64,000 nt of DNA. Source: a virus. The DNA is taken from the IMG/VR virus record IMGVR_UViG_3300025073_000025, positions 1 to 64,000 of that record, one strand, 5' to 3'. The notes under the pieces were generated by a model that saw nothing but the letters and a program-made list of their open reading frames with translations, searched no databases and was not told the DNA's origin. Shown here in pieces: positions 1-64,000 of this stretch (positions are counted from its first letter, which is position 1; every line of letters begins with the position of its first letter). The position numbers were made by a program, and so were the translations under genes.

Positions 1-98
1 TATAGAAGAAAACTCTAGACGATAAGAATACATATCCTGTGGATCTAAATTATTATAGGGAACTATTCCTAAAAAACCCAAATCAAAAGAACGAAGCA
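1..98 (-). pseudogene. Sulfotransferase-family gene, 3' portion (interrupted by TnpB element; runs off window edge)
   Basis: The 98 bases to the window edge are open in the frame that continues the sulfotransferase fragment at 1352-1411 once the TnpB element (99-1350) is removed. The joined protein begins MPRLVVLSNPRSGTSLL and continues through LLRSFDLGFLG and VPYNNLDPQDMYSYRL with no stop. With the element in place, this part could still start at the ATG at 97-99, because the element end places GGAGG six bases upstream; that product would lack the P-loop and should not bind PAPS. The family call rests entirely on the upstream fragment. The true C-terminus lies outside the window. Confidence 0.7.
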
Positions 99-110
99 TT
101 GACATCCTCC
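97..110 (-). promoter_or_regulatory. Shine-Dalgarno supplied by the IS right end
   Basis: On the minus strand the element ends GGGGGAGGATGTCAA and is followed by TG, so GGAGG lies six bases before an ATG whose A belongs to the element. This ATG opens the frame of the downstream sulfotransferase remnant. The arrangement is seen directly. Its use for re-initiation is inference. Confidence 0.5.
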
Positions 111-235
111 CCCGACTAAAGTCAGGGGATTCCTAAGGAATTTCCTCTTTAGCACTCAATGTCCTGAGTGGAGAATGCAGAGTTGAGAGGCCTCGTTGTT
201 CAATATTGATAGCTGAGTTGGTATCCCTATCGTGC
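99..235 (-). ncRNA. Predicted omegaRNA/reRNA at the TnpB right end
   Basis: In TnpB systems the guide RNA scaffold comes from the 3' end of tnpB plus the right end of the element, and the guide is read from flanking DNA. Here the corresponding region covers the last codons of tnpB and the RE hairpin (109-128), and the guide would begin TGCTTCGTTC inside the sulfotransferase gene. The hairpin is visible in the sequence. The RNA and its 5' limit are inferred from the family. Confidence 0.45.
109..128 (-). repeat. Right-end hairpin of the TnpB element
   Basis: On the minus strand CCCCTGACT and AGTCGGGGG can pair over nine positions (one T-G wobble) around a TT loop. The hairpin lies five bases downstream of the tnpB stop codon, the usual place of the RE structure recognised by TnpA and forming part of the omegaRNA. 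Confidence 0.8.
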
Positions 236-1209
236 ACCGTGCCACACTCTTTACACTGCCATTCTCTAACTCGAAGCCCTGCTAGACCGGAGGGCCCAGT
301 AAGGCACCCACAGGCTGAACAGGTTCGAGTAGTGTTGTTCTCGTCAACAACGTAGTACGTACCACCACGCGCAATCGCTTTGTATTCAATGAAGGTACGG
401 AGCTGACCCCAAGAAGCGTCGGAAACTGACTTGGCTAGCCTGGTCTTTAATAGACCAAGGCTGTCTACGTCACCGATGAATACCTTATTAAAGTCTCTGG
501 TCAACTCATGGGAAACTTTATGGTTGAAATCTTTACGAGAGTTAGCTATCTTAGCATGAATCGTTCTTACTTGACGTGCATTATTACACCGTTGGTGGTG
601 AGCAAGCTTTCTCTCATACTTGCGGAAGAACTTTTGAGCATCGTACTTTTTACCGTTAGACAAGGTAGCCAAAGACTTAAGTCCTAAATCAATGCCAACA
701 CTACCTTCGTTGGAAACAAGGGCTTCCTCGTATTCACAGACAAGGTTAAGGTACCAACGACCCCTAACGTCACAAGAGAAGTTTCCACCCTTAATTTGTT
801 CAGGAATACTTCGAGTCTTCCAGAAGCGGAATATTCGTCCTTGGTAAACAACGGAATCCTTACGAAGTTTTATTCCAGAAGCTTTGAAAGGAATCCAGCC
901 CTGGCTTCTTCTACCACGGAATCGTAGGAAACGTTTCTTTTTACCAGTAGGAGATTTGGCTTCCTTTAGTGAAGTAGCATAACATTCGTCAATAGCTTGA
1001 ATAGTTTGGCTATGCAAACGAAGTTCCTTGGAACACCCGGAAGTTAGGTTATTTAACATTACCCAATTAACCCAGGGCCTATGACTATTAGCAGCCTTCT
1101 TTTGAACCTCATTGCAATAGTTCCATACAAAGTTTACAGCTCTAGCCATAGCATAAAGGTGCTTAGCAGAGGTGGAATCTTTTATACGGAAGGAAAAAGT
1201 TTTAACCAT
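133..1209 (-). CDS. tnpB: TnpB, RNA-guided nuclease of an IS200/IS605 element
   Basis: The 358-residue protein has the full TnpB layout: an N-terminal OrfB/HTH_OrfB region, RuvC-I with GIDLG (D174), the RuvC-II region, a C-terminal zinc ribbon (C297, C300, C319, C322) and RuvC-III with HDRDTN (about 326-331). I start it at 1209 rather than the upstream ATG at 1266: the MVKTFSF start is conserved in the family, GGGAGG precedes it, and the stretch up to 1266 holds the promoter. Oddity: the RuvC-II motif reads FIGDVDS, with Gly246 where most TnpB proteins carry the catalytic Glu; E275 in FIEYK is a possible replacement. Known family role: DNA cleavage guided by omegaRNA, promoting element retention. 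Activity of this copy is uncertain. Confidence 0.93.
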   Translation of the reverse strand: MVKTFSFRIKDSTSAKHLYAMARAVNFVWNYCNEVQKKAANSHRPWVNWVMLNNLTSGCSKELRLHSQTIQAIDECYATSLKEAKSPTGKKKRFLRFRGRRSQGWIPFKASGIKLRKDSVVYQGRIFRFWKTRSIPEQIKGGNFSCDVRGRWYLNLVCEYEEALVSNEGSVGIDLGLKSLATLSNGKKYDAQKFFRKYERKLAHHQRCNNARQVRTIHAKIANSRKDFNHKVSHELTRDFNKVFIGDVDSLGLLKTRLAKSVSDASWGQLRTFIEYKAIARGGTYYVVDENNTTRTCSACGCLTGPSGLAGLRVREWQCKECGTVHDRDTNSAINIEQRGLSTLHSPLRTLSAKEEIP

Positions 1210-1213
1210 TGAA

Positions 1214-1230
1214 AGTCCCTCCCTGGGACT
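1214..1230 (-). promoter_or_regulatory. Hairpin over the tnpB ribosome-binding site
   Basis: In the tnpB leader AGTCCC pairs with GGGACT around an AGGGA loop, taking up the only GGGAGG Shine-Dalgarno, which lies just before the ATG at 1209. The structure would limit tnpB translation. Pairing is seen directly; the regulatory role is inference. Confidence 0.45.
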
Positions 1231-1237
1231 TATTATA

Positions 1238-1266
1238 ATAATAGGTTGCGAGGCTAAAAAGGTCAA
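1238..1266 (-). promoter_or_regulatory. sigma70-type promoter of tnpB
   Basis: TTGACC (1261-1266) and TATTAT (1238-1243) are separated by exactly 17 bases on the minus strand, each one or two changes from the consensus. It lies inside the element, 28 bases before the tnpB start codon, and gives an independent transcript for tnpB. It also argues against the longer tnpB start at 1266. Confidence 0.6.
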
Positions 1267-1307
1267 CTATTATTTTAATCTTTCTAAAAATCAAGAAGGC
1301 CTTATAT

Positions 1308-1327
1308 CCCACCCCTAAAGGGATGGG
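1308..1327 (-). repeat. Left-end hairpin of the TnpB element
   Basis: CCCATCCC and GGGGTGGG pair around a TTTA-type loop on the minus strand (one T-G wobble). It lies 22 bases inside the predicted left end and matches in position the subterminal LE structure of IS200/IS605 elements. Confidence 0.75.
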
Positions 1328-1351
1328 TTTTACGGCCCTGTAAGATGACTA

Positions 1352-1411
1352 TAAATGTGTTAATAAAGATGTACCAGACCTAGGATTACTTAAAACGACC
1401 AACCTAGGCAT
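1352..1411 (-). pseudogene. Sulfotransferase-family gene, 5' portion (P-loop fragment)
   Basis: The ATG at 1411 lies within the last codons of the upstream methyltransferase (its TAG is at 1404-1406), as in a translationally coupled gene. The frame encodes MPRLVVLSNPRSGTSLLTHL and then meets a TAG at the element boundary. LSNPRSGTSLL is the 5'-phosphosulfate-binding P-loop that begins sulfotransferases, normally within the first 10-20 residues as here. The full enzyme would transfer sulfate from PAPS to a sugar or tyrosine. The rest of the gene resumes in frame at 1-98. Unless the element excises, the gene is broken. Confidence 0.75.
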
Positions 1412-1958
1412 AGCCAACCCACGAAACAAAAAGCCCTGTGGGTGTTAGGACTTCTACCCAAAAATAACCGGCCCCCTTTAAAATAGGAACTATTTCTTTA
1501 TATTTAACAGAATTAGCATTGTGTATATCATCAACCATAACAAAATGTCCCTTCTTATTTAAACACCCTTTGATAGCATTATACTCATTAACAGTGTGTG
1601 CAATATCAAATTCCTTAGAATCTAACCATAAAACATCAATAGGACAATCCTTAGAAGATAATTCAAAATTTAAGAGACCCAAAGAAACAATACTATCACC
1701 AAGAACATATACACAATCATCTCCGCAGCACACAGACCTAGCAATGTATTGATGTTCTTTATCTATATCTAAAGAAAATAATTTACCGCCATTAGGCCTG
1801 CATATATGCTTTAATATATTGTTGGTAGTTGTGTGTACTAGATTTTCTTCTGAAATAGCATACATTGTACCTGTTTCTACACATACGGGACAAGGACGCA
1901 TAACCTGCCCTATTTTTTCACATACCTGTTTAACAGTGTTTAGTCCACTAAAATCCAT
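1404..1958 (-). CDS. Class I SAM-dependent methyltransferase (Methyltransf_24-like)
   Basis: This 184-residue protein shows a compact Rossmann methyltransferase order: VETGTMYA near residue 28 (motif I), a FSLDID acidic strand end about residue 64, YVLGDS about 85, VLWLDSKEFD about 109 and FVMVDDIH about 139. This is typical of Methyltransf_24 enzymes that modify sugars or small metabolites. It begins inside the end of the previous methyltransferase gene (11-base overlap) and its last codons contain the start of the interrupted sulfotransferase. It therefore belongs to the glycan-modification operon. The substrate is unknown; O-methylation of a sugar is an inference from the neighbouring glycosyltransferases. 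Confidence 0.7.
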   Translation of the reverse strand: MDFSGLNTVKQVCEKIGQVMRPCPVCVETGTMYAISEENLVHTTTNNILKHICRPNGGKLFSLDIDKEHQYIARSVCCGDDCVYVLGDSIVSLGLLNFELSSKDCPIDVLWLDSKEFDIAHTVNEYNAIKGCLNKKGHFVMVDDIHNANSVKYKEIVPILKGAGYFWVEVLTPTGLFVSWVGYA

Positions 1959-2586
1959 GGTCAGTTTCCCCTTTAAAAAATATAATTTCTGAACCCTTTC
2001 TTACAATCCTGTATTTATCAAACAACGATGCAAATTCATCATTTTCATAAAACTGACACTTATGGTAAGGTTCCCCGGCCCAATTAGTACCGTACGGTAC
2101 TAATATCACTACACCCCTTCTAGCAGCCTTAAACAATCTAGGTAAAACAATATCAAATAATTCTTTCTTATAAAAATGCTCTATAGTATGAGCTGAAAAA
2201 ACATAGTCACAAACAACAGGTAAGTCACCTTCTAGTATATTATTATCGTAAAATTCTATTTCTTTGTAAAGACCTATTTTTGCCGCCGCGGAAAAATCTA
2301 CAGCTACAAGCCTAGAAAACCTCCCATAATCATAAAAGATGTTCATATTAAAACTGTGACCAGAGCCAAAAATTAAAAGAGAGCTTCCCCTGTCCAAATT
2401 ACACAAAACATCCAAATACTGCCTGTGTGGGTCCTCTAGTTCTGGTTTACTTAATTCAGTATACGGACGAGAATAACGAAAATTATATACATCAATAGGT
2501 TCTATAGAATTAATTCCTGGAACTTCATATAAAGGGGCAGGTTCTTTTATATTTAGTTTGGCCCAGGAAGACATTTCTAATATCAT
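1948..2586 (-). CDS. Class I SAM-dependent methyltransferase (Methyltransf_11/23-like)
   Basis: The 212-residue protein has LLIFGSGHS in the motif I position, LVAVDFS as the acidic strand, then a DYVFSAHTIEHF segment matching the usual motif IV of small-molecule methyltransferases, and VVILVPYG after it. The glycine-rich loop is reduced, so weak SAM binding cannot be excluded. It follows the GT2 gene at 2590 by three bases. The codons around 2276-2297 carry one of the GC palindromes bracketed by T and A tracts. It most likely modifies the glycan or nucleotide sugar made by the neighbouring enzymes. Confidence 0.65.
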   Translation of the reverse strand: MILEMSSWAKLNIKEPAPLYEVPGINSIEPIDVYNFRYSRPYTELSKPELEDPHRQYLDVLCNLDRGSSLLIFGSGHSFNMNIFYDYGRFSRLVAVDFSAAAKIGLYKEIEFYDNNILEGDLPVVCDYVFSAHTIEHFYKKELFDIVLPRLFKAARRGVVILVPYGTNWAGEPYHKCQFYENDEFASLFDKYRIVRKGSEIIFFKGETDHGF

Positions 2587-2589
2587 GAA

Positions 2590-3402
2590 CTAAAAACCCT
2601 CCCCAGTATACCCAACGAATATTTTTGGGTGTGTGCCTGTAAATGTACTAAATGATTGTTCTACTTTTTTTCTTCCTATGTCTATATTGTCTTTATGTTG
2701 ACAATCAAAGTTATATGTGTCAAATGAGTATGGTTTAAGTTCTTTTTCGTCCTTTAATTTTTCCGCGCGGTGAAAAAATTTATCCAAAGATAATATACGT
2801 TTAGATATAATTTCAGGATCCCCTATACGTGAATAATGATATATTGGAACATTAAGTCTTTCAACCCTTCCCTTACCTAAGGTATTCATAGCGTCCCCAC
2901 ACGATTTTCTAGACCCCTTCTTAAATAATCTTATAATAGGAACTGTCCAATCGTCTCGTATGACATCCATACTACCATAAAAATACAGACGTGTCATTTC
3001 ATACCCATCTATATTATTATCGTTTGCATAATCAATTGCGTCAAGTATCTTATCAAAATCTTGTTCGTGAATTGCTTCATCGGCCTGTAAAAGAAGCACC
3101 CAGTCCCCAATACAGTAATCTATTGCTATATTTGTTTGTTTAGCAAATTCATATCCTGTATCAGTTATGTTTTTTAAATCCCATTTACTATATACTACAC
3201 GTATATCTGTCTTTATTCCACCGAGCTTCGACCTTAAAGACATCTCCTCACACAACTTAACAGTCGAGTCCTCCGAGGAAGGGTCGACGCACAAAACAAC
3301 CTCATTAGCCAAGCCCGCAACACTACCAACTACCATTTCCACAGGGTAATTAAGCCTTACGATGTTACGTAGAATTATTGGAACACTAATATACAAAATC
3401 AC
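2590..3402 (-). CDS. Glycosyltransferase family 2
   Basis: The 270-residue protein has a GT-A fold signature: VVLCVDPSSEDST after the first strand, then GDWVLLLQADEAIHE about residues 100-115, where a DxD-like acidic pair binds metal-nucleotide sugar. A KKGSRKSCGD segment lies further on. The GTG at 3402 overlaps the upstream stop (GTGA), but GAGGT lies only one base before it; a TTG two codons later has better spacing and may be the true start. It sits in the run of four glycosyltransferases and probably adds one sugar to a virion or host surface glycan. Confidence 0.8.
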   Translation of the reverse strand: MILYISVPIILRNIVRLNYPVEMVVGSVAGLANEVVLCVDPSSEDSTVKLCEEMSLRSKLGGIKTDIRVVYSKWDLKNITDTGYEFAKQTNIAIDYCIGDWVLLLQADEAIHEQDFDKILDAIDYANDNNIDGYEMTRLYFYGSMDVIRDDWTVPIIRLFKKGSRKSCGDAMNTLGKGRVERLNVPIYHYSRIGDPEIISKRILSLDKFFHRAEKLKDEKELKPYSFDTYNFDCQHKDNIDIGRKKVEQSFSTFTGTHPKIFVGYTGEGF

Positions 3403-4232
3403 ACCTCGTCAATGGGTTGTACGGCTAAACCCTCGTGCCCCACACCATCACAAATATCTTTATCATACAAATTCTTATAAAGTAAATTTCTTGATTTTAA
3501 TTTTTCTCCGAACTTAAAAACATCTTGAAAGTGCTGTATACAAGGACCGTCAAGCGCCTCCACTTTTTTATCAGTTCCTTTAATTATTTCGTGTATTCGT
3601 CTAACATAAATAATATTTAAATCATTACGAAATAGCCTATATTGAAAATCCGGGTATGCCTCCGGCTCTACCTGTACTAGCATTTCCAAATCGGCCCATC
3701 GTTTTCTTGGCAAACCCCAGGCATCTACATTACTATTCTCTATTAAATCCTTAAATTTTGGAAGGTCTTCAGAAAGAACAACCTCGTCGGCGTCCAAACC
3801 AAGAACCCAGGGCTGCCTACTTAAATGACCAGACACCGTTCTTATGCTACCAAAGTCAGAAAACCCCACACTATAGACACGAGCCCCCAGGTCCTTACAC
3901 ACCTCTATAGTTCTATCAGAGGAACCAGTATCTGTAATAACAACCTCACTAACTATAGGTAAAACACTTCTTATAGCCATTTCTACACTGTCTTCTACGT
4001 CCTTAACAAACATTGCTAAGGTTAATGGCAACTTAATATTCGCCTGCTTTAAAAACCTCTCTTCCTCCATCCTATCCCTATACTCCATTGCTTCATCGGA
4101 ATTATAAACCTCACTATATACAACCTCTATAGGAACGCTAGACCTCATATATATACCCAAACCAATATCGTCTACATCCCTACCAAGAATTTCCCTGTAA
4201 ATCAATGAGATAATTTTTTCGCGCAGCAACAT
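3399..4232 (-). CDS. DUF4214-like domain fused to a GT2 glycosyltransferase
   Basis: With the start at 4232 (GGGGG five bases upstream, clear of the preceding gene) the protein has 277 residues. The first 50 residues contain IYREILGRDVDD, the LGR motif of DUF4214-type domains that accompany surface-protein glycosylation. It is followed by a GT2 domain with VVITDTGSSDRT and WVLGLDADEVV. The distance between domains is short and there are no membrane segments, so it acts in the cytoplasm. It overlaps the next gene by four bases. The domain pairing is known in bacterial surface glycosylation loci; its presence in a phage modification cluster is notable. Confidence 0.75.
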   Translation of the reverse strand: MLLREKIISLIYREILGRDVDDIGLGIYMRSSVPIEVVYSEVYNSDEAMEYRDRMEEERFLKQANIKLPLTLAMFVKDVEDSVEMAIRSVLPIVSEVVITDTGSSDRTIEVCKDLGARVYSVGFSDFGSIRTVSGHLSRQPWVLGLDADEVVLSEDLPKFKDLIENSNVDAWGLPRKRWADLEMLVQVEPEAYPDFQYRLFRNDLNIIYVRRIHEIIKGTDKKVEALDGPCIQHFQDVFKFGEKLKSRNLLYKNLYDKDICDGVGHEGLAVQPIDEV

Positions 4233-4248
4233 AAAAACCCCCAAAAAG

Positions 4249-5370
4249 TTATAGTTTTGATAACCTATCAAACATTAACTTAGAAACTGCTTCTGTAGAA
4301 AAATTACTAGCTATATAATCTTGAAGTCTCCTTCCTGTCTCTCTAGCTTCTATTCTATTATTAAATACATAATTCATTTTCTCACTTGCGTCAATCAAAT
4401 TAGGTTCTGCCCATTGTCCGCTTCCTAAGTACCAAGGATTAAATGAACTCATACCAGAAACATACGTCATTTGATACTCTACTAAATAGCTGTTGTCTTC
4501 TTTCATGAACTCTGTGTTCCCACCATAACCAGTACCGATTACAGGGTTACCGACTAGCCCGGCCTCGAACAGAGGAAGGCCGAACCCCTCACCCCGGTGC
4601 AAACATACATAACTATCACAATACTTATGTAATCCTAACACCTGATTTTTACTAAGCATGTCCCCAATAAGCACTACCCTAGGATATGCCCCTATGTTCA
4701 TATCCCTTTTGATTTCCACTATCTTTTCTCTAATAAAATCTTTATCACGTCCCATACCAGTACGATACGTCTTTAATATAAGAACAACATCATCGCTGTC
4801 ATCAAAAGCATTAAAATATGAACGTACAAGACCCATAGGATTTTTTCGTTCGATCCATTGAAAAATACTATAAAACTTATATGTGTTATTTGACAAACCT
4901 TTTAGGCTATACTCTCCACAGTCTATTGAACTAAACAAATTTGGGTCTATACTATGTGGTATTTTTGTTATTGGAACTTCAACCCCACAAGACCTTAGTA
5001 CACTTACATTATAATCACTGGGAACCCAAATTTCTTGTACAGAAGAACAAGAATGAACAAATTTTGGCGGGAGCAAAGAAGTCTCCCAAGCCATAAAACC
5101 TATATTATACTTGTCAGGCTCCACATGGTCACGCCACAAGTCTGGGGTGAGCTGTTGGAAGGTTATATCATACTTAATATTTCTTCCAACAAGTTTATCC
5201 AATATAGCTGCGTGTTCTTTATTTGAAACCGGTGGGGGGTTTGGTTCAAAATTCCTAGGTTGTATAGTAATATCAAAACCTAGTTTATATAAAGACAAAA
5301 CGTTGTCTCTAAATGCCTGGGCATAACCAGAAGCATCATTATATGGGCCTATGACCTTTATACCTCGCAT
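4249..5370 (-). CDS. Glycosyltransferase, GT-B fold (GT4-like)
   Basis: This 373-residue protein starts after a strong GAGGAGGT site. It begins IKVIGPYNDASGYAQ, a donor/acceptor loop common in GT4 enzymes, has VPHS-type loop IPHSIDPNLF at about residue 140, FYSIFQWIERKNP at the start of the C-terminal Rossmann domain, and HRGEGFGLPLFEAG, the E-x7-E motif that binds the nucleotide sugar. Length is normal for GT4. It follows the 429-residue glycosyltransferase by two bases. Confidence 0.85.
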   Translation of the reverse strand: MRGIKVIGPYNDASGYAQAFRDNVLSLYKLGFDITIQPRNFEPNPPPVSNKEHAAILDKLVGRNIKYDITFQQLTPDLWRDHVEPDKYNIGFMAWETSLLPPKFVHSCSSVQEIWVPSDYNVSVLRSCGVEVPITKIPHSIDPNLFSSIDCGEYSLKGLSNNTYKFYSIFQWIERKNPMGLVRSYFNAFDDSDDVVLILKTYRTGMGRDKDFIREKIVEIKRDMNIGAYPRVVLIGDMLSKNQVLGLHKYCDSYVCLHRGEGFGLPLFEAGLVGNPVIGTGYGGNTEFMKEDNSYLVEYQMTYVSGMSSFNPWYLGSGQWAEPNLIDASEKMNYVFNNRIEARETGRRLQDYIASNFSTEAVSKLMFDRLSKL

Positions 5371-5372
5371 AA

Positions 5373-6662
5373 CTAAACCTCCTCTACCTCACCGAAACCA
5401 TCACTTTCAACAACATGCCCCTTATTCTTCATCTCCATAGCCTCTTCAAATATGACCTCCCACAAGGGAACTATATTATTTTCCCACACAAGTGTGTTTC
5501 TAACCCAGTTATATCCATTCTCTGCTAGCTTCATTCTTAATACTTCATCATTATAAGCTAATTCTAACTTATCTACTAAGTCTTGGACATTAACCACAGG
5601 ACGAAGAACTTCGTTGTCATACATCATAATTTCAAGATGGTCAATATCATGACCACTTTTTACTAATAATCCCCTGTCTTCACCTACTATTTCCGTACAA
5701 GCCGTATTATTTGGGGAAATTACTAAAGTTTTGCAGGCCATCGCTTCTACCTGAGCCAACCCCCAGCCCTCTCCTTTAGATGTGCTAATCACTACGTCAG
5801 CAGAATTATAAATCCTATTTAGCACGTCTACAGGAAAACCAGTAGAAGGAGAAAAATTATACGGAAAAATAAAATCGACATTTGGCACTAAACCCAGAGA
5901 ATCCGCTACTGCCAGAATATCACCACCCTGATCCTTTACCGCAAGGTGCAGATTCAAAAGTGTATCAGGATACTTCCTATGAAATTCTCTAAACGCAAGC
6001 ATTGTGCGAAATATGTCTTTTCTCTGCTGATTGCGGTTTACGTTTAAAACTATAAATCGGTCAGCCAAATGTCTATAATAAGCCTTCTTAAACTCATAGT
6101 TTTCCCTATAAGATAATGGATAAAAATCTGCCATATTAGCACCATGAGGAATTATTCTAAGTCTTTTCTCCATAGACGGAATAATCTTTATACACTCATT
6201 TTTCGCAAATTCAGTATACGTGACGGGAATGTCAGCTACATTCATAGCTTCAATCCAACTTTTCTTAGGGATTCCATCTATAGGAAAATATATAACGGAA
6301 GTAAACTTTTTTCCCTTCTGCCTTAACTTTGGAAGAAAATCCTTTACAAACTCAAGGATAAATGAATCTTGCAACATAAATAAAATATCAAATTCAGATT
6401 CTGCTATTTTTCTTTGGACAAACAACCGTCCATACGGATCCTTGTCCCCACTAAACATGGACTCCACACCCACAGGCCAGATTTCAAACGGGGCCTGGTG
6501 TGGGGTTCCCCAGTAATTTATGCCAAGCATGGTTATTTCATACTTGCCTGTGTTATGCAAAGGCAACAATATATTTTTCATAACGACCCCAAAACCTGTA
6601 GATGCGGTCACAGAGTCAGCGTATACTAGCATCTTTATTTTATCTTTCTTTTGTTCCACCAT
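5373..6662 (-). CDS. Glycosyltransferase group 1 (GT4)
   Basis: I start this gene at 6662, where AAAGGAG precedes the ATG; the upstream in-frame start at 6704 has no such site. The 429-residue product begins with MLVYADSVTASTGFGVV, has IIPHGANMADFYP near the domain hinge, IVLNVNRNQQRKD in the C-terminal domain, and STSKGEGWGLAQVEAMAC, the E-x7-E donor-binding motif. It heads the modification cluster and is related in plan to the enzyme encoded next. Retaining sugar transfer to a glycan or protein is expected. Confidence 0.88.
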   Translation of the reverse strand: MVEQKKDKIKMLVYADSVTASTGFGVVMKNILLPLHNTGKYEITMLGINYWGTPHQAPFEIWPVGVESMFSGDKDPYGRLFVQRKIAESEFDILFMLQDSFILEFVKDFLPKLRQKGKKFTSVIYFPIDGIPKKSWIEAMNVADIPVTYTEFAKNECIKIIPSMEKRLRIIPHGANMADFYPLSYRENYEFKKAYYRHLADRFIVLNVNRNQQRKDIFRTMLAFREFHRKYPDTLLNLHLAVKDQGGDILAVADSLGLVPNVDFIFPYNFSPSTGFPVDVLNRIYNSADVVISTSKGEGWGLAQVEAMACKTLVISPNNTACTEIVGEDRGLLVKSGHDIDHLEIMMYDNEVLRPVVNVQDLVDKLELAYNDEVLRMKLAENGYNWVRNTLVWENNIVPLWEVIFEEAMEMKNKGHVVESDGFGEVEEV

Positions 6663-6712
6663 AAATCTCCTTTTTATGAAAATATTGTATACAAAAAACA
6701 ACAACCAAAAGA

Positions 6713-7459
6713 TTATTTCTTTCTAGACTTTACAGGGGTTGTTAGGGCTCTTTCAATAGACATCCCTAATTTCTTTATCCTAGAACTCAATGTAGTTTGA
6801 TTTATACCATACTCTTTAGCCCAATCGGACAGAGTCTGTAATTTTCCATCATAGTCATAGCGCTTAGCATGTTTATAACCAGGACTTTTTTCACCTTTGT
6901 GACCAAACATATTGTTATTTTCACCAAACATGTCACTTTTTACCGTCGTGGCTAAGGCCCTTTCAAGCGGCCAGCCCATCTCTTTTACTCGGGAGGCAAG
7001 GGTTGTTTGGCTCATATTGTACTCTTTCGCCCAAACAGACAAAGGCAGGGATTTTCCATTGTATTCCCAGCACTTAGCATGTTGATACCCAACGCTGTTT
7101 TCACCAGACATTTTCTGCTTTTGTTCCTCTGTATACTTAACTCCCAAAGATGACCCGGACGTGGGAGATATATTATATCCCACCTCCGAGTCGGTCACAT
7201 TCAAATAGTCCATCCAATACTGTTCCCGTTCTTTAAGGAGTTCTTTATCTTTAGGAACATATTCTATAACCTCAAAAACAAAAGCTTCTGGGCCATACTT
7301 TCTCCACGCGCTAAGAAGGTGTGGGTTTGCACTCCTAGAACCTCTATTAAACCTTTTAATATGGCTTCTCCACCTTAGCTTAAAATCAGCCGTCTGTCCT
7401 ATGTATATTTTTCCATTAACTAAATTACAAATACAGTATATACCAGATTTTGTAATCAT
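6713..7459 (-). CDS. GIY-YIG homing endonuclease with two NUMOD-type DNA-binding modules
   Basis: The N-terminal 95 residues form a GIY-YIG nuclease: [17 protein letters not shown] at the start, LRWRSH with the conserved Arg, and EREQYWMDYL with the catalytic Glu. The C-terminal part has two tandem copies of a 45-50-residue module ([33 protein letters not shown]-type pattern, again from YDYDGKLQTL), a helix-turn-helix NUMOD-like domain, separated by a NUMOD3-like NNMFGHKGEKSPGY. It overlaps the previous gene (TAATG). It is a paralogue of the nuclease at 10160. It is a selfish element in an intergenic slot; target unknown. Confidence 0.9.
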   Translation of the reverse strand: MITKSGIYCICNLVNGKIYIGQTADFKLRWRSHIKRFNRGSRSANPHLLSAWRKYGPEAFVFEVIEYVPKDKELLKEREQYWMDYLNVTDSEVGYNISPTSGSSLGVKYTEEQKQKMSGENSVGYQHAKCWEYNGKSLPLSVWAKEYNMSQTTLASRVKEMGWPLERALATTVKSDMFGENNNMFGHKGEKSPGYKHAKRYDYDGKLQTLSDWAKEYGINQTTLSSRIKKLGMSIERALTTPVKSRKK

Positions 7460-7653
7460 TACTTTACAACCGCAAAAATTCTTCTCACTATGTCCCGTGG
7501 TACATCAATGATAGTTATTCCATCGTCTATATATAAGAAGTAATTGTCAAAAGTATCAATTATACCAAAAACCTTTGTCCCATCTAGAAGTTGAAGTCCG
7601 ACAAACACACCTTCTTTATATATTTGATATTTTTTTTCTTTCTTTTCAACCAT
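7459..7653 (-). CDS. Small Hfq/Sm-like protein (putative)
   Basis: The 64-residue protein resembles one Sm-fold unit. After a basic start, VFVGLQLLDGTKVFGIIDTFD matches the Sm1 pattern (alternating hydrophobics, DG, G, then FD), and a short turn is followed by ITIIDVPRDIVRRIF in the place of Sm2. The length equals that of a minimal Hfq monomer. The call is by pattern only, and the KH of Hfq is not obvious (PRD occupies that place). If right, it would be an RNA-binding ring of phage origin. It is encoded between the RecB-like nuclease and a GIY-YIG nuclease. Confidence 0.45.
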   Translation of the reverse strand: MVEKKEKKYQIYKEGVFVGLQLLDGTKVFGIIDTFDNYFLYIDDGITIIDVPRDIVRRIFAVVK

Positions 7654-7655
7654 TT

Positions 7656-8834
7656 TTACTTTCTCGAAGAAGTCCTTTTTCCCCTCAACTTAAAAAAGGA
7701 ATTGTTAAAAGAAACTTCGGCACTATTTAAGACTTCCTCTGAATACTCTGGGTGATCCACTAAAAACCGCTCTAAACCCTTAGTATTTACGGAAAAGAAC
7801 TGCAAACAGTCTTCTAGCGGGATAACTTTAGCTACAGCCTGCGTATTGTATGACACACGACTGTTTTGGACTCTGTACAGTTCTTTTTCGTCACCAGAAA
7901 TACCGGAAGAATCTCTATCCATGGCAGTCTTTGAAATATGCATTTTTAAATCCCTATCGTGAGAGTCTATGATTCGTTTTATCTTGCCGAAGTTTTCCCA
8001 TTCTTCTATAAGCTCCTGATCAGAGCACACACCATAAGGCTTTATTAATAAGTCGGGGTCAGATACTACCTTCTGGAAAGCAGCACAATAATTCTTATAC
8101 TCACACCACCCACAGAACTCATTAATAGAAGGCTTAACCTTCTCAAATGATAGCTGTTTAATTTCCTCATAGATGCAATCTAACTGACTTTCAAACGAAA
8201 CTCTCTGTACCGAGGTTCTATGTGTAATAACAGGCTCTAATCGTAAATAATCTAGAACAAGTATCCTATTTTTGTATTGGGGGTACAGGATACTAACCAC
8301 CAAATCATACAGGGAAAGCTGCTCGTCATGATCGGCTTCCTCTTGGGTAAATGCCATACGACTAGTTTTATAATCCAATATTACTATAGTATCTTTATCT
8401 AATTCTATAAGTTTATCTATGGCTCCCAAAAGTGGGGTACCTTTTTTGGTAGAGACAGGTACCTCAGGATTCTCATAAGGTCTACCAAAGATTACCTCCA
8501 AACCAATTACTTTTTCGCTAGGATCAAACTTGTCCAACCGGCTCTTCAACATCAACCGACCTTCATCATAGAGAGATTGGTCCGAAAGGTGATTTTGAAC
8601 TGCCGATTTCATAAAAACATCTATTACGTAATCGTAGTCATCCTGATTAGGAAGCCTTCCTTGGTTTCCTAGTCTTTTATACATCTGTTCCAGGGCTTCG
8701 TGAACTGCTGACCCAAAAGCCATAGAATCCCTAGAGACTAGGGGAGCTTTATCTGAATAATACTTAAAATAAAACTTTTGTAAACATTGGAGAAACAATT
8801 TCATGGCGGTAGCAGACACAGATCGATTTTGCAT
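7656..8834 (-). CDS. PD-(D/E)XK nuclease, RecB/Cas4/AddB type with Fe-S cysteines
   Basis: The 392-residue protein shows the RecB-family nuclease motifs in order: GSAVHEALE (motif with H45), GAIDKLIEL (D140), VILDYKTSR (D154, K156), and QLSLYDLV. C17 near the N-terminus and C241, C244, C250 near residue 245 give the four-cysteine pattern of Fe-S RecB/Cas4/AddB exonucleases. There is no helicase domain. In phages such proteins process DNA ends in recombination and replication, which fits its place beside the RuvC-like protein and downstream of RecA. Confidence 0.85.
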   Translation of the reverse strand: MQNRSVSATAMKLFLQCLQKFYFKYYSDKAPLVSRDSMAFGSAVHEALEQMYKRLGNQGRLPNQDDYDYVIDVFMKSAVQNHLSDQSLYDEGRLMLKSRLDKFDPSEKVIGLEVIFGRPYENPEVPVSTKKGTPLLGAIDKLIELDKDTIVILDYKTSRMAFTQEEADHDEQLSLYDLVVSILYPQYKNRILVLDYLRLEPVITHRTSVQRVSFESQLDCIYEEIKQLSFEKVKPSINEFCGWCEYKNYCAAFQKVVSDPDLLIKPYGVCSDQELIEEWENFGKIKRIIDSHDRDLKMHISKTAMDRDSSGISGDEKELYRVQNSRVSYNTQAVAKVIPLEDCLQFFSVNTKGLERFLVDHPEYSEEVLNSAEVSFNNSFFKLRGKRTSSRK

Positions 8835-8845
8835 TTTTTAAACTC

Positions 8846-9322
8846 CTATTTTGTAGTTACAAACAAGCACAGAGCCAGTGCGTCAGTTATATCATTACGC
8901 TTATTAAAGTCTTCTTTTTTCCACGGAAGCTTGAACCTTTCTACAACAAATGTATATGTTGATTTTTTGTCTTGTGTTCCTACTTTGGAACGTATTTTTT
9001 TTACTGTTTGAAGTTGTGGTTCTATTTTTGAATTAGATTTTACTGCTTCTATAGCCACACCAGAAAATCTAGATAATAGTTTAAGAGTACTAACATTACG
9101 CTGTAAAAACACGTCTTCTATTATTACTATATCTGGTTTAGTTTTATCTAAAATTTCTATTAATTTAACCCTAAAAAATTCTAGTTTTTCGGCAAGAGTT
9201 AAATTCTTTTCTGGACTTATTATACCATAATAACATTCTTCTTTTAAATAAAATCTATTATTTATTGTAAGTGCCCAACCGGTACTGGATGAAGATACAT
9301 CTAATCCTAATATTCTTGACAT
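8846..9322 (-). CDS. RuvC-like Holliday junction resolvase
   Basis: The 158-residue protein is of normal RuvC length and has its acidic residues in order: GLDVSSSSTGWA (D8), IVIIEDVF (E69), and NDITDALAL (D144, D147). It is a metal-dependent nuclease acting on four-way junctions, probably to resolve recombination intermediates before packaging. No clear Shine-Dalgarno precedes the ATG, so translation may be coupled to the dnaJ gene, whose stop is four bases away. Confidence 0.85.
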   Translation of the reverse strand: MSRILGLDVSSSSTGWALTINNRFYLKEECYYGIISPEKNLTLAEKLEFFRVKLIEILDKTKPDIVIIEDVFLQRNVSTLKLLSRFSGVAIEAVKSNSKIEPQLQTVKKIRSKVGTQDKKSTYTFVVERFKLPWKKEDFNKRNDITDALALCLFVTTK

Positions 9323-9326
9323 TTTT

Positions 9327-10163
9327 TTAATTATCTATATACTTTTTGAGTATTTCCTTTTCTTCTTCTGTTATCTGTTCTAAATTTATTTTTGGGGTTA
9401 AAATATTTGTTATTATTATTAAATTTCCTTTTTCCCCGCCGTTAATTCCTGGTGCCCCCTTACCTTCTACTATAATAACACCACCATTTTCATTATTGGA
9501 ATATACAAACCCTCTTGGAATAGTAACAAAGTATTCAAACTCATTACTACACTTACCAGAACCAGAACACTCAGGACACTGTTCACTAGGAGCCAACCCA
9601 AGGCCTCTACAAGAAGAGCAAGGCTGACTCATACGAAGCATACCATGGGATATAAACTGCTGGCCTGAGCCCCCACAAGTACTGCACGGGGTATCATACT
9701 TAAGATAGCCATACCCCGCACAATTTGGACATCCAGAGTCAAATTTTAACCTACCAGAAAACTCTCCACCAAATATTGCTGAGTAAAGAGTAGTGTCATA
9801 CTTAATTCTTACATCCTTCCCACGAGCTACTACCTTAGGATTTGGTTTTGGTCTTTGTCTGGGACCACTAGCACCAAATCCAAAATGTGCACCAAAAATA
9901 TCATCAAAATTAGTACTAGTCCAGGAATTAAATCCAGGTCCCCCATTAAAACCAGGGTTTTCTAATGAAAAATCATACTGTTGTCGTTTTTCAGAGTCTC
10001 CTAAAACCCCATAAGCCTCAGAAACCTTCTTAAACTTCTCTTCAGCTTCTGGGTCATCCTTATTTATATCTGGATGGGTTTCCTTAGCTTTCTTTCTATA
10101 GGCTTTTTTTATCTCATCTTCTGAGGCCTCTTTAGACGCGCCTAACACATCATAAAAAGTCAT
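9327..10163 (-). CDS. dnaJ: DnaJ-type co-chaperone
   Basis: The 278-residue protein has a J domain with HPD at 30-32, a Gly/Phe-rich stretch (about 70-105), a zinc domain with four CxxCxGxG-type repeats ([32 protein letters not shown], about 145-208) and a shortened C-terminal substrate domain ending soon after GEKGNLIII. It is thus a class I DnaJ about 100 residues shorter than the usual form. It would recruit the host DnaK to phage substrates such as the replisome or virion proteins; no DnaK is encoded here. It overlaps the GIY-YIG gene by four bases (ATGA). Confidence 0.9.
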
Positions 10164-10996
10164 TTTTTCACCGGTGTTAGGAGGGCCCTCTCAAGGGACC
10201 AACCCAACTTTTTTACACGAGAAGCTAGTGTTGTTTGGTCTATATTATATTCTCTGGACCAGTCGGACAACGGTTGGGATTTTCCATTGTAAGACCAACA
10301 TTTAGCCCGTTTATAGCATGGGCTCTTCACCCCTGTGCGTCCCCACATAGGGTTATTCTTACCCATTAGGGACTCAGACCGCTTACGCTTGTATTCTTCT
10401 GTACGATGTTTACCATAATTAGGGCTATCCTTTCCTGTACGGCCAAACAGCGGGTGATTCTCCCCTAAAAGCTTTCCCTTATTAGACTTAGATATCCTCC
10501 GTTTGGTTTCTTCTGGACGTGGTTTACCAAAATTTGGGCTACTTTCACCTGTACGACCGTACATTGGGTTTTTCTCACCTGTGCAACCGTACATTGGGTG
10601 TTTCTCACCTGTCCTACCATACATTGGGTTTTTCTCCCCTAAAAGCTTTCCCTTATTAGACTTAGATATCTTCTGCCTAGTTTTCTCTAAAACTTCCCGC
10701 CCACGAGTATTACCCGCTGTAGGACAAATATTATATTCAGGATGTAGCTCATCTATCCAACGCTGTTCCACGGTAATAAGTTCACACTTATCTATTACGT
10801 CCTCCAAAACACCAAAATAGAAGTTACCCTCACCATATTTGTTCCAAGCGTTCTGTAGATGTAAAGAGTGATGACTACCTTTATTTAGTTGCCTTTTGTG
10901 CTCGTGCCATCTCGCCTCAAAATCTATAGTTGACCCAATGTATATTTTCCCATTAATTAAATTACAAATGCAATATATTCCTGATTTAACAACCAC
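10160..10996 (-). CDS. GIY-YIG homing endonuclease with a NUMOD3 array
   Basis: A GTG start at 10996 follows GAGGAA. The 278-residue protein has a GIY-YIG domain ([18 protein letters not shown] in ARWHEH, E in [10 protein letters not shown]), a run of about eight NUMOD3-like motifs of the form [10 protein letters not shown], and one C-terminal helix-turn-helix module ([14 protein letters not shown]...[12 protein letters not shown]) also found twice in the nuclease at 6713. The NUMOD3 array is partly built from 30-bp tandem repeats and a 39-bp exact duplication. It sits between a zinc-ribbon gene and dnaJ. It is a mobile intruder rather than part of the replication machinery. Confidence 0.9.
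10458..10670 (-). repeat. 39-bp exact direct repeat inside the GIY-YIG gene
   Basis: The 39 bases at 10458-10496 recur exactly at 10632-10670, 174 bases (58 codons) away and in the same frame. Both copies encode the KLLGE part of the NUMOD3 region and the ISKSNKGK segment. This indicates recent internal duplication of the DNA-binding array. Confidence 0.9.
10541..10630 (-). repeat. Three 30-bp tandem repeats coding NUMOD3 units
   Basis: Three successive 30-base units (10541, 10571, 10601) differ by a few substitutions and encode ten-residue units of the type [10 protein letters not shown]. They lie between the two 39-bp copies. Confidence 0.85.
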
Positions 10997-11002
10997 GAGC
11001 TA

Positions 11003-11191
11003 TTATTCCTCACCAGCACCAAGAACAACCCAAACATTTCCACACTCGGGGCAAATGTACTCAACTGTCCCCCCATTATCGAACAAAGAAATATAGGTGC
11101 TGTCACAAAAAGGACACGTAACGTCAGAATCATAAAAAGCAGTAAGATGACTTACTGAAACATCAAAATCAATCGTCTGTTTTGTTAACAT
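11003..11191 (-). CDS. Small zinc-ribbon protein
   Basis: The 62-residue protein has two knuckles, CPFCDS and CPECGN, about 22 residues apart with intervening aromatic/hydrophobic positions, the layout of a zinc ribbon. A strong AGGAGG lies before the ATG. It overlaps the end of the preceding gene by 23 bases. The function is not recognised; small ribbons of this type bind nucleic acid or modify RNA polymerase. It lies within the replication operon. Confidence 0.6.
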   Translation of the reverse strand: MLTKQTIDFDVSVSHLTAFYDSDVTCPFCDSTYISLFDNGGTVEYICPECGNVWVVLGAGEE

Positions 11192-11504
11192 AAAAACCCT
11201 CCTCCAAAAGCTTTACTACATTACCAACTATAGTTACTGACCCGAAATTATCCTCCAACAATAGTCCACTAATTACAAAGTATTCCCCTTCTTTTAGATC
11301 TGGATACTTAACTTGATCAAAAAGTAAACGAACCAGCAAAGAAAAGTCAATACGAACATCGTTTTCTATAGTTTTATCTATTACTGTGTTCGACATCTTA
11401 TCCAAGCAAACCTCTAACGCGTGGGGGCCACTAACGTGCTCCCTCTTATACCTTGCTGCCTTCATAAAAACAGGCCCAGCGACACCAAACAAAATATCAT
11501 TCAT
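11169..11504 (-). CDS. Hypothetical protein
   Basis: I place the start at 11504 (MNDILFGVAG), because TAGGAGA precedes it by seven bases and it clears the SSB gene, whereas the longer frame to 11603 would run into SSB. The 111-residue product has no motif I recognise. It is a mix of hydrophobic and acidic segments ending in FYVNKTDD. Position directly after SSB suggests a role in replication or recombination, which is inference only. Confidence 0.6.
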   Translation of the reverse strand: MNDILFGVAGPVFMKAARYKREHVSGPHALEVCLDKMSNTVIDKTIENDVRIDFSLLVRLLFDQVKYPDLKEGEYFVISGLLLEDNFGSVTIVGNVVKLLEEGFYVNKTDD

Positions 11505-11514
11505 CTCGAGTCTC

Positions 11515-11850
11515 CTAGTCAAAGACAATAGTGAAATTACCAACCTGAATCTCAACCCAGTATTTCTTTTCAACAGCACCACACGATTTACAAGGAGAAT
11601 CATACGAACGGCTATTAATGTGTCCCTCTATCTCGAGAGGGGTTTCCTCCGCCAGCTCCGCCAGAGCCTCGGCCGTATCCCCCCACGCGCTTACATTATG
11701 GTATATAAGAGAACTAACCTCTTCTCCGCCTTTCTTATACGTAACAGGGACCGCTAAAGAAGCACTAAACTTTGAATACCCGGTGGGCGTAAAACCCGCC
11801 TTTGGTCTCCTCAAAAAACCCCTCATACGAACGTAATTTAAACCTTCCAT
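11515..11850 (-). CDS. ssb: Single-stranded DNA-binding protein (OB fold)
   Basis: The 111-residue protein matches the SSB OB-fold order: MRGFLRRPKAG at strand 1, FSASLAVPV, a YHNVSAWGDTAEAL helix segment equal to the conserved W.D.AE of SSBs, LEIEGHINSRSY, and WVEIQVGNFTIV at the last strand. It has no acidic C-terminal tail, which usually docks partner proteins. A CKSC pair before the last strand is an unusual insertion and may bind metal. A strong AGGAGG lies upstream, and the gene follows primase by two bases. Confidence 0.75.
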   Translation of the reverse strand: MEGLNYVRMRGFLRRPKAGFTPTGYSKFSASLAVPVTYKKGGEEVSSLIYHNVSAWGDTAEALAELAEETPLEIEGHINSRSYDSPCKSCGAVEKKYWVEIQVGNFTIVFD

Positions 11851-11852
11851 AA

Positions 11853-12881
11853 CTAGCCTCCTATAGAATCCAAAAACATTGAGATCAAACTACTAATTTC
11901 TTCACAAGAAAAATCATCCGGTGATTTTTTATCAGGTAAATAAATTGGTAGTACATTTATCTTCCCTCTGTCCAACAGTTTTCTTGAGACCTCCATCCCT
12001 TTTTTTCCTTCATCATCCCCATCCAATAATAATATAACATTAAATATTCCATATTTAACTAACAAGTTAACTTGTTCTGGCCTTATTGACTTACCCATTA
12101 TAGCAACAACATTTGGAAACCCAGATGAAGAAACATGCCAACAAACCTTGAATCCTTCTACTATTATTATAGATTGTTTGTATTTATTTGTAAACTCTAA
12201 TGCATTATTTAAATTATAAAGTATTTTTCTTTTTTGAAATTTCTCCATTAATAAGTATTTAGAGGCTTTTTCATTGTCTGTTCGCCTTCCACTAACACCC
12301 ACTAGCCTTCCGTGTTCGTCCAATATAGGGATCATTCCTCTATGTACCCCTTTACTATCATACCCAGACCCTAAACGATACTTACTTATAATATCCTCAG
12401 ATATTCCCAGCCCATAAAAATATTCTGCACCATTTTTTTCGTACTTTTCCATAATACTTTCTGGTATTTCCTGCACGGTAGTGTCATCTTCCATGAACCG
12501 TATGAAGCTGTCTTTTTCTAGCTTCTTTTTATGTTTAAGTATGTCCTCATCTTGGTGAGAAGAATTATCAATAGAAATACCCGTCAACATACTAAGATAC
12601 TTTATTGCCTCTACAAAAGAGCATTTATTTGTCTTCATTACCAGCGCGACAACATCATTGTCCAGTCTTCCCGTAGAATCCAGCTCACACCCGTGTGTGT
12701 AACAACAAAATCTCTTCGACTCTTTTTTGAAACAAAAAGCTGTTTTATTATCTCCTCCATGCAAAATACAAGCACACCGTATTTCCGTCTCATTGGAATA
12801 ATGGGCCACAAACCCAAGACTCAATAATAAAGTATCTGGGTCCACACTAGCCTTTATCTTTTCTAATGTTAAAGTATCCAT
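11853..12881 (-). CDS. DNA primase (CHC2 zinc finger and Toprim)
   Basis: The 342-residue protein has a CHC2-type zinc finger (C36/C38, H41, C59/C60, C65), a middle section, and a Toprim domain with VEGFKVCWH (E242) and LLLDGDDEGKKG (D287, D289). It makes RNA primers for lagging-strand synthesis with the helicase encoded upstream. It is shorter than bacterial DnaG because the helicase-binding C-terminal domain is missing. A GNRA-type hairpin (12894-12907) lies just before its Shine-Dalgarno AGAGGT. Confidence 0.9.
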   Translation of the reverse strand: MDTLTLEKIKASVDPDTLLLSLGFVAHYSNETEIRCACILHGGDNKTAFCFKKESKRFCCYTHGCELDSTGRLDNDVVALVMKTNKCSFVEAIKYLSMLTGISIDNSSHQDEDILKHKKKLEKDSFIRFMEDDTTVQEIPESIMEKYEKNGAEYFYGLGISEDIISKYRLGSGYDSKGVHRGMIPILDEHGRLVGVSGRRTDNEKASKYLLMEKFQKRKILYNLNNALEFTNKYKQSIIIVEGFKVCWHVSSSGFPNVVAIMGKSIRPEQVNLLVKYGIFNVILLLDGDDEGKKGMEVSRKLLDRGKINVLPIYLPDKKSPDDFSCEEISSLISMFLDSIGG

Positions 12882-12893
12882 TTTACCTCTTGT

Positions 12894-12907
12894 GCGGCTT
12901 TCGCCGC
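12894..12907 (-). promoter_or_regulatory. GCGGC-GAAA-GCCGC hairpin before the primase RBS
   Basis: In the 38-base gap before the primase gene the minus strand carries a perfect five-pair stem closed by a GAAA (GNRA) tetraloop, ending three bases before AGAGGT. It is too short for an intrinsic terminator and no U-run follows. It could tune translation or RNA stability. Confidence 0.5.
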
Positions 12908-12919
12908 GAAAATAAGAGA

Positions 12920-13330
12920 TTAAACTCCTGGCACATAACCAAGAACATCAAAAATTACTTTGGCAATACTGTCTACTGTTTCATCTGGTACTTTGTTTCT
13001 AAACGCAGGAACGGTCTCAACAACCTCCTTTACTTTTTCTGTAATAAGTTCCTTAGCTTCAACAAAGGGCTTTCCCTCCTTCTTAAGCTTAAGTGCCTCT
13101 AACCCCACCTTAGAAAGTAAATCGAATAACACCATAAAATCATGAGCATCCAACTTATCTGGGTCGTCCTTAAACATGCCCCTCAAATAGAAGGATACCG
13201 CTGATAATAGTCCTAAAACACCACCGGCTACAACGGGATTTTTAGCTCCCCACTTATAAATCACAAAAACAAGAAAACCAACCACTAAAACAATCCCTAG
13301 AGCAATAAGAACAGTAACTAATGTTGACAT
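12920..13330 (-). CDS. Small membrane protein (two predicted TM helices)
   Basis: The 136-residue protein begins with a hydrophobic helix (about 5-27, ending VIYKWG) and a second one (about 31-53, VVAGGVLGLLSAVSFYL), followed by a charged helical region with an ELITEKVKEVVETV stretch. A very strong AGGAGG precedes it. The shape resembles some small phage holins (N-terminal TM, charged helical tail), but it lies between helicase and primase, so a membrane-associated replication role is equally possible. I cannot decide. Confidence 0.6.
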   Translation of the reverse strand: MSTLVTVLIALGIVLVVGFLVFVIYKWGAKNPVVAGGVLGLLSAVSFYLRGMFKDDPDKLDAHDFMVLFDLLSKVGLEALKLKKEGKPFVEAKELITEKVKEVVETVPAFRNKVPDETVDSIAKVIFDVLGYVPGV

Positions 13331-14761
13331 CTATCTTCCTCCTAATTTTGTAACTTCTTCCTCAAGTTGTTTTTGTTCCAAAAATGCAGCTGAAGACTGT
13401 GCTCTGGCTTCTTTTATTGTCAATGTGGGAAAATTAACTTCCAAGTCTATACCACTATATAAGCTTCTGCTGCCTCTGCTGTCAAGAATTTGTAAACGAT
13501 GTGTCCCACTTCTACCCCCCTCTTTATCTATTTCTGCCCTTGTTTTTCTACTCATAGCCATCAATGTAGAACAATATCTCAAAATTTTATCCGAATCGGC
13601 AATGTCCCCGGAACCAACCAATGATTTCCCCTCAGCCCCACGGTTTAATTGCACCGCAGATATTCCAGCTATACCCAATATACCCGCCGTGTCCTTCAAA
13701 CCACTTGTTATATATCCAAGAGTTTGGGTTTCGTTAAACTTATCTTCCATATCTGTCATTTTGATGTAATCATATATAAATACACCTATATTATTTTTAG
13801 CTTTATACTTCCGTATTAAGCCCTTAAGTTCTTCTATTCTATACCCTGGTGTGTATTTATGGATAAATTTCATTTTATTCATTATTTCTACACCATAGTA
13901 TACAGACTTCATAACATTCTCGTCATTAATGTAAAGCCCATTAAGTATTACACGTTCAGGAACACCTGATATGATTGATAAAGCTCTTGTCTGTTGTTCT
14001 TCTTTACTCATTTCTGTATCTAAATATAATACAGGAAGTTTTTCATGTAAACAAATATGTATACCCCAATTTAATAACAATGTACTTTTTCCTGTTTTTG
14101 GCCGCGCGGCCAAAATTGATAAAGTCCCTGGCTTAAACCCGTTTATAGTGCGGTCCAGTACTTCGAAACCACACCTTATACCTCTAACAGCGGCTGGGTT
14201 TGATTCAAATTCTTTTAACCTTTCCTCCAGACCAGCTACCAAATCTTGTCCATCATCAACCTTTAATGTATCCAAAGAAAGATTCAAAATCTGGTTTTCC
14301 ACAGACGACATAACCTCAGAAGCCGTCTTATTTTCAGAAACACTAGTTTTTACAGACTCAACATTCAATCTTAAGACCCTCTCCAGCTTAAATAACAAAG
14401 AGGCATCTAGAACTTGTTTTACATACACCTCTAAATTTGACTGACTAATCTCTGACCTAAAAAGAGCGTCTATATATTTATAGCCCCCTATATCTTCTAA
14501 AACGCCCATATTCTCAGCAAAAGAAATAACAGTAGGCAAATCGAACTCTTCTGTACCCAAAGAATGCACAGATAACATAGTTATAAATAAAGCACGGTTT
14601 CCTGGGTCCAGAAAATCCTCATGAAAAAGTTTTGAGGAAACATCAATAAAAGTTGAATAATTTTGTAAGCATAAAGATAGCAAAGCTCTCTCAGCCGCTG
14701 GCTTTGAATACCAATCGGCTGAAGGCACATTTACTGAAATACTATCCTCTAGTTTTCTCAT
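13331..14761 (-). CDS. dnaB: Replicative DNA helicase, DnaB family
   Basis: The 476-residue protein has the DnaB N-terminal domain (AAERALLSLCLQN, FHEDFLDPGNR) and a RecA-like C-terminal domain: AARPKTGKST (Walker A, about 218-227), PVLYLDTEMSKEE, VFIYDYIKM (Walker B) and a SAVQLNRG sensor. Length equals that of DnaB. It unwinds DNA 5'-3' ahead of the fork together with the primase. The codons for the Walker A segment contain a 20-bp perfect palindrome (14096-14115). It overlaps the upstream gene by 20 bases. Confidence 0.93.
   Translation of the reverse strand: MRKLEDSISVNVPSADWYSKPAAERALLSLCLQNYSTFIDVSSKLFHEDFLDPGNRALFITMLSVHSLGTEEFDLPTVISFAENMGVLEDIGGYKYIDALFRSEISQSNLEVYVKQVLDASLLFKLERVLRLNVESVKTSVSENKTASEVMSSVENQILNLSLDTLKVDDGQDLVAGLEERLKEFESNPAAVRGIRCGFEVLDRTINGFKPGTLSILAARPKTGKSTLLLNWGIHICLHEKLPVLYLDTEMSKEEQQTRALSIISGVPERVILNGLYINDENVMKSVYYGVEIMNKMKFIHKYTPGYRIEELKGLIRKYKAKNNIGVFIYDYIKMTDMEDKFNETQTLGYITSGLKDTAGILGIAGISAVQLNRGAEGKSLVGSGDIADSDKILRYCSTLMAMSRKTRAEIDKEGGRSGTHRLQILDSRGSRSLYSGIDLEVNFPTLTIKEARAQSSAAFLEQKQLEEEVTKLGGR
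14096..14115. repeat. 20-bp perfect palindrome within the helicase Walker A codons
   Basis: TTTT, the 12-base palindrome GGCCGCGCGGCC, and AAAA form a perfect 20-bp inverted repeat without spacer. It is the clearest case of a motif class seen at many other places in the window (GC palindromic core bracketed by T and A tracts). Confidence 0.85.
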
Positions 14762-15215
14762 TTTCCCTAGCCTCTATTTCTTTCTTTAGAACCTGTATAT
14801 ACTGCTCTACCGGCTTTGACATCCCTTTTATAAGGTCCCTCTTTGCGTCAGCTACCCTACCCTGTTGCTCTAACTGTCCAGCCTCCTCGTCTGTCTCTAT
14901 AATAAAACCTCGTTTCTCGGCAACAGTTTTTATTTTACCCAAAGGATCCTGTCTAAGAACACTAAAAATGCGAGACTCCAAGGAATTTCTCCACGCATTT
15001 CCAACAGCCACAACAGAGTTTTCTTCGAACTGCAATGTAATAAAATACTGGGCTAATACAACAATATATTTTCTTAATGTAGTAGCCTCTACAGTATCCA
15101 ATCGAGCAGCATCCAAAGAAAGAACCTCCTCTAGTAATGTGCTATTAGGAGTAACCCTATTAAACATAAATTTTTCAGAAAAAATACCAAGCTCACTCCA
15201 TAAGTCATCAACCAT
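14742..15215 (-). CDS. Hypothetical helical protein next to helicase (possible loader/mediator)
   Basis: The start at 15215 is chosen for its GAGGAGGT site; an upstream start at 15230 lacks one. The 157-residue protein is largely helical, with a charged C-terminal segment around KKEIEARENEK. It lies between a nuclease and the helicase and overlaps both. In phages this position often holds a helicase loader or a recombination mediator of the UvsY kind, which is an inference from position, size and helicity only. I recognise no diagnostic motif. Confidence 0.55.
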   Translation of the reverse strand: MVDDLWSELGIFSEKFMFNRVTPNSTLLEEVLSLDAARLDTVEATTLRKYIVVLAQYFITLQFEENSVVAVGNAWRNSLESRIFSVLRQDPLGKIKTVAEKRGFIIETDEEAGQLEQQGRVADAKRDLIKGMSKPVEQYIQVLKKEIEARENEKTRG

Positions 15216-15552
15216 AACAAACCTCCTCAATTAGTCCTATAAGACCTTCCTTAGTTTTTGGTACCTCATTCTCATGTATAATAACCAAAGTTATATTATT
15301 TAAAGAGGCCCACTCTTCTTTAGCTCTGTCTCTATAGCGATGGTTTCTCCACCCCGCCTCGTCAACATGAAAATGTTGAACAAACTTGTCATGCTGTTGA
15401 CCATGTACCTCCACGGCTATAGAATATGAAGGTAAGAAAAAATCTACAAACATTCTTTTTCCCTTATATTCAATTGAATATTCTTTAACAATACGAGCAA
15501 AAGGGAAAGCACCAATAAGAAGCTCATGCACTTTATCTGCTACTAAACTCAT
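15208..15552 (-). CDS. Small Vsr/PD-(D/E)XK-like endonuclease
   Basis: The 114-residue protein contains MFVDFFLPSYSIAVEVHGQQH (D37, E48 and His54), the beta-hairpin core of Vsr/DUF559-type nucleases in which ExK is replaced by ExH, then an RYRDRAKEEWASLNN helix and LVIIHENEV strand. It overlaps recA by four bases (ATGA) and is probably translated by coupling, as no good Shine-Dalgarno is seen. A nicking or structure-specific nuclease for recombination is likely; a relic of a homing nuclease is the alternative. Confidence 0.6.
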   Translation of the reverse strand: MSLVADKVHELLIGAFPFARIVKEYSIEYKGKRMFVDFFLPSYSIAVEVHGQQHDKFVQHFHVDEAGWRNHRYRDRAKEEWASLNNITLVIIHENEVPKTKEGLIGLIEEVCYG

Positions 15553-16595
15553 AAGGCAAGCATTTCGCGGATCTGTTTCTCAACTCGGGCCATAAAGTCC
15601 GGATTACTATCAAAATAGGCTTTTACACTGTCACGACCCTGTATTTTCTCTCCAACCTCCGGTATAGTATACCAAGCCCCACCAAGCTGTATTATACCTA
15701 AATCCGTTGACAAATCAACCAACTCGGAAGTCTTATCAAACCCTTTACCATAAATTAAGTCAACAGAACCAGACCTAAAGGGAGCACTAATTTTGTTTTT
15801 TACAACCTGATAGGACATTTTATGACCTATAAGAACACCCTTGTCATCTAATATTCTGGCACTCTTGGTTTTGCCACTCCCATCAACACTAACCCTATGA
15901 GTGCTATAAAATTTTATAGCCTTACCCCCAGGAGTAACTCTAGGATCACCATAAGCCATTACTTTTTCGCGCAGCTGATTTATGAAAATAAACAGAGTAT
16001 TAGACTCCCCTATCATATTAACAATTCTGCGACACTCCTGGCTCAAAAACCGAGCCTGCAACCCTACATGTGAATCCCCAGCGTCACCCGCAAGCTCAGC
16101 TTTTGGTATAAGACTAGGGACACTATCTACAACCACCATCCCTATCTCACCGGTGCCCAATAATCCATATACAACATCAAAATGTTCTTCCATAGACAAA
16201 GAAACATTGTCTAGTAAAAACATAGAAGGATCAACTCCATAACCGGCTACCAATTTTCTATCTATGGCCCTTTCACAATCTATGTAAAGAACCTTCAAGC
16301 CCATTCTATTTGCACAAGCTGAGGCACCTAGTGCCACAGTACTCTTTCCTGTAGACTCCTCCCCAAATATTTCTATCATACGACCCCTAGGAAAACCTCC
16401 TCCCAAAGCATGATCCATAGAAATAGACCCAGTAGAAATAAATTCGTAACCGGAGGGAACATCACTAAGCCATTTTAGAACACTACCGTGCTTTTTATTT
16501 ATCTGATTAAACGCTAAATCTAATGCACTGTTTTTATTCTTCTTGGTTTCTTCAACTATATCTACAGTTTCTGTTGCTTCTTTCTTTCTACCCAT
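15549..16595 (-). CDS. recA: RecA recombinase
   Basis: The 348-residue protein follows bacterial RecA closely: GEESTGKST Walker A at 78-86, LYIDCERAID, a VVVDSVPSLIPKAEL Walker B, loop L1 with VGLQARFLSQ, FINQLREKVMAYGDP, and PGGKAIKFYST in loop L2. The C-terminal domain is somewhat short and ends EKQIREMLAL. The canonical LysGluGlu-rich acidic tail is missing, a feature that raises DNA binding in bacterial RecA truncations. It catalyses strand exchange for phage recombination and repair. Confidence 0.95.
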   Translation of the reverse strand: MGRKKEATETVDIVEETKKNKNSALDLAFNQINKKHGSVLKWLSDVPSGYEFISTGSISMDHALGGGFPRGRMIEIFGEESTGKSTVALGASACANRMGLKVLYIDCERAIDRKLVAGYGVDPSMFLLDNVSLSMEEHFDVVYGLLGTGEIGMVVVDSVPSLIPKAELAGDAGDSHVGLQARFLSQECRRIVNMIGESNTLFIFINQLREKVMAYGDPRVTPGGKAIKFYSTHRVSVDGSGKTKSARILDDKGVLIGHKMSYQVVKNKISAPFRSGSVDLIYGKGFDKTSELVDLSTDLGIIQLGGAWYTIPEVGEKIQGRDSVKAYFDSNPDFMARVEKQIREMLAL

Positions 16596-17163
16596 TTTCT
16601 AAATCTCCTAAAATATCCTTAAGATTTTCTACATGTTTATTATCTATATTTTCAATGGCTATTTTTTCTTGCGCACCATAAAGATCTTCTATATACTTAT
16701 TATATTTTTCCTCTTCTATCTTCTTATTCTCCCCGTTTATTATGCTTATTGCTTTATCAGTAACCCACCGCATATTTTCCTGTCCAAAACATTCCATATT
16801 ATGTAACGGCTCAGAAAGAGAAAACTTTGGTTCATTTGCTATTACACACCTTACTATCATGGCACATTCTTGTACAGCCCTACCCTTACTAAGACCGGCT
16901 TCTTCTTGTCTTATCTTTATAAAAGATGAAGCTAACTTTAAATCTTTTTTTGTTGTCTTCCCATAATGTAATAATCTTGACCTATTATAAAAAGATAAAG
17001 TAGCATAGAAAAAAGAAACTAGCTCCTTAGCTGTTTTAACCTGTGTTGTGTCTAAATCGTCTAGCTTTATTATTATATAGTTTTTTTCTTTTAATATGTC
17101 AATACAATCTTGTTCAGTAATATTTTTTTCGGCGCCCGAAAAAATTGTTGACTGTTTAGACAT
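16588..17163 (-). CDS. Hypothetical protein between clamp and RecA
   Basis: The 191-residue protein overlaps recA by eight bases and follows the clamp by two. It is mostly helical with charged stretches (KIEEEKYNKYIEDL), and has a WVTDKAISIINGEN segment near residue 135. No known family is visible. Its place suggests a replication accessory role. The codons at its N-terminus (IFSGAEKN) contain one of the T/A-bracketed inverted repeats (17124-17144). Confidence 0.6.
   Translation of the reverse strand: MSKQSTIFSGAEKNITEQDCIDILKEKNYIIIKLDDLDTTQVKTAKELVSFFYATLSFYNRSRLLHYGKTTKKDLKLASSFIKIRQEEAGLSKGRAVQECAMIVRCVIANEPKFSLSEPLHNMECFGQENMRWVTDKAISIINGENKKIEEEKYNKYIEDLYGAQEKIAIENIDNKHVENLKDILGDLENG
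17124..17144. repeat. Perfect 9+3+9 inverted repeat, T/A-bracketed GC core
   Basis: TTTTTTCGG and CCGAAAAAA are exact inverted copies around CGC. It lies within the first codons of the gene at 16588-17163 and belongs to the recurrent motif class. Confidence 0.75.
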
Positions 17164-17165
17164 TT

Positions 17166-18305
17166 TTAACCTAATGAAGCTACTAAAGACCTTATTTTAA
17201 TATCATTTTTTATAAACTCTAGATAAACAGGGGAAATATTGTCCTTAAACCATATCCTAACCACACCATAGCCAGCATTGCTAACTATAGGCTCAAGAAG
17301 GAAACAATTAAAATCTATAGCTAACTCCCCTAAGAACCCCTCTATATTTATACCACTATTCTCACTTTCATTAGAAAACACAGATAACTGCCCACTTTTT
17401 AGAAACAGAGATACTCTATAATCGTCACTCTTTGAAGCACTAAAAGCTAAGTTACGAATATTCTCTGAAAGAATCTTCGCTTCTATGTCAAAGTGGTTTT
17501 TAAATCCTTGGAATAAGGGCTCATAATCAGGAAAGACTAGGGTTGATATAGCTGCCTTTAAAAAGACCCCAGCAAAAGATACCACAAGTGCGTTGTCACT
17601 AAAAAACAAAGTTACGGAATCGTACTCACTGTCCCTCATTTTTACTATAGTTTTTACAATCTTGGCAACCATAGGGCTATCTAAAACACAAGAAAGGGAA
17701 CCATCTATAGAAGAATCGTTTTCCCCTCCAGCCTCTGTCAAAGTAACCCTATTCGTGGAAGCACAAACAAAGTTACTTCCTTCTACCAAAAACCTGACAC
17801 CTGAATCTGATCCTCCATCCTGTACAGACGCAGACACTATTATACCCTTCAATACAGAAGAAAACAAGTCCGCATTGATATCTACAGAGGGCATGCCCTC
17901 TACTGACTTTAGCATTGGAACAAACGAAGGAGAGACTGGAATAAGTCTACGACTGTACGACTTTTTTTCTTTATACAAGGAGCAAGCCTTTAATAAAATC
18001 CCCCTCTCATTTAACTCGAAGGACAAGCTTTCAGTCCCTATCCCTTCCTGAGAAAGAGGAGAAAAACTTCTAACAGCTTTATTTAATGGATCAAATTGAA
18101 GAGATAAATCCCCTACCTCTAATACTGTTGCAGGTACCTTTATATTTACGAAGCAGATTTGACTACTAAAAGCCAAGCTAACAAAGTTATCATTAGCAAT
18201 AACTCTAATAGAAGTAAACGCCCCACTACTATCCTTTATTGGCACAAAATCGGACAAAACAATAACAGCAGGAAGTAAGTCTACAAGTTGTACTGTAAAA
18301 CGCAT
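17166..18305 (-). CDS. dnaN: DNA polymerase sliding clamp (DnaN-like)
   Basis: The 379-residue protein has DnaN length and pattern: three similar domains with alternating beta strands, VSPSFVPML in the middle domain, GVRFLVEGSNFVCASTNRVTL (the repeated strand-turn of DnaN where VATDGHRL is usual), STLVFPDYEPLFQ, and a short hydrophobic end IRSLVASLG. It would tether the polymerase to DNA. It is the first gene after the strong promoter at 18335-18363 and has AAAGGAG before its ATG. Family assignment is by layout rather than by single catalytic residues. Confidence 0.8.
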   Translation of the reverse strand: MRFTVQLVDLLPAVIVLSDFVPIKDSSGAFTSIRVIANDNFVSLAFSSQICFVNIKVPATVLEVGDLSLQFDPLNKAVRSFSPLSQEGIGTESLSFELNERGILLKACSLYKEKKSYSRRLIPVSPSFVPMLKSVEGMPSVDINADLFSSVLKGIIVSASVQDGGSDSGVRFLVEGSNFVCASTNRVTLTEAGGENDSSIDGSLSCVLDSPMVAKIVKTIVKMRDSEYDSVTLFFSDNALVVSFAGVFLKAAISTLVFPDYEPLFQGFKNHFDIEAKILSENIRNLAFSASKSDDYRVSLFLKSGQLSVFSNESENSGINIEGFLGELAIDFNCFLLEPIVSNAGYGVVRIWFKDNISPVYLEFIKNDIKIRSLVASLG

Positions 18306-18334
18306 TAAAATCTCCTTTTTACCATCACGTATTA

Positions 18335-18363
18335 ATTATACTAAAAAAACAAAAAATTGACAA
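18335..18363 (-). promoter_or_regulatory. Near-consensus sigma70-type promoter of the replication block
   Basis: TTGTCA (18358-18363) and TATAAT (18335-18340) are separated by exactly 17 bases, most of them T or A, in the gap between the 941-residue structural protein and the clamp gene. The predicted start lies about 25 bases before the clamp ATG. One mismatch to the -35 and none to the -10 make this the best promoter in the window; it would be read by host polymerase early in infection. Confidence 0.85.
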
Positions 18364-18369
18364 GAAAAA

Positions 18370-21195
18370 TTATACACAAACAATACTACCAGATAAATCT
18401 ATAACCCTATCTTGTGACATACCTATAACAAAAGCCTGTAGATGATAGACCCCTCCTACAGCAGACACGACTGCTTGCATGTCGTAAGTGCTTAAATCAA
18501 CTAGCATGGCTATTGCCGAACGCACAGCTTCATCCGTAGAATTGAAATTAACGATGGAATTAATACGTTTAATTCTATCATTAATACCCCTATCAAAAAA
18601 AGAACCAGTACTGGTAACTTCTTCTAAATTAAGAACCCAGCGCTTATTATCTATAGAATATACCCCACCACTAGCTGGGTCATATATATACTCTGAAACA
18701 CCAGAAGAGAAATACAGCCGCAACTTCTTATACAAAGAAGCCGTTGTACCCTCATTTTTATATATATCAATAATACTACTATCTGATAAATTTCTAAACC
18801 TATGTATATATGGACGTATAGTAGCAGTTAAATCGCTGCTGAGGAATAAACCCAAAATACTGGCTTGCATATCATTATTATATGCACGAGTACCTATAAT
18901 ACGTCCATATAAATTACAAAATAACCTTTCTCTTGTATTAAAATATAAATCTATAACACGTATTCTGGTAAGTTTTTTTCCTACAATAAATGAAAAAATA
19001 TCAGATATACAAGATAAGGAATCTATAGTAGCATATAAATCACCACTACCAGCCCCACTAACAGAACACCTTATAAAAGATAACAAGTCTTTATAAGAAG
19101 ACAAGGGGGCACAACTTCCCCCAGGATTAATAAACGCCCTTAGCTCCAAAAATGGTATGGTATAAACAGGTATTAAACGAAGCCCCTTTACTTCCCTATA
19201 AGCATTTATACTAGCACCAATAGTAGACACACTACCTACAGAAATAACTGAAGAAAACAAATCATAAAAACCCCCACTTGAAGAAATATCCGCCGTTATA
19301 TCAGAAAGTGTGAACGACTGTAATAAAACCGCTAAAATAGCCACATGTGTCAAATCCAAAGACACCACTGAGGCCAATAAATTTGCGTAGGGCCAAACAC
19401 TTATAGAGGAATAAAGATCGGAAACAGCCCATGACCTAACATATGCCCATAAATCTGGAGTTGAGCTATTGTTAACAAACGTAATAGGACGAACAACCCC
19501 TATAACTGGCCCTGGAATAAAAAGACCATAATTGGTAGCCAAAAAAGCCCTACTAATAGAAGCAGAAGTTATCCAATGAGCACCAACAGAAGTACTTGTA
19601 CCAGTAGAAACAAACCCCTGTATAAAACAAGACAATACTTTATAAGCAGAAAAAGCATTTAACTCAGCAAATAAACCACTAAAATTCCTAAAAATTAGGT
19701 CCAACTTATTTATAACTAGGGGTTTAGTAACAGAAAAACTACTTGTGGACAAATCATACGAAAGTCTAAGAGCTGGTCGTATAAAAGCCCTAAAGGTTGA
19801 CGTGTATAATTGAAAAGCAACTACAGAAGCACTTAAATCAGGAAAATAGCCCCTAATCGGATCCATTGTCATAATGGACAAACCACCTCTAGATCCAACC
19901 AAGAACTTTCTATGGGGGTGAGTAAATAAATAATAATTATATGGCTTATCTGTTGTATGGGCACTTATTATACCCTTTACAAAGACAAGAACATCAATAG
20001 TAACATGAGTAGTAGCACGTATAAACGAAACAAGATCCTTTAAATTACCAACACTTATACCCTTTATATAAGCATACATACTATCAGTATATTCACCTAA
20101 TATAAAAACAGTTAAATCACTAGTAGCCCAACCATACAAACGAGCATAAATATCTTTTGGTATACTGACAATAATACCTGCAAAAATGCTAGAAAAATTC
20201 CTATACATAGCATCTATTCTACCCCCCATATCCACCCAATACCCCGTAGAAGTAAGACTAGACAAAAGATCTAACATTCCACTAAGACCAGAACGTATAA
20301 AAACAGGTAAATCTTTCGGTGGTATAACCAACAAATTTGCATAAATATCTTCCGGTAAATGCCCTCCCCCAACGGCCCTTAGCTCCTTAGGTTCAATAGA
20401 TAAAATATAAGAATTAAGATCAGCAGGTGAATACCCCACAACAAGAGCCCCAATATCAGAAGGTTGTATAGTTACAAGCTCACCCAGCATATCCCTAATT
20501 CGTGTCGGCCCCAAATAAGCATTGAGATCAGATATACCCTTCCCTATCCCTCGTATATTGGCATATGTAATAGCCTCGCCTCTAAAACCAATACCCGAAT
20601 ACACGGATAGATCTGAAACAGCCCACCCCCTAATACTACCCGTTAAATCTGGCAACTTAGTTAAACAACGTTTTAATATGGAAAAACCAAATGGGGTAGC
20701 CAATAAAACAGAGGTATAAGAGAGAGCCTCTGTGTGAACACGAGCAGTACCAGATATACCAACGTATAAATTAATACTTGTTTGATAGGACGACACAATT
20801 ATACTTCGTAAATCACTGGTTACTAAGGTAACCTTAGGATAAATAAATGCCCTTAAATCCGAATACAAAACCTCGGCAAAAATATCTGTGAATAAATCTG
20901 TGCTGGTTCTCAATAAAGCATTGATAAAGGCAGACAAATCCAACGTACCAGAATATAGAGGGAGAAACCCTCCGGCATCATCATGTTTAAGTCTAGCATA
21001 AACATTTTTAGGAAAAGCACTAGAGTCCACCAAGCCCCTATATTTAAGATGTCCCTGAACAGGGCCCTCTAAAACAGCCCCAACACTGCCTCTTCTGGAA
21101 AGCCTGGTACCCAAAACAACGTCCATAACACCACCAAGAACACCCGGCTTGGACATTCTAGCCCCAAATAGGCCTATGTTCTTAATTAGAGACAT
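18370..21195 (-). CDS. Repeat protein built of DLxAxI units (putative tail fibre, beta-solenoid)
   Basis: The 941-residue protein is made of a short repeat throughout most of its length: S/P-x-D-L-x-A-x-I followed by a turn, with Asp-to-Asp spacing of 12 to 15 residues (for example SDIGALVVGYSP, ADLNSYILSIEP, EDIYANLLVIPP, all 12). GWAVSDL or GWATSDL recurs as a variant linker. Residues around 780-880 are less repetitive. One strand per unit suggests a beta-solenoid. No family is recognised. It ends the structural block and has no clear Shine-Dalgarno; its ATG lies six bases after the previous stop, so coupling is likely. Confidence 0.7.
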   Translation of the reverse strand: MSLIKNIGLFGARMSKPGVLGGVMDVVLGTRLSRRGSVGAVLEGPVQGHLKYRGLVDSSAFPKNVYARLKHDDAGGFLPLYSGTLDLSAFINALLRTSTDLFTDIFAEVLYSDLRAFIYPKVTLVTSDLRSIIVSSYQTSINLYVGISGTARVHTEALSYTSVLLATPFGFSILKRCLTKLPDLTGSIRGWAVSDLSVYSGIGFRGEAITYANIRGIGKGISDLNAYLGPTRIRDMLGELVTIQPSDIGALVVGYSPADLNSYILSIEPKELRAVGGGHLPEDIYANLLVIPPKDLPVFIRSGLSGMLDLLSSLTSTGYWVDMGGRIDAMYRNFSSIFAGIIVSIPKDIYARLYGWATSDLTVFILGEYTDSMYAYIKGISVGNLKDLVSFIRATTHVTIDVLVFVKGIISAHTTDKPYNYYLFTHPHRKFLVGSRGGLSIMTMDPIRGYFPDLSASVVAFQLYTSTFRAFIRPALRLSYDLSTSSFSVTKPLVINKLDLIFRNFSGLFAELNAFSAYKVLSCFIQGFVSTGTSTSVGAHWITSASISRAFLATNYGLFIPGPVIGVVRPITFVNNSSTPDLWAYVRSWAVSDLYSSISVWPYANLLASVVSLDLTHVAILAVLLQSFTLSDITADISSSGGFYDLFSSVISVGSVSTIGASINAYREVKGLRLIPVYTIPFLELRAFINPGGSCAPLSSYKDLLSFIRCSVSGAGSGDLYATIDSLSCISDIFSFIVGKKLTRIRVIDLYFNTRERLFCNLYGRIIGTRAYNNDMQASILGLFLSSDLTATIRPYIHRFRNLSDSSIIDIYKNEGTTASLYKKLRLYFSSGVSEYIYDPASGGVYSIDNKRWVLNLEEVTSTGSFFDRGINDRIKRINSIVNFNSTDEAVRSAIAMLVDLSTYDMQAVVSAVGGVYHLQAFVIGMSQDRVIDLSGSIVCV

Positions 21196-21200
21196 ATAGA

Positions 21201-22040
21201 TTATACTGTAAAGGTGGTTTCCTCTGAAACAGGAGCTACAGGACCAAACGCATATGTTCTATCTGTATAAGAAGAGCCCCCCTGCCTAAACACAACAAAA
21301 ATACCGGAAGCAGTTATTAAGGCAGACATAGGCCCCACCCTAAAGCCATTTACTTGGTATACCCCATAAGGCTCTCCTCTAACCTCATATGCACCCGCAT
21401 TTCTATTCATCAACATTACAGGGAATAAAATAGCAGCGCTACTTCTAACCCCTACGTCATTACCCAAAAGGGTACTCCAATTGTAAGAAACATTAACAGC
21501 TACCCCGCTGGAAACGCAATTAAACATATATGCCCTAGAATTTGTTGCATCTGTCCAGGGGTAATCCGCACTAGTGTTTCCTCTTATTAACAATGGTAAA
21601 GGGTCTGTAACGGGCACATAATAACTTCTTATCAAACCGGCATAAACGGTATGTGTATTTCCTGTACTATTATTCAGGATAATAACACACACAAAGTTTC
21701 TATCCCCATATAGCCAGTACTTAAAAGGAAGACCGTTCGTAGGCATATACGTATAAGAAACATCGTACATCTGATCTGCATAACTTGCACTACTAACATA
21801 GACGCCATAACCATAAAGATAAACATTATCACTATATCCCCTAAATCTTATATATATATCCCCATTGTCAGCAGGAGTTTCTCCTGGAGACTTCCACGCA
21901 TAATCCCTATCAGAAGATAAATCAGAGACTTTTTCTATCCTAGTCCACCCAGTAATTGTATTAAGAAGAAAATCGTCCAGAACAGTTATAAAATCCTGCT
22001 CAGTAATACAAGTTCCTGATGTATAATCATATATTTTCAT
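21201..22040 (-). CDS. Virion-associated protein, paralogue of the next gene upstream
   Basis: The 279-residue protein is rich in Tyr, Ser and Gly and shares a clear plan with the product of 22056-22856: TEQDFITVLDDFLL near the N-terminus, GDIYIRFRGYSDNVYLYGYG, ASYADQMYDVSY, FKYWLYGDRNFVCVII, DPLPLLIRG, and YEVRGEPYGVYQV. The two arose by tandem duplication. A strong GGAGGT precedes it. A surface-exposed or tail accessory role is inferred from composition and position. Confidence 0.65.
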   Translation of the reverse strand: MKIYDYTSGTCITEQDFITVLDDFLLNTITGWTRIEKVSDLSSDRDYAWKSPGETPADNGDIYIRFRGYSDNVYLYGYGVYVSSASYADQMYDVSYTYMPTNGLPFKYWLYGDRNFVCVIILNNSTGNTHTVYAGLIRSYYVPVTDPLPLLIRGNTSADYPWTDATNSRAYMFNCVSSGVAVNVSYNWSTLLGNDVGVRSSAAILFPVMLMNRNAGAYEVRGEPYGVYQVNGFRVGPMSALITASGIFVVFRQGGSSYTDRTYAFGPVAPVSEETTFTV

Positions 22041-22055
22041 AACTCTACCTCCACT

Positions 22056-22856
22056 TTAAACATGGACCGGGCCATAACCCTCACAGTCGTCCGTACTATA
22101 CCTACGTATAAAAAACTTATAGTCTGTTCCCGACACCACCACCCAATCTTCTGAAACCAAAGTATCGCCAGAAAACTTTACTGCTCCTGGAAATTCCCCC
22201 CTAATCTCCTTAGATCCTGCTGTAGTGCTATACAGAATAAGAGGATAGTGTGCTTGACTATTATCCCTAACATTAGGGTCACCATAGGCTAAAAAATCTG
22301 TTTGGGCATGGTCAACCAAATAGTTGACATTTGACCCACTAACTGTAGCAGAATACATCTGTGTTCTACCTGCCTCCTGAAGACCGGTAGCGTATGATGT
22401 CTGCCCAACAACGGCCAAGGGTAAAGGATCGTAAGTATAAGAATAATAACTGTCTATAAAACCACCAAAACACGAATAATAATAATTGTCATCTCCATTT
22501 TTTATAACAACCCACAGATATGTACTATCCCCAAAAAACCAGTACTTTATAGCAGAAGCACCAGTAGCAGCATATGTAGTACTATACAATTGGTCGCTAT
22601 ATGAAGCAGCACTATACCAAGCACTATATCCGTATACATATAAAGTATTACTATACCCCCTCCAACGAACATAAATATCCCTATACTGCCCTGGTGTACC
22701 GGGACCAGCCACTTTATAAACATAATCTTTATCTGAGGAAGTGTCAGTTATAGTCCCTATTCTAGACCAAGAACCTATGGTACTAGTCAAGAATGTGTCT
22801 ATTGCCACTATTAAATCCTGCTCAGTTGTTGCCGTTCCTGCAGAATAGTATACCAT
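22056..22856 (-). CDS. Virion-associated protein, paralogue of the gene at 21201
   Basis: The 266-residue protein contains TTEQDLIVAIDTFLT, DIYVRWRGYSNTLYVYGYS, ASYSDQLYS, IKYWFFGDSTYLWVVI, DPLPLAVVG and KEIRGEFPGAVKF at matching positions to its neighbour. It is beta-rich, without signal peptide or membrane segment. It lies nine bases after the 2057-residue adhesin. Function is unknown. Confidence 0.65.
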   Translation of the reverse strand: MVYYSAGTATTEQDLIVAIDTFLTSTIGSWSRIGTITDTSSDKDYVYKVAGPGTPGQYRDIYVRWRGYSNTLYVYGYSAWYSAASYSDQLYSTTYAATGASAIKYWFFGDSTYLWVVIKNGDDNYYYSCFGGFIDSYYSYTYDPLPLAVVGQTSYATGLQEAGRTQMYSATVSGSNVNYLVDHAQTDFLAYGDPNVRDNSQAHYPLILYSTTAGSKEIRGEFPGAVKFSGDTLVSEDWVVVSGTDYKFFIRRYSTDDCEGYGPVHV

Positions 22857-22865
22857 TAACCACCC

Positions 22866-25800
22866 CTATATTACTATATTAATATCGGATATGTCACTAC
22901 CGACTATATTCGGTGAAGAATTACTATCATAATAATCAACCAACTCACTAGTATCTAAATTAACAACACTAAAACCAGGAGAAGCACTACTTAAATATTT
23001 AACGGAATCTTGACCCACAGCATACCCAAATTTGTAAACCTTAGAAGAAAAGGTACTGTAAGAAGGCTCATCCCCATATTCGACTTTAAACGTATCTGCT
23101 ACAACACTCTTACCAGTATAACCGGTAACAATAACCCTATTTATACCCAAATAACTGCCCAAATAAACCCACCCGGATGCCCTAACAACATCTACAGAAT
23201 ACCCACTACAATCCCGTACCTGAGACACAACAACTGTAGTTGCATCTAAATCAGAGGCCCCTCCCTCCCCTATGTTATCTAAAACAGACACAAGAGGGTT
23301 TGTAGAAAAAGAATCTGATACGGGCAAAGTCTCCACACCATTATGATAAATAATAATAGGGGTTGTTGTAGAATACACCGGGTCAACATTGTAAAACATA
23401 TACAAGCTACCATAGATAGCACTGCCACAATTAAATCTAAATATGATAACGTCCGAAGATGACCCATTATACTTATAACGCTGAGCCCCAAAATAAGCCC
23501 CCCTATAAGAAGCGGAGTTTTGCTGTAAAGACCATGTTCCAGAGGTTGTAATATGGTCCGTGTTAGTATCCATTATATTTCGTATAGCGGGATTGTTAAA
23601 ATTATTCTTACCAAATGAAACCCGCTTTAATAAGGTATCTGGAATATTTATACCTAAAGTATACAACTCTTCTTTTAGGGTTCCATCTACAAAAACACTA
23701 AGATTTTTATCACTATCCACACTAAGCTTATACAAAGACCTAGAAGCCCAATCATGCAACACAACAGAGGAATAAGACCCCAGCTCTGACTGGCTACCAA
23801 AAGAATATATCCCTATTTTCTTAGAACCATCATAGAGAGCGTTCAACTCATATTTCTTTTCACCATTCTCGATATTTGCTATTGTACACACATAATTATT
23901 GGAATCCGTTGAATAGGTATCTAAAACAAAGTCATTTTCAAAACAAAACTGTACTTCTGACCGCATAGTACAGTCATAGCGCTCATAATAATTTTCAGAG
24001 CAAAGGGAAGAACAGCCCAATGTCATATAACCTGCTACCGTAGAAATATTTGTGTAATCATTTACTACTAGATCTATAACGTCCACATCCAACTGTCCAG
24101 AACTAGAAATCTGGTTACAATAACCACCAAAGCATAAATACATACCATGCTTTAGTTGACTCGTGAGCAGCACAGACCCTACAAAAACACCATCTATATA
24201 GGCAGATAAAGTTGATGTTAGATAATTATAATCTATACGCCAAAGCCTATAAGAAGCATTTTCTGTACCATCAGTGGCATTAAAACCTATATAGTTTGTA
24301 CTACCATACCTAGTCTCACTTTGTCCCTCTTTCTTCCATAAAGAATACCTAGAAGACAGTGTCTGCGTATTATAACCAATAAGCCACAGCCCGTTTTTAC
24401 CTAACAAGGTATTACCCATTCTAGAAACACCAGTCCAAGAATCATTACCCCTACTACCCAGGTAATCCGTAACACCAAAAACAAAACTATTAAAAGAACT
24501 AGCGTGGTTTGGAGAAGGAAGACCCAAAATTTTCACTTTCATAGTAGCAGAAAAACTCGCCGAGGGAACCGGGCACGCATTAGTCCGCAAAGCTTGGGAC
24601 CCTCCCGTTTCTGTAATATTGTTAATTATAAAACTTAAAACCCCTCCCCCCTCGTCCACAGAAGTCTTACTCACGGCATGGCTCTCAAAATCAAACCAGA
24701 CCCCGTCTACTAAAGAATCAGAAAAACTATCAGACTTAGCATACTTACCAGAACCAAGAGAAACCCTACTGAAACTTTTCCCTGATTGGCCCTCAGGGTT
24801 AATTAATAAAGCAGGCTCCCAAGAAACATAATCTTTAAACTCATTATTTTTGAACCTATATTTTGCCGTACTTAAAGTCCCTATTCCATAATTCAAATAC
24901 ACAGTATCTGTTATTGGAGAATAAGAAGCACTCATATTATTGGATACGGAGGCAAAAAACCAACCAGAACTGGTATTAATCCACGCCCCTTTCTTTATAT
25001 CATAGCACAAAAACCTATTATACTTACTTATCATAAAATACAAACACTCATCATAAGGCCTATAAAAACTATATATACCAGTATCAACATTATATGGTAC
25101 AGGAGGATCTGACAAAGGCCCTTCCCAACTTCTTTGATCAAGCATTATTCTATAAAAATTAGAAGTCGTACCATAAGACCAAACATAAATAGCATTATCA
25201 TATTCAGAATAAACAACACAGGTATCTACAGCTCCTACAGGACTATAAGTGCCACATAAACTAGCCCCCTCCCAATTTAACCACTCGGACTTAAACCTCC
25301 CTACCTCCCCGTCTTGCACTAGGAAGAGCTCCTTTCTAGAAACAGCAGGCGACACCTCACCGTCATCAAAGACCTCTCCACCGCCTACATACACAGGACC
25401 GGTCCCGATATTACTCGAACTCCACACTCCTGTTTCTTTATTGAAATAAGACATAAAAGTAGGACCAATGAGATACTGATTTCCATCATCTATATCAACA
25501 CAATATGCCCTACTAGAGCCAACTCCTGTATAACCAGGAGCTTGAGTATTACACCCTATTAAACTCCACTGTCCATAAGACGAGGACAAGGACCGAGAAA
25601 ATAAAGAAAAAGTATCTGGTGTATAATTATAGTAAAAATACCCAACGTCACCTAAATAAGACACACAAAGACACCCCTTAGCAGAACTATTCGCACTAGC
25701 AGGCCTGTCTATCCACCTATTCCAAGAATTACCGAATGAATCATTAAAGTAATTAGAAGTACCAACATACATAAGCCCTGTATAACCTATTACCCCGGAA

Positions 25801-28800
25801 TCTGGTTCTACATTGGATACTATTTTAGCACTACCATATAGTACGTTATTATCCATGCCAGACTCATCTATGCCATAATCATAAATATAATCAGGCTGTC
25901 CAGCAAGAGAACCTGTATATACACAAATATTAACACCACTGGTCGTAGAAACAAAAGAAGCGTCCTGCTCAACCTCTACGTACACACCATTATTTAATCT
26001 TACTTCATTTATACCACCAGATATAACTGTATAATCTGGGTCAAACTCCACCTTAAAGTTTTTTATGTCAAAACAGACGGAAGATATGCCACTAACAGTA
26101 ACCGGCATGTCATAACCAACGAAAAAGTTTACAAAACTACCAAAAGAAACTCCCGTAGGGCCCCCCACCAAAGCTCCATCTACATAACTAGAAACATTAC
26201 TACCGTCATAAGAAAGTCGCCAAGTTCGCCATTCCGCTAGAGCGGTACCGTCTATGGTATCAAATTGTACACCATCTAGATGCGTACCACCACTAACCGT
26301 GGGTTTAATCCCGCCGGCAGAATTATGAGTGGCTAGTATATATTTTCTACTAATGTTGTCTGATGGATAACCAAAATCTATCTCAAAATCTTTAAAATAA
26401 GAAGATACATTTTGGACAGAATTATCACTCTCTTTAAATCCAAACACAATATAAACATTAGAACCAACAGAATTTGTAAATGTTCTTATATGTGTACCAT
26501 CAACACTACAAGAAAATAAACCAGTAGAACTGTTATAAGTAAATTCCCATTGATGAAAAACTGCAGCACCAGTACCATCCCCAGAAAAAGCCGCCACAGT
26601 ATTGATGGTATTCGGAGTCCACGTATTTATAGCCGATTGAGCTATAGTATTATAAGCAGCAGGATTTATATCAGAAGTGTGATAAGTAAAAGCCATGGCA
26701 GTAGAAACCGTACTTGTAGAACCACCGCTACCATTACTGACACCAAACAATACAGATTTAAACCTACCAGCAGTAATTCCTGTTGGCATACTATTGATAC
26801 AAACCTTTACCCTAGCAGTAAACGACGAAGGACTAGCTAGGGAAAGATAACTACCAACAAGGGGGCCATATTGAGAACCCGTACTGCTACTTGAAGTGTA
26901 ACCATAAAACCTAGTACCGCTAACAGACAACAACATAGAGGTAGTATTAGTAGAAATATTTTTTGACCACCTGTCATATATATTATCTACCAAGGGGTCA
27001 TTTTGTATAACAGGCATGAATGTTAAGTTGGACGCTGAAACTGAATAGCTATTTCTATGCCCACTATAATAAGAATCTAACGAATAGGGCCACCCAGTAC
27101 CTGCCCCTAAATGTAAACCCCCTCCACAACGACTTACCCAGTCATCTATCCTTACGTCAGCGTACAAATCAAAGGGTCTAGAAGGATACCTGTTTGAAAC
27201 CAAACTGACAGAACCAGGTAAAACCTTGGTACCTGAAACGGTAAAATGGGCGCCATTAGGTAAAAACTCTAACTCACCACACCGTATAGAAGACAATTGT
27301 TCAGGTAAAGACCCGGAAAGACTAAAATTTATAGGCAGACTATCGTTAGAAAAAACCTCATTACCAACAACAAAATTTTCTGACAATAAGGCGGCTATAC
27401 TATCATAGTAAATAATCCTAGAACTTGTTCCACCATCAACAGAGACAGCAACCTTGCCATTATTTATTGAGACACTATTTATATTCCATTTATATACAGA
27501 ATTATACGCCCCTGACACCCCTATAAAAGGGTCCTTCAAAAAATACAAACCATCAGAAGTACCTGCTATAATAAACTCGTCGCCTAAATAGGTGCCACAA
27601 GCAACACACCTTATAAAGTCCGAGGGAGTAGCTACATCTGTATTTAACAAAAACCACTTTGAATATTCATTTCTGGCAGCTATTGATGGCCTATAATAAA
27701 CACCAGCACTATTATACCGATAAACTCTGTTATCAATGAAATCTATTCTATATAACCCCTTACTAGTAGCAGCCCAAACTTTACCGTTACTAGCACACAC
27801 AGAAACAGGAGCCTCCCCCAATGCATAGCCATACCCAATCAAAAACCTCATCCATAATGTGTTGTCGGCCGCATTTATTACGGACAAACCCTCGGTATCA
27901 ACAACAACATACACCTGAGTAGGAAACTCTGCGGTCAAACCCCTGACACCAGATACCCCCTCATAAAACCATCGTGGCATAGTAGCTAAATTTGAAGCGG
28001 AAAAATAAAAATAAGCCCTAGTGTTATCAGACCTGGTTGTGTTAAATTGAACCTTAAACTGTCTAATCCCACTATAAGCAGAAACATCGACTGGATATTC
28101 TCTATACTTCCACCTATTTCCATCTTCCGAATCCACCCAAGCTAATGTAGAAGAGTAACTAAGGGTACTGCCCACTTGATTGGAATCTACATAAAAAGAA
28201 ATTGTACCATCTTGTATTGCACTTGACATCAAAGACAATAAATCAATATAAACAGTGTCAATTTCTGTTAAATCTACAGATTGGTACATTAAAGCATAAC
28301 TACCATCAACTTGGTCCTTCTCTTTATACCCAAACACCCCCCAGGTAGGATTGTCATAAGCATGTAACTTTCCAACAGAAATATAGGAAGCACCCCCCCA
28401 ATTTGTATCTGCGTAAAACTTAACATACCGAGTGCTATCTTCACCCAGAAACACCTGTATTGGCTCTAAAACCCCACTAGTAGTAATACCGCTGGCTACT
28501 ATTTCAAAATCCCAATAATTAATAGTATTAGATACTCCCACCCTATAGTTCTTAACCCAATTTGTATAATCTGTACCAAACCCAGGTATAACACAAATAT
28601 GAGATATACTACTTACAACCCCCATGTCTACTATAACCGCATTAACATACTCAGTCTTATTTGCAGTCCACCAACCATTAGCACTATTAAAAACTACTAA
28701 GTTAGGAGCATCAAAACTCCCTGAATACCCACTACTTGTGACAGACTTACCTGATAACAAATCTGTCTCGCCTATCCATGGCATCCTAAAAAAATTGTGT

Positions 28801-29039
28801 TTATACGGAGTAGCAGAATCATCCGTGCCATAAGTCCAAGTACCACTGGTTGGTAAAGAAAAACTACTATTTATAAAAGGACTAGCTACATTCCATTTAT
28901 GGTCCCATGCATTTTCTGTACCAGTAACAGTAGAATTATAGTTTGAGACAGAAGTGACTACATCGGAATTAAGGATGTAATTACCGTTAATATCTGTATA
29001 GGTAGAATCTATATTTAAAATAGTGTCTAAACTTGACAT
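22866..29039 (-). CDS. Giant multidomain adhesin/tail fibre (discoidin, propeller and LamG-like modules)
   Basis: The 2057-residue protein has a discoidin-like N-terminal region (about 95-228, with VNAVIVDMGVVSSISHICV and RYVKFYADTNWGG), a beta-propeller from about 372 (VVVDTEGLSVINAADNTLWMRF, KVWAATSKGLYRIDF), several LamG/concanavalin-like units (FTYNSSTGLFSCSVDG, WRLSYDGSNVSSYVDG, WRIDYNYLTSTLSAYIDG) and a kelch-like section in the middle. The propeller is related to that of the 739-residue protein at 30180. Such modules bind glycans; it is likely a host-receptor binding or tail-decorating protein. Confidence 0.7.
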   Translation of the reverse strand: MSSLDTILNIDSTYTDINGNYILNSDVVTSVSNYNSTVTGTENAWDHKWNVASPFINSSFSLPTSGTWTYGTDDSATPYKHNFFRMPWIGETDLLSGKSVTSSGYSGSFDAPNLVVFNSANGWWTANKTEYVNAVIVDMGVVSSISHICVIPGFGTDYTNWVKNYRVGVSNTINYWDFEIVASGITTSGVLEPIQVFLGEDSTRYVKFYADTNWGGASYISVGKLHAYDNPTWGVFGYKEKDQVDGSYALMYQSVDLTEIDTVYIDLLSLMSSAIQDGTISFYVDSNQVGSTLSYSSTLAWVDSEDGNRWKYREYPVDVSAYSGIRQFKVQFNTTRSDNTRAYFYFSASNLATMPRWFYEGVSGVRGLTAEFPTQVYVVVDTEGLSVINAADNTLWMRFLIGYGYALGEAPVSVCASNGKVWAATSKGLYRIDFIDNRVYRYNSAGVYYRPSIAARNEYSKWFLLNTDVATPSDFIRCVACGTYLGDEFIIAGTSDGLYFLKDPFIGVSGAYNSVYKWNINSVSINNGKVAVSVDGGTSSRIIYYDSIAALLSENFVVGNEVFSNDSLPINFSLSGSLPEQLSSIRCGELEFLPNGAHFTVSGTKVLPGSVSLVSNRYPSRPFDLYADVRIDDWVSRCGGGLHLGAGTGWPYSLDSYYSGHRNSYSVSASNLTFMPVIQNDPLVDNIYDRWSKNISTNTTSMLLSVSGTRFYGYTSSSSTGSQYGPLVGSYLSLASPSSFTARVKVCINSMPTGITAGRFKSVLFGVSNGSGGSTSTVSTAMAFTYHTSDINPAAYNTIAQSAINTWTPNTINTVAAFSGDGTGAAVFHQWEFTYNSSTGLFSCSVDGTHIRTFTNSVGSNVYIVFGFKESDNSVQNVSSYFKDFEIDFGYPSDNISRKYILATHNSAGGIKPTVSGGTHLDGVQFDTIDGTALAEWRTWRLSYDGSNVSSYVDGALVGGPTGVSFGSFVNFFVGYDMPVTVSGISSVCFDIKNFKVEFDPDYTVISGGINEVRLNNGVYVEVEQDASFVSTTSGVNICVYTGSLAGQPDYIYDYGIDESGMDNNVLYGSAKIVSNVEPDSGVIGYTGLMYVGTSNYFNDSFGNSWNRWIDRPASANSSAKGCLCVSYLGDVGYFYYNYTPDTFSLFSRSLSSSYGQWSLIGCNTQAPGYTGVGSSRAYCVDIDDGNQYLIGPTFMSYFNKETGVWSSSNIGTGPVYVGGGEVFDDGEVSPAVSRKELFLVQDGEVGRFKSEWLNWEGASLCGTYSPVGAVDTCVVYSEYDNAIYVWSYGTTSNFYRIMLDQRSWEGPLSDPPVPYNVDTGIYSFYRPYDECLYFMISKYNRFLCYDIKKGAWINTSSGWFFASVSNNMSASYSPITDTVYLNYGIGTLSTAKYRFKNNEFKDYVSWEPALLINPEGQSGKSFSRVSLGSGKYAKSDSFSDSLVDGVWFDFESHAVSKTSVDEGGGVLSFIINNITETGGSQALRTNACPVPSASFSATMKVKILGLPSPNHASSFNSFVFGVTDYLGSRGNDSWTGVSRMGNTLLGKNGLWLIGYNTQTLSSRYSLWKKEGQSETRYGSTNYIGFNATDGTENASYRLWRIDYNYLTSTLSAYIDGVFVGSVLLTSQLKHGMYLCFGGYCNQISSSGQLDVDVIDLVVNDYTNISTVAGYMTLGCSSLCSENYYERYDCTMRSEVQFCFENDFVLDTYSTDSNNYVCTIANIENGEKKYELNALYDGSKKIGIYSFGSQSELGSYSSVVLHDWASRSLYKLSVDSDKNLSVFVDGTLKEELYTLGINIPDTLLKRVSFGKNNFNNPAIRNIMDTNTDHITTSGTWSLQQNSASYRGAYFGAQRYKYNGSSSDVIIFRFNCGSAIYGSLYMFYNVDPVYSTTTPIIIYHNGVETLPVSDSFSTNPLVSVLDNIGEGGASDLDATTVVVSQVRDCSGYSVDVVRASGWVYLGSYLGINRVIVTGYTGKSVVADTFKVEYGDEPSYSTFSSKVYKFGYAVGQDSVKYLSSASPGFSVVNLDTSELVDYYDSNSSPNIVGSDISDINIVI

Positions 29040-29046
29040 TGAGTAC

Positions 29047-30177
29047 CTATTGTTCTGTATACCATGTTATGATACCAGCTGTTTTTCCAGAGGTATCTTC
29101 ATTATTACGAATATATATATTTGCATAAGTGCTTGGTTGAACACCAGATATCGTTATGGGTGTTTCAAAACCTGCCTTTTTTATATATGGTTTGTTCGTT
29201 ATTGATCCTGTAATTGTTATACAAAATTGGGAATACCTATTTATATCATCTGCTATTATGATCTCTTTCGGCGCCGCCAAAAAATTTAGAGACCCATCCG
29301 CAATGCTCCAAAACGGGTCTGACTCAGAAGCCAACGACCCACTAGACCAACCCTCTACTGGAGCAATATATGAAGACCTAACCCCAATACACCTCTCGCT
29401 TCCACTGTTATCTATAAAACCTATAAAATCACCGTCTGGTAAAAATTCATCCCAAAAAACCCTGTATCCACTATAGCCATACAAATCAACAACAGGGCTA
29501 TAGTAGGTACCACTAACAGAGACCCCTGAAATAGTAAGGTTTGTGCCACTAACCACAGTATTAATATGTCTCCCACTATCCCAAGAAAAAGCCCCGGGTA
29601 GTATTAAACCCTTTTCATATCTAAAATAATAGGGGCCGGACCCAGAATAAGAAAGGGCTACACTTTCTACCCCGCTCCCCTCAGAAACAAATACATTTAT
29701 ATCTTTAACACCAGTGCTACTATTATATACAGAAACCATAGTATCACTGGTGTCACTTGAATCTAAAGCTACCTTATCAAAATCAAAAACCAGTAGAGTA
29801 TCTTTATTATATATTTGTAACTCATGTGCAGTAACAAGACTCAAAGAAGCCAAGTGCACAACCTTTACTCTTTTAGGATAAACACCCGTAAGACCAATAA
29901 ATAAACCACCAAGAATAACAGACGGAAAAACTTGTACCCAATAACCAAAAGACTCCTCAACATACATAGAAACCACACCCCCACCACTATAATAATAATA
30001 CACCCCCAACGTATAATACCTATTATACAAATCTATAATAAATTCCGCTGTCTCTCCTACAGAAATCGTGGGCCCGTTAACATACTTATCGCCATCGGAC
30101 ATATAAGTTAAATCACTAGAAACAATATTAGTAATACCTAAAATCCCTGTTATGTTTCCTGTAAGTGTATAAGACAT
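29047..30177 (-). CDS. Structural protein of the adhesin block, function unknown
   Basis: The 376-residue protein is beta-rich and full of Ser, Gly and Tyr. It contains VYPKRVKVVHLASLSLVTAHELQIYN, which resembles the core of a discoidin-like fold, and an SGTYYSPVVDLYGYSG segment. There is no catalytic motif. It is two bases from the 739-residue protein and seven from the 2057-residue one, and is most likely part of the same appendage. The codons for NFLAAPKE (29266-29287) contain one of the bracketed GC palindromes. Confidence 0.6.
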   Translation of the reverse strand: MSYTLTGNITGILGITNIVSSDLTYMSDGDKYVNGPTISVGETAEFIIDLYNRYYTLGVYYYYSGGGVVSMYVEESFGYWVQVFPSVILGGLFIGLTGVYPKRVKVVHLASLSLVTAHELQIYNKDTLLVFDFDKVALDSSDTSDTMVSVYNSSTGVKDINVFVSEGSGVESVALSYSGSGPYYFRYEKGLILPGAFSWDSGRHINTVVSGTNLTISGVSVSGTYYSPVVDLYGYSGYRVFWDEFLPDGDFIGFIDNSGSERCIGVRSSYIAPVEGWSSGSLASESDPFWSIADGSLNFLAAPKEIIIADDINRYSQFCITITGSITNKPYIKKAGFETPITISGVQPSTYANIYIRNNEDTSGKTAGIITWYTEQ

Positions 30178-30179
30178 TG

Positions 30180-32399
30180 TTATCCTATAGCATACTCAGC
30201 TTTATTTATAATACCACCCTGTACAAAATCATTAATATATGTGTAGTAGTCTAGCGTATTTGTATCTACATCTATTGCTCCGTAACCATCTTTACAAGAA
30301 AAATATATCTTTTTCTGGCCTAAAGCTTCAAATAAAGTTGCAGATAAAACCTCATGTGTTCTAGTTGGTATTATATTATAGTCTGGTTCCTTTATAAATA
30401 CCCTTACGTTATCAACATAATAAGAAAGTTCCCCAACACCTGCAATAGAAGTAAGATATCTAAGTCTAAATACCAGCTGACCTACAGAATTAATAGAAGA
30501 ACAATCTATCGAATAATTATACTTTATAAAGGAGCCTTCTATACTATTAACAGACAATAAAACAGACCCACCACAAAGAACCTCAAACACCCCTATATTA
30601 GAGGTAATACCAGTAGTATTCACAACCTTAATATCGAAATATAATTTATCTATTAATGAAAAATCTACCTGTTGATAAACACCACCACTATAATTAGAAA
30701 CATAGTAACCGCCACTAATAGAAGAAAGCTTTAAGCTATAACTACCATTAGTTTTCCAAGAAGAAGACCTAGAAACGGAAACCAGGGGCTTTGGTAAAAC
30801 AGAAGAGTAAAGCAAGTGCCAATCAACCCCTAAAAACGATTCAAAAGAAGGGCTGCTTAAGGGATTAATAGAGTTAATTGGGCCAAAAGAAACTGACCCA
30901 CTATTATTTATATAATCTATTCCAAACTCATTTGCTAAAACTATCTCCCCCTCAATAGAACAGAATATAGAATTTATTTTCTCAGAAGATAGGGAAATAG
31001 GGGTAGTATCAGAATCATAAAAAACTGAATAATTGAACACCCCACCACCAGTAAGTATAGCAGATATGTCATCTAAAGCATAGAGTTTTCCTGTATTGGA
31101 GTCCTGGCTATAAGAAGACCACAATAATTTCCCAGCGGGGGAAATAAAAACATTTGATATATTTTCATTTCTATTTAAACTACTATATACTGAAAAATCA
31201 TCTACTAGTATATCCAAACCACTAACAGTAGTGACCGCTAAATAGTCTGTACCATTAAACTTCCTAAAAAATACGTCGTTAACCTGATTGTCTGGAAGCA
31301 AATCCATACTAATAGAATCGTACAAAATTGTATCAAAATTTCTTTCTACTATACAATAACTACTAGTTTGTTTCTTTCCTTTTATATACCTATAAAAAGT
31401 ATCATTTGAAAAATCTATGCAATTAAGTCCTTGTGTGGAAGTATAATAAATTTTTCCTTCCCCCGCCGAAATTTTACAATCAACGTCTCTAAACATAGCG
31501 CCGCTATCCAAATCAAACCTCATCCAAAGGGAGGAGTCTGACAAGTCCACCACAGATAAGCCCAAAGAATCAACAACAAAAATAGTCTCACCAGGAAAAG
31601 ACTGTGTAACCCCACGTATTTTTGAGGAAAACATAGTTGAGGGGATAACGGACCCGCTTATAGACACCCCCTCAACCCTACACACTACTGTATTAGCCTG
31701 CTCAGCCTCCAACTCCAACTCCACATACAAAGGCTTCTCCCAGCATAACCCAGATACCGTGCTACCGACCTGTACGAAACCGCCCCCGTAATCTACATAG
31801 GAGGACACCCCCGAGGCATCACGAACGATCCTCAAACAAGATACACTTGAATCAGCCTCAGTAGAAACAAAAGAACCGTTGTTGAACCAAGAGTAATATT
31901 TTAGTTCTTTACCCTCTACATAATGAGACATAGCTCCTATAGAAGACCCATCAAAATACTTAGACACCCTATATTTATAAGAACTATCCTTAGAAACAGA
32001 TAGACCAACAGCTACATTACTCCTATATTCATTATAATAAGAATTTTCATCAATGTAAAGTCTTATATCAAATATTCCTGAAAGAGTCCACTTTCCGTAG
32101 GAAGTCACACCTCCTCTAACCTCTTTTCCATAAGTACCCAAAGTCAAACCACTAGAAACAGACCCAGAAATAGTACCTCTATAAGAAAAATATGACCACT
32201 TATCATCTGCCAAATCTGTAGAATAGAAAAAATCGGTAGGCCTATAATTTTCTAAGTACCAACTTGAAGAGGTACCCCCATAAATATCCCACGACTCTCC
32301 CTCACAGCTATAGTAGGACACTAACTTAGTATCGTTAGACCACACCACCTGGTTACCCCTGCCATCTACGTATGAGGTATCATATAGCCGATTAGTCAT
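30180..32399 (-). CDS. Adhesin-like structural protein with propeller (739 aa)
   Basis: The protein opens with a LamG-like region (YRVSKYFDGSS, CLRIVRDASGVSSYVDYGGG), followed from about residue 265 by a propeller with IFVVDSLGLSVVDLSDSSLWMRFDL and KIYYTSTQGLNCIDFSNDTFYRY, which copies the arrangement in the 2057-residue protein. A jelly-roll-like domain near 540-690 (SYSLKLSSISGGYYV, LYFDIKVVN) may bind carbohydrate. It overlaps the previous gene by eight bases. Confidence 0.65.
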   Translation of the reverse strand: MTNRLYDTSYVDGRGNQVVWSNDTKLVSYYSCEGESWDIYGGTSSSWYLENYRPTDFFYSTDLADDKWSYFSYRGTISGSVSSGLTLGTYGKEVRGGVTSYGKWTLSGIFDIRLYIDENSYYNEYRSNVAVGLSVSKDSSYKYRVSKYFDGSSIGAMSHYVEGKELKYYSWFNNGSFVSTEADSSVSCLRIVRDASGVSSYVDYGGGFVQVGSTVSGLCWEKPLYVELELEAEQANTVVCRVEGVSISGSVIPSTMFSSKIRGVTQSFPGETIFVVDSLGLSVVDLSDSSLWMRFDLDSGAMFRDVDCKISAGEGKIYYTSTQGLNCIDFSNDTFYRYIKGKKQTSSYCIVERNFDTILYDSISMDLLPDNQVNDVFFRKFNGTDYLAVTTVSGLDILVDDFSVYSSLNRNENISNVFISPAGKLLWSSYSQDSNTGKLYALDDISAILTGGGVFNYSVFYDSDTTPISLSSEKINSIFCSIEGEIVLANEFGIDYINNSGSVSFGPINSINPLSSPSFESFLGVDWHLLYSSVLPKPLVSVSRSSSWKTNGSYSLKLSSISGGYYVSNYSGGVYQQVDFSLIDKLYFDIKVVNTTGITSNIGVFEVLCGGSVLLSVNSIEGSFIKYNYSIDCSSINSVGQLVFRLRYLTSIAGVGELSYYVDNVRVFIKEPDYNIIPTRTHEVLSATLFEALGQKKIYFSCKDGYGAIDVDTNTLDYYTYINDFVQGGIINKAEYAIG

Positions 32400-35300
32400 T
32401 GTACAACTTCAACTTACCAAAAAGAACCCTATTTGGTGTCTCATATAGTCTATTTAATGTCACAGACGGGGTACCAACCCCTAAGTTGTCGTAGTCATAG
32501 TTCTCCCCCTTATGAATGCTACAAATAAAACTGCCCCAACTAGAACCCTCATCCGACTCACCATAATACACGCTTTTGTTGCCCTCATTTCCAGCTATAA
32601 CCCACATCTTATACACACCCCTATCGTATACAACCCTTGGACTCATACAGTACGTATACAATGTACCCATACTTGTTGGAACCATAACCACCTCATGGTC
32701 ACCCCAAAGCACCCCATCTGAAGAAACACAATGTATAATTCTGTATACCCCGTAAACATCCTTACCATGATACCACATATGATATATGCTTTCCAAAAGA
32801 ATAACGGAAGGAGAGCCTGCGCCATTAGAGTCTGCTTCATATTGAAGCCCTACCGTACCAATATCCTGAACCAGTGAAAAATTATACCAGTTTACACCGT
32901 CGATACTAGTGGCTCTTAGCACCCTTTCTACACCCAAAGAATCAAGGGCCGTATACCACACCTCATATATATCATTGTGCACAACGTGGGGGCCATAAAC
33001 ACCGCTACTATCATACGGAGATAAAGTACCTCTTCCTATACTATGTACAGGAGAAGACCATTCGTACCCAACCACAGAAGACATTACATGTATATTAGAA
33101 TAGGAAATAGTGGCTACCCCGTTTACTAAACCATGAGAAGCCCACATAGTATAATCGTCCCCCTCTTTTACAACACAAGGATCAAAATAACAAAAAACCC
33201 CAGAAATAGTATCTGTATGTATATCTACGCAAGGAACAGAAGAACTGATAGATAAACTATCAGAAGTAATACCATAAATTATTGAGGAATATACAGTAGT
33301 GCTACCAACGTCCCTATACCTCTTACCAGCATACCAAACCTCTGCATCATACTCAGTGGACACTCCGGTTTTTACAAATACACTCGTGGTACCACTAATA
33401 GAAACGTCAATAGAAAGAGGCTTAACAATACACGAAGATCTAAGGGAGGGTCCTGGTAACCCCTCTTCACAAGATAACACTGCTTTATATTGAGCATACC
33501 TATCCTGAGGCATAACTTCGCCACTGATAGCACACTCTACCCAAGGAATACCACCCAAAACACCCCACTCATGAGAGTCCTTATCCGGCAATTTCCCTGA
33601 AACCCACCCCTCCTTTCCAACCTTTACTCTTCTAAAATCCCCGTACAAAGAGTTGTAGCCATATATATAGTCCCCACAAAGACAGTATGCGTGTGAATGA
33701 TTATTTCCAACAACCACGTCATTATTATAAAGAAACTGGGTGGCACGATTATACCCCAACGAAACAACCTCCGTCCATTCGTCCGCGTAGATATCATATT
33801 TAAGGAACGGGCTATAGTGAGAACCCATAGGTGCGTATGGAAAAACATATATATATGGACTATAAAAAATACACCAAGAAGTTGGGAGTTTATAGGGAGC
33901 AGACGTACCCTCAGACCAAGTGTTATTTGTGATATCATAAATATCTACAGTCGCTACTGAATCAGAGTAGTCACTAGACCCTACTGCATGGCCTCCTATA
34001 ACAAACAGCCTATTTTCCACAATAGTTGGTATAAAATAGTCCCTAGAAGAAAGGCCATGAAGAGGCGCCTCTGCTCTTCCTTCTGTATTTATTACACCAG
34101 TAAGACTATCAAAAACAGTAATAGTACCATCCCTACCAACAAAATACAACTTGTTAGCCCCGTCATAGGCCATTCCCGCATAATATGCAGAGGCCTGACG
34201 TTGAGAAGGAAAAGCTTCCCAACCATCATACCCATACTCATTAGCTACTAGATTATACTTATAAATACCTGAAGTATATAGTCCCTCTCCACCATCGGTT
34301 CCTTCCGCCATAAGAATAACGGAACCTGTGTTAACAACACTGTTCCTTGTTCTAAAATCAGGGGACAATACAACGCCGCCACCATCCTCTGGCATATAAA
34401 AACCGACTCCCCACTTTTTAGTAATGGTATTATATCTATACACCTCACCGTCTGGGCTAGTACAACCAATAAAACAAATATAATTACCATAAGAAACCAT
34501 AGCAAAGCCGTCTCGTAGAGGATCCGAAGAGTACTCAGAAAGTCCGGCATACGAAGAGCCCAGGTCCTCCCACTCCTCATAGTTGGGATCATAACTATAC
34601 TCTGGAGGAACAGGCCCCGCCCTATACATTATATAGGAGCTACCTTCGTTGTGCACAGTATCAACAAATACCCTCTCCGTATTTTGTTTACCACCCAAAT
34701 CAAAAATAGGGGACGTATACGAACCAACAGCCATGCTACTATAAACCACAAACCCTGTCATAGAATAACCCGAAGCAACTACTGCCCTGCTGGTCGTTGT
34801 GTAACCATATGATATATACAATCTAATACCTTGTGTTCTTATCTCACTATCAAACTCGACGTAAGCAGAAAATTCTGCGCTTGTACTATATAAATACGTC
34901 TGCTTATTATCCCTATTAAGACGACACAATAAATCCGAAGGAAGGGACACACTTGTGCCAAGACCATCAAATGCGTTCAAATACAGAGTATAGTATTCTC
35001 CGTCATTATTAGAAACTAACCTATCCCTATAGGTTTTGTAATCAGAGACACTGTGATACGAAGTCGAAACTGGTGGTATGTTAATCCAGTCACTATCTGT
35101 TAGCGGGTCACCTCCTATTCTTAAAAACTGTAGTTTCCAACTATCGGGCCTTCCAGAAAACCCCAACCCATAATCACTAGAAGAGTTTACAAAATTAACA
35201 AAAAAGGCCCCTAAATCTACAACTTCCTCAAACTGTCTCCATATATAAGCTGTATTGCCCTCTACACTACAAAACACCCACTCACTGCCCCTTCCATCAC

Positions 35301-37524
35301 GCTTAAATACAGACTCTGCATAGGTCCTATTTATATATTTCCAAGGGTCGTCATTGTTAAATACCAAAGAAGATCCCCCGTAATCTCGATTCTCCAATAA
35401 TAAATGGCACATTTCATTAGTAGACACATCGTATAAATCTTTACTTACCATAACCATAGTTGGAGAGGTAGAAGTTTTAGACAGATTTCTTTTTTGGCCG
35501 GAAAAAAAACCATAACTATCATCTATATAACTACTAGATGGAAGCGACCTAATACCGGAAACAGTAAAAAACTCTACTTCGTCTATAACTAAACACCCAG
35601 TATTACCACTTAGGCTATTAACCTGATAAAAATTAGCAGTAACAGATGAGGCCCCCAAAACAGGAGACCTTTCCCCGAACACTGTATACATATAACCAAT
35701 ATCCCACCCGTCAATAAGAAAAGGTTCCTTATTAAAAGAAACGTATCGCTGGTCCCCTGTGTCAAAATTAAGTTGCAAAGTTTTTACAGATGACGTAGGA
35801 GTATAAGAAGAAAGGCCTGAAATAGTAATGGTGCTACCTTCAGAGGCCCTCTTTATTCGTACAGCCTCTACATTATACACACCACCAAAATACACAGAAA
35901 AAGAATTGGCAGGAGAGGGCACCGTAGAGGAAACCCAAGCAGAGCTATAGTTACTATTGTCATAAAAACCATCCACAAGTTTGTACGGTAGTTGTGTGCT
36001 ATCTTTAGAACCATAGGCAGTAGCAGAGGACTGGTTTGAATACAAGGTTAAGTACTCATCCACGCTTACAAAAAAATCCTTCACCGCTACTTCTGCACCC
36101 CCAAACCCCACGAAAGACAAGAAAAACCTACTACCCTCAAAAAAAGACCCGGAACTAAAAACATATTCCCCAACAATAACCCCGTCGAACAAGAACACTG
36201 CCTTGCCACTAAGGTGATCATACGAAACCTTCAATGTCCTCCACGGAGCCTGCAAAGTTCCGTCTGTATAATTTTCTTCATAAAGAACAAACTCAGAAAT
36301 ACTTTCCAAACTATAGGCAGAGAGTATACTGTGACCATTATGAACAGTTCTTACTTCATCAAAAGAACTAAGTATATTATTACTAGAAAAATCCCCATCA
36401 TTAGCAGCCGCGCCAACATATAGGGTACCCTGCTCTTTATTGTCAGCACCAACCCAAACAGCGGCTAAACTTCCTCCCTGTCTAGAATACGACCCCTGGT
36501 CTAAAGACGAGTAGGATAGCAAGGGCTCCTGAATAGGAAAGCTATTAGTAAAACCAAATAAAAATTTATTAGGTTTATAAACCCAAGACTTATCATAAGA
36601 ATCGAAAGAAGAATCAGTAAATTTTATCTTTAATGAGGCAACAAAACTTTGATCTGTAGTAAAAGTATCCTTACATACTAAACCTAAGACACTAGACTCA
36701 TTATACCCATGAGCTGGCCTGGCCACATGTATATCGGCATTAATAAAAGAAGCCACAAAAGACAGGCTGTCGGAATTTACAGTAAAATACGAGCTGGAGG
36801 TGGAAACAATGTCCCACAAATTCACAAGGCCTGACTCGTCGGAATAGACGAAACTATCCTGAGTAGTCAATATTTTATCAAAAGAAGGCTGTGTTATACC
36901 CAGCTGGTTTATACCATAGAACTGACCAGAAGAGGTAGTCCCCAAATACAAATACTCATCTATATAGGTCCCTGTAGGAGCAACGGCTACCAGGGCCTTT
37001 GAGGACGCCTTATCTTTATTATATATAGAAATCTCAGAAGCAGAACCATAATACCCAATAGGGGAATTTCCTATACTAGTTATACTGATAGGGGCATTCT
37101 GAACACCAAAATACATAGACTCGTTACGAACACCCTCAACAAATAAGCTACTAACAGAGGTGTCAACAGAACCCGAGCACGTTATCCTACAAAAACCAAC
37201 GGCGTTTTTTATATCTGCATAAATAAAAGTACCGGACGAAGATATTGTAGCACTGCTTTCTAAAGGAGACTCGATGCCATAGCTTATACTAATATCCCCC
37301 AAGTTTATTGGAGAAAGGTAACATTTTATATTGTCTATATCAAAGTATTCCCCAAAAACTATGTCTAAAGAGGATACGCGGCCCTGTGGTACTACAAACG
37401 AAACCGCCTCTGATGGGTTAACATAGAGAAACCTTAAGCCAGAAACAGAGACAAAATACGTAGCAATCTCTGAATTATATAAGTCTCCTTCCTTTACTAT
37501 GTTATAACCTGTTTGGCTTACCAC
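32392..37524 (-). CDS. Giant adhesin with kelch and GH43/GH32-like propellers
   Basis: A GTG start at 37524 overlaps the previous stop (TAGTG) and has GAGGT five bases before it. The 1710-residue protein has discoidin and LamG-like parts in the first half, a kelch-type propeller (about 1030-1300: RYNTITKKWGVG, NRLFVIGGHAVG, VDIYDITNNTWSEG) and, from about 1395, a second propeller of repeated units DPCVVKEGDDYTMWA, GPHVVHNDIYEVWYT, SPSVILLESIYHMWYHG, SPRVVYDRGVYKMWV, each followed by S-x-DG-x-x-W. That pattern is typical of five-bladed glycosidase propellers (GH43/GH32/GH130). Whether it cleaves or only binds glycan cannot be told. Confidence 0.7.
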   Translation of the reverse strand: MVSQTGYNIVKEGDLYNSEIATYFVSVSGLRFLYVNPSEAVSFVVPQGRVSSLDIVFGEYFDIDNIKCYLSPINLGDISISYGIESPLESSATISSSGTFIYADIKNAVGFCRITCSGSVDTSVSSLFVEGVRNESMYFGVQNAPISITSIGNSPIGYYGSASEISIYNKDKASSKALVAVAPTGTYIDEYLYLGTTSSGQFYGINQLGITQPSFDKILTTQDSFVYSDESGLVNLWDIVSTSSSYFTVNSDSLSFVASFINADIHVARPAHGYNESSVLGLVCKDTFTTDQSFVASLKIKFTDSSFDSYDKSWVYKPNKFLFGFTNSFPIQEPLLSYSSLDQGSYSRQGGSLAAVWVGADNKEQGTLYVGAAANDGDFSSNNILSSFDEVRTVHNGHSILSAYSLESISEFVLYEENYTDGTLQAPWRTLKVSYDHLSGKAVFLFDGVIVGEYVFSSGSFFEGSRFFLSFVGFGGAEVAVKDFFVSVDEYLTLYSNQSSATAYGSKDSTQLPYKLVDGFYDNSNYSSAWVSSTVPSPANSFSVYFGGVYNVEAVRIKRASEGSTITISGLSSYTPTSSVKTLQLNFDTGDQRYVSFNKEPFLIDGWDIGYMYTVFGERSPVLGASSVTANFYQVNSLSGNTGCLVIDEVEFFTVSGIRSLPSSSYIDDSYGFFSGQKRNLSKTSTSPTMVMVSKDLYDVSTNEMCHLLLENRDYGGSSLVFNNDDPWKYINRTYAESVFKRDGRGSEWVFCSVEGNTAYIWRQFEEVVDLGAFFVNFVNSSSDYGLGFSGRPDSWKLQFLRIGGDPLTDSDWINIPPVSTSYHSVSDYKTYRDRLVSNNDGEYYTLYLNAFDGLGTSVSLPSDLLCRLNRDNKQTYLYSTSAEFSAYVEFDSEIRTQGIRLYISYGYTTTSRAVVASGYSMTGFVVYSSMAVGSYTSPIFDLGGKQNTERVFVDTVHNEGSSYIMYRAGPVPPEYSYDPNYEEWEDLGSSYAGLSEYSSDPLRDGFAMVSYGNYICFIGCTSPDGEVYRYNTITKKWGVGFYMPEDGGGVVLSPDFRTRNSVVNTGSVILMAEGTDGGEGLYTSGIYKYNLVANEYGYDGWEAFPSQRQASAYYAGMAYDGANKLYFVGRDGTITVFDSLTGVINTEGRAEAPLHGLSSRDYFIPTIVENRLFVIGGHAVGSSDYSDSVATVDIYDITNNTWSEGTSAPYKLPTSWCIFYSPYIYVFPYAPMGSHYSPFLKYDIYADEWTEVVSLGYNRATQFLYNNDVVVGNNHSHAYCLCGDYIYGYNSLYGDFRRVKVGKEGWVSGKLPDKDSHEWGVLGGIPWVECAISGEVMPQDRYAQYKAVLSCEEGLPGPSLRSSCIVKPLSIDVSISGTTSVFVKTGVSTEYDAEVWYAGKRYRDVGSTTVYSSIIYGITSDSLSISSSVPCVDIHTDTISGVFCYFDPCVVKEGDDYTMWASHGLVNGVATISYSNIHVMSSVVGYEWSSPVHSIGRGTLSPYDSSGVYGPHVVHNDIYEVWYTALDSLGVERVLRATSIDGVNWYNFSLVQDIGTVGLQYEADSNGAGSPSVILLESIYHMWYHGKDVYGVYRIIHCVSSDGVLWGDHEVVMVPTSMGTLYTYCMSPRVVYDRGVYKMWVIAGNEGNKSVYYGESDEGSSWGSFICSIHKGENYDYDNLGVGTPSVTLNRLYETPNRVLFGKLKLYND

Positions 37525-40500
37525 TAAGACCTCGAAATTGAAAGGGTACTTTTTCTATTAAATTGTTTTTCTCTAGTCAAACTTATATCCTTAGCCCTAA
37601 CAAAAACATCAAAAGAAGAACCCACACTGACGTTTTCTACAACCAAAGGAATTCCATTCCCTCTATCTGAATAATCCATAAAATTTACCCCGTCTAGAGA
37701 AACTTCCACTAACTCATGTGATCTTTTAGGTATAAGAACCCCCTGGTTAGACATAGAATAAGAATGGTCAAAAATAGGGTAGTTATAAACCTTTATGTTC
37801 TCAAAAACAGAGTCTGCAGAAGACCCCATAGAAGAAACCAACATTTCTGTGCCACGACCACCAAGAATCAAACTATAAGACGACCTCTGCGAAAATATAG
37901 GCAACTCACCCACAGTATATAAATAAGAATAATTTAAATAAGTGTTAAGAATATTATTAACATAAATACCAGAAGCTATATTACCGTACCTACTACCAAA
38001 GTCCCACACTATAGCAATATGAACAGGAGTATCGGAAAGAAACCCATTCAAAGAATTGTCAGACAACACAAACTCCCTGGATCCGTCTGTCACATAAAAA
38101 CAAAGCCCGTCCTGTGAAGCATATAGAAAAAACAGTGAAGAATCTTCAGAACTAAAAACTCTAAGCAGAGAATGGTCAACAGGAGAATCACACGAGTTAC
38201 ACAAAACAGTACGATTCCAATCTGACTTCAAATAAAACTCTATGGTACCTTTTGTTGGGTCAAAATCTCCCAACGGAAACTTTATGTGCTCTTGATACGG
38301 AATATACACCCCATACCCAAATTCCCCGCTAGAATAATACCTCCTAGCAATTCTAAAGTCATCAAACAGAATTGTAAATTCATCGTTGTCAGAAACACCA
38401 GAAAAAACTAAGTCTATATAGATTATTCTGTCCCTTTTATTTGTATACCCAGACCTGGCCCTGTCATCCCTAGTAAAGTATAGGTCCCCAACCCTGTAGT
38501 TATCAGAAAATGGTAAGTTAACAACATTCCACCCGTCTAACAAAGAACTCCCCAATAAAGACAAAGGCCACTCATAATAAGAATTAGTGTCGGAAGTTAA
38601 GTTTATATCTATAGGGCTATTATCCTGTGTAACAGACCTACCAACCCTAAAGTACCCAACAGAAAAATCCAGTTCAGAAACATCTGAAACATAGAACCAA
38701 AAGACTAGGGAATCCCTAGGGGATAATTCCGCGTCTATGCCAAAACTTTGTTTCAAACTAAAGGTTTCCATAAGTCCATGGCCCCCTGGACACACAACCC
38801 CCACAGATACACCATTGGAACGAGTATTCACAACATCTGTGTAAGGAACCAACGTAGTACAACTACACCAAGAGCTATTAAGAAAAGGCTTCTTTGTACC
38901 CTGGTCGTTGCTATTTACATGGACAATAATCTCCTCCACTCTGGTAGCAGTCTTAACCAACACCCACTTAGTATCCATAGGAGGAGCCCCGCCAAAAGAA
39001 CCCCAGGTAACCTTGCTAGGCTCATTAACAGGGGACGAGGAGTATGCAACGTTTATACCGGTACCGTTCTCGTCTACAATACTAGGCCACTCACCCGCGA
39101 CCACAGAATCGATATCATCAACGCTACTAATTAGGGCACCAAACGGACCGACAATAACATTAGAAACATTATGAAACCATTGCAGGTCCACACAAAAGTA
39201 TTCTGCCTCTCCATCGCTTATCCACCCCTCGGCAACCTCACCTTCGTCCCCTACATACCCTGACACCCCATTTGTAAGATACCCGCCGGCGGAAACCCAA
39301 GGAAGCTTTCCCCTATTTGTTATACTAGACAAATTAAGAGAAACACCAACGTTAGATAAATATTTAGCGTTTGGATTTCCTATATATGTACCAACAACCT
39401 GAACTAAAACCCACCTAGCAGAAACAGAATAAGAAACAGACCAAGCATGTGGTACACCGACCTCAAATGGTATAGAGCCTGGATTAGTAGTATCTAAATC
39501 AGAGTATAAAACAGAACCGTCAAAAACAGGTGCATCAACAGGGGCCTCAAAAGAAACACCGCTTACATTATACCTATCCCCTAGAGGAATCGCCACATAC
39601 ATGGTGTTATACTGATGATACAACTCGTATTCATTTGTTATATAAGTAGAGTTCTGGCCATCAGTTACAATAGTACCAATATTAGACCAAGAAAGCCCTC
39701 CATCCTGGCTAAGATAAGAGTTAGTATCACGTAAAAAATACTTATCCAAAAAATATCCTGGACACCTATAAGCATAGTTATATGCTCTAAGATAAAAAGG
39801 CTGTCTACGATGAACAATACCCCCCGGCCCAATCTCGCTATATTGGACACTAGTATCTGAATCTAGCTTATTCCATAATACACAAAGCTCTCTTGAAGAC
39901 CTATCTTCCAATATATCTACATAAAAATCGGACACACTACTACTGTCATTGGTTACAGTTACCTTTTCTACAGAAGACCCAGGTAAATCTAGGGGCGGGT
40001 TTAAACTCAAACAATGTGAATTGTTAGAATTAAGTTCAACAAGACCCTCACTTAAGATACCATAAATATCAAAAACCTTAAGGGGTGTTTTCGCCTTTAT
40101 ATTTAATCTTAAATATCTTGTTGGCCTACCCACAGTATAAGAAGCCCGTGTTGAAGACACTGTGTCTATGTCATTATGCCCCAAATATATGGTGCCATCT
40201 TTAGAGGTCTCTACACTAAAATATGATGATATGCTATTCTCAGGTATAGACTTGGCATATACTTCTATTTCTTGAATTTTTGGGCTTGGCGCTATAGGAA
40301 AACCAGAGTAGTCTAACTGTAGGGGGTCCTCTACAAAATACCCCTCTAAAGAAGCATTATAGCGAATCGCCTTCGTTTTATATGGCTCCAAAACTAACTC
40401 TAAATACCTATAATCAAGATGCGAGTAAGCTACCTGATAATCATTTGCAACTAATATAGCTGGATTATTATAGAGATAGATATATTCACTATCCATCAAC

Positions 40501-42554
40501 CCAAGCTCTGTATAGACTTCATTATAAGTAGGAAACCCTATCCCCCATATTTTGTTTTCATCATTAGCATCAAAACTAAAGGGTACCTCTATTCTAAAGC
40601 TCTTTATGTTTTTCTTATCTACAAAATAAAGCTTTATCTTATAAACATCAAAAAATACATCTATACCCTTAATGAAATCTATGGCCACACTAAAAGGAGT
40701 ATAATAATAATCTTCCTGGGCAGGAAGTCCTAAATCTAGCCAGCCTGGGTAACAATAAGTGGAAACAGTATTAACGTCCTGCTTAACCCCGTCTATTATA
40801 GAATCAATATTAACTAAAGTGGGGGCCTGGTTGCCCTCTATGTCTAAACCAGTATAGCCAGTTAAATAAGGCCCCCCATTGTTACCACCTGCCCTCAAGG
40901 TGCACAGGTTTATATCTTCAGACACGCCTTCGTGCTCCGCAGACACAACCAGAGACTCCACAGGTAAAACCTCATCAAAAATGATGTCTATAACAGCCTC
41001 AGAGGCTACTCTAGACCCCCTGACATATAAGGGTAGCCCCGCCTCCCCTGCTCCAGATAAATACTCCACGTGTTCGTTAAGGCTTCCTAGGTCATAATCA
41101 TAAAGATAGTACGAAAAGTCCCCTTTTTCTGTCTCTGCCCCTAAATGCAAACCCGCACTATATAAAGAAACCAAGTCACCCTTCTTTACGTCAAGGTCTA
41201 TATCAAGTTCAAAAACCCTATCAAGCTCATCAGCAGAGCTAGGAACAGAAACACTTCCTACTAAAGAAATTGAACCGTCAACTTTTTCTCTATATATTCT
41301 TAATTCTGTATTGTTATACCTATCCCCACTGTACCCTAAAAACTTTAATTTTCCTGTTCTTATTATAGGATTACAGTAGTCTATTATAGTTTGATTTCTA
41401 AAGATTATTTTTGTGTCGCGCGAAAAATTTTTATAATCCTTATTCCCCCCATAAACAGAATAGTCATTTCCAGTAATACTAAAAGAACTTTCGGCACTAG
41501 ACCTATCCGCGCTTTTTAAATAAGACAAAGAGGACGGAGAGACTAGGACAGAAGGAGCCTCGTACCCACTAGCCTTATCTGTACCATAAAAACTAGTATA
41601 TAAAGGAGCGCCTGTGGCACCAAAAAAACCTAGGACGACACAAGCAGAGCCCTCTTCTGGAACACCTATTACTACCCTAGAAGAACTATTCCGCCAATCA
41701 GACTCTACTATTAACCTGCTTTCATCTACATAACACCTAGCATATGCGTACCCACCAACACCAATTAAGTTCAACTTCTCCTCTATATCGCAAGCTATAC
41801 TACTAAGTTCCCTATTAACCCCAGATCCTATTTTAACAGAGTGATATCCATAGTCATCTATGTCAACCAATAAGGTATCATTCACACCTTCGTATATAGT
41901 TAGTGTGCCCGTTACAGTACTGGCTAAGGCGTACCCGGGACTGCCTGTCCAAGGACAGGGGTGTGAGTACTCAAAATACTTATCACAAACATCATCGCTA
42001 CTACCTGTATCACAATAATACCTATTACTAGAATCTACCCCTAACTCACGTAAATGAAATTTTAAACCACTTACACCATCGATAAACGGGTAGAACCTTA
42101 AAGCGGTTATAGTGCCATTCCACTTAGCATGCATAGACATATCAACAACATGCTCGTGATAGGCATTATCTGTATAAGCATCAAAATATAGAGACTTTTC
42201 TTCTGACCAATACTGTTCCCTATTAGTCTTAAACTGCACCTTACCAGATAACGATGATACTATTTTGTTACCAGAATCAACCCTATAGTCTGCTTTAAAC
42301 TGTGTATAGTATGAACCATTTATATCAAGAGTATCTGGGCTTTCTATATAACAAGAACCAGAAACAGAAACGCCAAAATAAACACCGTCCCAAACAGTAT
42401 GTGAAACGACACCCCCCACAGATGAATAACCATTTAAATCATTGTTGGTATTCCAAACAACAGAGTAGCCTTTCTTGTTATCGTGCATACACGACACACA
42501 GTTTCTAATACTCGCATTTTTAAGTATATTAACTATATTTGGAAGTACTCGCAC
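37524..42554 (-). CDS. Giant structural protein with FliD/tail-like and LamG-like domains (1676 aa)
   Basis: A GTG start at 42554 overlaps the previous stop (TAGTG). Residues 60-175 look like a carbohydrate-binding jelly roll. Residues about 214-312 form a domain (LLVDIDDYGYHSVKIGSG, IACDIEEKLN, LIVESDW, ACVVLGFFG) also present at the N-terminus of the 523-residue protein at 50369. Several discoidin-like parts follow, and a LamG-like domain lies at about 1420-1630 (FDPTKGTIEFYLKSDW, VHIAIVWDFG, GIYVNN). C19 and C22 form a CxxC near the N-terminus. It is a virion component. Confidence 0.65.
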   Translation of the reverse strand: MRVLPNIVNILKNASIRNCVSCMHDNKKGYSVVWNTNNDLNGYSSVGGVVSHTVWDGVYFGVSVSGSCYIESPDTLDINGSYYTQFKADYRVDSGNKIVSSLSGKVQFKTNREQYWSEEKSLYFDAYTDNAYHEHVVDMSMHAKWNGTITALRFYPFIDGVSGLKFHLRELGVDSSNRYYCDTGSSDDVCDKYFEYSHPCPWTGSPGYALASTVTGTLTIYEGVNDTLLVDIDDYGYHSVKIGSGVNRELSSIACDIEEKLNLIGVGGYAYARCYVDESRLIVESDWRNSSSRVVIGVPEEGSACVVLGFFGATGAPLYTSFYGTDKASGYEAPSVLVSPSSLSYLKSADRSSAESSFSITGNDYSVYGGNKDYKNFSRDTKIIFRNQTIIDYCNPIIRTGKLKFLGYSGDRYNNTELRIYREKVDGSISLVGSVSVPSSADELDRVFELDIDLDVKKGDLVSLYSAGLHLGAETEKGDFSYYLYDYDLGSLNEHVEYLSGAGEAGLPLYVRGSRVASEAVIDIIFDEVLPVESLVVSAEHEGVSEDINLCTLRAGGNNGGPYLTGYTGLDIEGNQAPTLVNIDSIIDGVKQDVNTVSTYCYPGWLDLGLPAQEDYYYTPFSVAIDFIKGIDVFFDVYKIKLYFVDKKNIKSFRIEVPFSFDANDENKIWGIGFPTYNEVYTELGLMDSEYIYLYNNPAILVANDYQVAYSHLDYRYLELVLEPYKTKAIRYNASLEGYFVEDPLQLDYSGFPIAPSPKIQEIEVYAKSIPENSISSYFSVETSKDGTIYLGHNDIDTVSSTRASYTVGRPTRYLRLNIKAKTPLKVFDIYGILSEGLVELNSNNSHCLSLNPPLDLPGSSVEKVTVTNDSSSVSDFYVDILEDRSSRELCVLWNKLDSDTSVQYSEIGPGGIVHRRQPFYLRAYNYAYRCPGYFLDKYFLRDTNSYLSQDGGLSWSNIGTIVTDGQNSTYITNEYELYHQYNTMYVAIPLGDRYNVSGVSFEAPVDAPVFDGSVLYSDLDTTNPGSIPFEVGVPHAWSVSYSVSARWVLVQVVGTYIGNPNAKYLSNVGVSLNLSSITNRGKLPWVSAGGYLTNGVSGYVGDEGEVAEGWISDGEAEYFCVDLQWFHNVSNVIVGPFGALISSVDDIDSVVAGEWPSIVDENGTGINVAYSSSPVNEPSKVTWGSFGGAPPMDTKWVLVKTATRVEEIIVHVNSNDQGTKKPFLNSSWCSCTTLVPYTDVVNTRSNGVSVGVVCPGGHGLMETFSLKQSFGIDAELSPRDSLVFWFYVSDVSELDFSVGYFRVGRSVTQDNSPIDINLTSDTNSYYEWPLSLLGSSLLDGWNVVNLPFSDNYRVGDLYFTRDDRARSGYTNKRDRIIYIDLVFSGVSDNDEFTILFDDFRIARRYYSSGEFGYGVYIPYQEHIKFPLGDFDPTKGTIEFYLKSDWNRTVLCNSCDSPVDHSLLRVFSSEDSSLFFLYASQDGLCFYVTDGSREFVLSDNSLNGFLSDTPVHIAIVWDFGSRYGNIASGIYVNNILNTYLNYSYLYTVGELPIFSQRSSYSLILGGRGTEMLVSSMGSSADSVFENIKVYNYPIFDHSYSMSNQGVLIPKRSHELVEVSLDGVNFMDYSDRGNGIPLVVENVSVGSSFDVFVRAKDISLTREKQFNRKSTLSISRS

Positions 42555-45500
42555 TAGAACCCTGTTCTTGGAGCATCTGCCCTAACAGACATTTCCCTGC
42601 CACTATAAACCTCCTCATTCAATTCAGCCATCAGAGACCTCTGTTGTGGCAAGTTACCCGCTGCTTTAGCGTGGTCTATTACAATACCCCATATACCGGC
42701 CCCTCCTATACTACCACCCTCGTATGTTCTCCTATCCATAATTAGCCCGGCCGCTAAATAATACCCGCTATCCTTAGCCGCCTCATATGGCCACCTAGCT
42801 TTACCAACCAATGACCCATACTCCTTTGTACCATAAGTACTCTCCCCTAAATGCTTACCCTCTTTTGTTACAACGACATCCCAGCACGACTCGTTAAACA
42901 ATGGACTAGTAACCTCTAAAATATGCCCCATAGCTTGCCACTTTCCAATTGGGTGTACATACCCATCGTAATATGGTACGGACAAATCACTAGCGCAGCC
43001 AAACGACTCATGTTCCCACACCTTGTTAAATTCAGCAACCTTACTAGTCATGGTTAACTGAGTATTAAATGTACCGAGAGATATACCCACTGTATTTTCC
43101 CAGAACTCTACTTCATCAGGATGCCAAAACCAATCGTATACAGTTACAATGTCGCCCCTACCAGCCAAATTTCTAGCTTCATTATACAGGCATTCTTGTA
43201 CGCCCTCGTTTAATGTTTTATTTCCAACCTCAGAAGAACAAGTAGAAGTTTCATTAAACGCCACATTACGAGTATTCAAGCTTCCATCTGCCCTATATTG
43301 TGGACAATCGTTCTTATGGATACCGGCTATAAGGGTCCTACCCTTAGTACACACACTAATGGACCCTGGAATAGTACGAAGACCATCAACGTCTACAGCT
43401 GCCAGCGGGTTATTTTCAGGCCTTATTTCACTCTTATACGCAAATCTTGTATACGTAGGGTCAACAAACTCATACTCTAATATAACGTCTTTTATATTTC
43501 TATTTGTAAGTTTTACAGACGGCCTTGAGGTATTACTAGAAACAGTATAAGCTAAATCATCACCATAGTCTCTATAAGTACGATTATAGTAATAAAGCAT
43601 ATTTCTATAGTCATGTGTACCATAGTTACCAGAACTATAATTAAACTTTCGTTCATAGCTATATACAGACTCTGAAACTTCAATAGGCTTTCTATACCAT
43701 ATACGAAAAGAAGAAATACTAGCCCTTGCCACAGTCTCCAAAGAAGAATAACTCACAACTACATGGTCGCAAAACATACCTACCTGGTATACTATCTTTT
43801 TACTACTAAGACCCTGATAAGTAAAAACCGTGCCTTCATCGTCTTCACCCTCAGAAACCTCGCCGGTAGTTATTCTCTGGTATCCCCTATTAGCGACCTC
43901 TACATACCTATTAGAAGAAGTCTCCCCATTTTCTGTTACCAAAATAGCAGCCATAACACTAATGCCAGGAATATCATACCGTATGGGCTGCCCAAGCTCG
44001 TCTGTATAAGGACCAAAATTATAGGTTATATCCACGCTATCTACATAAAAATAACCCTTTAAAGGTATCGTTATAGTATTAGTTGTGTAATTACTAAACT
44101 TAGAATTCAACAATTCAACCTTCTTCCCAGATGACAAGTCCTCCTCTATAAAATCCGTTACTACACTAGGAAGCTGAAATATAGAAACCAAACTATTTAC
44201 ACCCACGCCCCTATAAGTATACCCATACACAACACCAGCGTTATCGTTACCAAGCACGCACTGATGTATGCCTGATGAATCAATTAAAAAGCTACTACCA
44301 GTAGAGGTAGACCCAACGCCAAACAACTTAAAATTTTCAACATTTGTATGCGAAGAATATTCGTACACAGTACCAGAGTCCCGCCACCTACCTGCGTACC
44401 AATTTAAAGGCCTTTCTGGCCCATCATCCCAAGAAACATAAGGTAAAGAAACCAAAACACCAGAATCATTAAACGCCGGGGGGCTATAATACAAAGTATG
44501 TATGCCCTCGTCAGAATGTGTAGCAGAAGTCTTATCCTGTTTCCACTCAGTACTACTAGGAGCATAAATACGTATACCAGTCACTCTTGGAGAGCCCCTA
44601 ACCGGGTCTTTAGACACCTCCATCCAAGACCAAGCAGTGCTTGGCTCAGAAAATACAGGTAAAATATCGTCATACTGCTCTAAACCAGCAGTGTACATAG
44701 GCTCGCCCGGCTTATAAATAAGAGTACCAGTAACAGGGTTTCTTTGCTGAGTTGAGGTAAGGTCCCTATCAGAAAAAAGCCCATCTAAACTTACCCTAAG
44801 TCCCGTATTAAATACCTCATCATAACTATAGTTACCAACTGTTTTTAACAAATAATGCGTAAACGGATGCTGAATATCTTCTGTGGTAGTACTAACCTCA
44901 GATGCATTATCGTTTATATGCGACCATATAGCTGTTTCCCTGTCCTCCCCTACCCTCTCCACACCCCCGTCAGTAAACAACAACTGTGAATATTCATCTG
45001 TCCAAGAAATAGTATTAGGGTCGTCTGCCCGCTGTATTACCTCATCCCTAACCTTTAAATTTCTTTTTATATAGTGCCTATTTATATGCAAAGCCTCCCT
45101 ATCCTTAGCATAGGGACCGTTCATATGTAGTGATCTTATCCTTGTATACCCTACGAACTCTTGCTCGCCAACAGTTTCATATGTATAACTAATACTTCTA
45201 TAAAAACACCCAAGTATATATATACCACCAGCATTCCAAGTATAGAACTTATCAGGGCCCCTCATTCTCTCCCAGTAAGACCACCTTTTACCAGAGGTTT
45301 GCGAACTAAACCCCTCTACATAATTTTTACATTTAACCTCATCAGTATAGCTGGTGTTATCATACTTTGGGTCTAAACACCTAGAATATGGGTACCACAT
45401 TGGGCCAGGATCACCAAAAAAATGCCTACTGCCCATGGTTTCAGAATGGTCCCCACACATAGGGCTATAATTAATACTGCCCTCTGGAGACGACGCTATT

Positions 45501-48121
45501 ATAGGCTCATTATATTTTGCCAATAAAAGCATCGAGTCTACTATAGGCCATTCCCTAGTAGCCATGCTCCACTTATATTTTATTTCCACGTCCCTAGTCT
45601 CTGCAAAAGCAGACTGCACAAGCAAGCTTATGCGCTTAATACCGATTAATCTTCCATCCTCGTCCTTAAACATAACCGTAAACGTATAGCTGCCTTCGTG
45701 CAGCCTAACTTCGGACAATTTTTCGCATAGTCTAGACAAAGAAAACGGAGTACCGTCACTAGAAAACACATTACCTGCGTAAGAGTTTTCTAAATAAGCC
45801 CCCTCTGACTCAAAAATTTGGCTAGAGGCTTTTATACTCCCATCCTCTAAACCACCGTTCCTAAAACTATAAAGAGAAATACCCTCCTGCCCCACTAACT
45901 CCCTATATACACGATTCTTATGGTCTTCTAAATTATAAACTTTATCTAAAGAGTTTGGACCAGAAAGCTTCACAAATGTACCAGAAACAGAAAAGGTATC
46001 TCCCTCCTCGTTATATGAAACCTCTATAGGCATTTCATCTATATAATTAGCTAGTAAATCTGGGTATTTAAGCTTGGATACATCTTGTGAAAGAACCGGG
46101 CCCTGCTTATACTCCGTAACAGAGTACGTAGCATATATCTTATCTGTCAAAGGGTCCAAACTGGAACTAAGACTAGTACCACTAACAGGGCCAGCAATAA
46201 CTACATTTCCTTGTAGATATTGACCATTAGATGACTTATAATAGACCTCTAATTGCACAATGCCTTCTGTAGCCTTAGCATTTTCCGTCCTGTCTACATA
46301 GACCCTTAATGGTACACCATAAGTAGAAGTACCAGACAACAACCAGGGTGTAACACAATTACACCTACCGTCTAAGAAATTTATTGCAACCAAATTACAG
46401 TAAATAGGGTCCCAATCTACCTGTAGCTCATCTTCTATAACCTCTTCTATTTGATATGTAGTTAGCTTTCCTCCTGCATGTGTATCCCACAATACCTTAT
46501 GCACACGAGGATAGTTAACCAACTTCATAATCTTAGCCTCTAACTCAACATGCTCAAACCTATCCACCCATGGATGCATTTCTTGGTGGCCAGATAAATC
46601 ATCCCCTCTGGTTTGAGCTAACATAGCATGATAAAATTTATGTTTTATATAAGCACTAACAGTTAGGTATTTGCCAGTCTCCCCCCTTAAGTCTGGAACA
46701 AAAACCTTTATAACATTTAAACCAGGAACTGCCTCTATAAATTGAGACCCCCCCTTGTAAACTAAAGGAACATCAAAATATATAAGATCATTAGCAGTTG
46801 TGGTAGAATAGTAAGGTATAACATCATCAGGAAAATTTCCCTGCATATAGTCCAAAAAATCTTTATCTGAAAAGCTTCCTTGGGGGTATTTTGTTATATT
46901 GATAGCAACTACATTAGAATAGTGGGGGGTCTCCACAAATATACGAATAATATTTTGACCTTGTCTAAATGTCCTATAAACATAGGGGCTTGTAGCTGGG
47001 GCCTTTGGCCAGGCTATTTTTATAGTCCTAGCTACATCGGACAACTCTTGTATAAGGGTAGGATAAGAAACTGTGGGAACTATTTCATCGTCAACAAAAT
47101 TGTTAACGACTAAACCATTACTAGTTTCTACGGGTGGGTCTATAACTATAAGGGGCTCTTTTGTACTAAAATTATCTATATGAACCCTCTTAACCATAGG
47201 TTTAGCGTCTAAATCTATGTCCGCTCCAGCCTCTATGCCCTGAAAACCACCTGTCCAGGCCCATATATCAGGACTCTTAAATCTCTTATTCCACTCAATC
47301 TTAGGAGCCTCCATAGAAGCCCAATCGTCACTATAGTATCTAAGCTCTAATACTTGTGAAGCAGAAATCCTATCCCCTAACTCCATTCTACCATCTCTAC
47401 AATACGTCCATAGAGGCCCCGTATAATAAGGACACTCCGGCTTACAGCCGTTACAACCATAAGCGTATGGATTTTGTTCAGTAAAAGGAGTTAGCCAAGG
47501 AAGAGTTACAGCACTTAACTTACAAAAAGAGGCTATACTACCTATATTAGTATACTCCCCCTTAGTATTTGTAGCTAAATAAGGTACTGTTATTTTAAAC
47601 GAACTACTATAGATAACCGCATATAGAATGCCGCCCCTACTTTTCTCAAAAACAACCGGTTGAGTTGTCCAATTACAACACTTCTTAAAAGACGCCCTTA
47701 AATTATATATAGATAAGTTTATAGGAACTTGTAAACCACTATAATTGGAAGAAGAAACCTGTTCCCCGTGGGTAAGGGTATTAATAAAATGAGAAATATC
47801 ACTTGCTTCATCTGCCGTAAGACTTCTTACTGGTAAATATTTATTTTGTTCATCATTCCAAACTTGTAAAAAATGATCCGTATAAACTTGTTGGGTATCT
47901 TTATGAGATATTTTTAGCCCGCCGACGTCATATGCAGAACAATTTCTACAAGTGCCCGACCCATTACATTTACCCTTATTATAGCAAGAAATTCTGGCAG
48001 GGGAAAAATAGGTATAGGCATGACAACGACCAGGGCTACCCTCTAAAACTACAGAAGGGCTATTTTCATGGGTCAACCAATAAATACAAACATTGCTGGC
48101 TACCCTAGTCAAGTTAGCCAT
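42554..48121 (-). CDS. Giant virion protein with N-terminal cysteine clusters (1855 aa)
   Basis: The largest protein of the middle block has two cysteine clusters: C12, C33, C46, C52, C58, C61 (with CYNKGKCNGSGTCRNC) and C148, C149, C200, C223, C226, C230, C241 (with GCNGCKPECPYY). Such clusters are rare in phage virion proteins and suggest bound metal. The remainder is beta-rich with no recognisable enzyme motif. It precedes the 1676-residue protein with a one-base overlap, so the two are probably made in equal amount. A baseplate or adsorption-apparatus role is inferred. Confidence 0.6.
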   Translation of the reverse strand: MANLTRVASNVCIYWLTHENSPSVVLEGSPGRCHAYTYFSPARISCYNKGKCNGSGTCRNCSAYDVGGLKISHKDTQQVYTDHFLQVWNDEQNKYLPVRSLTADEASDISHFINTLTHGEQVSSSNYSGLQVPINLSIYNLRASFKKCCNWTTQPVVFEKSRGGILYAVIYSSSFKITVPYLATNTKGEYTNIGSIASFCKLSAVTLPWLTPFTEQNPYAYGCNGCKPECPYYTGPLWTYCRDGRMELGDRISASQVLELRYYSDDWASMEAPKIEWNKRFKSPDIWAWTGGFQGIEAGADIDLDAKPMVKRVHIDNFSTKEPLIVIDPPVETSNGLVVNNFVDDEIVPTVSYPTLIQELSDVARTIKIAWPKAPATSPYVYRTFRQGQNIIRIFVETPHYSNVVAINITKYPQGSFSDKDFLDYMQGNFPDDVIPYYSTTTANDLIYFDVPLVYKGGSQFIEAVPGLNVIKVFVPDLRGETGKYLTVSAYIKHKFYHAMLAQTRGDDLSGHQEMHPWVDRFEHVELEAKIMKLVNYPRVHKVLWDTHAGGKLTTYQIEEVIEDELQVDWDPIYCNLVAINFLDGRCNCVTPWLLSGTSTYGVPLRVYVDRTENAKATEGIVQLEVYYKSSNGQYLQGNVVIAGPVSGTSLSSSLDPLTDKIYATYSVTEYKQGPVLSQDVSKLKYPDLLANYIDEMPIEVSYNEEGDTFSVSGTFVKLSGPNSLDKVYNLEDHKNRVYRELVGQEGISLYSFRNGGLEDGSIKASSQIFESEGAYLENSYAGNVFSSDGTPFSLSRLCEKLSEVRLHEGSYTFTVMFKDEDGRLIGIKRISLLVQSAFAETRDVEIKYKWSMATREWPIVDSMLLLAKYNEPIIASSPEGSINYSPMCGDHSETMGSRHFFGDPGPMWYPYSRCLDPKYDNTSYTDEVKCKNYVEGFSSQTSGKRWSYWERMRGPDKFYTWNAGGIYILGCFYRSISYTYETVGEQEFVGYTRIRSLHMNGPYAKDREALHINRHYIKRNLKVRDEVIQRADDPNTISWTDEYSQLLFTDGGVERVGEDRETAIWSHINDNASEVSTTTEDIQHPFTHYLLKTVGNYSYDEVFNTGLRVSLDGLFSDRDLTSTQQRNPVTGTLIYKPGEPMYTAGLEQYDDILPVFSEPSTAWSWMEVSKDPVRGSPRVTGIRIYAPSSTEWKQDKTSATHSDEGIHTLYYSPPAFNDSGVLVSLPYVSWDDGPERPLNWYAGRWRDSGTVYEYSSHTNVENFKLFGVGSTSTGSSFLIDSSGIHQCVLGNDNAGVVYGYTYRGVGVNSLVSIFQLPSVVTDFIEEDLSSGKKVELLNSKFSNYTTNTITIPLKGYFYVDSVDITYNFGPYTDELGQPIRYDIPGISVMAAILVTENGETSSNRYVEVANRGYQRITTGEVSEGEDDEGTVFTYQGLSSKKIVYQVGMFCDHVVVSYSSLETVARASISSFRIWYRKPIEVSESVYSYERKFNYSSGNYGTHDYRNMLYYYNRTYRDYGDDLAYTVSSNTSRPSVKLTNRNIKDVILEYEFVDPTYTRFAYKSEIRPENNPLAAVDVDGLRTIPGSISVCTKGRTLIAGIHKNDCPQYRADGSLNTRNVAFNETSTCSSEVGNKTLNEGVQECLYNEARNLAGRGDIVTVYDWFWHPDEVEFWENTVGISLGTFNTQLTMTSKVAEFNKVWEHESFGCASDLSVPYYDGYVHPIGKWQAMGHILEVTSPLFNESCWDVVVTKEGKHLGESTYGTKEYGSLVGKARWPYEAAKDSGYYLAAGLIMDRRTYEGGSIGGAGIWGIVIDHAKAAGNLPQQRSLMAELNEEVYSGREMSVRADAPRTGF

Positions 48122-48490
48122 CTAATCTACATCCTTGACATCCAACCTCATCTGTCCAGTATAGTGATTAACCCTATAAATTATTTTGCTTTTTCCTTCG
48201 TAATAACCTATACAGTGTTCTAGACATTCTATATCAGAAGAAAAATCTCCGGAGAGAGAAAAACTAGCCGCCCCCCTTTTAAATTGTACATAAGAACTCT
48301 TTCCACTTATAGTCCAAAACTTTTCTCCCCACTTTAAACCCAAAGTTTTTATATTAAACTTACTTACCTTATTCCAATCAGCTTGGTTTTCAGTTATAAC
48401 TGTTCCATCATTATAGACTAAAAACCAACCGATAGGTAAATTCATAATATTATCGTCTATAGAAAATCCTATGGGGGTAGCGTTTCTCAT
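48122..48490 (-). CDS. Small hypothetical protein before the giant virion gene
   Basis: The ATG at 48490 has AAGGTGAGAG upstream; the GTG at 48505 would leave no spacing. The 122-residue product is mixed alpha/beta, with WFLVYNDGTVITENQADW and GEKFWTISGKSSYVQFKRG segments. No family is recognised. It abuts the 1855-residue gene directly and may be a virion accessory or assembly factor. Confidence 0.65.
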   Translation of the reverse strand: MRNATPIGFSIDDNIMNLPIGWFLVYNDGTVITENQADWNKVSKFNIKTLGLKWGEKFWTISGKSSYVQFKRGAASFSLSGDFSSDIECLEHCIGYYEGKSKIIYRVNHYTGQMRLDVKDVD

Positions 48491-48524
48491 TTTAAATTCT
48501 CTCACCTTTAATCAAAGAAATATA

Positions 48525-48884
48525 TTAAATACTTTTGTGGTGAATTTGCTCATGCACTGAAATAGCCTTTCCCACTTCTTCTTCTACCTCCTCTAAAATC
48601 TCCTCTTTTATTCTATTTAGTGGGCCCTCCAAAGATAAAAAATTCTGTTGAAGTTCAACTACCTTCCGTATTTCATTGGAGAGATTCTCAGTAGCCTTCA
48701 CAAGCTCTAACATGTGTTGGTCAACTGCCCGATGCCTCTCTTCACACAAGCTCACTAAAACAGACGCAGGGCCCTCTACATCATTACGATGTCGATAGCG
48801 AAAAATTGCGACTTCCCCACCTTTCCATCCCAGCAAAGCTACAATTACAGCCGCGATAACTTGTCCAATGATAGCTACATCCAT
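48525..48884 (-). CDS. Single-TM coiled-coil protein (holin- or spanin-like shape)
   Basis: The 119-residue protein has one hydrophobic helix at the N-terminus (IIGQVIAAVIVALLG, about 5-20), a basic stop-transfer stretch (FRYRHRN) and then a long charged coiled-coil (NLSNEIRKVVELQQNFL, IKEEILEEVEEEVG). The shape fits small phage lysis or membrane-tether proteins, but no family signature is visible. It follows a 203-base gap (48885-49087) that contains no gene; I see no convincing promoter in it. Confidence 0.6.
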   Translation of the reverse strand: MDVAIIGQVIAAVIVALLGWKGGEVAIFRYRHRNDVEGPASVLVSLCEERHRAVDQHMLELVKATENLSNEIRKVVELQQNFLSLEGPLNRIKEEILEEVEEEVGKAISVHEQIHHKSI

Positions 48885-49087
48885 TTGTTTTTTCCTATCC
48901 TAAGTTAATTTTGATTTTTTATCGCCCACAAAATTTTTCGGCGAAAGAAAAAACCCTTAAAATAATACTACAATAGAGGTAATGTCCTATATAGTCCCCA
49001 AAGAAAAAAACAAGACCGAAAATTAAAATGCAACTCTGGGTTAATAATTTAGGTTTAAGCATTAAATCACACATACAAAAACATAAA

Positions 49088-50224
49088 CTAATATACCACT
49101 ATGCCTATAACTCTAAAATCTTCTTTTTGCATAAGCCTTATATTAATACCGTGTATACGTTTGCACTCGTCCATCTTGTACTGATCTTTATCTGTCATAT
49201 AACCCTTAACCTCAACAAACTCCCCTGTACCTGGCAAATAAAAATCAGGAAAATAGTAATGAGGGGAACCCTCAGAGTCATAATATTTAAATTTGTATGT
49301 TTCATACTCCCACTCAACCCTCTGGGAATCTAAATACCGAGCATATTTTTCTTCCCAAGAAGACCGCAAAAAAACAACTTTCCCCTTAATATCCTCAAAC
49401 CTTATAATACTAGAATAAGGAAAGCTAATAAGAGTACCAAAAAGATAATGGTTTTCTCCCGAAATCTTACTTATGCGTATTTTCTCTCCCCTAGCAACAA
49501 CCTCTTCTTTTGTAAAATTTTCGTGCCATATATCCAATATTCTTCTCTTACTAACACCAAAGGAAAGTGCAACCTCCCTCGACGTTTGACTACTACTAAA
49601 AGCCTCAACAGCACTATCATAAAGTTTATTATATAGGCCCCTATGTTCGAGACTTCTCTTTGACTTCATGGCCAAATGCTGCTCCAACCTAACAGTGGCA
49701 ACCCCACAAACTGGACAACGGGCCAAGTCCCCCTTTTTATCCTCACGCCCCAATTCTGAATAACATTGCATACACAAACCCCTCGAGCCATGTGGAATCT
49801 CACTAGTACCACATTTAACACACCTATCATAATACCAAGACCACCCTCCAAAATTACGATTCCGTTTCCCCCTATCCCTCACCTGTTTTTTAGCAACACA
49901 ATGCTCACAACGTCCCTTAGACTTGTATCTAACCTCCGTAGTACCACACTCAGTACAGCAATCATATTTTTTAGACCACTTACCCCCTGTTAAGTCCCTC
50001 TTTATAACTATCTCTCCAGAACGAGCCTTTCTTCTATAACAATTGCGACAATACCCGTCTCTAGTATGTTTTAACTCTGTGGTACCACACTCTCTACAAC
50101 AATCATATTTCATAGACCAGCGCCCGTTAGAAGTAAAACTAGCCTTACCCCTACGGTTGTGCCCATGTACAAACCTTCCACCTGGTACCTCTGTTCCACA
50201 GCCACACTCACATAGATTTGACAT
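49088..50224 (-). CDS. Homing endonuclease: zinc-ribbon array plus Vsr-like PD-(D/E)XK domain
   Basis: The start at 50224 follows AGGAGG by six bases; an upstream start at 50254 lacks a site. The 378-residue protein has a CECGCG...GHNRRG motif at the N-terminus, three similar zinc ribbons (CCRECGTTE...CRNCY, CCTECGTTE...CEHCV, RCVKCGTSE...CMQCY) and a fourth CPVCG, then an HTH region (REVALSFGVSKRRI), a NUMOD3-like SGENHYLFG, and a C-terminal nuclease with WEEKYARYL, YFPDFYLPGTGEFVEVKGY. The latter resembles the Vsr-like nucleases of the EDxHD group known from phages. It occupies a slot between structural genes and has its own promoter candidate. Confidence 0.8.
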   Translation of the reverse strand: MSNLCECGCGTEVPGGRFVHGHNRRGKASFTSNGRWSMKYDCCRECGTTELKHTRDGYCRNCYRRKARSGEIVIKRDLTGGKWSKKYDCCTECGTTEVRYKSKGRCEHCVAKKQVRDRGKRNRNFGGWSWYYDRCVKCGTSEIPHGSRGLCMQCYSELGREDKKGDLARCPVCGVATVRLEQHLAMKSKRSLEHRGLYNKLYDSAVEAFSSSQTSREVALSFGVSKRRILDIWHENFTKEEVVARGEKIRISKISGENHYLFGTLISFPYSSIIRFEDIKGKVVFLRSSWEEKYARYLDSQRVEWEYETYKFKYYDSEGSPHYYFPDFYLPGTGEFVEVKGYMTDKDQYKMDECKRIHGINIRLMQKEDFRVIGIVVY

Positions 50225-50330
50225 CTTGTGCCTCCTATTATCTATAAATGTCATGAGCCCAAGCGACTCTTACCCTATATATAATAAGAAGCATATGATT
50301 TGTAAATCAAAAAAGAAACATAATATAATT

Positions 50331-50360
50331 ATTTTAATGCCCCATTACTAATAAAGTCAA
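50331..50360 (-). promoter_or_regulatory. Possible promoter before the zinc-ribbon homing endonuclease
   Basis: TTGACT (50355-50360) and TAAAAT (50331-50336) are separated by 18 bases in the 144-base gap after the 523-residue protein gene. Each hexamer has one mismatch. It could transcribe the nuclease gene and the structural genes beyond. No terminator of the classical kind is seen in the gap. Confidence 0.45.
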
Positions 50361-50368
50361 AGAATATA

Positions 50369-51940
50369 CTATGAGTAATCGAAGTAGGCCCTCATACATA
50401 TGGCAGAATTACTACCCGTTTCTGCGCTTCCTAATTTTATTCCAGTAAATATAGCATCGGAAGCAAGACCAATATTTCCAATAGTTTCTGCTGAATCTGC
50501 GTCAGAAACAACAGCAAGGTCTTCTTTAGATGCCCACAGGTTAGTTGGAGAACCAGTGGAACCACCCGTCTTATCCACAGAGATATCTGTAGCTAAAATA
50601 TTGGCAGCCCACTCTACACCTGCATCAGCCACAGGGCCAGAACCATCACCCCTATTAGCAGGGCCAACGGTACCATAATGAAAAAGCGTATCCGCGTTCC
50701 CAGCATCATGATGACTAAATGTTCCATGGCTATATAGAGAAAACTTAACATTAGAAAGAATACGAGCACCAGAAATAATTTCAAACTGGTGTACTTTCAC
50801 AGGAGAGTTGGTTGTAACCGTAACATTTCCATAGGACATACTAGTAACACCATAAGCTTCGGGATGTGGAGCACGACACATAATTCTCCATTCGTCCTGA
50901 ACAGCTAGTGCACTTGAAGTCCATTTCATGGTAATACCCTTAGTACCTATACTTACATAATCAGTACTAGTTGTTAAGTTCCCACTAGAATTATCACCAC
51001 GGTCAGAATAGAACCTCACCGTAGCAGCCCCTACAGCACCATTACCCCCAGCCGCAGGAGTACAAGTTATAGTGAAAGTATCACCATTTCCAAATTGGGC
51101 GTCCGTAAACTTAATCCTAGCACCATAAGTCCCTAAATAATACCACTCGTCTGAGAAAAGAAGTTCCTGAGCCACTGCAACATTATCGCCGGCAGCACCA
51201 GCATCCGTAGCCGTAAACGTAGGAACACTTCCCGTTCCAGCATTCATAACCTCTTTTCCACCAGAAGCATCAATCGTAACGGTATAAGTAGAACCCAGAC
51301 TATGGTTCCAGTCACCTGTTACATAGGCAGTGCCAGCATAAACATTTCCGCCCCCGGGAGTTATTGCCATTAAAGCTGCATTAGTACAAGCTACATGGTA
51401 TTCTTCGTCAAGCAACCCACCATATGTACCACTAGAAGTAGCCGTACCAGCATAGGTATTGCTATTGGTCGCGGCCCTATTGTAGTCTGTATGATAGACA
51501 TCACCGGCTTTTGTGGTAGTAGTATTCAAACCAAGGGTTGACCTGGCATTATTTGTACCATCGGTAATAGCTACAGAGCTACTAGCCCCGCTCGTACCAG
51601 ACCTAATTACATAATGACTCTCGCCGTCCCCAGAAAGTAGGTTAGAAAATTCAGCGTCTGCATATTTATATGCATTACCTAGAGAACTTAATACCTGAAG
51701 CTTCCTCTGTATATCTTTTGCAACAAACCTAGGATCTAAATCAGTACCAGAGGTAAGAGTAATCTCTTGAGCACCAATGCCATCCAAATTAACCCTTATT
51801 TGGTTATTAGATGCCCCAATAGTAAAGGTATCGGAAGTAGATCCCGTACCCACTACTAGACCCCTTTGTCCTATGTTGGCCGATGATACATAGGTAGCTC
51901 CCGCAATCGGAAACCTCACCCATCTACTCGTTGCCGTCAT
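50369..51940 (-). CDS. Probable abundant virion structural protein (523 aa)
   Basis: The protein is rich in Gly, Ala, Thr and Ser and its DNA is visibly less AT-rich than its neighbours, with a very strong GAGGAGGAT site, all of which suggests high expression. Residues about 36-138 form the domain shared with the 1676-residue protein (IRVNLDGIGAQEITLTSGT, VAKDIQRKLQ, YVIRSGTSG, RSTLGL), similar in outline to flagellar-cap/tail-associated modules. The C-terminal part includes FGNGDTFTITCTP and DEWRIMCRAP. A fibre, sheath or decoration protein are all possible. Confidence 0.6.
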   Translation of the reverse strand: MTATSRWVRFPIAGATYVSSANIGQRGLVVGTGSTSDTFTIGASNNQIRVNLDGIGAQEITLTSGTDLDPRFVAKDIQRKLQVLSSLGNAYKYADAEFSNLLSGDGESHYVIRSGTSGASSSVAITDGTNNARSTLGLNTTTTKAGDVYHTDYNRAATNSNTYAGTATSSGTYGGLLDEEYHVACTNAALMAITPGGGNVYAGTAYVTGDWNHSLGSTYTVTIDASGGKEVMNAGTGSVPTFTATDAGAAGDNVAVAQELLFSDEWYYLGTYGARIKFTDAQFGNGDTFTITCTPAAGGNGAVGAATVRFYSDRGDNSSGNLTTSTDYVSIGTKGITMKWTSSALAVQDEWRIMCRAPHPEAYGVTSMSYGNVTVTTNSPVKVHQFEIISGARILSNVKFSLYSHGTFSHHDAGNADTLFHYGTVGPANRGDGSGPVADAGVEWAANILATDISVDKTGGSTGSPTNLWASKEDLAVVSDADSAETIGNIGLASDAIFTGIKLGSAETGSNSAICMRAYFDYS

Positions 51941-51958
51941 ATATTCATCCTCCTCTTA

Positions 51959-54472
51959 TTATTCTGGGGCATCTTCTATCGTATATGAAAAGGTATACGG
52001 CCCCAATACATTACCTTGTACGTCTTGTGCGTATAGTACTACAGTTATTGTTTCTCCGTACCTGTGTACGGGTGCTTGTGGTTGTATATCGGCTGTTATA
52101 TTTAACCATGGTTCTACTATATTTATAGAAGCATATATATTAGAAATACTTTTTTCTTTCGTGTTGAAGTAATATGAATTTTTTAGCGCCGCCGAAAAAT
52201 TTGATGTATTTAAAGCTTCTAGATAAACAACTATTCTATCATTATTATTGAACTTAGTATTAAATGTCTTTACATTATAACCATAAAACAACCTATAAAT
52301 CCTTTCACGAACAACCGGTGAAATGGAATTTAAATTTTCTGCATGTATAAGTATATCTATTGGTCTATCATAAGCAAAGTCATTTACTGGGTGATACTCT
52401 AAATGGTAGCCAATAGTACCACTTATTATCGTATTATAAGAAGAAACGCTGCTACAATAAAACCCAGATAAACTAACATCAGTAATAGTTGAATTCTCAT
52501 ATTTGCCATCCCAGTTAGTGCCACTAACAAGAACAGTTTCCAGTGTCCCCGAAACTACAATTCCTTCATATAAATCAGCGGAAATAATCATACCGGAAGG
52601 AGTTAAGTCGAAAGGAGCAGGAAAAGAGCCCATAAAACCAGAAATGGAACTTCCATATTCTATACTACCTCCTATAATATAAGAACCAGAAACTGTTGTA
52701 TTTGTAATTATACTGCCTAGTACTTCTGCATCATGTATCCAAGTACCTGATATTGCTGTTAAACCAGAATATGTAGTAGTTAAATTTCTATTACCTTGTA
52801 TATTTGTCTTGGTACTATCTACAACTTCTTGGTTCATACTTATATATAAGTTGTTTTGATCAATATTGTAAAGAGAATCTATAATATCTATTTCAATATT
52901 TACATTTTCTAGGTCAGGTGTTATTCCTACCGCCGGCAAAAAATTTAAGAACTGCAGAGAAGAATCATCAACTACATCAAAATAATAAGTTGTGTCTAAC
53001 ATATTTGGTAAAACAGCATATAAGTCTGAAACTACTATATGTACTTCTACTCTATCACCATATATAAATCCTACTGTATTAGACCATGTAAATTGATATG
53101 AATTTTTTTCGCCGGCCAAAAAAACATTACCAGAATTAATCACACCAGCACTAATAACAGGAATATTATTTATATAGACATAAAGAGTACTTAAATCAAC
53201 TCCGGCATGGTCATCTTTTATGTTAAAAGTTATATCATCGTCATATCTTGCATAAGCATAAAAAGGAACAGGATATATAGAATCAATGTACGGAGGTTCT
53301 GAATCCGCCAACCCAACTATAGAACAAGTAAGTTCCTTTATACCAGCAACATTAAAAGACCAAGCCTCATCAAAGCTATTCGTAGAAAGACCACCACATA
53401 TAAATTCTTCATCTTCTGCGTCTAAAGGCAGTTTATCAGAACCATGAGCTGCTATAGAAACTGTTTCATTATCAGCCCACAAAAAGGGTGGGTTATAGGT
53501 AAATTCATAACTATTCTCATCCCCGTCCAAAAAAGCATACAGGGGAGTTTGAATAACACCCGCCTCAATAATAGAACTACCACCTGCTTGGGCTGTTATA
53601 CTTCCACTTATAGTTATGTATAATGAAGACCTATCAACACCCCCTATAGCATCTATTATAGTAAATGATATAGAGGAAGTATTTGGTCTTAGTACAGAAC
53701 CTGGTATAGGTAGAATGTTTTCTAGAGATGGTTTTGTTAAGTCTCCTACACATATATCTGTAGGATTTTCATTTTCCCCGCCGGAAGAATTTTCTACACT
53801 CAACTTAAATAAAGACTCAACCTCAGAAAAACTACCAGTAATATCATCTATTACTACTAAATTTACCTGCCTAGTAATCTTAGGGAAAAAATAATAGGGC
53901 ATAAGTAAGGAAACACTACCATACACATCATACTGGTACAACTCAGAAAAGGCATTTATAGCTCTGAGAATGTAGCCACTATTCAACAATAAAAGCTTAA
54001 AAGTACCAACCATATAATAATCAGATAAATAGGCTGAATAACTGTCTGTTATACTATCTGACCAAACCCTAATACCTAAAGAATCAAACAACTTATATAT
54101 ACTTTTTACAACTAAATACTCTTCTTTCTCTGTATATAATGAAGACAACACCAAGCTATAGGCAGACAAAACAACATCTAAAGTACTTATATTAAAAGTG
54201 CTAGAAATACCATACTGTCTATTAAATATAAAACCCGAACTATTAATAAGACCCATATAATCTACCAAACATATAGGGTAAGTAGGCTGAAACGTAGGGT
54301 CTGTACTTATTATAGTTCCTATGCTTTGAGAATAACACTGTCCTGGTGTTGTTATTTTGTGTCCTTTATCACACACCTGTGTGCCATTATCATAGGCACA
54401 CACCCGAACGCTACTCCCGGGAATACTAAAACTACCAGAGGCATAGTTTATTCCACCCTCTTTCCAGCGCAT
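51959..54472 (-). CDS. Ig-like repeat virion protein (837 aa)
   Basis: The N-terminal 250 residues include VRVCAYDNGTQVCDKGHKI with two cysteines and a helical stretch. From about 250, 390 and 507 three Ig-like repeats begin with P-x-I-x-x-x-x-P (PSLENILPIPGS, PPYIDSIYPVPF, LQFLNFLPAVG), each followed by a strand of the form IDAIGGVDRSSLYI and an NSYxF strand. The same domain ends the 432-residue protein at 60229. It has no signal peptide. It is probably a tail or fibre stalk. The codons at 52177-52202, 52930-52944 and 53103-53124 contain bracketed GC motifs. Confidence 0.65.
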   Translation of the reverse strand: MRWKEGGINYASGSFSIPGSSVRVCAYDNGTQVCDKGHKITTPGQCYSQSIGTIISTDPTFQPTYPICLVDYMGLINSSGFIFNRQYGISSTFNISTLDVVLSAYSLVLSSLYTEKEEYLVVKSIYKLFDSLGIRVWSDSITDSYSAYLSDYYMVGTFKLLLLNSGYILRAINAFSELYQYDVYGSVSLLMPYYFFPKITRQVNLVVIDDITGSFSEVESLFKLSVENSSGGENENPTDICVGDLTKPSLENILPIPGSVLRPNTSSISFTIIDAIGGVDRSSLYITISGSITAQAGGSSIIEAGVIQTPLYAFLDGDENSYEFTYNPPFLWADNETVSIAAHGSDKLPLDAEDEEFICGGLSTNSFDEAWSFNVAGIKELTCSIVGLADSEPPYIDSIYPVPFYAYARYDDDITFNIKDDHAGVDLSTLYVYINNIPVISAGVINSGNVFLAGEKNSYQFTWSNTVGFIYGDRVEVHIVVSDLYAVLPNMLDTTYYFDVVDDSSLQFLNFLPAVGITPDLENVNIEIDIIDSLYNIDQNNLYISMNQEVVDSTKTNIQGNRNLTTTYSGLTAISGTWIHDAEVLGSIITNTTVSGSYIIGGSIEYGSSISGFMGSFPAPFDLTPSGMIISADLYEGIVVSGTLETVLVSGTNWDGKYENSTITDVSLSGFYCSSVSSYNTIISGTIGYHLEYHPVNDFAYDRPIDILIHAENLNSISPVVRERIYRLFYGYNVKTFNTKFNNNDRIVVYLEALNTSNFSAALKNSYYFNTKEKSISNIYASINIVEPWLNITADIQPQAPVHRYGETITVVLYAQDVQGNVLGPYTFSYTIEDAPE
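53103..53124. repeat. T7 / GC palindrome / A7 motif
   Basis: Seven T, an eight-base stretch centred on the palindrome GCCGGC, and seven A follow each other within the codons for VFLAGEKN of the Ig-like protein. It is a clear member of the recurrent bracketed motif class. Confidence 0.65.
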
Positions 54473-54480
54473 TTAAACTC

Positions 54481-57135
54481 CTAACAAGATACATCAGAGG
54501 CTGTTGCTGTTATTGTAACTATACCAACAGTGTTACCTACAGTGTAGATAGTACTAGCAATACCAGAAGCATTAGTACAGAACGTACTAGAAGGAACAGC
54601 TCCATCACCAGCTGACACACTAAACGTAACTGTTTTAGACTGTAAAGGTTCCCCATACACGTTCAAGACAGTAGCATTTATAGAAGATAACGAGCCCGTA
54701 CCTGCAGACATTATTTTTTCTGAAGAAACGACGTTACAAAAAGCTACATCCCTAGCATCCATGTCATAAAACTTAATATTGTCAGAAGCATCAACATAAT
54801 AGAGTGTTGTATAGTTATTTTGGTCCCACGCCCAAGGAAAATCCGAAGAAGCCACATCTAATAATGCTTCATAGGAAGTTCCACTGCATGTAGTTGTACC
54901 GACTGTTTTTATATACGTGCCCTCTCTTTCACTATCATACTCTACATAGGCTAAAGCACCATTTGTATAAGAAGAGTAAGAAAAGGCTACGGCAGAAGTC
55001 TCGGGAACCACGTTTTCCATGTATTTAGTAGCTAAAGACCCGTCTTCAAGGTCTAAAGGTAACAAAGACTTTGAATACTTATATATGTTCTTACCGATCT
55101 TTATATATAAACTCCCTCCCTGAACAGCCGTTAAACTATCTGTGGCTATCTGTACTCTATTTCCTATATAGGAATTATATTCAAGAACATCATTTATAAC
55201 ATCGAACCTCTTAACTACATAACCATCCATATCAGATAGGCCAGCTACCTGCGTCGTCACCCCGTTTGAATTCACGGTCTCTATAGAAAAAACTGGAATA
55301 CCACTAAACAAGTCTGTCCCTGTTACAACTAAGTTATCAAAAACAGCATCTATTGGCTGTGAAGCACCGTCTGCGTACAACTCAAGATTTAAATCTAGTA
55401 GATCACTATCGGTATAAGTAACCCAATTAACAAAACCAGAGCCACTATCATACTTGCATATAATACTACTAGAGGCCCTGTCTATACTTATTCTCCAATC
55501 CCAAGGCCATGAAGAATACGGAAGGGCATTTTGTTGCAAATTTACATCTAAAACCAGCTGTGCACCATTTGCAGGATCGTCGGAATGGGCTATACTCATA
55601 GCCAAGGGGCCGTCTAAATAATCACTGCCCGGTAATAATGATAACAAGTCACCCCTAACATCAGAACTTACACCCCACTCCTCATTAACAGCGTCATAAA
55701 CAAAAGTAAACTTCTCAGAAAAAGACATACCACTAGTAGTTATTCTGAGATTTCTAATTTTCGCATCTCCACCTGTGGTATCAATCGTTTTTCTAACCTG
55801 CAAAGCTTCCCATACACCATCCTTTGCTCCCCCGTATAACCAAGATCCCCTGACACCCATTTGTACAAATACATTATTTGTATCATCATCCACAGCTCTT
55901 AATTCTAACCTAGCCAAGCTAGAGGTTATGTTATTAAACCCTATGTCTATGGAGCTTGTAAAATCTCCGGATAAATAATAATTAGTTATAATACGACCTT
56001 CATCATTAGGAACAAGATAGTCCAAAGTACCAGAAGAAGTATTGACCTGAAAATTTGGCTCACCAGTACCAACCGCCCACCTAGTAGTATTTAACGCCGC
56101 TGTTGCATAATCAAAATCATCGCTAGGTGAAAAACCTACCCCACCAGACCCATCCAAAGACTCATTATACCTTATGGAAACATACGTATCATACCCCCTA
56201 TCATGGGCTATATCATAATAGTCAATCTTATCTAGGACTTTAGTGGTGGCTTTACTACCATCTGTATCCCAAAACTCTAATGTCGGTTCAGCAGAACCAA
56301 CAACCACAGTCTCTGTTAAAAAATGGGCAAAGTCTCCCTTAAATATAACACCGTGCACAGAAGCAGTACTCTCATATAATGGCGAGGTTACATAAGAAAC
56401 ACCAGTAAAACTTGTAGCAGTTTTACCAGTATATGTAATATAGTAATTATCTCCAGAAACACTTTCAACAAACACTGCCCCTCCAGAAAGGCATGTCGTA
56501 GGAAACCCTGCCGTAGAATTTACCAAAAGAGAAGCAGCCCCACCAATCGGAACTGTCTGAGTTAGCAGCGTCTTTTTATACGCCTGTACTCTAAAATACC
56601 TAGCAGTATAGGTAGCCCCCAACGTAATTGTAAAATAGTAAAGTCCTGTGGGGGGAGACTCATCCACTCTGCGCTGTTTATCAGCATCGTACCCAAAAAC
56701 AACAGAGGACCCAGCGATATCGAAAAAGAAGTCCCCATCATAACTATATGAAACTGTTAAATTCTCATAAAAACCCAACATAGAAATACCCCACAGAGTT
56801 ATTTCAGACGTACTTATTTGTGTGGGAAATCCTACTAAAATAACATTAGAGTAGCTAGACGAAGGTAGCCCCGTAGCTTCGGGTATATAGTATTCGCCAT
56901 TAACAAGAGCATACTTACCAGAAGAATCCTTATATTCTGTATAAAACATTACATATGAAGAAGAATTGTTATACCCAACATAAGCAAAAGACGGCTTAGA
57001 AGAAACTAAGGAAGCTTTAACATACTGACTCCCATTAAAAACAAACCTAGTACGATCAGAGTCTTCATAGTCCTCTAATTGTACATTGGGGCTAGAAGTA
57101 TACGTAGGTACTTTACCAGGCTGAACTGTAACCAT
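54481..57135 (-). CDS. Virion protein with discoidin-like, lectin-like and C-terminal Big_1 domains (884 aa)
   Basis: The protein is a close paralogue of the one at 57147: FVFNGSQYV near residue 35, SYSYDGDFFFD, YFRVQAY, LEFWDTDGSKATT, then a concanavalin-like part opening with DDFDYATAALNTTRW. It ends in an invasin-type Ig-like (Big_1) domain from about 820 (INATVLNVYGEPLQSKTVTF, ITATAS). The domain order suggests a fibre protein with a carbohydrate-binding middle part and a distal Ig domain. Confidence 0.7.
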   Translation of the reverse strand: MVTVQPGKVPTYTSSPNVQLEDYEDSDRTRFVFNGSQYVKASLVSSKPSFAYVGYNNSSSYVMFYTEYKDSSGKYALVNGEYYIPEATGLPSSSYSNVILVGFPTQISTSEITLWGISMLGFYENLTVSYSYDGDFFFDIAGSSVVFGYDADKQRRVDESPPTGLYYFTITLGATYTARYFRVQAYKKTLLTQTVPIGGAASLLVNSTAGFPTTCLSGGAVFVESVSGDNYYITYTGKTATSFTGVSYVTSPLYESTASVHGVIFKGDFAHFLTETVVVGSAEPTLEFWDTDGSKATTKVLDKIDYYDIAHDRGYDTYVSIRYNESLDGSGGVGFSPSDDFDYATAALNTTRWAVGTGEPNFQVNTSSGTLDYLVPNDEGRIITNYYLSGDFTSSIDIGFNNITSSLARLELRAVDDDTNNVFVQMGVRGSWLYGGAKDGVWEALQVRKTIDTTGGDAKIRNLRITTSGMSFSEKFTFVYDAVNEEWGVSSDVRGDLLSLLPGSDYLDGPLAMSIAHSDDPANGAQLVLDVNLQQNALPYSSWPWDWRISIDRASSSIICKYDSGSGFVNWVTYTDSDLLDLNLELYADGASQPIDAVFDNLVVTGTDLFSGIPVFSIETVNSNGVTTQVAGLSDMDGYVVKRFDVINDVLEYNSYIGNRVQIATDSLTAVQGGSLYIKIGKNIYKYSKSLLPLDLEDGSLATKYMENVVPETSAVAFSYSSYTNGALAYVEYDSEREGTYIKTVGTTTCSGTSYEALLDVASSDFPWAWDQNNYTTLYYVDASDNIKFYDMDARDVAFCNVVSSEKIMSAGTGSLSSINATVLNVYGEPLQSKTVTFSVSAGDGAVPSSTFCTNASGIASTIYTVGNTVGIVTITATASDVSC

Positions 57136-57146
57136 ATATTACACCC

Positions 57147-60100
57147 TTAACAAGCAGTATTTGTTGCTGTAGCCGTAACAACAGAGGTACCCTCAACGGG
57201 CCCAGCTACAAACACGGTGGTAGCAACACCACTACTCGTTGTACAAGAAGAGGCCGTATTTAATGAGCCAGCCCCAGAAGTTATAGAAAAATTAACTGTT
57301 TTATTAGCCAAAGGATCTCCATACAAGTTTGTAACCTGCGCTGTAATAAGCGAGCTATAGTTTGAATTGGCCGGCAACACAGGTTCACTAGATATCACAT
57401 TACAAAAAGCAACAGACGTATCATCTGAATTAAATACATATACACTATTCCCTACCAGTGTATATAAGACAGAATAGTCTACAGGATCCCTAGCTAAAGG
57501 AACAGAGCAGGCCAATAAATCTAACTCCGCCTCATACCCAGTTTCCAATAAAGACGAGGAAGAAACAGTCGTGATAAAAACACCACGACTATCCTCATAC
57601 CCATAACTAAGACCACCATTAACATAGTCGTCATAACTAAAATGTCGTAGTTCGATAGATGGCAAAGTACCAGAGACAACAACAGAAGCTGTAGACCCTT
57701 CCTCTGGTAATATTATTGGGAGATCTGATTTCTCATACCTATAAATATCTGAATTAATCCTTAGAAACAATGCCCCACCAGAGTCTTTTCTTAAGCCGTT
57801 TGTTGCTATGGACACCTTATTATAATAGTCACCAAAAGAGGCCACAGGGTCTTGCACAAGATCCAAGGCAGATATTGCTAAACCTCGCCCAGAAGTAACA
57901 TCAGGAACATCTGTAACACTACCCTCAGCATTAATAGCAACAACCTCAAAACAAGGTATGGTCCATATAACACTCCCAGAAGACTCAAATAGAGTAGAAC
58001 TAACAGTAGTAAAGTTGCTATTACTTCCAAAAATACCTATTTTAAAATTCTTCCCGTATATCTCTGAAACCAGAACAGAGCTTACGAACCCATCATCAAA
58101 ACTAAAAATAATCTGCCCCAATAGACTGTCATAGCTACTAGACAACATAACCGTAGAACTACTCAACCCAGAGGCCGTGCTCTTATGCGTAATAAAACTA
58201 ATGTGGCTACCATCCGGAGGCATAGCTGACGTTTCCAAGGACACGCTCATGCCGTCCAACAACACACCTGGACCAGAGCCAACATTAACATCAGAAACAT
58301 CCCATAAAACACCTGACGGAGTTAAGCTTTCCCTAGTATAATACCACAAGGAAGAGCTATACTCTAAAGTATGTTTATGGTCTCCTTCTACTAACACATA
58401 GGGATCAATGCTAAGACTACTAAAATTAACATAGGAACTAACAACGTTTACTAACGCACTAACACCCACACCGACAACAGACCCACTGAACCCTGCCCCC
58501 CAATTACTAGCTAAAAATACACCGCCATACATATTATTACTATCTTTATCTATTAACGAAAAACCATAAAAACCGGAACCCGACAAGGTCGCTACTTCGT
58601 TATATAAAGAAGCATCAAAATTACCCGTTATATAAGCCGTGCTTATAAGACCCCCCGCACTAACAACCCCAGAAGAAGTATTAAAAACGGCACACCCCGC
58701 TACAGGGTCCCTATAGAAACCGGTCCCAAGCTCCCCCCATTTAGAAGCATCAAAAGAGCTACCAAAATTTCCAGAAAAATCATCGGTCAAACTAGGACTA
58801 CCAAACCCACCTAAGGCATTAAATCTTATAGCATAATAAACCTCATCAGAAACATCGTAGGAAAGATCATAAACATTATCTACTTCCAATAAATTTGTAA
58901 CTGACTTACTTCCATCAGACTCCCAGTACCTAAGCTGGCTATTGTCTCCACTTACTATCTGAACCTGGGTCAGTTCACAATCATAACTATAAACAAAGGA
59001 ACTTCCTGCTTCAAGATCATCAGAAGCACCAAAACTCCCTATGTTCATTCCCACTAAAGAAGAAGCACCTAAAGAACCATACAAGACAGAAGACATAGGT
59101 TTATAAGATAAAACCAACCCCAACTCAGCACTGTAAGAGAACGTAAATCCTATATTGCCAGAATTACCTATTATAGATTTAAGGCGAACATTTGGACACC
59201 CAACAACATAACCAGGGACAGAAGAATAGGTGATATCAAAAACAAGATCCACATAATCTGGATTAGAAGAAACAACCACATCCTCTGCTAATTCAGCTAT
59301 GTAATATTCAGTAGGAAAAGACATCAAAGAACACGTGCCCTTAATGGTAGAACCTCTGCGAATAGTTCCCACACAATTGTCCAGTCTAACATTATTCAAT
59401 GTTAAAGTAGTACAATTGGGATCCAACGTAATATTTGTAGCACTATAAGTAATAAACCTATCATCTCCACTAATCGGCGGTAAAGAAGAAGACCGGAAAG
59501 TTTTAGTCTGCAAAGAAGTCCCTATACTACCAACATAATAATATAAACCACCGTCTTCATATAAATCAGAACTAGCAGGGAGCCCTGACACCGTGGTCAG
59601 TGTAACCGTCTTACCATTTACGTCTGCTACCCTAGCTGTATTGGTAGCGAATATAAAAGACCTAATACGCCAATAACTAGCTGTGTAATCTGCGTTCAAC
59701 TCTACAGTATAAACATACTGGCCCCTAGGAGAAGCCTCTGTAGAATAAAGTCTTATAGAGTCATCAAATTCAAAGGAAACATCACCCACACTTGTTGGAA
59801 CATTAAAAAAATAATCCCCGTCATGGCTATAATCTACACGTATAAAATCCTTCGGTATATAGTTCGCAGACCAAAACCTAATTTGATTGGTTGTGATAGG
59901 AGAAGAATACCCTATAATAACATGGTCATAAGCACCAGGAGTACCAATATAAACTCCTGTATACATAGGCTCACCATCTAAAAACCTAAAAACATTTGAG
60001 CTGTTTTTAAAATTAGAATATGACAACTTAGAATATACCTGACCATCATAAAGTATTTGTACTTTATTAGCAGAAGCCTCTATAGCAGTAGGAGCCTGAG

Positions 60101-60224
60101 AAACAAAATGCACAAACTGGCTGCCGTTAAACATAAATTTGTCACCATCGGTAAAACCCACTGTACCCTCTAGTGTTGCTATGGGTCCTTGCTTAGTAAG
60201 TTTTCCAGGTACTGTATTAGGCAT
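57147..60224 (-). CDS. Virion protein, paralogue of 54481 with Big_1 end (1025 aa)
   Basis: The order matches its paralogue: FMFNGSQFV, DYSHDGDYFFN, YWRIRSF, LRYWESDGSKSVT, DDFSGNFGSSFDASKW (concanavalin-like), and from about 960 the Ig-like Big_1 domain (ITAQVTNLYGDPLANKTVNF, VVTATAT). It has about 140 extra residues between the first two parts. It starts after GAGAGGATTAG. Tandem duplication followed by divergence is evident. Confidence 0.7.
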   Translation of the reverse strand: MPNTVPGKLTKQGPIATLEGTVGFTDGDKFMFNGSQFVHFVSQAPTAIEASANKVQILYDGQVYSKLSYSNFKNSSNVFRFLDGEPMYTGVYIGTPGAYDHVIIGYSSPITTNQIRFWSANYIPKDFIRVDYSHDGDYFFNVPTSVGDVSFEFDDSIRLYSTEASPRGQYVYTVELNADYTASYWRIRSFIFATNTARVADVNGKTVTLTTVSGLPASSDLYEDGGLYYYVGSIGTSLQTKTFRSSSLPPISGDDRFITYSATNITLDPNCTTLTLNNVRLDNCVGTIRRGSTIKGTCSLMSFPTEYYIAELAEDVVVSSNPDYVDLVFDITYSSVPGYVVGCPNVRLKSIIGNSGNIGFTFSYSAELGLVLSYKPMSSVLYGSLGASSLVGMNIGSFGASDDLEAGSSFVYSYDCELTQVQIVSGDNSQLRYWESDGSKSVTNLLEVDNVYDLSYDVSDEVYYAIRFNALGGFGSPSLTDDFSGNFGSSFDASKWGELGTGFYRDPVAGCAVFNTSSGVVSAGGLISTAYITGNFDASLYNEVATLSGSGFYGFSLIDKDSNNMYGGVFLASNWGAGFSGSVVGVGVSALVNVVSSYVNFSSLSIDPYVLVEGDHKHTLEYSSSLWYYTRESLTPSGVLWDVSDVNVGSGPGVLLDGMSVSLETSAMPPDGSHISFITHKSTASGLSSSTVMLSSSYDSLLGQIIFSFDDGFVSSVLVSEIYGKNFKIGIFGSNSNFTTVSSTLFESSGSVIWTIPCFEVVAINAEGSVTDVPDVTSGRGLAISALDLVQDPVASFGDYYNKVSIATNGLRKDSGGALFLRINSDIYRYEKSDLPIILPEEGSTASVVVSGTLPSIELRHFSYDDYVNGGLSYGYEDSRGVFITTVSSSSLLETGYEAELDLLACSVPLARDPVDYSVLYTLVGNSVYVFNSDDTSVAFCNVISSEPVLPANSNYSSLITAQVTNLYGDPLANKTVNFSITSGAGSLNTASSCTTSSGVATTVFVAGPVEGTSVVTATATNTAC

Positions 60225-60228
60225 TCAA

Positions 60229-61527
60229 CTAATCCTCTCTATATATTATAGGCTCTTTTCTAAATACAGCAGGCTTGCTATCTATTATTAGTACAATTGA
60301 TTCACCGTCTATACCGCCACCTCCGTCAACTACGTCAACCTCAACATCATAGTCAACAGGAACATACCCAATACAAGGCCTTGGATCCTGCGATATTACA
60401 TTAGGAGCCAAGCTTTCCTCTGTAGTAAAAGAATACACATAAAAAGAGTAGTTCTTTTCTTCTGAATTATCCTCTACATATATTGATACTGGTATAGTGT
60501 CACCATATAAAAATTCTTCCGGCGGGCAAAAAGAAATACTATAACCATCACCAGAACTTGTTTCACTTATACTCATACTACTAATAGGTATAAAAACATT
60601 ATTTACATATAGTTCAAGACTACTTATATTTATACCTAATTCATAATCTCTAACAACAAAGGAAATGCAGGTATCAACACCTACACCAATATCCCCATCC
60701 TGCGGAGAAAAAGAAAAAAACCTAGGACCTAAATAGTCCTGTACGGTCATAAACCAATAATCGAAATCTATTTTATTTGGTGGAACGTAAGAGTCATAAA
60801 CCGTCCAATGAACCGCTACTCTTGAATTATACCCAAACTCCTGGTCATTACTCCAAGTAACGTCATAACCGCCTAACCCACCAAAATAAGGGGTTATTTC
60901 TAATCCTGTTTTACTTTCCCCGTCCAAAGAAAGCGTGATAGTTCCTGAACTAAGAGTATAAACATAATTACCCATTCGTATATAAACATCCGTATCAACA
61001 GGATTCTTATAAGAAAACGGTGCTGGGGAAGCATTTAATAATAAGTTACGTTGGTTTAAGGTTGTGTAATTAAACGGAACCTCGGTTTCATAAACTAAGG
61101 TTTCATTCGTTAAACCCGTATCAATATCATATATTACAGTATCTTTACTAGTTATTAATTCAGTAATTAACGATTCTGACGCCATACCAAAGTAATTTTG
61201 TCTTACACTCGCCCCCCGATAATTATCTAACTTCCCATACCTATTAGGCCCAAACCTGCCATACGAGTACCTTTCTAAATCAGATAAAAATGGGGCATTC
61301 GACGGACTATCAGACCAGTCTTCAGACACAGAATAGGGCAAACTAACAAACATTGGGCGGGGATGTTGATAAGCGTAATAAAATTGCACCCCTATCTCTG
61401 TGGAAACCCCCAATAAGGAATCCCTACAGTCTCCCTCGCTACTCCAATTAAAATCTCTATCTGCCACGTACCCACCAACGGACCCCGGAGAGTATTGCCT
61501 TATAGTTATGTCAGAAAAATTAGGCAC
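60229..61527 (-). CDS. Ig-like virion protein (432 aa)
   Basis: A GTG start lies in TAGTGTG at the end of the previous gene. The first 260 residues are not recognised and contain several aromatic-rich strands. From about 269 (GPRFFSFSPQDGD) and 374 (APNVISQDPRPC) come two Ig-like domains of the kind repeated in the 837-residue protein, with VRDYELGINISSLELYVNN as the central strand pair. The second is shortened and ends the protein. Confidence 0.65.
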   Translation of the reverse strand: MPNFSDITIRQYSPGSVGGYVADRDFNWSSEGDCRDSLLGVSTEIGVQFYYAYQHPRPMFVSLPYSVSEDWSDSPSNAPFLSDLERYSYGRFGPNRYGKLDNYRGASVRQNYFGMASESLITELITSKDTVIYDIDTGLTNETLVYETEVPFNYTTLNQRNLLLNASPAPFSYKNPVDTDVYIRMGNYVYTLSSGTITLSLDGESKTGLEITPYFGGLGGYDVTWSNDQEFGYNSRVAVHWTVYDSYVPPNKIDFDYWFMTVQDYLGPRFFSFSPQDGDIGVGVDTCISFVVRDYELGINISSLELYVNNVFIPISSMSISETSSGDGYSISFCPPEEFLYGDTIPVSIYVEDNSEEKNYSFYVYSFTTEESLAPNVISQDPRPCIGYVPVDYDVEVDVVDGGGGIDGESIVLIIDSKPAVFRKEPIIYRED

Positions 61528-61528
61528 A

Positions 61529-62923
61529 CTATACTAATCCATTAGCTACAGTAGCGGTTATCTTCACGTCAGCCTCAGTCGTGCCAGCCCTATATACAGT
61601 ATAGGCTTTTCCAAACACATTTGTTGTCGAAGGATTGGACCCCGTGATTTCTCCTGTAGTCCCGTCCTCTGCCCACACAACGGACTTACTTGCAACAGCA
61701 ACGCCATACTGATCAAGCACAGATGCTTCAACCTGGGCCTGTGAGGACCCGTCTGCGGGCAATATCGGAGGGGTAACGGTAACAGATATAGAACTAACAA
61801 CACGACGTAACAACGTCTTTTCATTACTATAACTGGTAGTCCAAGCCTCATCAGCCAAGGGATTGCCATAAGTCGTTCCTAATTGTAGCCTATAAAGAGT
61901 TATATCTGGTTCATAACCAGAAACAGCCAAATCAAAAACATCCCACGACCCCCCGGCTACCTTATTTATACCTTCCATAGTAAGACTCTTGGCAACTTGT
62001 AAATTTACTACGTCATAAAAAAGCAAATTTGTATCTTTAACCAAGATTAAATAACGATTCCCACTAGCTACACTTGTATTGTACTTATTCGGATAAGAAC
62101 CAGCCACACTATACTGAGCGTAAAAGGAGGCCCCCTTAACATTATCATACTGGGCACCCGTATATTGAACAATATTAGAACCATTAGAGGCGTTTATCTT
62201 ATAAATAGCTCCCGTAGTTGAACCACCAGGAGCATAGTTATTCAATAACCAAATAGCCTTTGTAACATAAACCAAGTCTGGGGGAGAGGGCTCTCCAGCT
62301 ACAAATGTAGCACTAGGACCCCTAAACCCCCCAACGTCAGAATATACACCCTCCGACATCGCTCCTGTTAAATGCAACGTAACACCGTCCCCGTCAACAG
62401 TACTCACAACCATATGCTCTGAAAGAGTAGAAGAATACCTTTGAGAAGTGGGGGTATTACGCCTAACAAAAGAAACCACATCCCCTGAGCCGAACACACT
62501 GTTGCTACTAACTTTAACGTTACTTAAACCGTACGTAAAAGGTGGGTTTATACCATCAAGACCGTTATTACCGACAGACAGACAATAAGACCCCACAGCA
62601 AAATCATTTGCATCATATGTATGTGTGGCATCATTTGTAAGGGCAAATTTACTTATTTGCTTACATATAAATGCATCTATAGCCCACTTCTTTATATACA
62701 AACCCCCACCGCCAGGCTTGCTCTCTAACGACCAAAAATACACACCGTCCCACTCAAGACTATTAACCGTTGCGTCTAATGGTGTATCACACGGATAAGA
62801 AAACGCAGTTGTACCATCCTCTACTTTTACCTGTAAAGCATTTCGCGAATAAGACATAGTATAAAAAAACATTCCATCAGTAGTCATATTCGGGTCTGCT
62901 ATTCGAATGTTCTGTCTGGACAT
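61529..62923 (-). CDS. Virion protein with C-terminal Big_1 domain (464 aa)
   Basis: The N-terminal part (LEWDGVYFWSLESKPGGGGLYIKKWAI) matches the start of the partial gene at the window edge. The middle is beta-rich (YKINASNGSNIVQY, NRYLILVKDTNLLFYD), propeller-like. From about 378 an invasin-type Ig-like domain follows: ITVTPPILPADGSSQAQ-type pattern, VEASVLDQYGVAVASKSV and VKITATVAN. A good GAGGAAAA site precedes the ATG. Confidence 0.68.
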   Translation of the reverse strand: MSRQNIRIADPNMTTDGMFFYTMSYSRNALQVKVEDGTTAFSYPCDTPLDATVNSLEWDGVYFWSLESKPGGGGLYIKKWAIDAFICKQISKFALTNDATHTYDANDFAVGSYCLSVGNNGLDGINPPFTYGLSNVKVSSNSVFGSGDVVSFVRRNTPTSQRYSSTLSEHMVVSTVDGDGVTLHLTGAMSEGVYSDVGGFRGPSATFVAGEPSPPDLVYVTKAIWLLNNYAPGGSTTGAIYKINASNGSNIVQYTGAQYDNVKGASFYAQYSVAGSYPNKYNTSVASGNRYLILVKDTNLLFYDVVNLQVAKSLTMEGINKVAGGSWDVFDLAVSGYEPDITLYRLQLGTTYGNPLADEAWTTSYSNEKTLLRRVVSSISVTVTPPILPADGSSQAQVEASVLDQYGVAVASKSVVWAEDGTTGEITGSNPSTTNVFGKAYTVYRAGTTEADVKITATVANGLV

Positions 62924-62933
62924 TATTTTTCCT

Positions 62934-64000
62934 CTAAGTAACCGTAGCTCTTATAGTAACATCCCCAATATATGAGGAACCATTAAATGTAGTAAAAAAT
63001 TCCCCGTTTGTATTTGTAAGACCAACAGACGAAGAAAAACTCCCACTTGACGAAGACAAAGAAACTGTTTTTCCTACAGCAGGAGACAAATATTGATCTA
63101 ATACAGAAATCTTTATATTAGAAGTTGGGGACAGACCCGCAACTACAGAATGAATCATGTTCGGTTCAGCAACAACATTTATAAAAAACACAGTGGGGTC
63201 AGTTGAGCTAGTAACATAGTTATATTTAGGAAACCAATCTTCATAGTTCCAAACCCCACCAGAATAAAAAACATAACGTGAACGAAGACTATACACAGCA
63301 TTTGAATAAGCCCAAAGAGCATACGTGGTAAGTGTATTCGTTCTACCATAATCTAAATTATCAACAGCCATATACCTATAAATACCTAAATCACCAGAGT
63401 TCAAATATATACCAGAATTACCTTGTATAAACAATATTTTATCGTTTATAAAACACGAAGCTCTAACATCTTTAAACATTCCAGAAGGGGCATAGTCCGT
63501 CAAAACACCCGTTCTACTCTTATACTTTAATAGACAGCCCTTGTTTCTCTCATATGGCGCGTGCTCATTAAATATATAGAAATACCTATTAGCATAAACA
63601 AAATTTCCGGCGGCGAAAGAATTAGACAAACCAATACTTAAATTAAGTCTATTCCCCACTACACTATTTATAGTAGCAGATTCATATTTATTAATATAAC
63701 CTAATACAGAACTTGGTCCTAATACTATTGTATCTCCTGCTAGAAATTTACTCCCATCAGAAACTTCTATATATGAGAGCCCTGCAGAAACTGGTAAAGA
63801 TAAAGTACTACTATAAAAATCAACGGCGAAAGAATAAGAATCAAACCATAACATACTACCATTACCAAAACTATAAGTAGCTCTTAAATACATAATACCA
63901 GATAGTAATTCCCACTTTTTTATTGTAATACCTGCAGTCTGCCTTTCCAATGACCAATAGTAATAACCATCAAATTGACAACACTCTACGGTTCCGTAAA
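62934..64000 (-). CDS. Virion protein with C-terminal Big_1 domain, 5' end outside the window
   Basis: The frame stays open to the window edge and encodes QFDGYYYWSLERQTAGITIKKWE there, which aligns with LEWDGVYFWSLE...IKKW of the 464-residue protein. The true start is therefore beyond 64000, and the TTG at 63950 is internal. The part seen has about 355 residues, with a propeller-like body (FYIFNEHAPY, CLLKYKSRTG) and a Big_1 domain at the end (IKISVLDQYLSPAVGKTV, VTIRATVT). It is a paralogue of the gene at 61529. Confidence 0.75.
   Translation of the reverse strand, partial: YGTVECCQFDGYYYWSLERQTAGITIKKWELLSGIMYLRATYSFGNGSMLWFDSYSFAVDFYSSTLSLPVSAGLSYIEVSDGSKFLAGDTIVLGPSSVLGYINKYESATINSVVGNRLNLSIGLSNSFAAGNFVYANRYFYIFNEHAPYERNKGCLLKYKSRTGVLTDYAPSGMFKDVRASCFINDKILFIQGNSGIYLNSGDLGIYRYMAVDNLDYGRTNTLTTYALWAYSNAVYSLRSRYVFYSGGVWNYEDWFPKYNYVTSSTDPTVFFINVVAEPNMIHSVVAGLSPTSNIKISVLDQYLSPAVGKTVSLSSSSGSFSSSVGLTNTNGEFFTTFNGSSYIGDVTIRATVT

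What the first reader, a model, noticed from the sequence alone, without database searches (positions are those of the whole stretch)
1..1411. TnpB-only element splits a phage sulfotransferase gene, and its removal restores the frame exactly
The gene starting at 1411 encodes a sulfotransferase P-loop (LSNPRSGTSLL) and stops at the element boundary after 20 codons. Cutting out 99-1350, with ends placed from IS200/IS605 rules (left after TTTAT, right after TCAA), joins codons TTA-T|TG-CTT and gives an open frame to the window edge. The boundaries were predicted independently of the frame, so the in-frame junction supports both. It shows a recent, reversible knock-out of a phage modification gene.
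Basis: partly seen in the sequence, partly recalled or inferred. Interest (0 to 1): 0.8.

Follow-up and report, generated by a model that had tools for sequence, protein, structure and literature searches.

The report
TnpB mobile element inside phage sulfotransferase

Summary
An IS200/IS605-type, TnpB-only element occupies 99-1350 (minus strand), between the first 61 bases and the rest of a gene whose two halves share one reading frame. Two results place the ends. The right end, ...GGATGTCAA|, is the exact point of divergence between near-identical relatives at different sites. The left end is repeated as a 61-base solo left end elsewhere in a sister contig of the same phage: the match starts at the predicted first base, keeps TTTAT, and diverges one base before it.

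Two sister contigs extend past the window. The joined frame runs 88 codons, including a second sulfotransferase-like motif (RDPRSVITSV), then meets a 10-G run that shifts it; 9 or 12 G would give 213-214 codons. Removing the element alone therefore does not restore a full-length gene. No empty site, intact homologue or TnpA was found, and all three assemblies are occupied, so 'recent' and 'reversible' are unproven. Sulfotransferase identity rests on two motifs and one sub-threshold profile match.

New member of a known kind. Extras: this left end has an unusual 17-base spacer (76 other left ends: 9-12), and the sister contig carries two IscB genes.

The parts
99..1350 (-). TnpB-only IS200/IS605-type element, 1252 bp
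   Evidence: Right end by divergence of near-identical relatives after TGTCAA/CGTCAA; left end by solo left-end copy starting at the same base
133..1209 (-). tnpB gene from ATG (MVKTFS...); the longer TTG-started ORF runs 133-1266
   Evidence: Pfam OrfB_IS605 and Cas12f1-like_TNB; NCBIfam guided_TnpB; Foldseek best matches are ISFba1 and ISDra2 TnpB
1351..1355 (-). TTTAT target/cleavage site CL, kept in the left flank
   Evidence: TTAT is found next to 76 of 76 other GTAAAA-class left ends; TTTAT precedes both copies in this phage
1308..1327 (-). Left-end hairpin CCCATCCCTTTAGGGGTGGG
   Evidence: Sequence; same architecture in relatives, followed by ATATAAGG
1328..1331 (-). Left guide AAAA (counterpart of IS608 GL AAAG)
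   Evidence: IS608 pairing of GL with CL from PMC5934647; relatives pair AAAA with TTAT and GAAA with TCAT
109..128 (-). Right-end hairpin CCCCTGACTTTAGTCGGGGG
   Evidence: Sequence; conserved in relatives
129..132 (-). Right guide GAAT, as in IS608 GR
   Evidence: Sequence; IS608 GR is GAAT
99..102 (-). Right cleavage site TCAA, last four bases of the element, as in IS608 CR
79..98 (-). Flank expected to be the guide part of the omegaRNA (TGCTTCGTTCTTTTGATTTG)
   Evidence: Inference from ISDra2, where the last about 16 nt of reRNA come from the flank (PMC8612924); no RNA data here
1351..1411 (-). 5' piece of the probable sulfotransferase gene (P-loop NPRSGTS)
   Evidence: Sulfotransfer_3 sub-threshold match
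1..98 (-). 3' piece of the same gene as far as the window goes; continues in L008:5861-6442 with RDPRSVITSV and a G10 run at L008:6043-6052
1404..1958 (-). Upstream gene; its stop overlaps the start of the sulfotransferase gene (ATGCCTAG); carries the anchor used to find the sister contigs

Best explanation
This is a non-autonomous IS200/IS605 element carrying only tnpB. It entered a probable sulfotransferase gene in a sugar-modification gene cluster of a jumbo-size phage by the usual single-strand, TnpA-catalysed route, 3' of a TTTAT (TTAT) site and without target duplication; the TnpA must have come from the host or another element (inferred). TnpB with an RNA from the right end is expected to cut the empty site TTTAT+TGCTTCG... 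so that repair from an occupied copy keeps the element in place (inferred from ISDra2). The insertion breaks the gene after codon 20. The gene also has a G10 run that shifts the frame, so the gene is off twice over in this population. Shown here: element, ends, site, interruption, second frame break, absence of TnpA in the three records. Inferred: mode of entry, retention by homing, enzyme function.
For: TnpB family and fold. Right-end boundary from relatives. Left-end boundary from a solo left end in the sister contig with different left flank and the same TTTAT. Guide/cleavage-site rule: 76 of 76 other left ends of this class have TTAT as CL, fitting the IS608 pairing. No Y1 TnpA in G000, G001, G002. 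In-frame junction and open frame of 88 codons; 9 or 12 G would give 213-214 codons. Both halves lie in one cluster with a DegT aminotransferase, a radical-SAM/B12 protein, PglD-like and epimerase genes and glycosyltransferases.
Against: The left-end spacer is 17 nt to GTAAAA, against 9-12 in 76 relatives, and the element begins with A where 65 of 77 begin with C. At spacing 11 there is GTCAT|C, a possible rival end that would leave TAG in frame. The solo left end argues against that rival but is a single comparison. TnpB lacks the glutamate at the usual RuvC-II place (glycine in the alignment, G253 of window:133-1230), so activity is not certain. The sulfotransferase label rests on motifs only.
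Confidence: 0.82

Rival explanations
1. The left end is six bases further in (99-1344, after AGTCAT): the rule-conforming spacing. The empty site then contains an in-frame TAG, and excision would leave a stop codon.
For: Spacing of 11 fits the family range of 9-12, and the element would begin with C as most relatives do. GTCAT is used as CL by some GAGAAA-class relatives.
Against: The solo left end in the sister contig shares TTTATAGTC before the rest of the end, but has CCT instead of CAT at the rival site. Guide AAAA calls for TTAT, not TCAT. The Pfam Sulfotransfer_3 score falls from 14.3 to 10.9 bits if two residues are added at the junction.
Confidence: 0.12
2. The sulfotransferase is a phase-variable gene: the G10 run changes length by slippage and the TnpB element is a later, second way of switching it off.
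For: The only G or C run of 10 seen; about 0.09 expected in the 144 kb of the record by base composition. Both halves are otherwise open, and 9 or 12 G restores the frame. The window's contig ends 85 bases before the run, which may reflect length heterogeneity.
Against: Both contigs show the same length, 10. Runs of 8-9 C or G also occur between genes in this record. No reads or relatives to show variation. With the gene already broken, the run may simply be decay.
Confidence: 0.2
3. The element is co-opted: TnpB kept as a guide-RNA regulator (TldR-like) or as a weapon against rival phages carrying the intact gene, not as a transposon relic.
For: The usual RuvC-II glutamate is missing; phage-encoded TldR regulators are known (PMC13418256, title and abstract only).
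Against: D181, E297 and D336 (window:133-1230 numbering) are invariant in 14 relatives, which suggests an active site with a moved glutamate. Intact element ends and a flank that would serve as guide against its own empty site point to ordinary retention.
Confidence: 0.08

Closest known systems
IS608 / ISHp608 (IS200/IS605 family)
   Same: Right end GAAT-hairpin-TCAA identical in kind; left hairpin preceded by a guide that matches the cleavage site; no target duplication (paper PMC5934647)
   Different: No tnpA; guide AAAA with TTAT instead of AAAG with TTAC; guide lies 19 nt from the cleavage point against 15 in IS608
ISDra2 TnpB (Deinococcus radiodurans)
   Same: RNA-guided TnpB fold (8exa, 8h1j); flank-derived guide and target-adjacent motif equal to the insertion site expected (PMC8612924)
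   Different: TTGAT motif; canonical RuvC-II glutamate E278, which is glycine at the aligned place here; ISDra2 has tnpA
TnpB elements of Burkholderiales, e.g. Massilia, Pseudoduganella, Rugamonas
   Same: 40-46% identical TnpB, same right end AGGACGTCAA
   Different: GAGAAA guide with TTCAT; multi-copy in bacterial chromosomes
IMG/VR contig 3300048839 TnpB (L012)
   Same: Closest TnpB outside this phage, 55% identical; GTAAAA guide and TTTAT target
   Different: Spacer 10 instead of 17; another site

Membership tests
IS200/IS605 family, TnpB-only (IS1341-like) | TnpB protein with OrfB_IS605 and zinc-finger/TNB domains | tested here: met
IS200/IS605 family, TnpB-only (IS1341-like) | Subterminal hairpins with guide and cleavage sequences at both ends | tested here: met
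   GAAT/TCAA at right, AAAA/TTAT at left; left spacer unusually long
IS200/IS605 family, TnpB-only (IS1341-like) | Insertion 3' of a fixed short site, no target duplication | tested here: met
   TTTAT before both copies in this phage, flanks diverge; right ends diverge at once
IS200/IS605 family, TnpB-only (IS1341-like) | No tnpA in the element | tested here: met
RNA-guided TnpB nuclease | RuvC D-E-D active site | tested here: inconclusive
   D181 and D336 invariant; canonical E is G253; E297 invariant in all 14 aligned relatives and could replace it. Distances in the model could not be measured
RNA-guided TnpB nuclease | omegaRNA from the tnpB 3' end and right end | tested here: inconclusive
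   Rfam HgcC matches L008:5710-5873, 28.9 bits, below its cut-off of 50; not seen in seven relatives
Sulfotransferase | 5'-PSB P-loop near the N terminus | tested here: inconclusive
   NPRSGTS present; Sulfotransfer_3 14.4 bits, cut-off 27
Sulfotransferase | 3'-PB motif downstream (R-D-P-R...S) | tested here: inconclusive
   RDPRSVITSV present after the element; motif recognised from general knowledge, no profile match there
Sulfotransferase | Profile match over most of the protein | tested here: not met
   Residues 2-26 only; none in NCBIfam, PDB or phages

The most novel reading that the evidence does not exclude
One phage gene with two independent off switches: a slipping G10 tract and a TnpB element whose transposase must be borrowed. 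The phage would toggle sulfation of a surface glycan, with the RNA-guided nuclease holding the off state in the population.
Probability: 0.1. Interest if true: 0.55.

Novelty: new member of a known kind. Interest (0 to 1): 0.32.

Why it matters
It is a clean, coordinate-exact case of a transposase-less TnpB element inside a phage accessory gene, with both ends fixed by comparison rather than by rule. The same phage also carries a solo left end of this element and two IscB genes, so several RNA-guided-nuclease elements seem to have spread in one large phage genome with no transposase of their own in the sequence held. The catalogue of 77 left ends shows how strictly target and guide match, and that this phage's left end has a longer spacer. 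The second lesion is a caution: an in-frame junction at a window edge is not proof of a restorable gene.

Tried and rejected
Exact empty-site 23-mer in viral contigs: none. Homologue searches with the whole joined protein and with its first 82 residues, the latter including a junction-spanning peptide pattern: only the two occupied sister contigs. tblastn in named phages: no match. PDB sequence search: none. NCBIfam: none; PHROGs: one weak unrelated match. IStron idea (self-splicing intron that would make the insertion harmless): no group I intron in Rfam. Rival left end at 1344/1345: considered seriously because of the spacer rule, then disfavoured by the solo left end. Reading TAG as sense: not pursued, since several genes here end in TAG and frames are otherwise standard.

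Full report
Setting. The window is bases 1-64000 of a linear IMG/VR record of 145,543 bp. Two other contigs, IMGVR 3300002097_000869 (133,010 bp; G001, locus L008) and 3300002093_000425 (52,147 bp; G002, locus L009), match the first 6 kb at 99.9% or better and run past the window's end. Window position p corresponds to L008 position 5959-p. The first 12 kb of G001 is identical to window 46657-58656. The part of G001 beyond the window matches the own record only in scattered gene-family repeats (61-133 kb of G001 compared). The phage genome is therefore probably about 220 kb or more, a jumbo phage; this sum is an inference, and the host is unknown.

The element. The ORF at 133-1266(-) is a TnpB; its AlphaFold model (mean pLDDT 82) matches ISFba1 and ISDra2 TnpB best. 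No Y1 TnpA is found in any of the three records.

Right end. The end reads GAATCCCCTGACTTTAGTCGGGGGAGGATGTCAA|, with the GAAT guide and TCAA cleavage site of IS608 (PMC5934647). Near-identical elements at different sites, such as L027/L034 and many Burkholderiales pairs, diverge directly after ...GTCAA. So base 99 is the last base of the element.

Left end. IS608 pairs guide bases +16 and +17 with -3 and -4 of the cleavage site. I collected 77 distinct left ends containing GCCGTAAAAC...GGATATAAGGC. All 76 others have TTAT, at 9-12 nt before GTAAAA, mostly followed by C. Ours is the exception: TTTAT at 17 nt, and GTCAT|C at 11 nt. The second placement would leave TAG in frame at the empty site, and since the two placements differ by six bases the frame cannot tell them apart. 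I put about 0.85 on 1350/1351. The long spacer is thus a shared property of this phage's copies, not a scar of one insertion.

The gene. The joined frame gives MPRLVVLSNPRSGTSLLTHLLLRSFDLGFLGIV... for 88 codons. It contains NPRSGTS before the element and RDPRSVITSV after it, which resemble the two PAPS-binding motifs of sulfotransferases (general knowledge). Pfam Sulfotransfer_3 matches only residues 2-26, below its cut-off. The gene starts inside the stop of the upstream gene and is followed by a DegT-type aminotransferase and a radical-SAM/B12 protein, with glycosyltransferases upstream, so a role in glycan modification is likely but inferred.

The second lesion. In both L008 and L009 a run of ten G (L008:6043-6052) shifts the frame 183 bases past the right end; with 9 or 12 G the frame would run 213-214 codons. 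Hence cutting out the element alone does not give a full-length protein. The run may be decay in an already broken gene, or a phase-variable tract; the two contigs have the same length and no reads were available. By base composition about 0.09 such runs are expected in 144 kb.

State of the population. Three assemblies, all occupied. The exact joined 23-mer is absent from viral contigs, and no homologue was found. 'Recent' is plausible because both halves are otherwise open, but no dated comparison exists; 'reversible' is not shown.

Function of TnpB. D181, E297 and D336 (numbering of window:133-1230) are invariant among 14 relatives, while the usual RuvC-II glutamate is glycine. The most likely reading is an active nuclease with a moved glutamate, but no paper on this was found in the library and no distance could be measured. 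An Rfam match to HgcC covers the tnpB 3' end, the right end and 13 bases of flank, which is the place of an omegaRNA, but at 28.9 bits against a cut-off of 50, and seven relatives gave no match.

Verdict. An ordinary but well-defined member of a known kind.

Noticed in passing
L008:6043-6052 (outside the window): Ten-G run inside the 3' part of the sulfotransferase gene that shifts its frame; 9 or 12 G would leave it open. Possible phase-variation tract.
   Followed up: partly
L238:8025-8084 (G001 about 121 kb): Solo 61-base left end of this element without tnpB; read on the other strand it forms the C-terminal codons of a phage ORF (...YQKALYPTPKEMGSTTL*).
   Followed up: partly
L237:888-2306 and L237:16619-18022: Two IscB genes (RRXRR plus HNH) in the same sugar-gene region. 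Each is followed directly by the start codon of the next gene, as if the element inserts just upstream of ATG; a similar right end without iscB lies at about L238:7760-8017.
   Followed up: partly
window 133-1209 (TnpB): RuvC-II glutamate absent from its usual place; an invariant glutamate (E297 of window:133-1230) precedes the zinc finger in all 14 relatives aligned.
   Followed up: partly
L008:5710-5873: Sub-threshold match to Rfam HgcC over the tnpB 3' end and right end; the HgcC consensus ends in a hairpin plus GGAGGAGGUCAG much like an IS605 right end, so HgcC itself may be a TnpB right-end RNA family.
   Followed up: partly
77 left ends from viral and bacterial loci: Guide and cleavage site covary (AAAA with TTAT, AAAG with TTAC, GAAA with TCAT) and spacing is 9-12 nt except in this phage (17).
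   Followed up: yes
window 6713-7459, 10160-10996; L004, L005, L006: Several genes that look like GIY-YIG endonucleases ([18 protein letters not shown]) and a second repeated family (KLTYEEVK..GYTLLS..Y) scattered over the genome; read from sequence, no profile run.
   Followed up: no
window 18370-63950: A run of very large minus-strand genes (up to 2057 aa) that look structural or tail-related; not examined.
   Followed up: no
L004:6091, 16664, 19132-19149: Other runs of 8-9 C or G in this AT-rich genome, all between genes; the last is a perfect hairpin.
   Followed up: no
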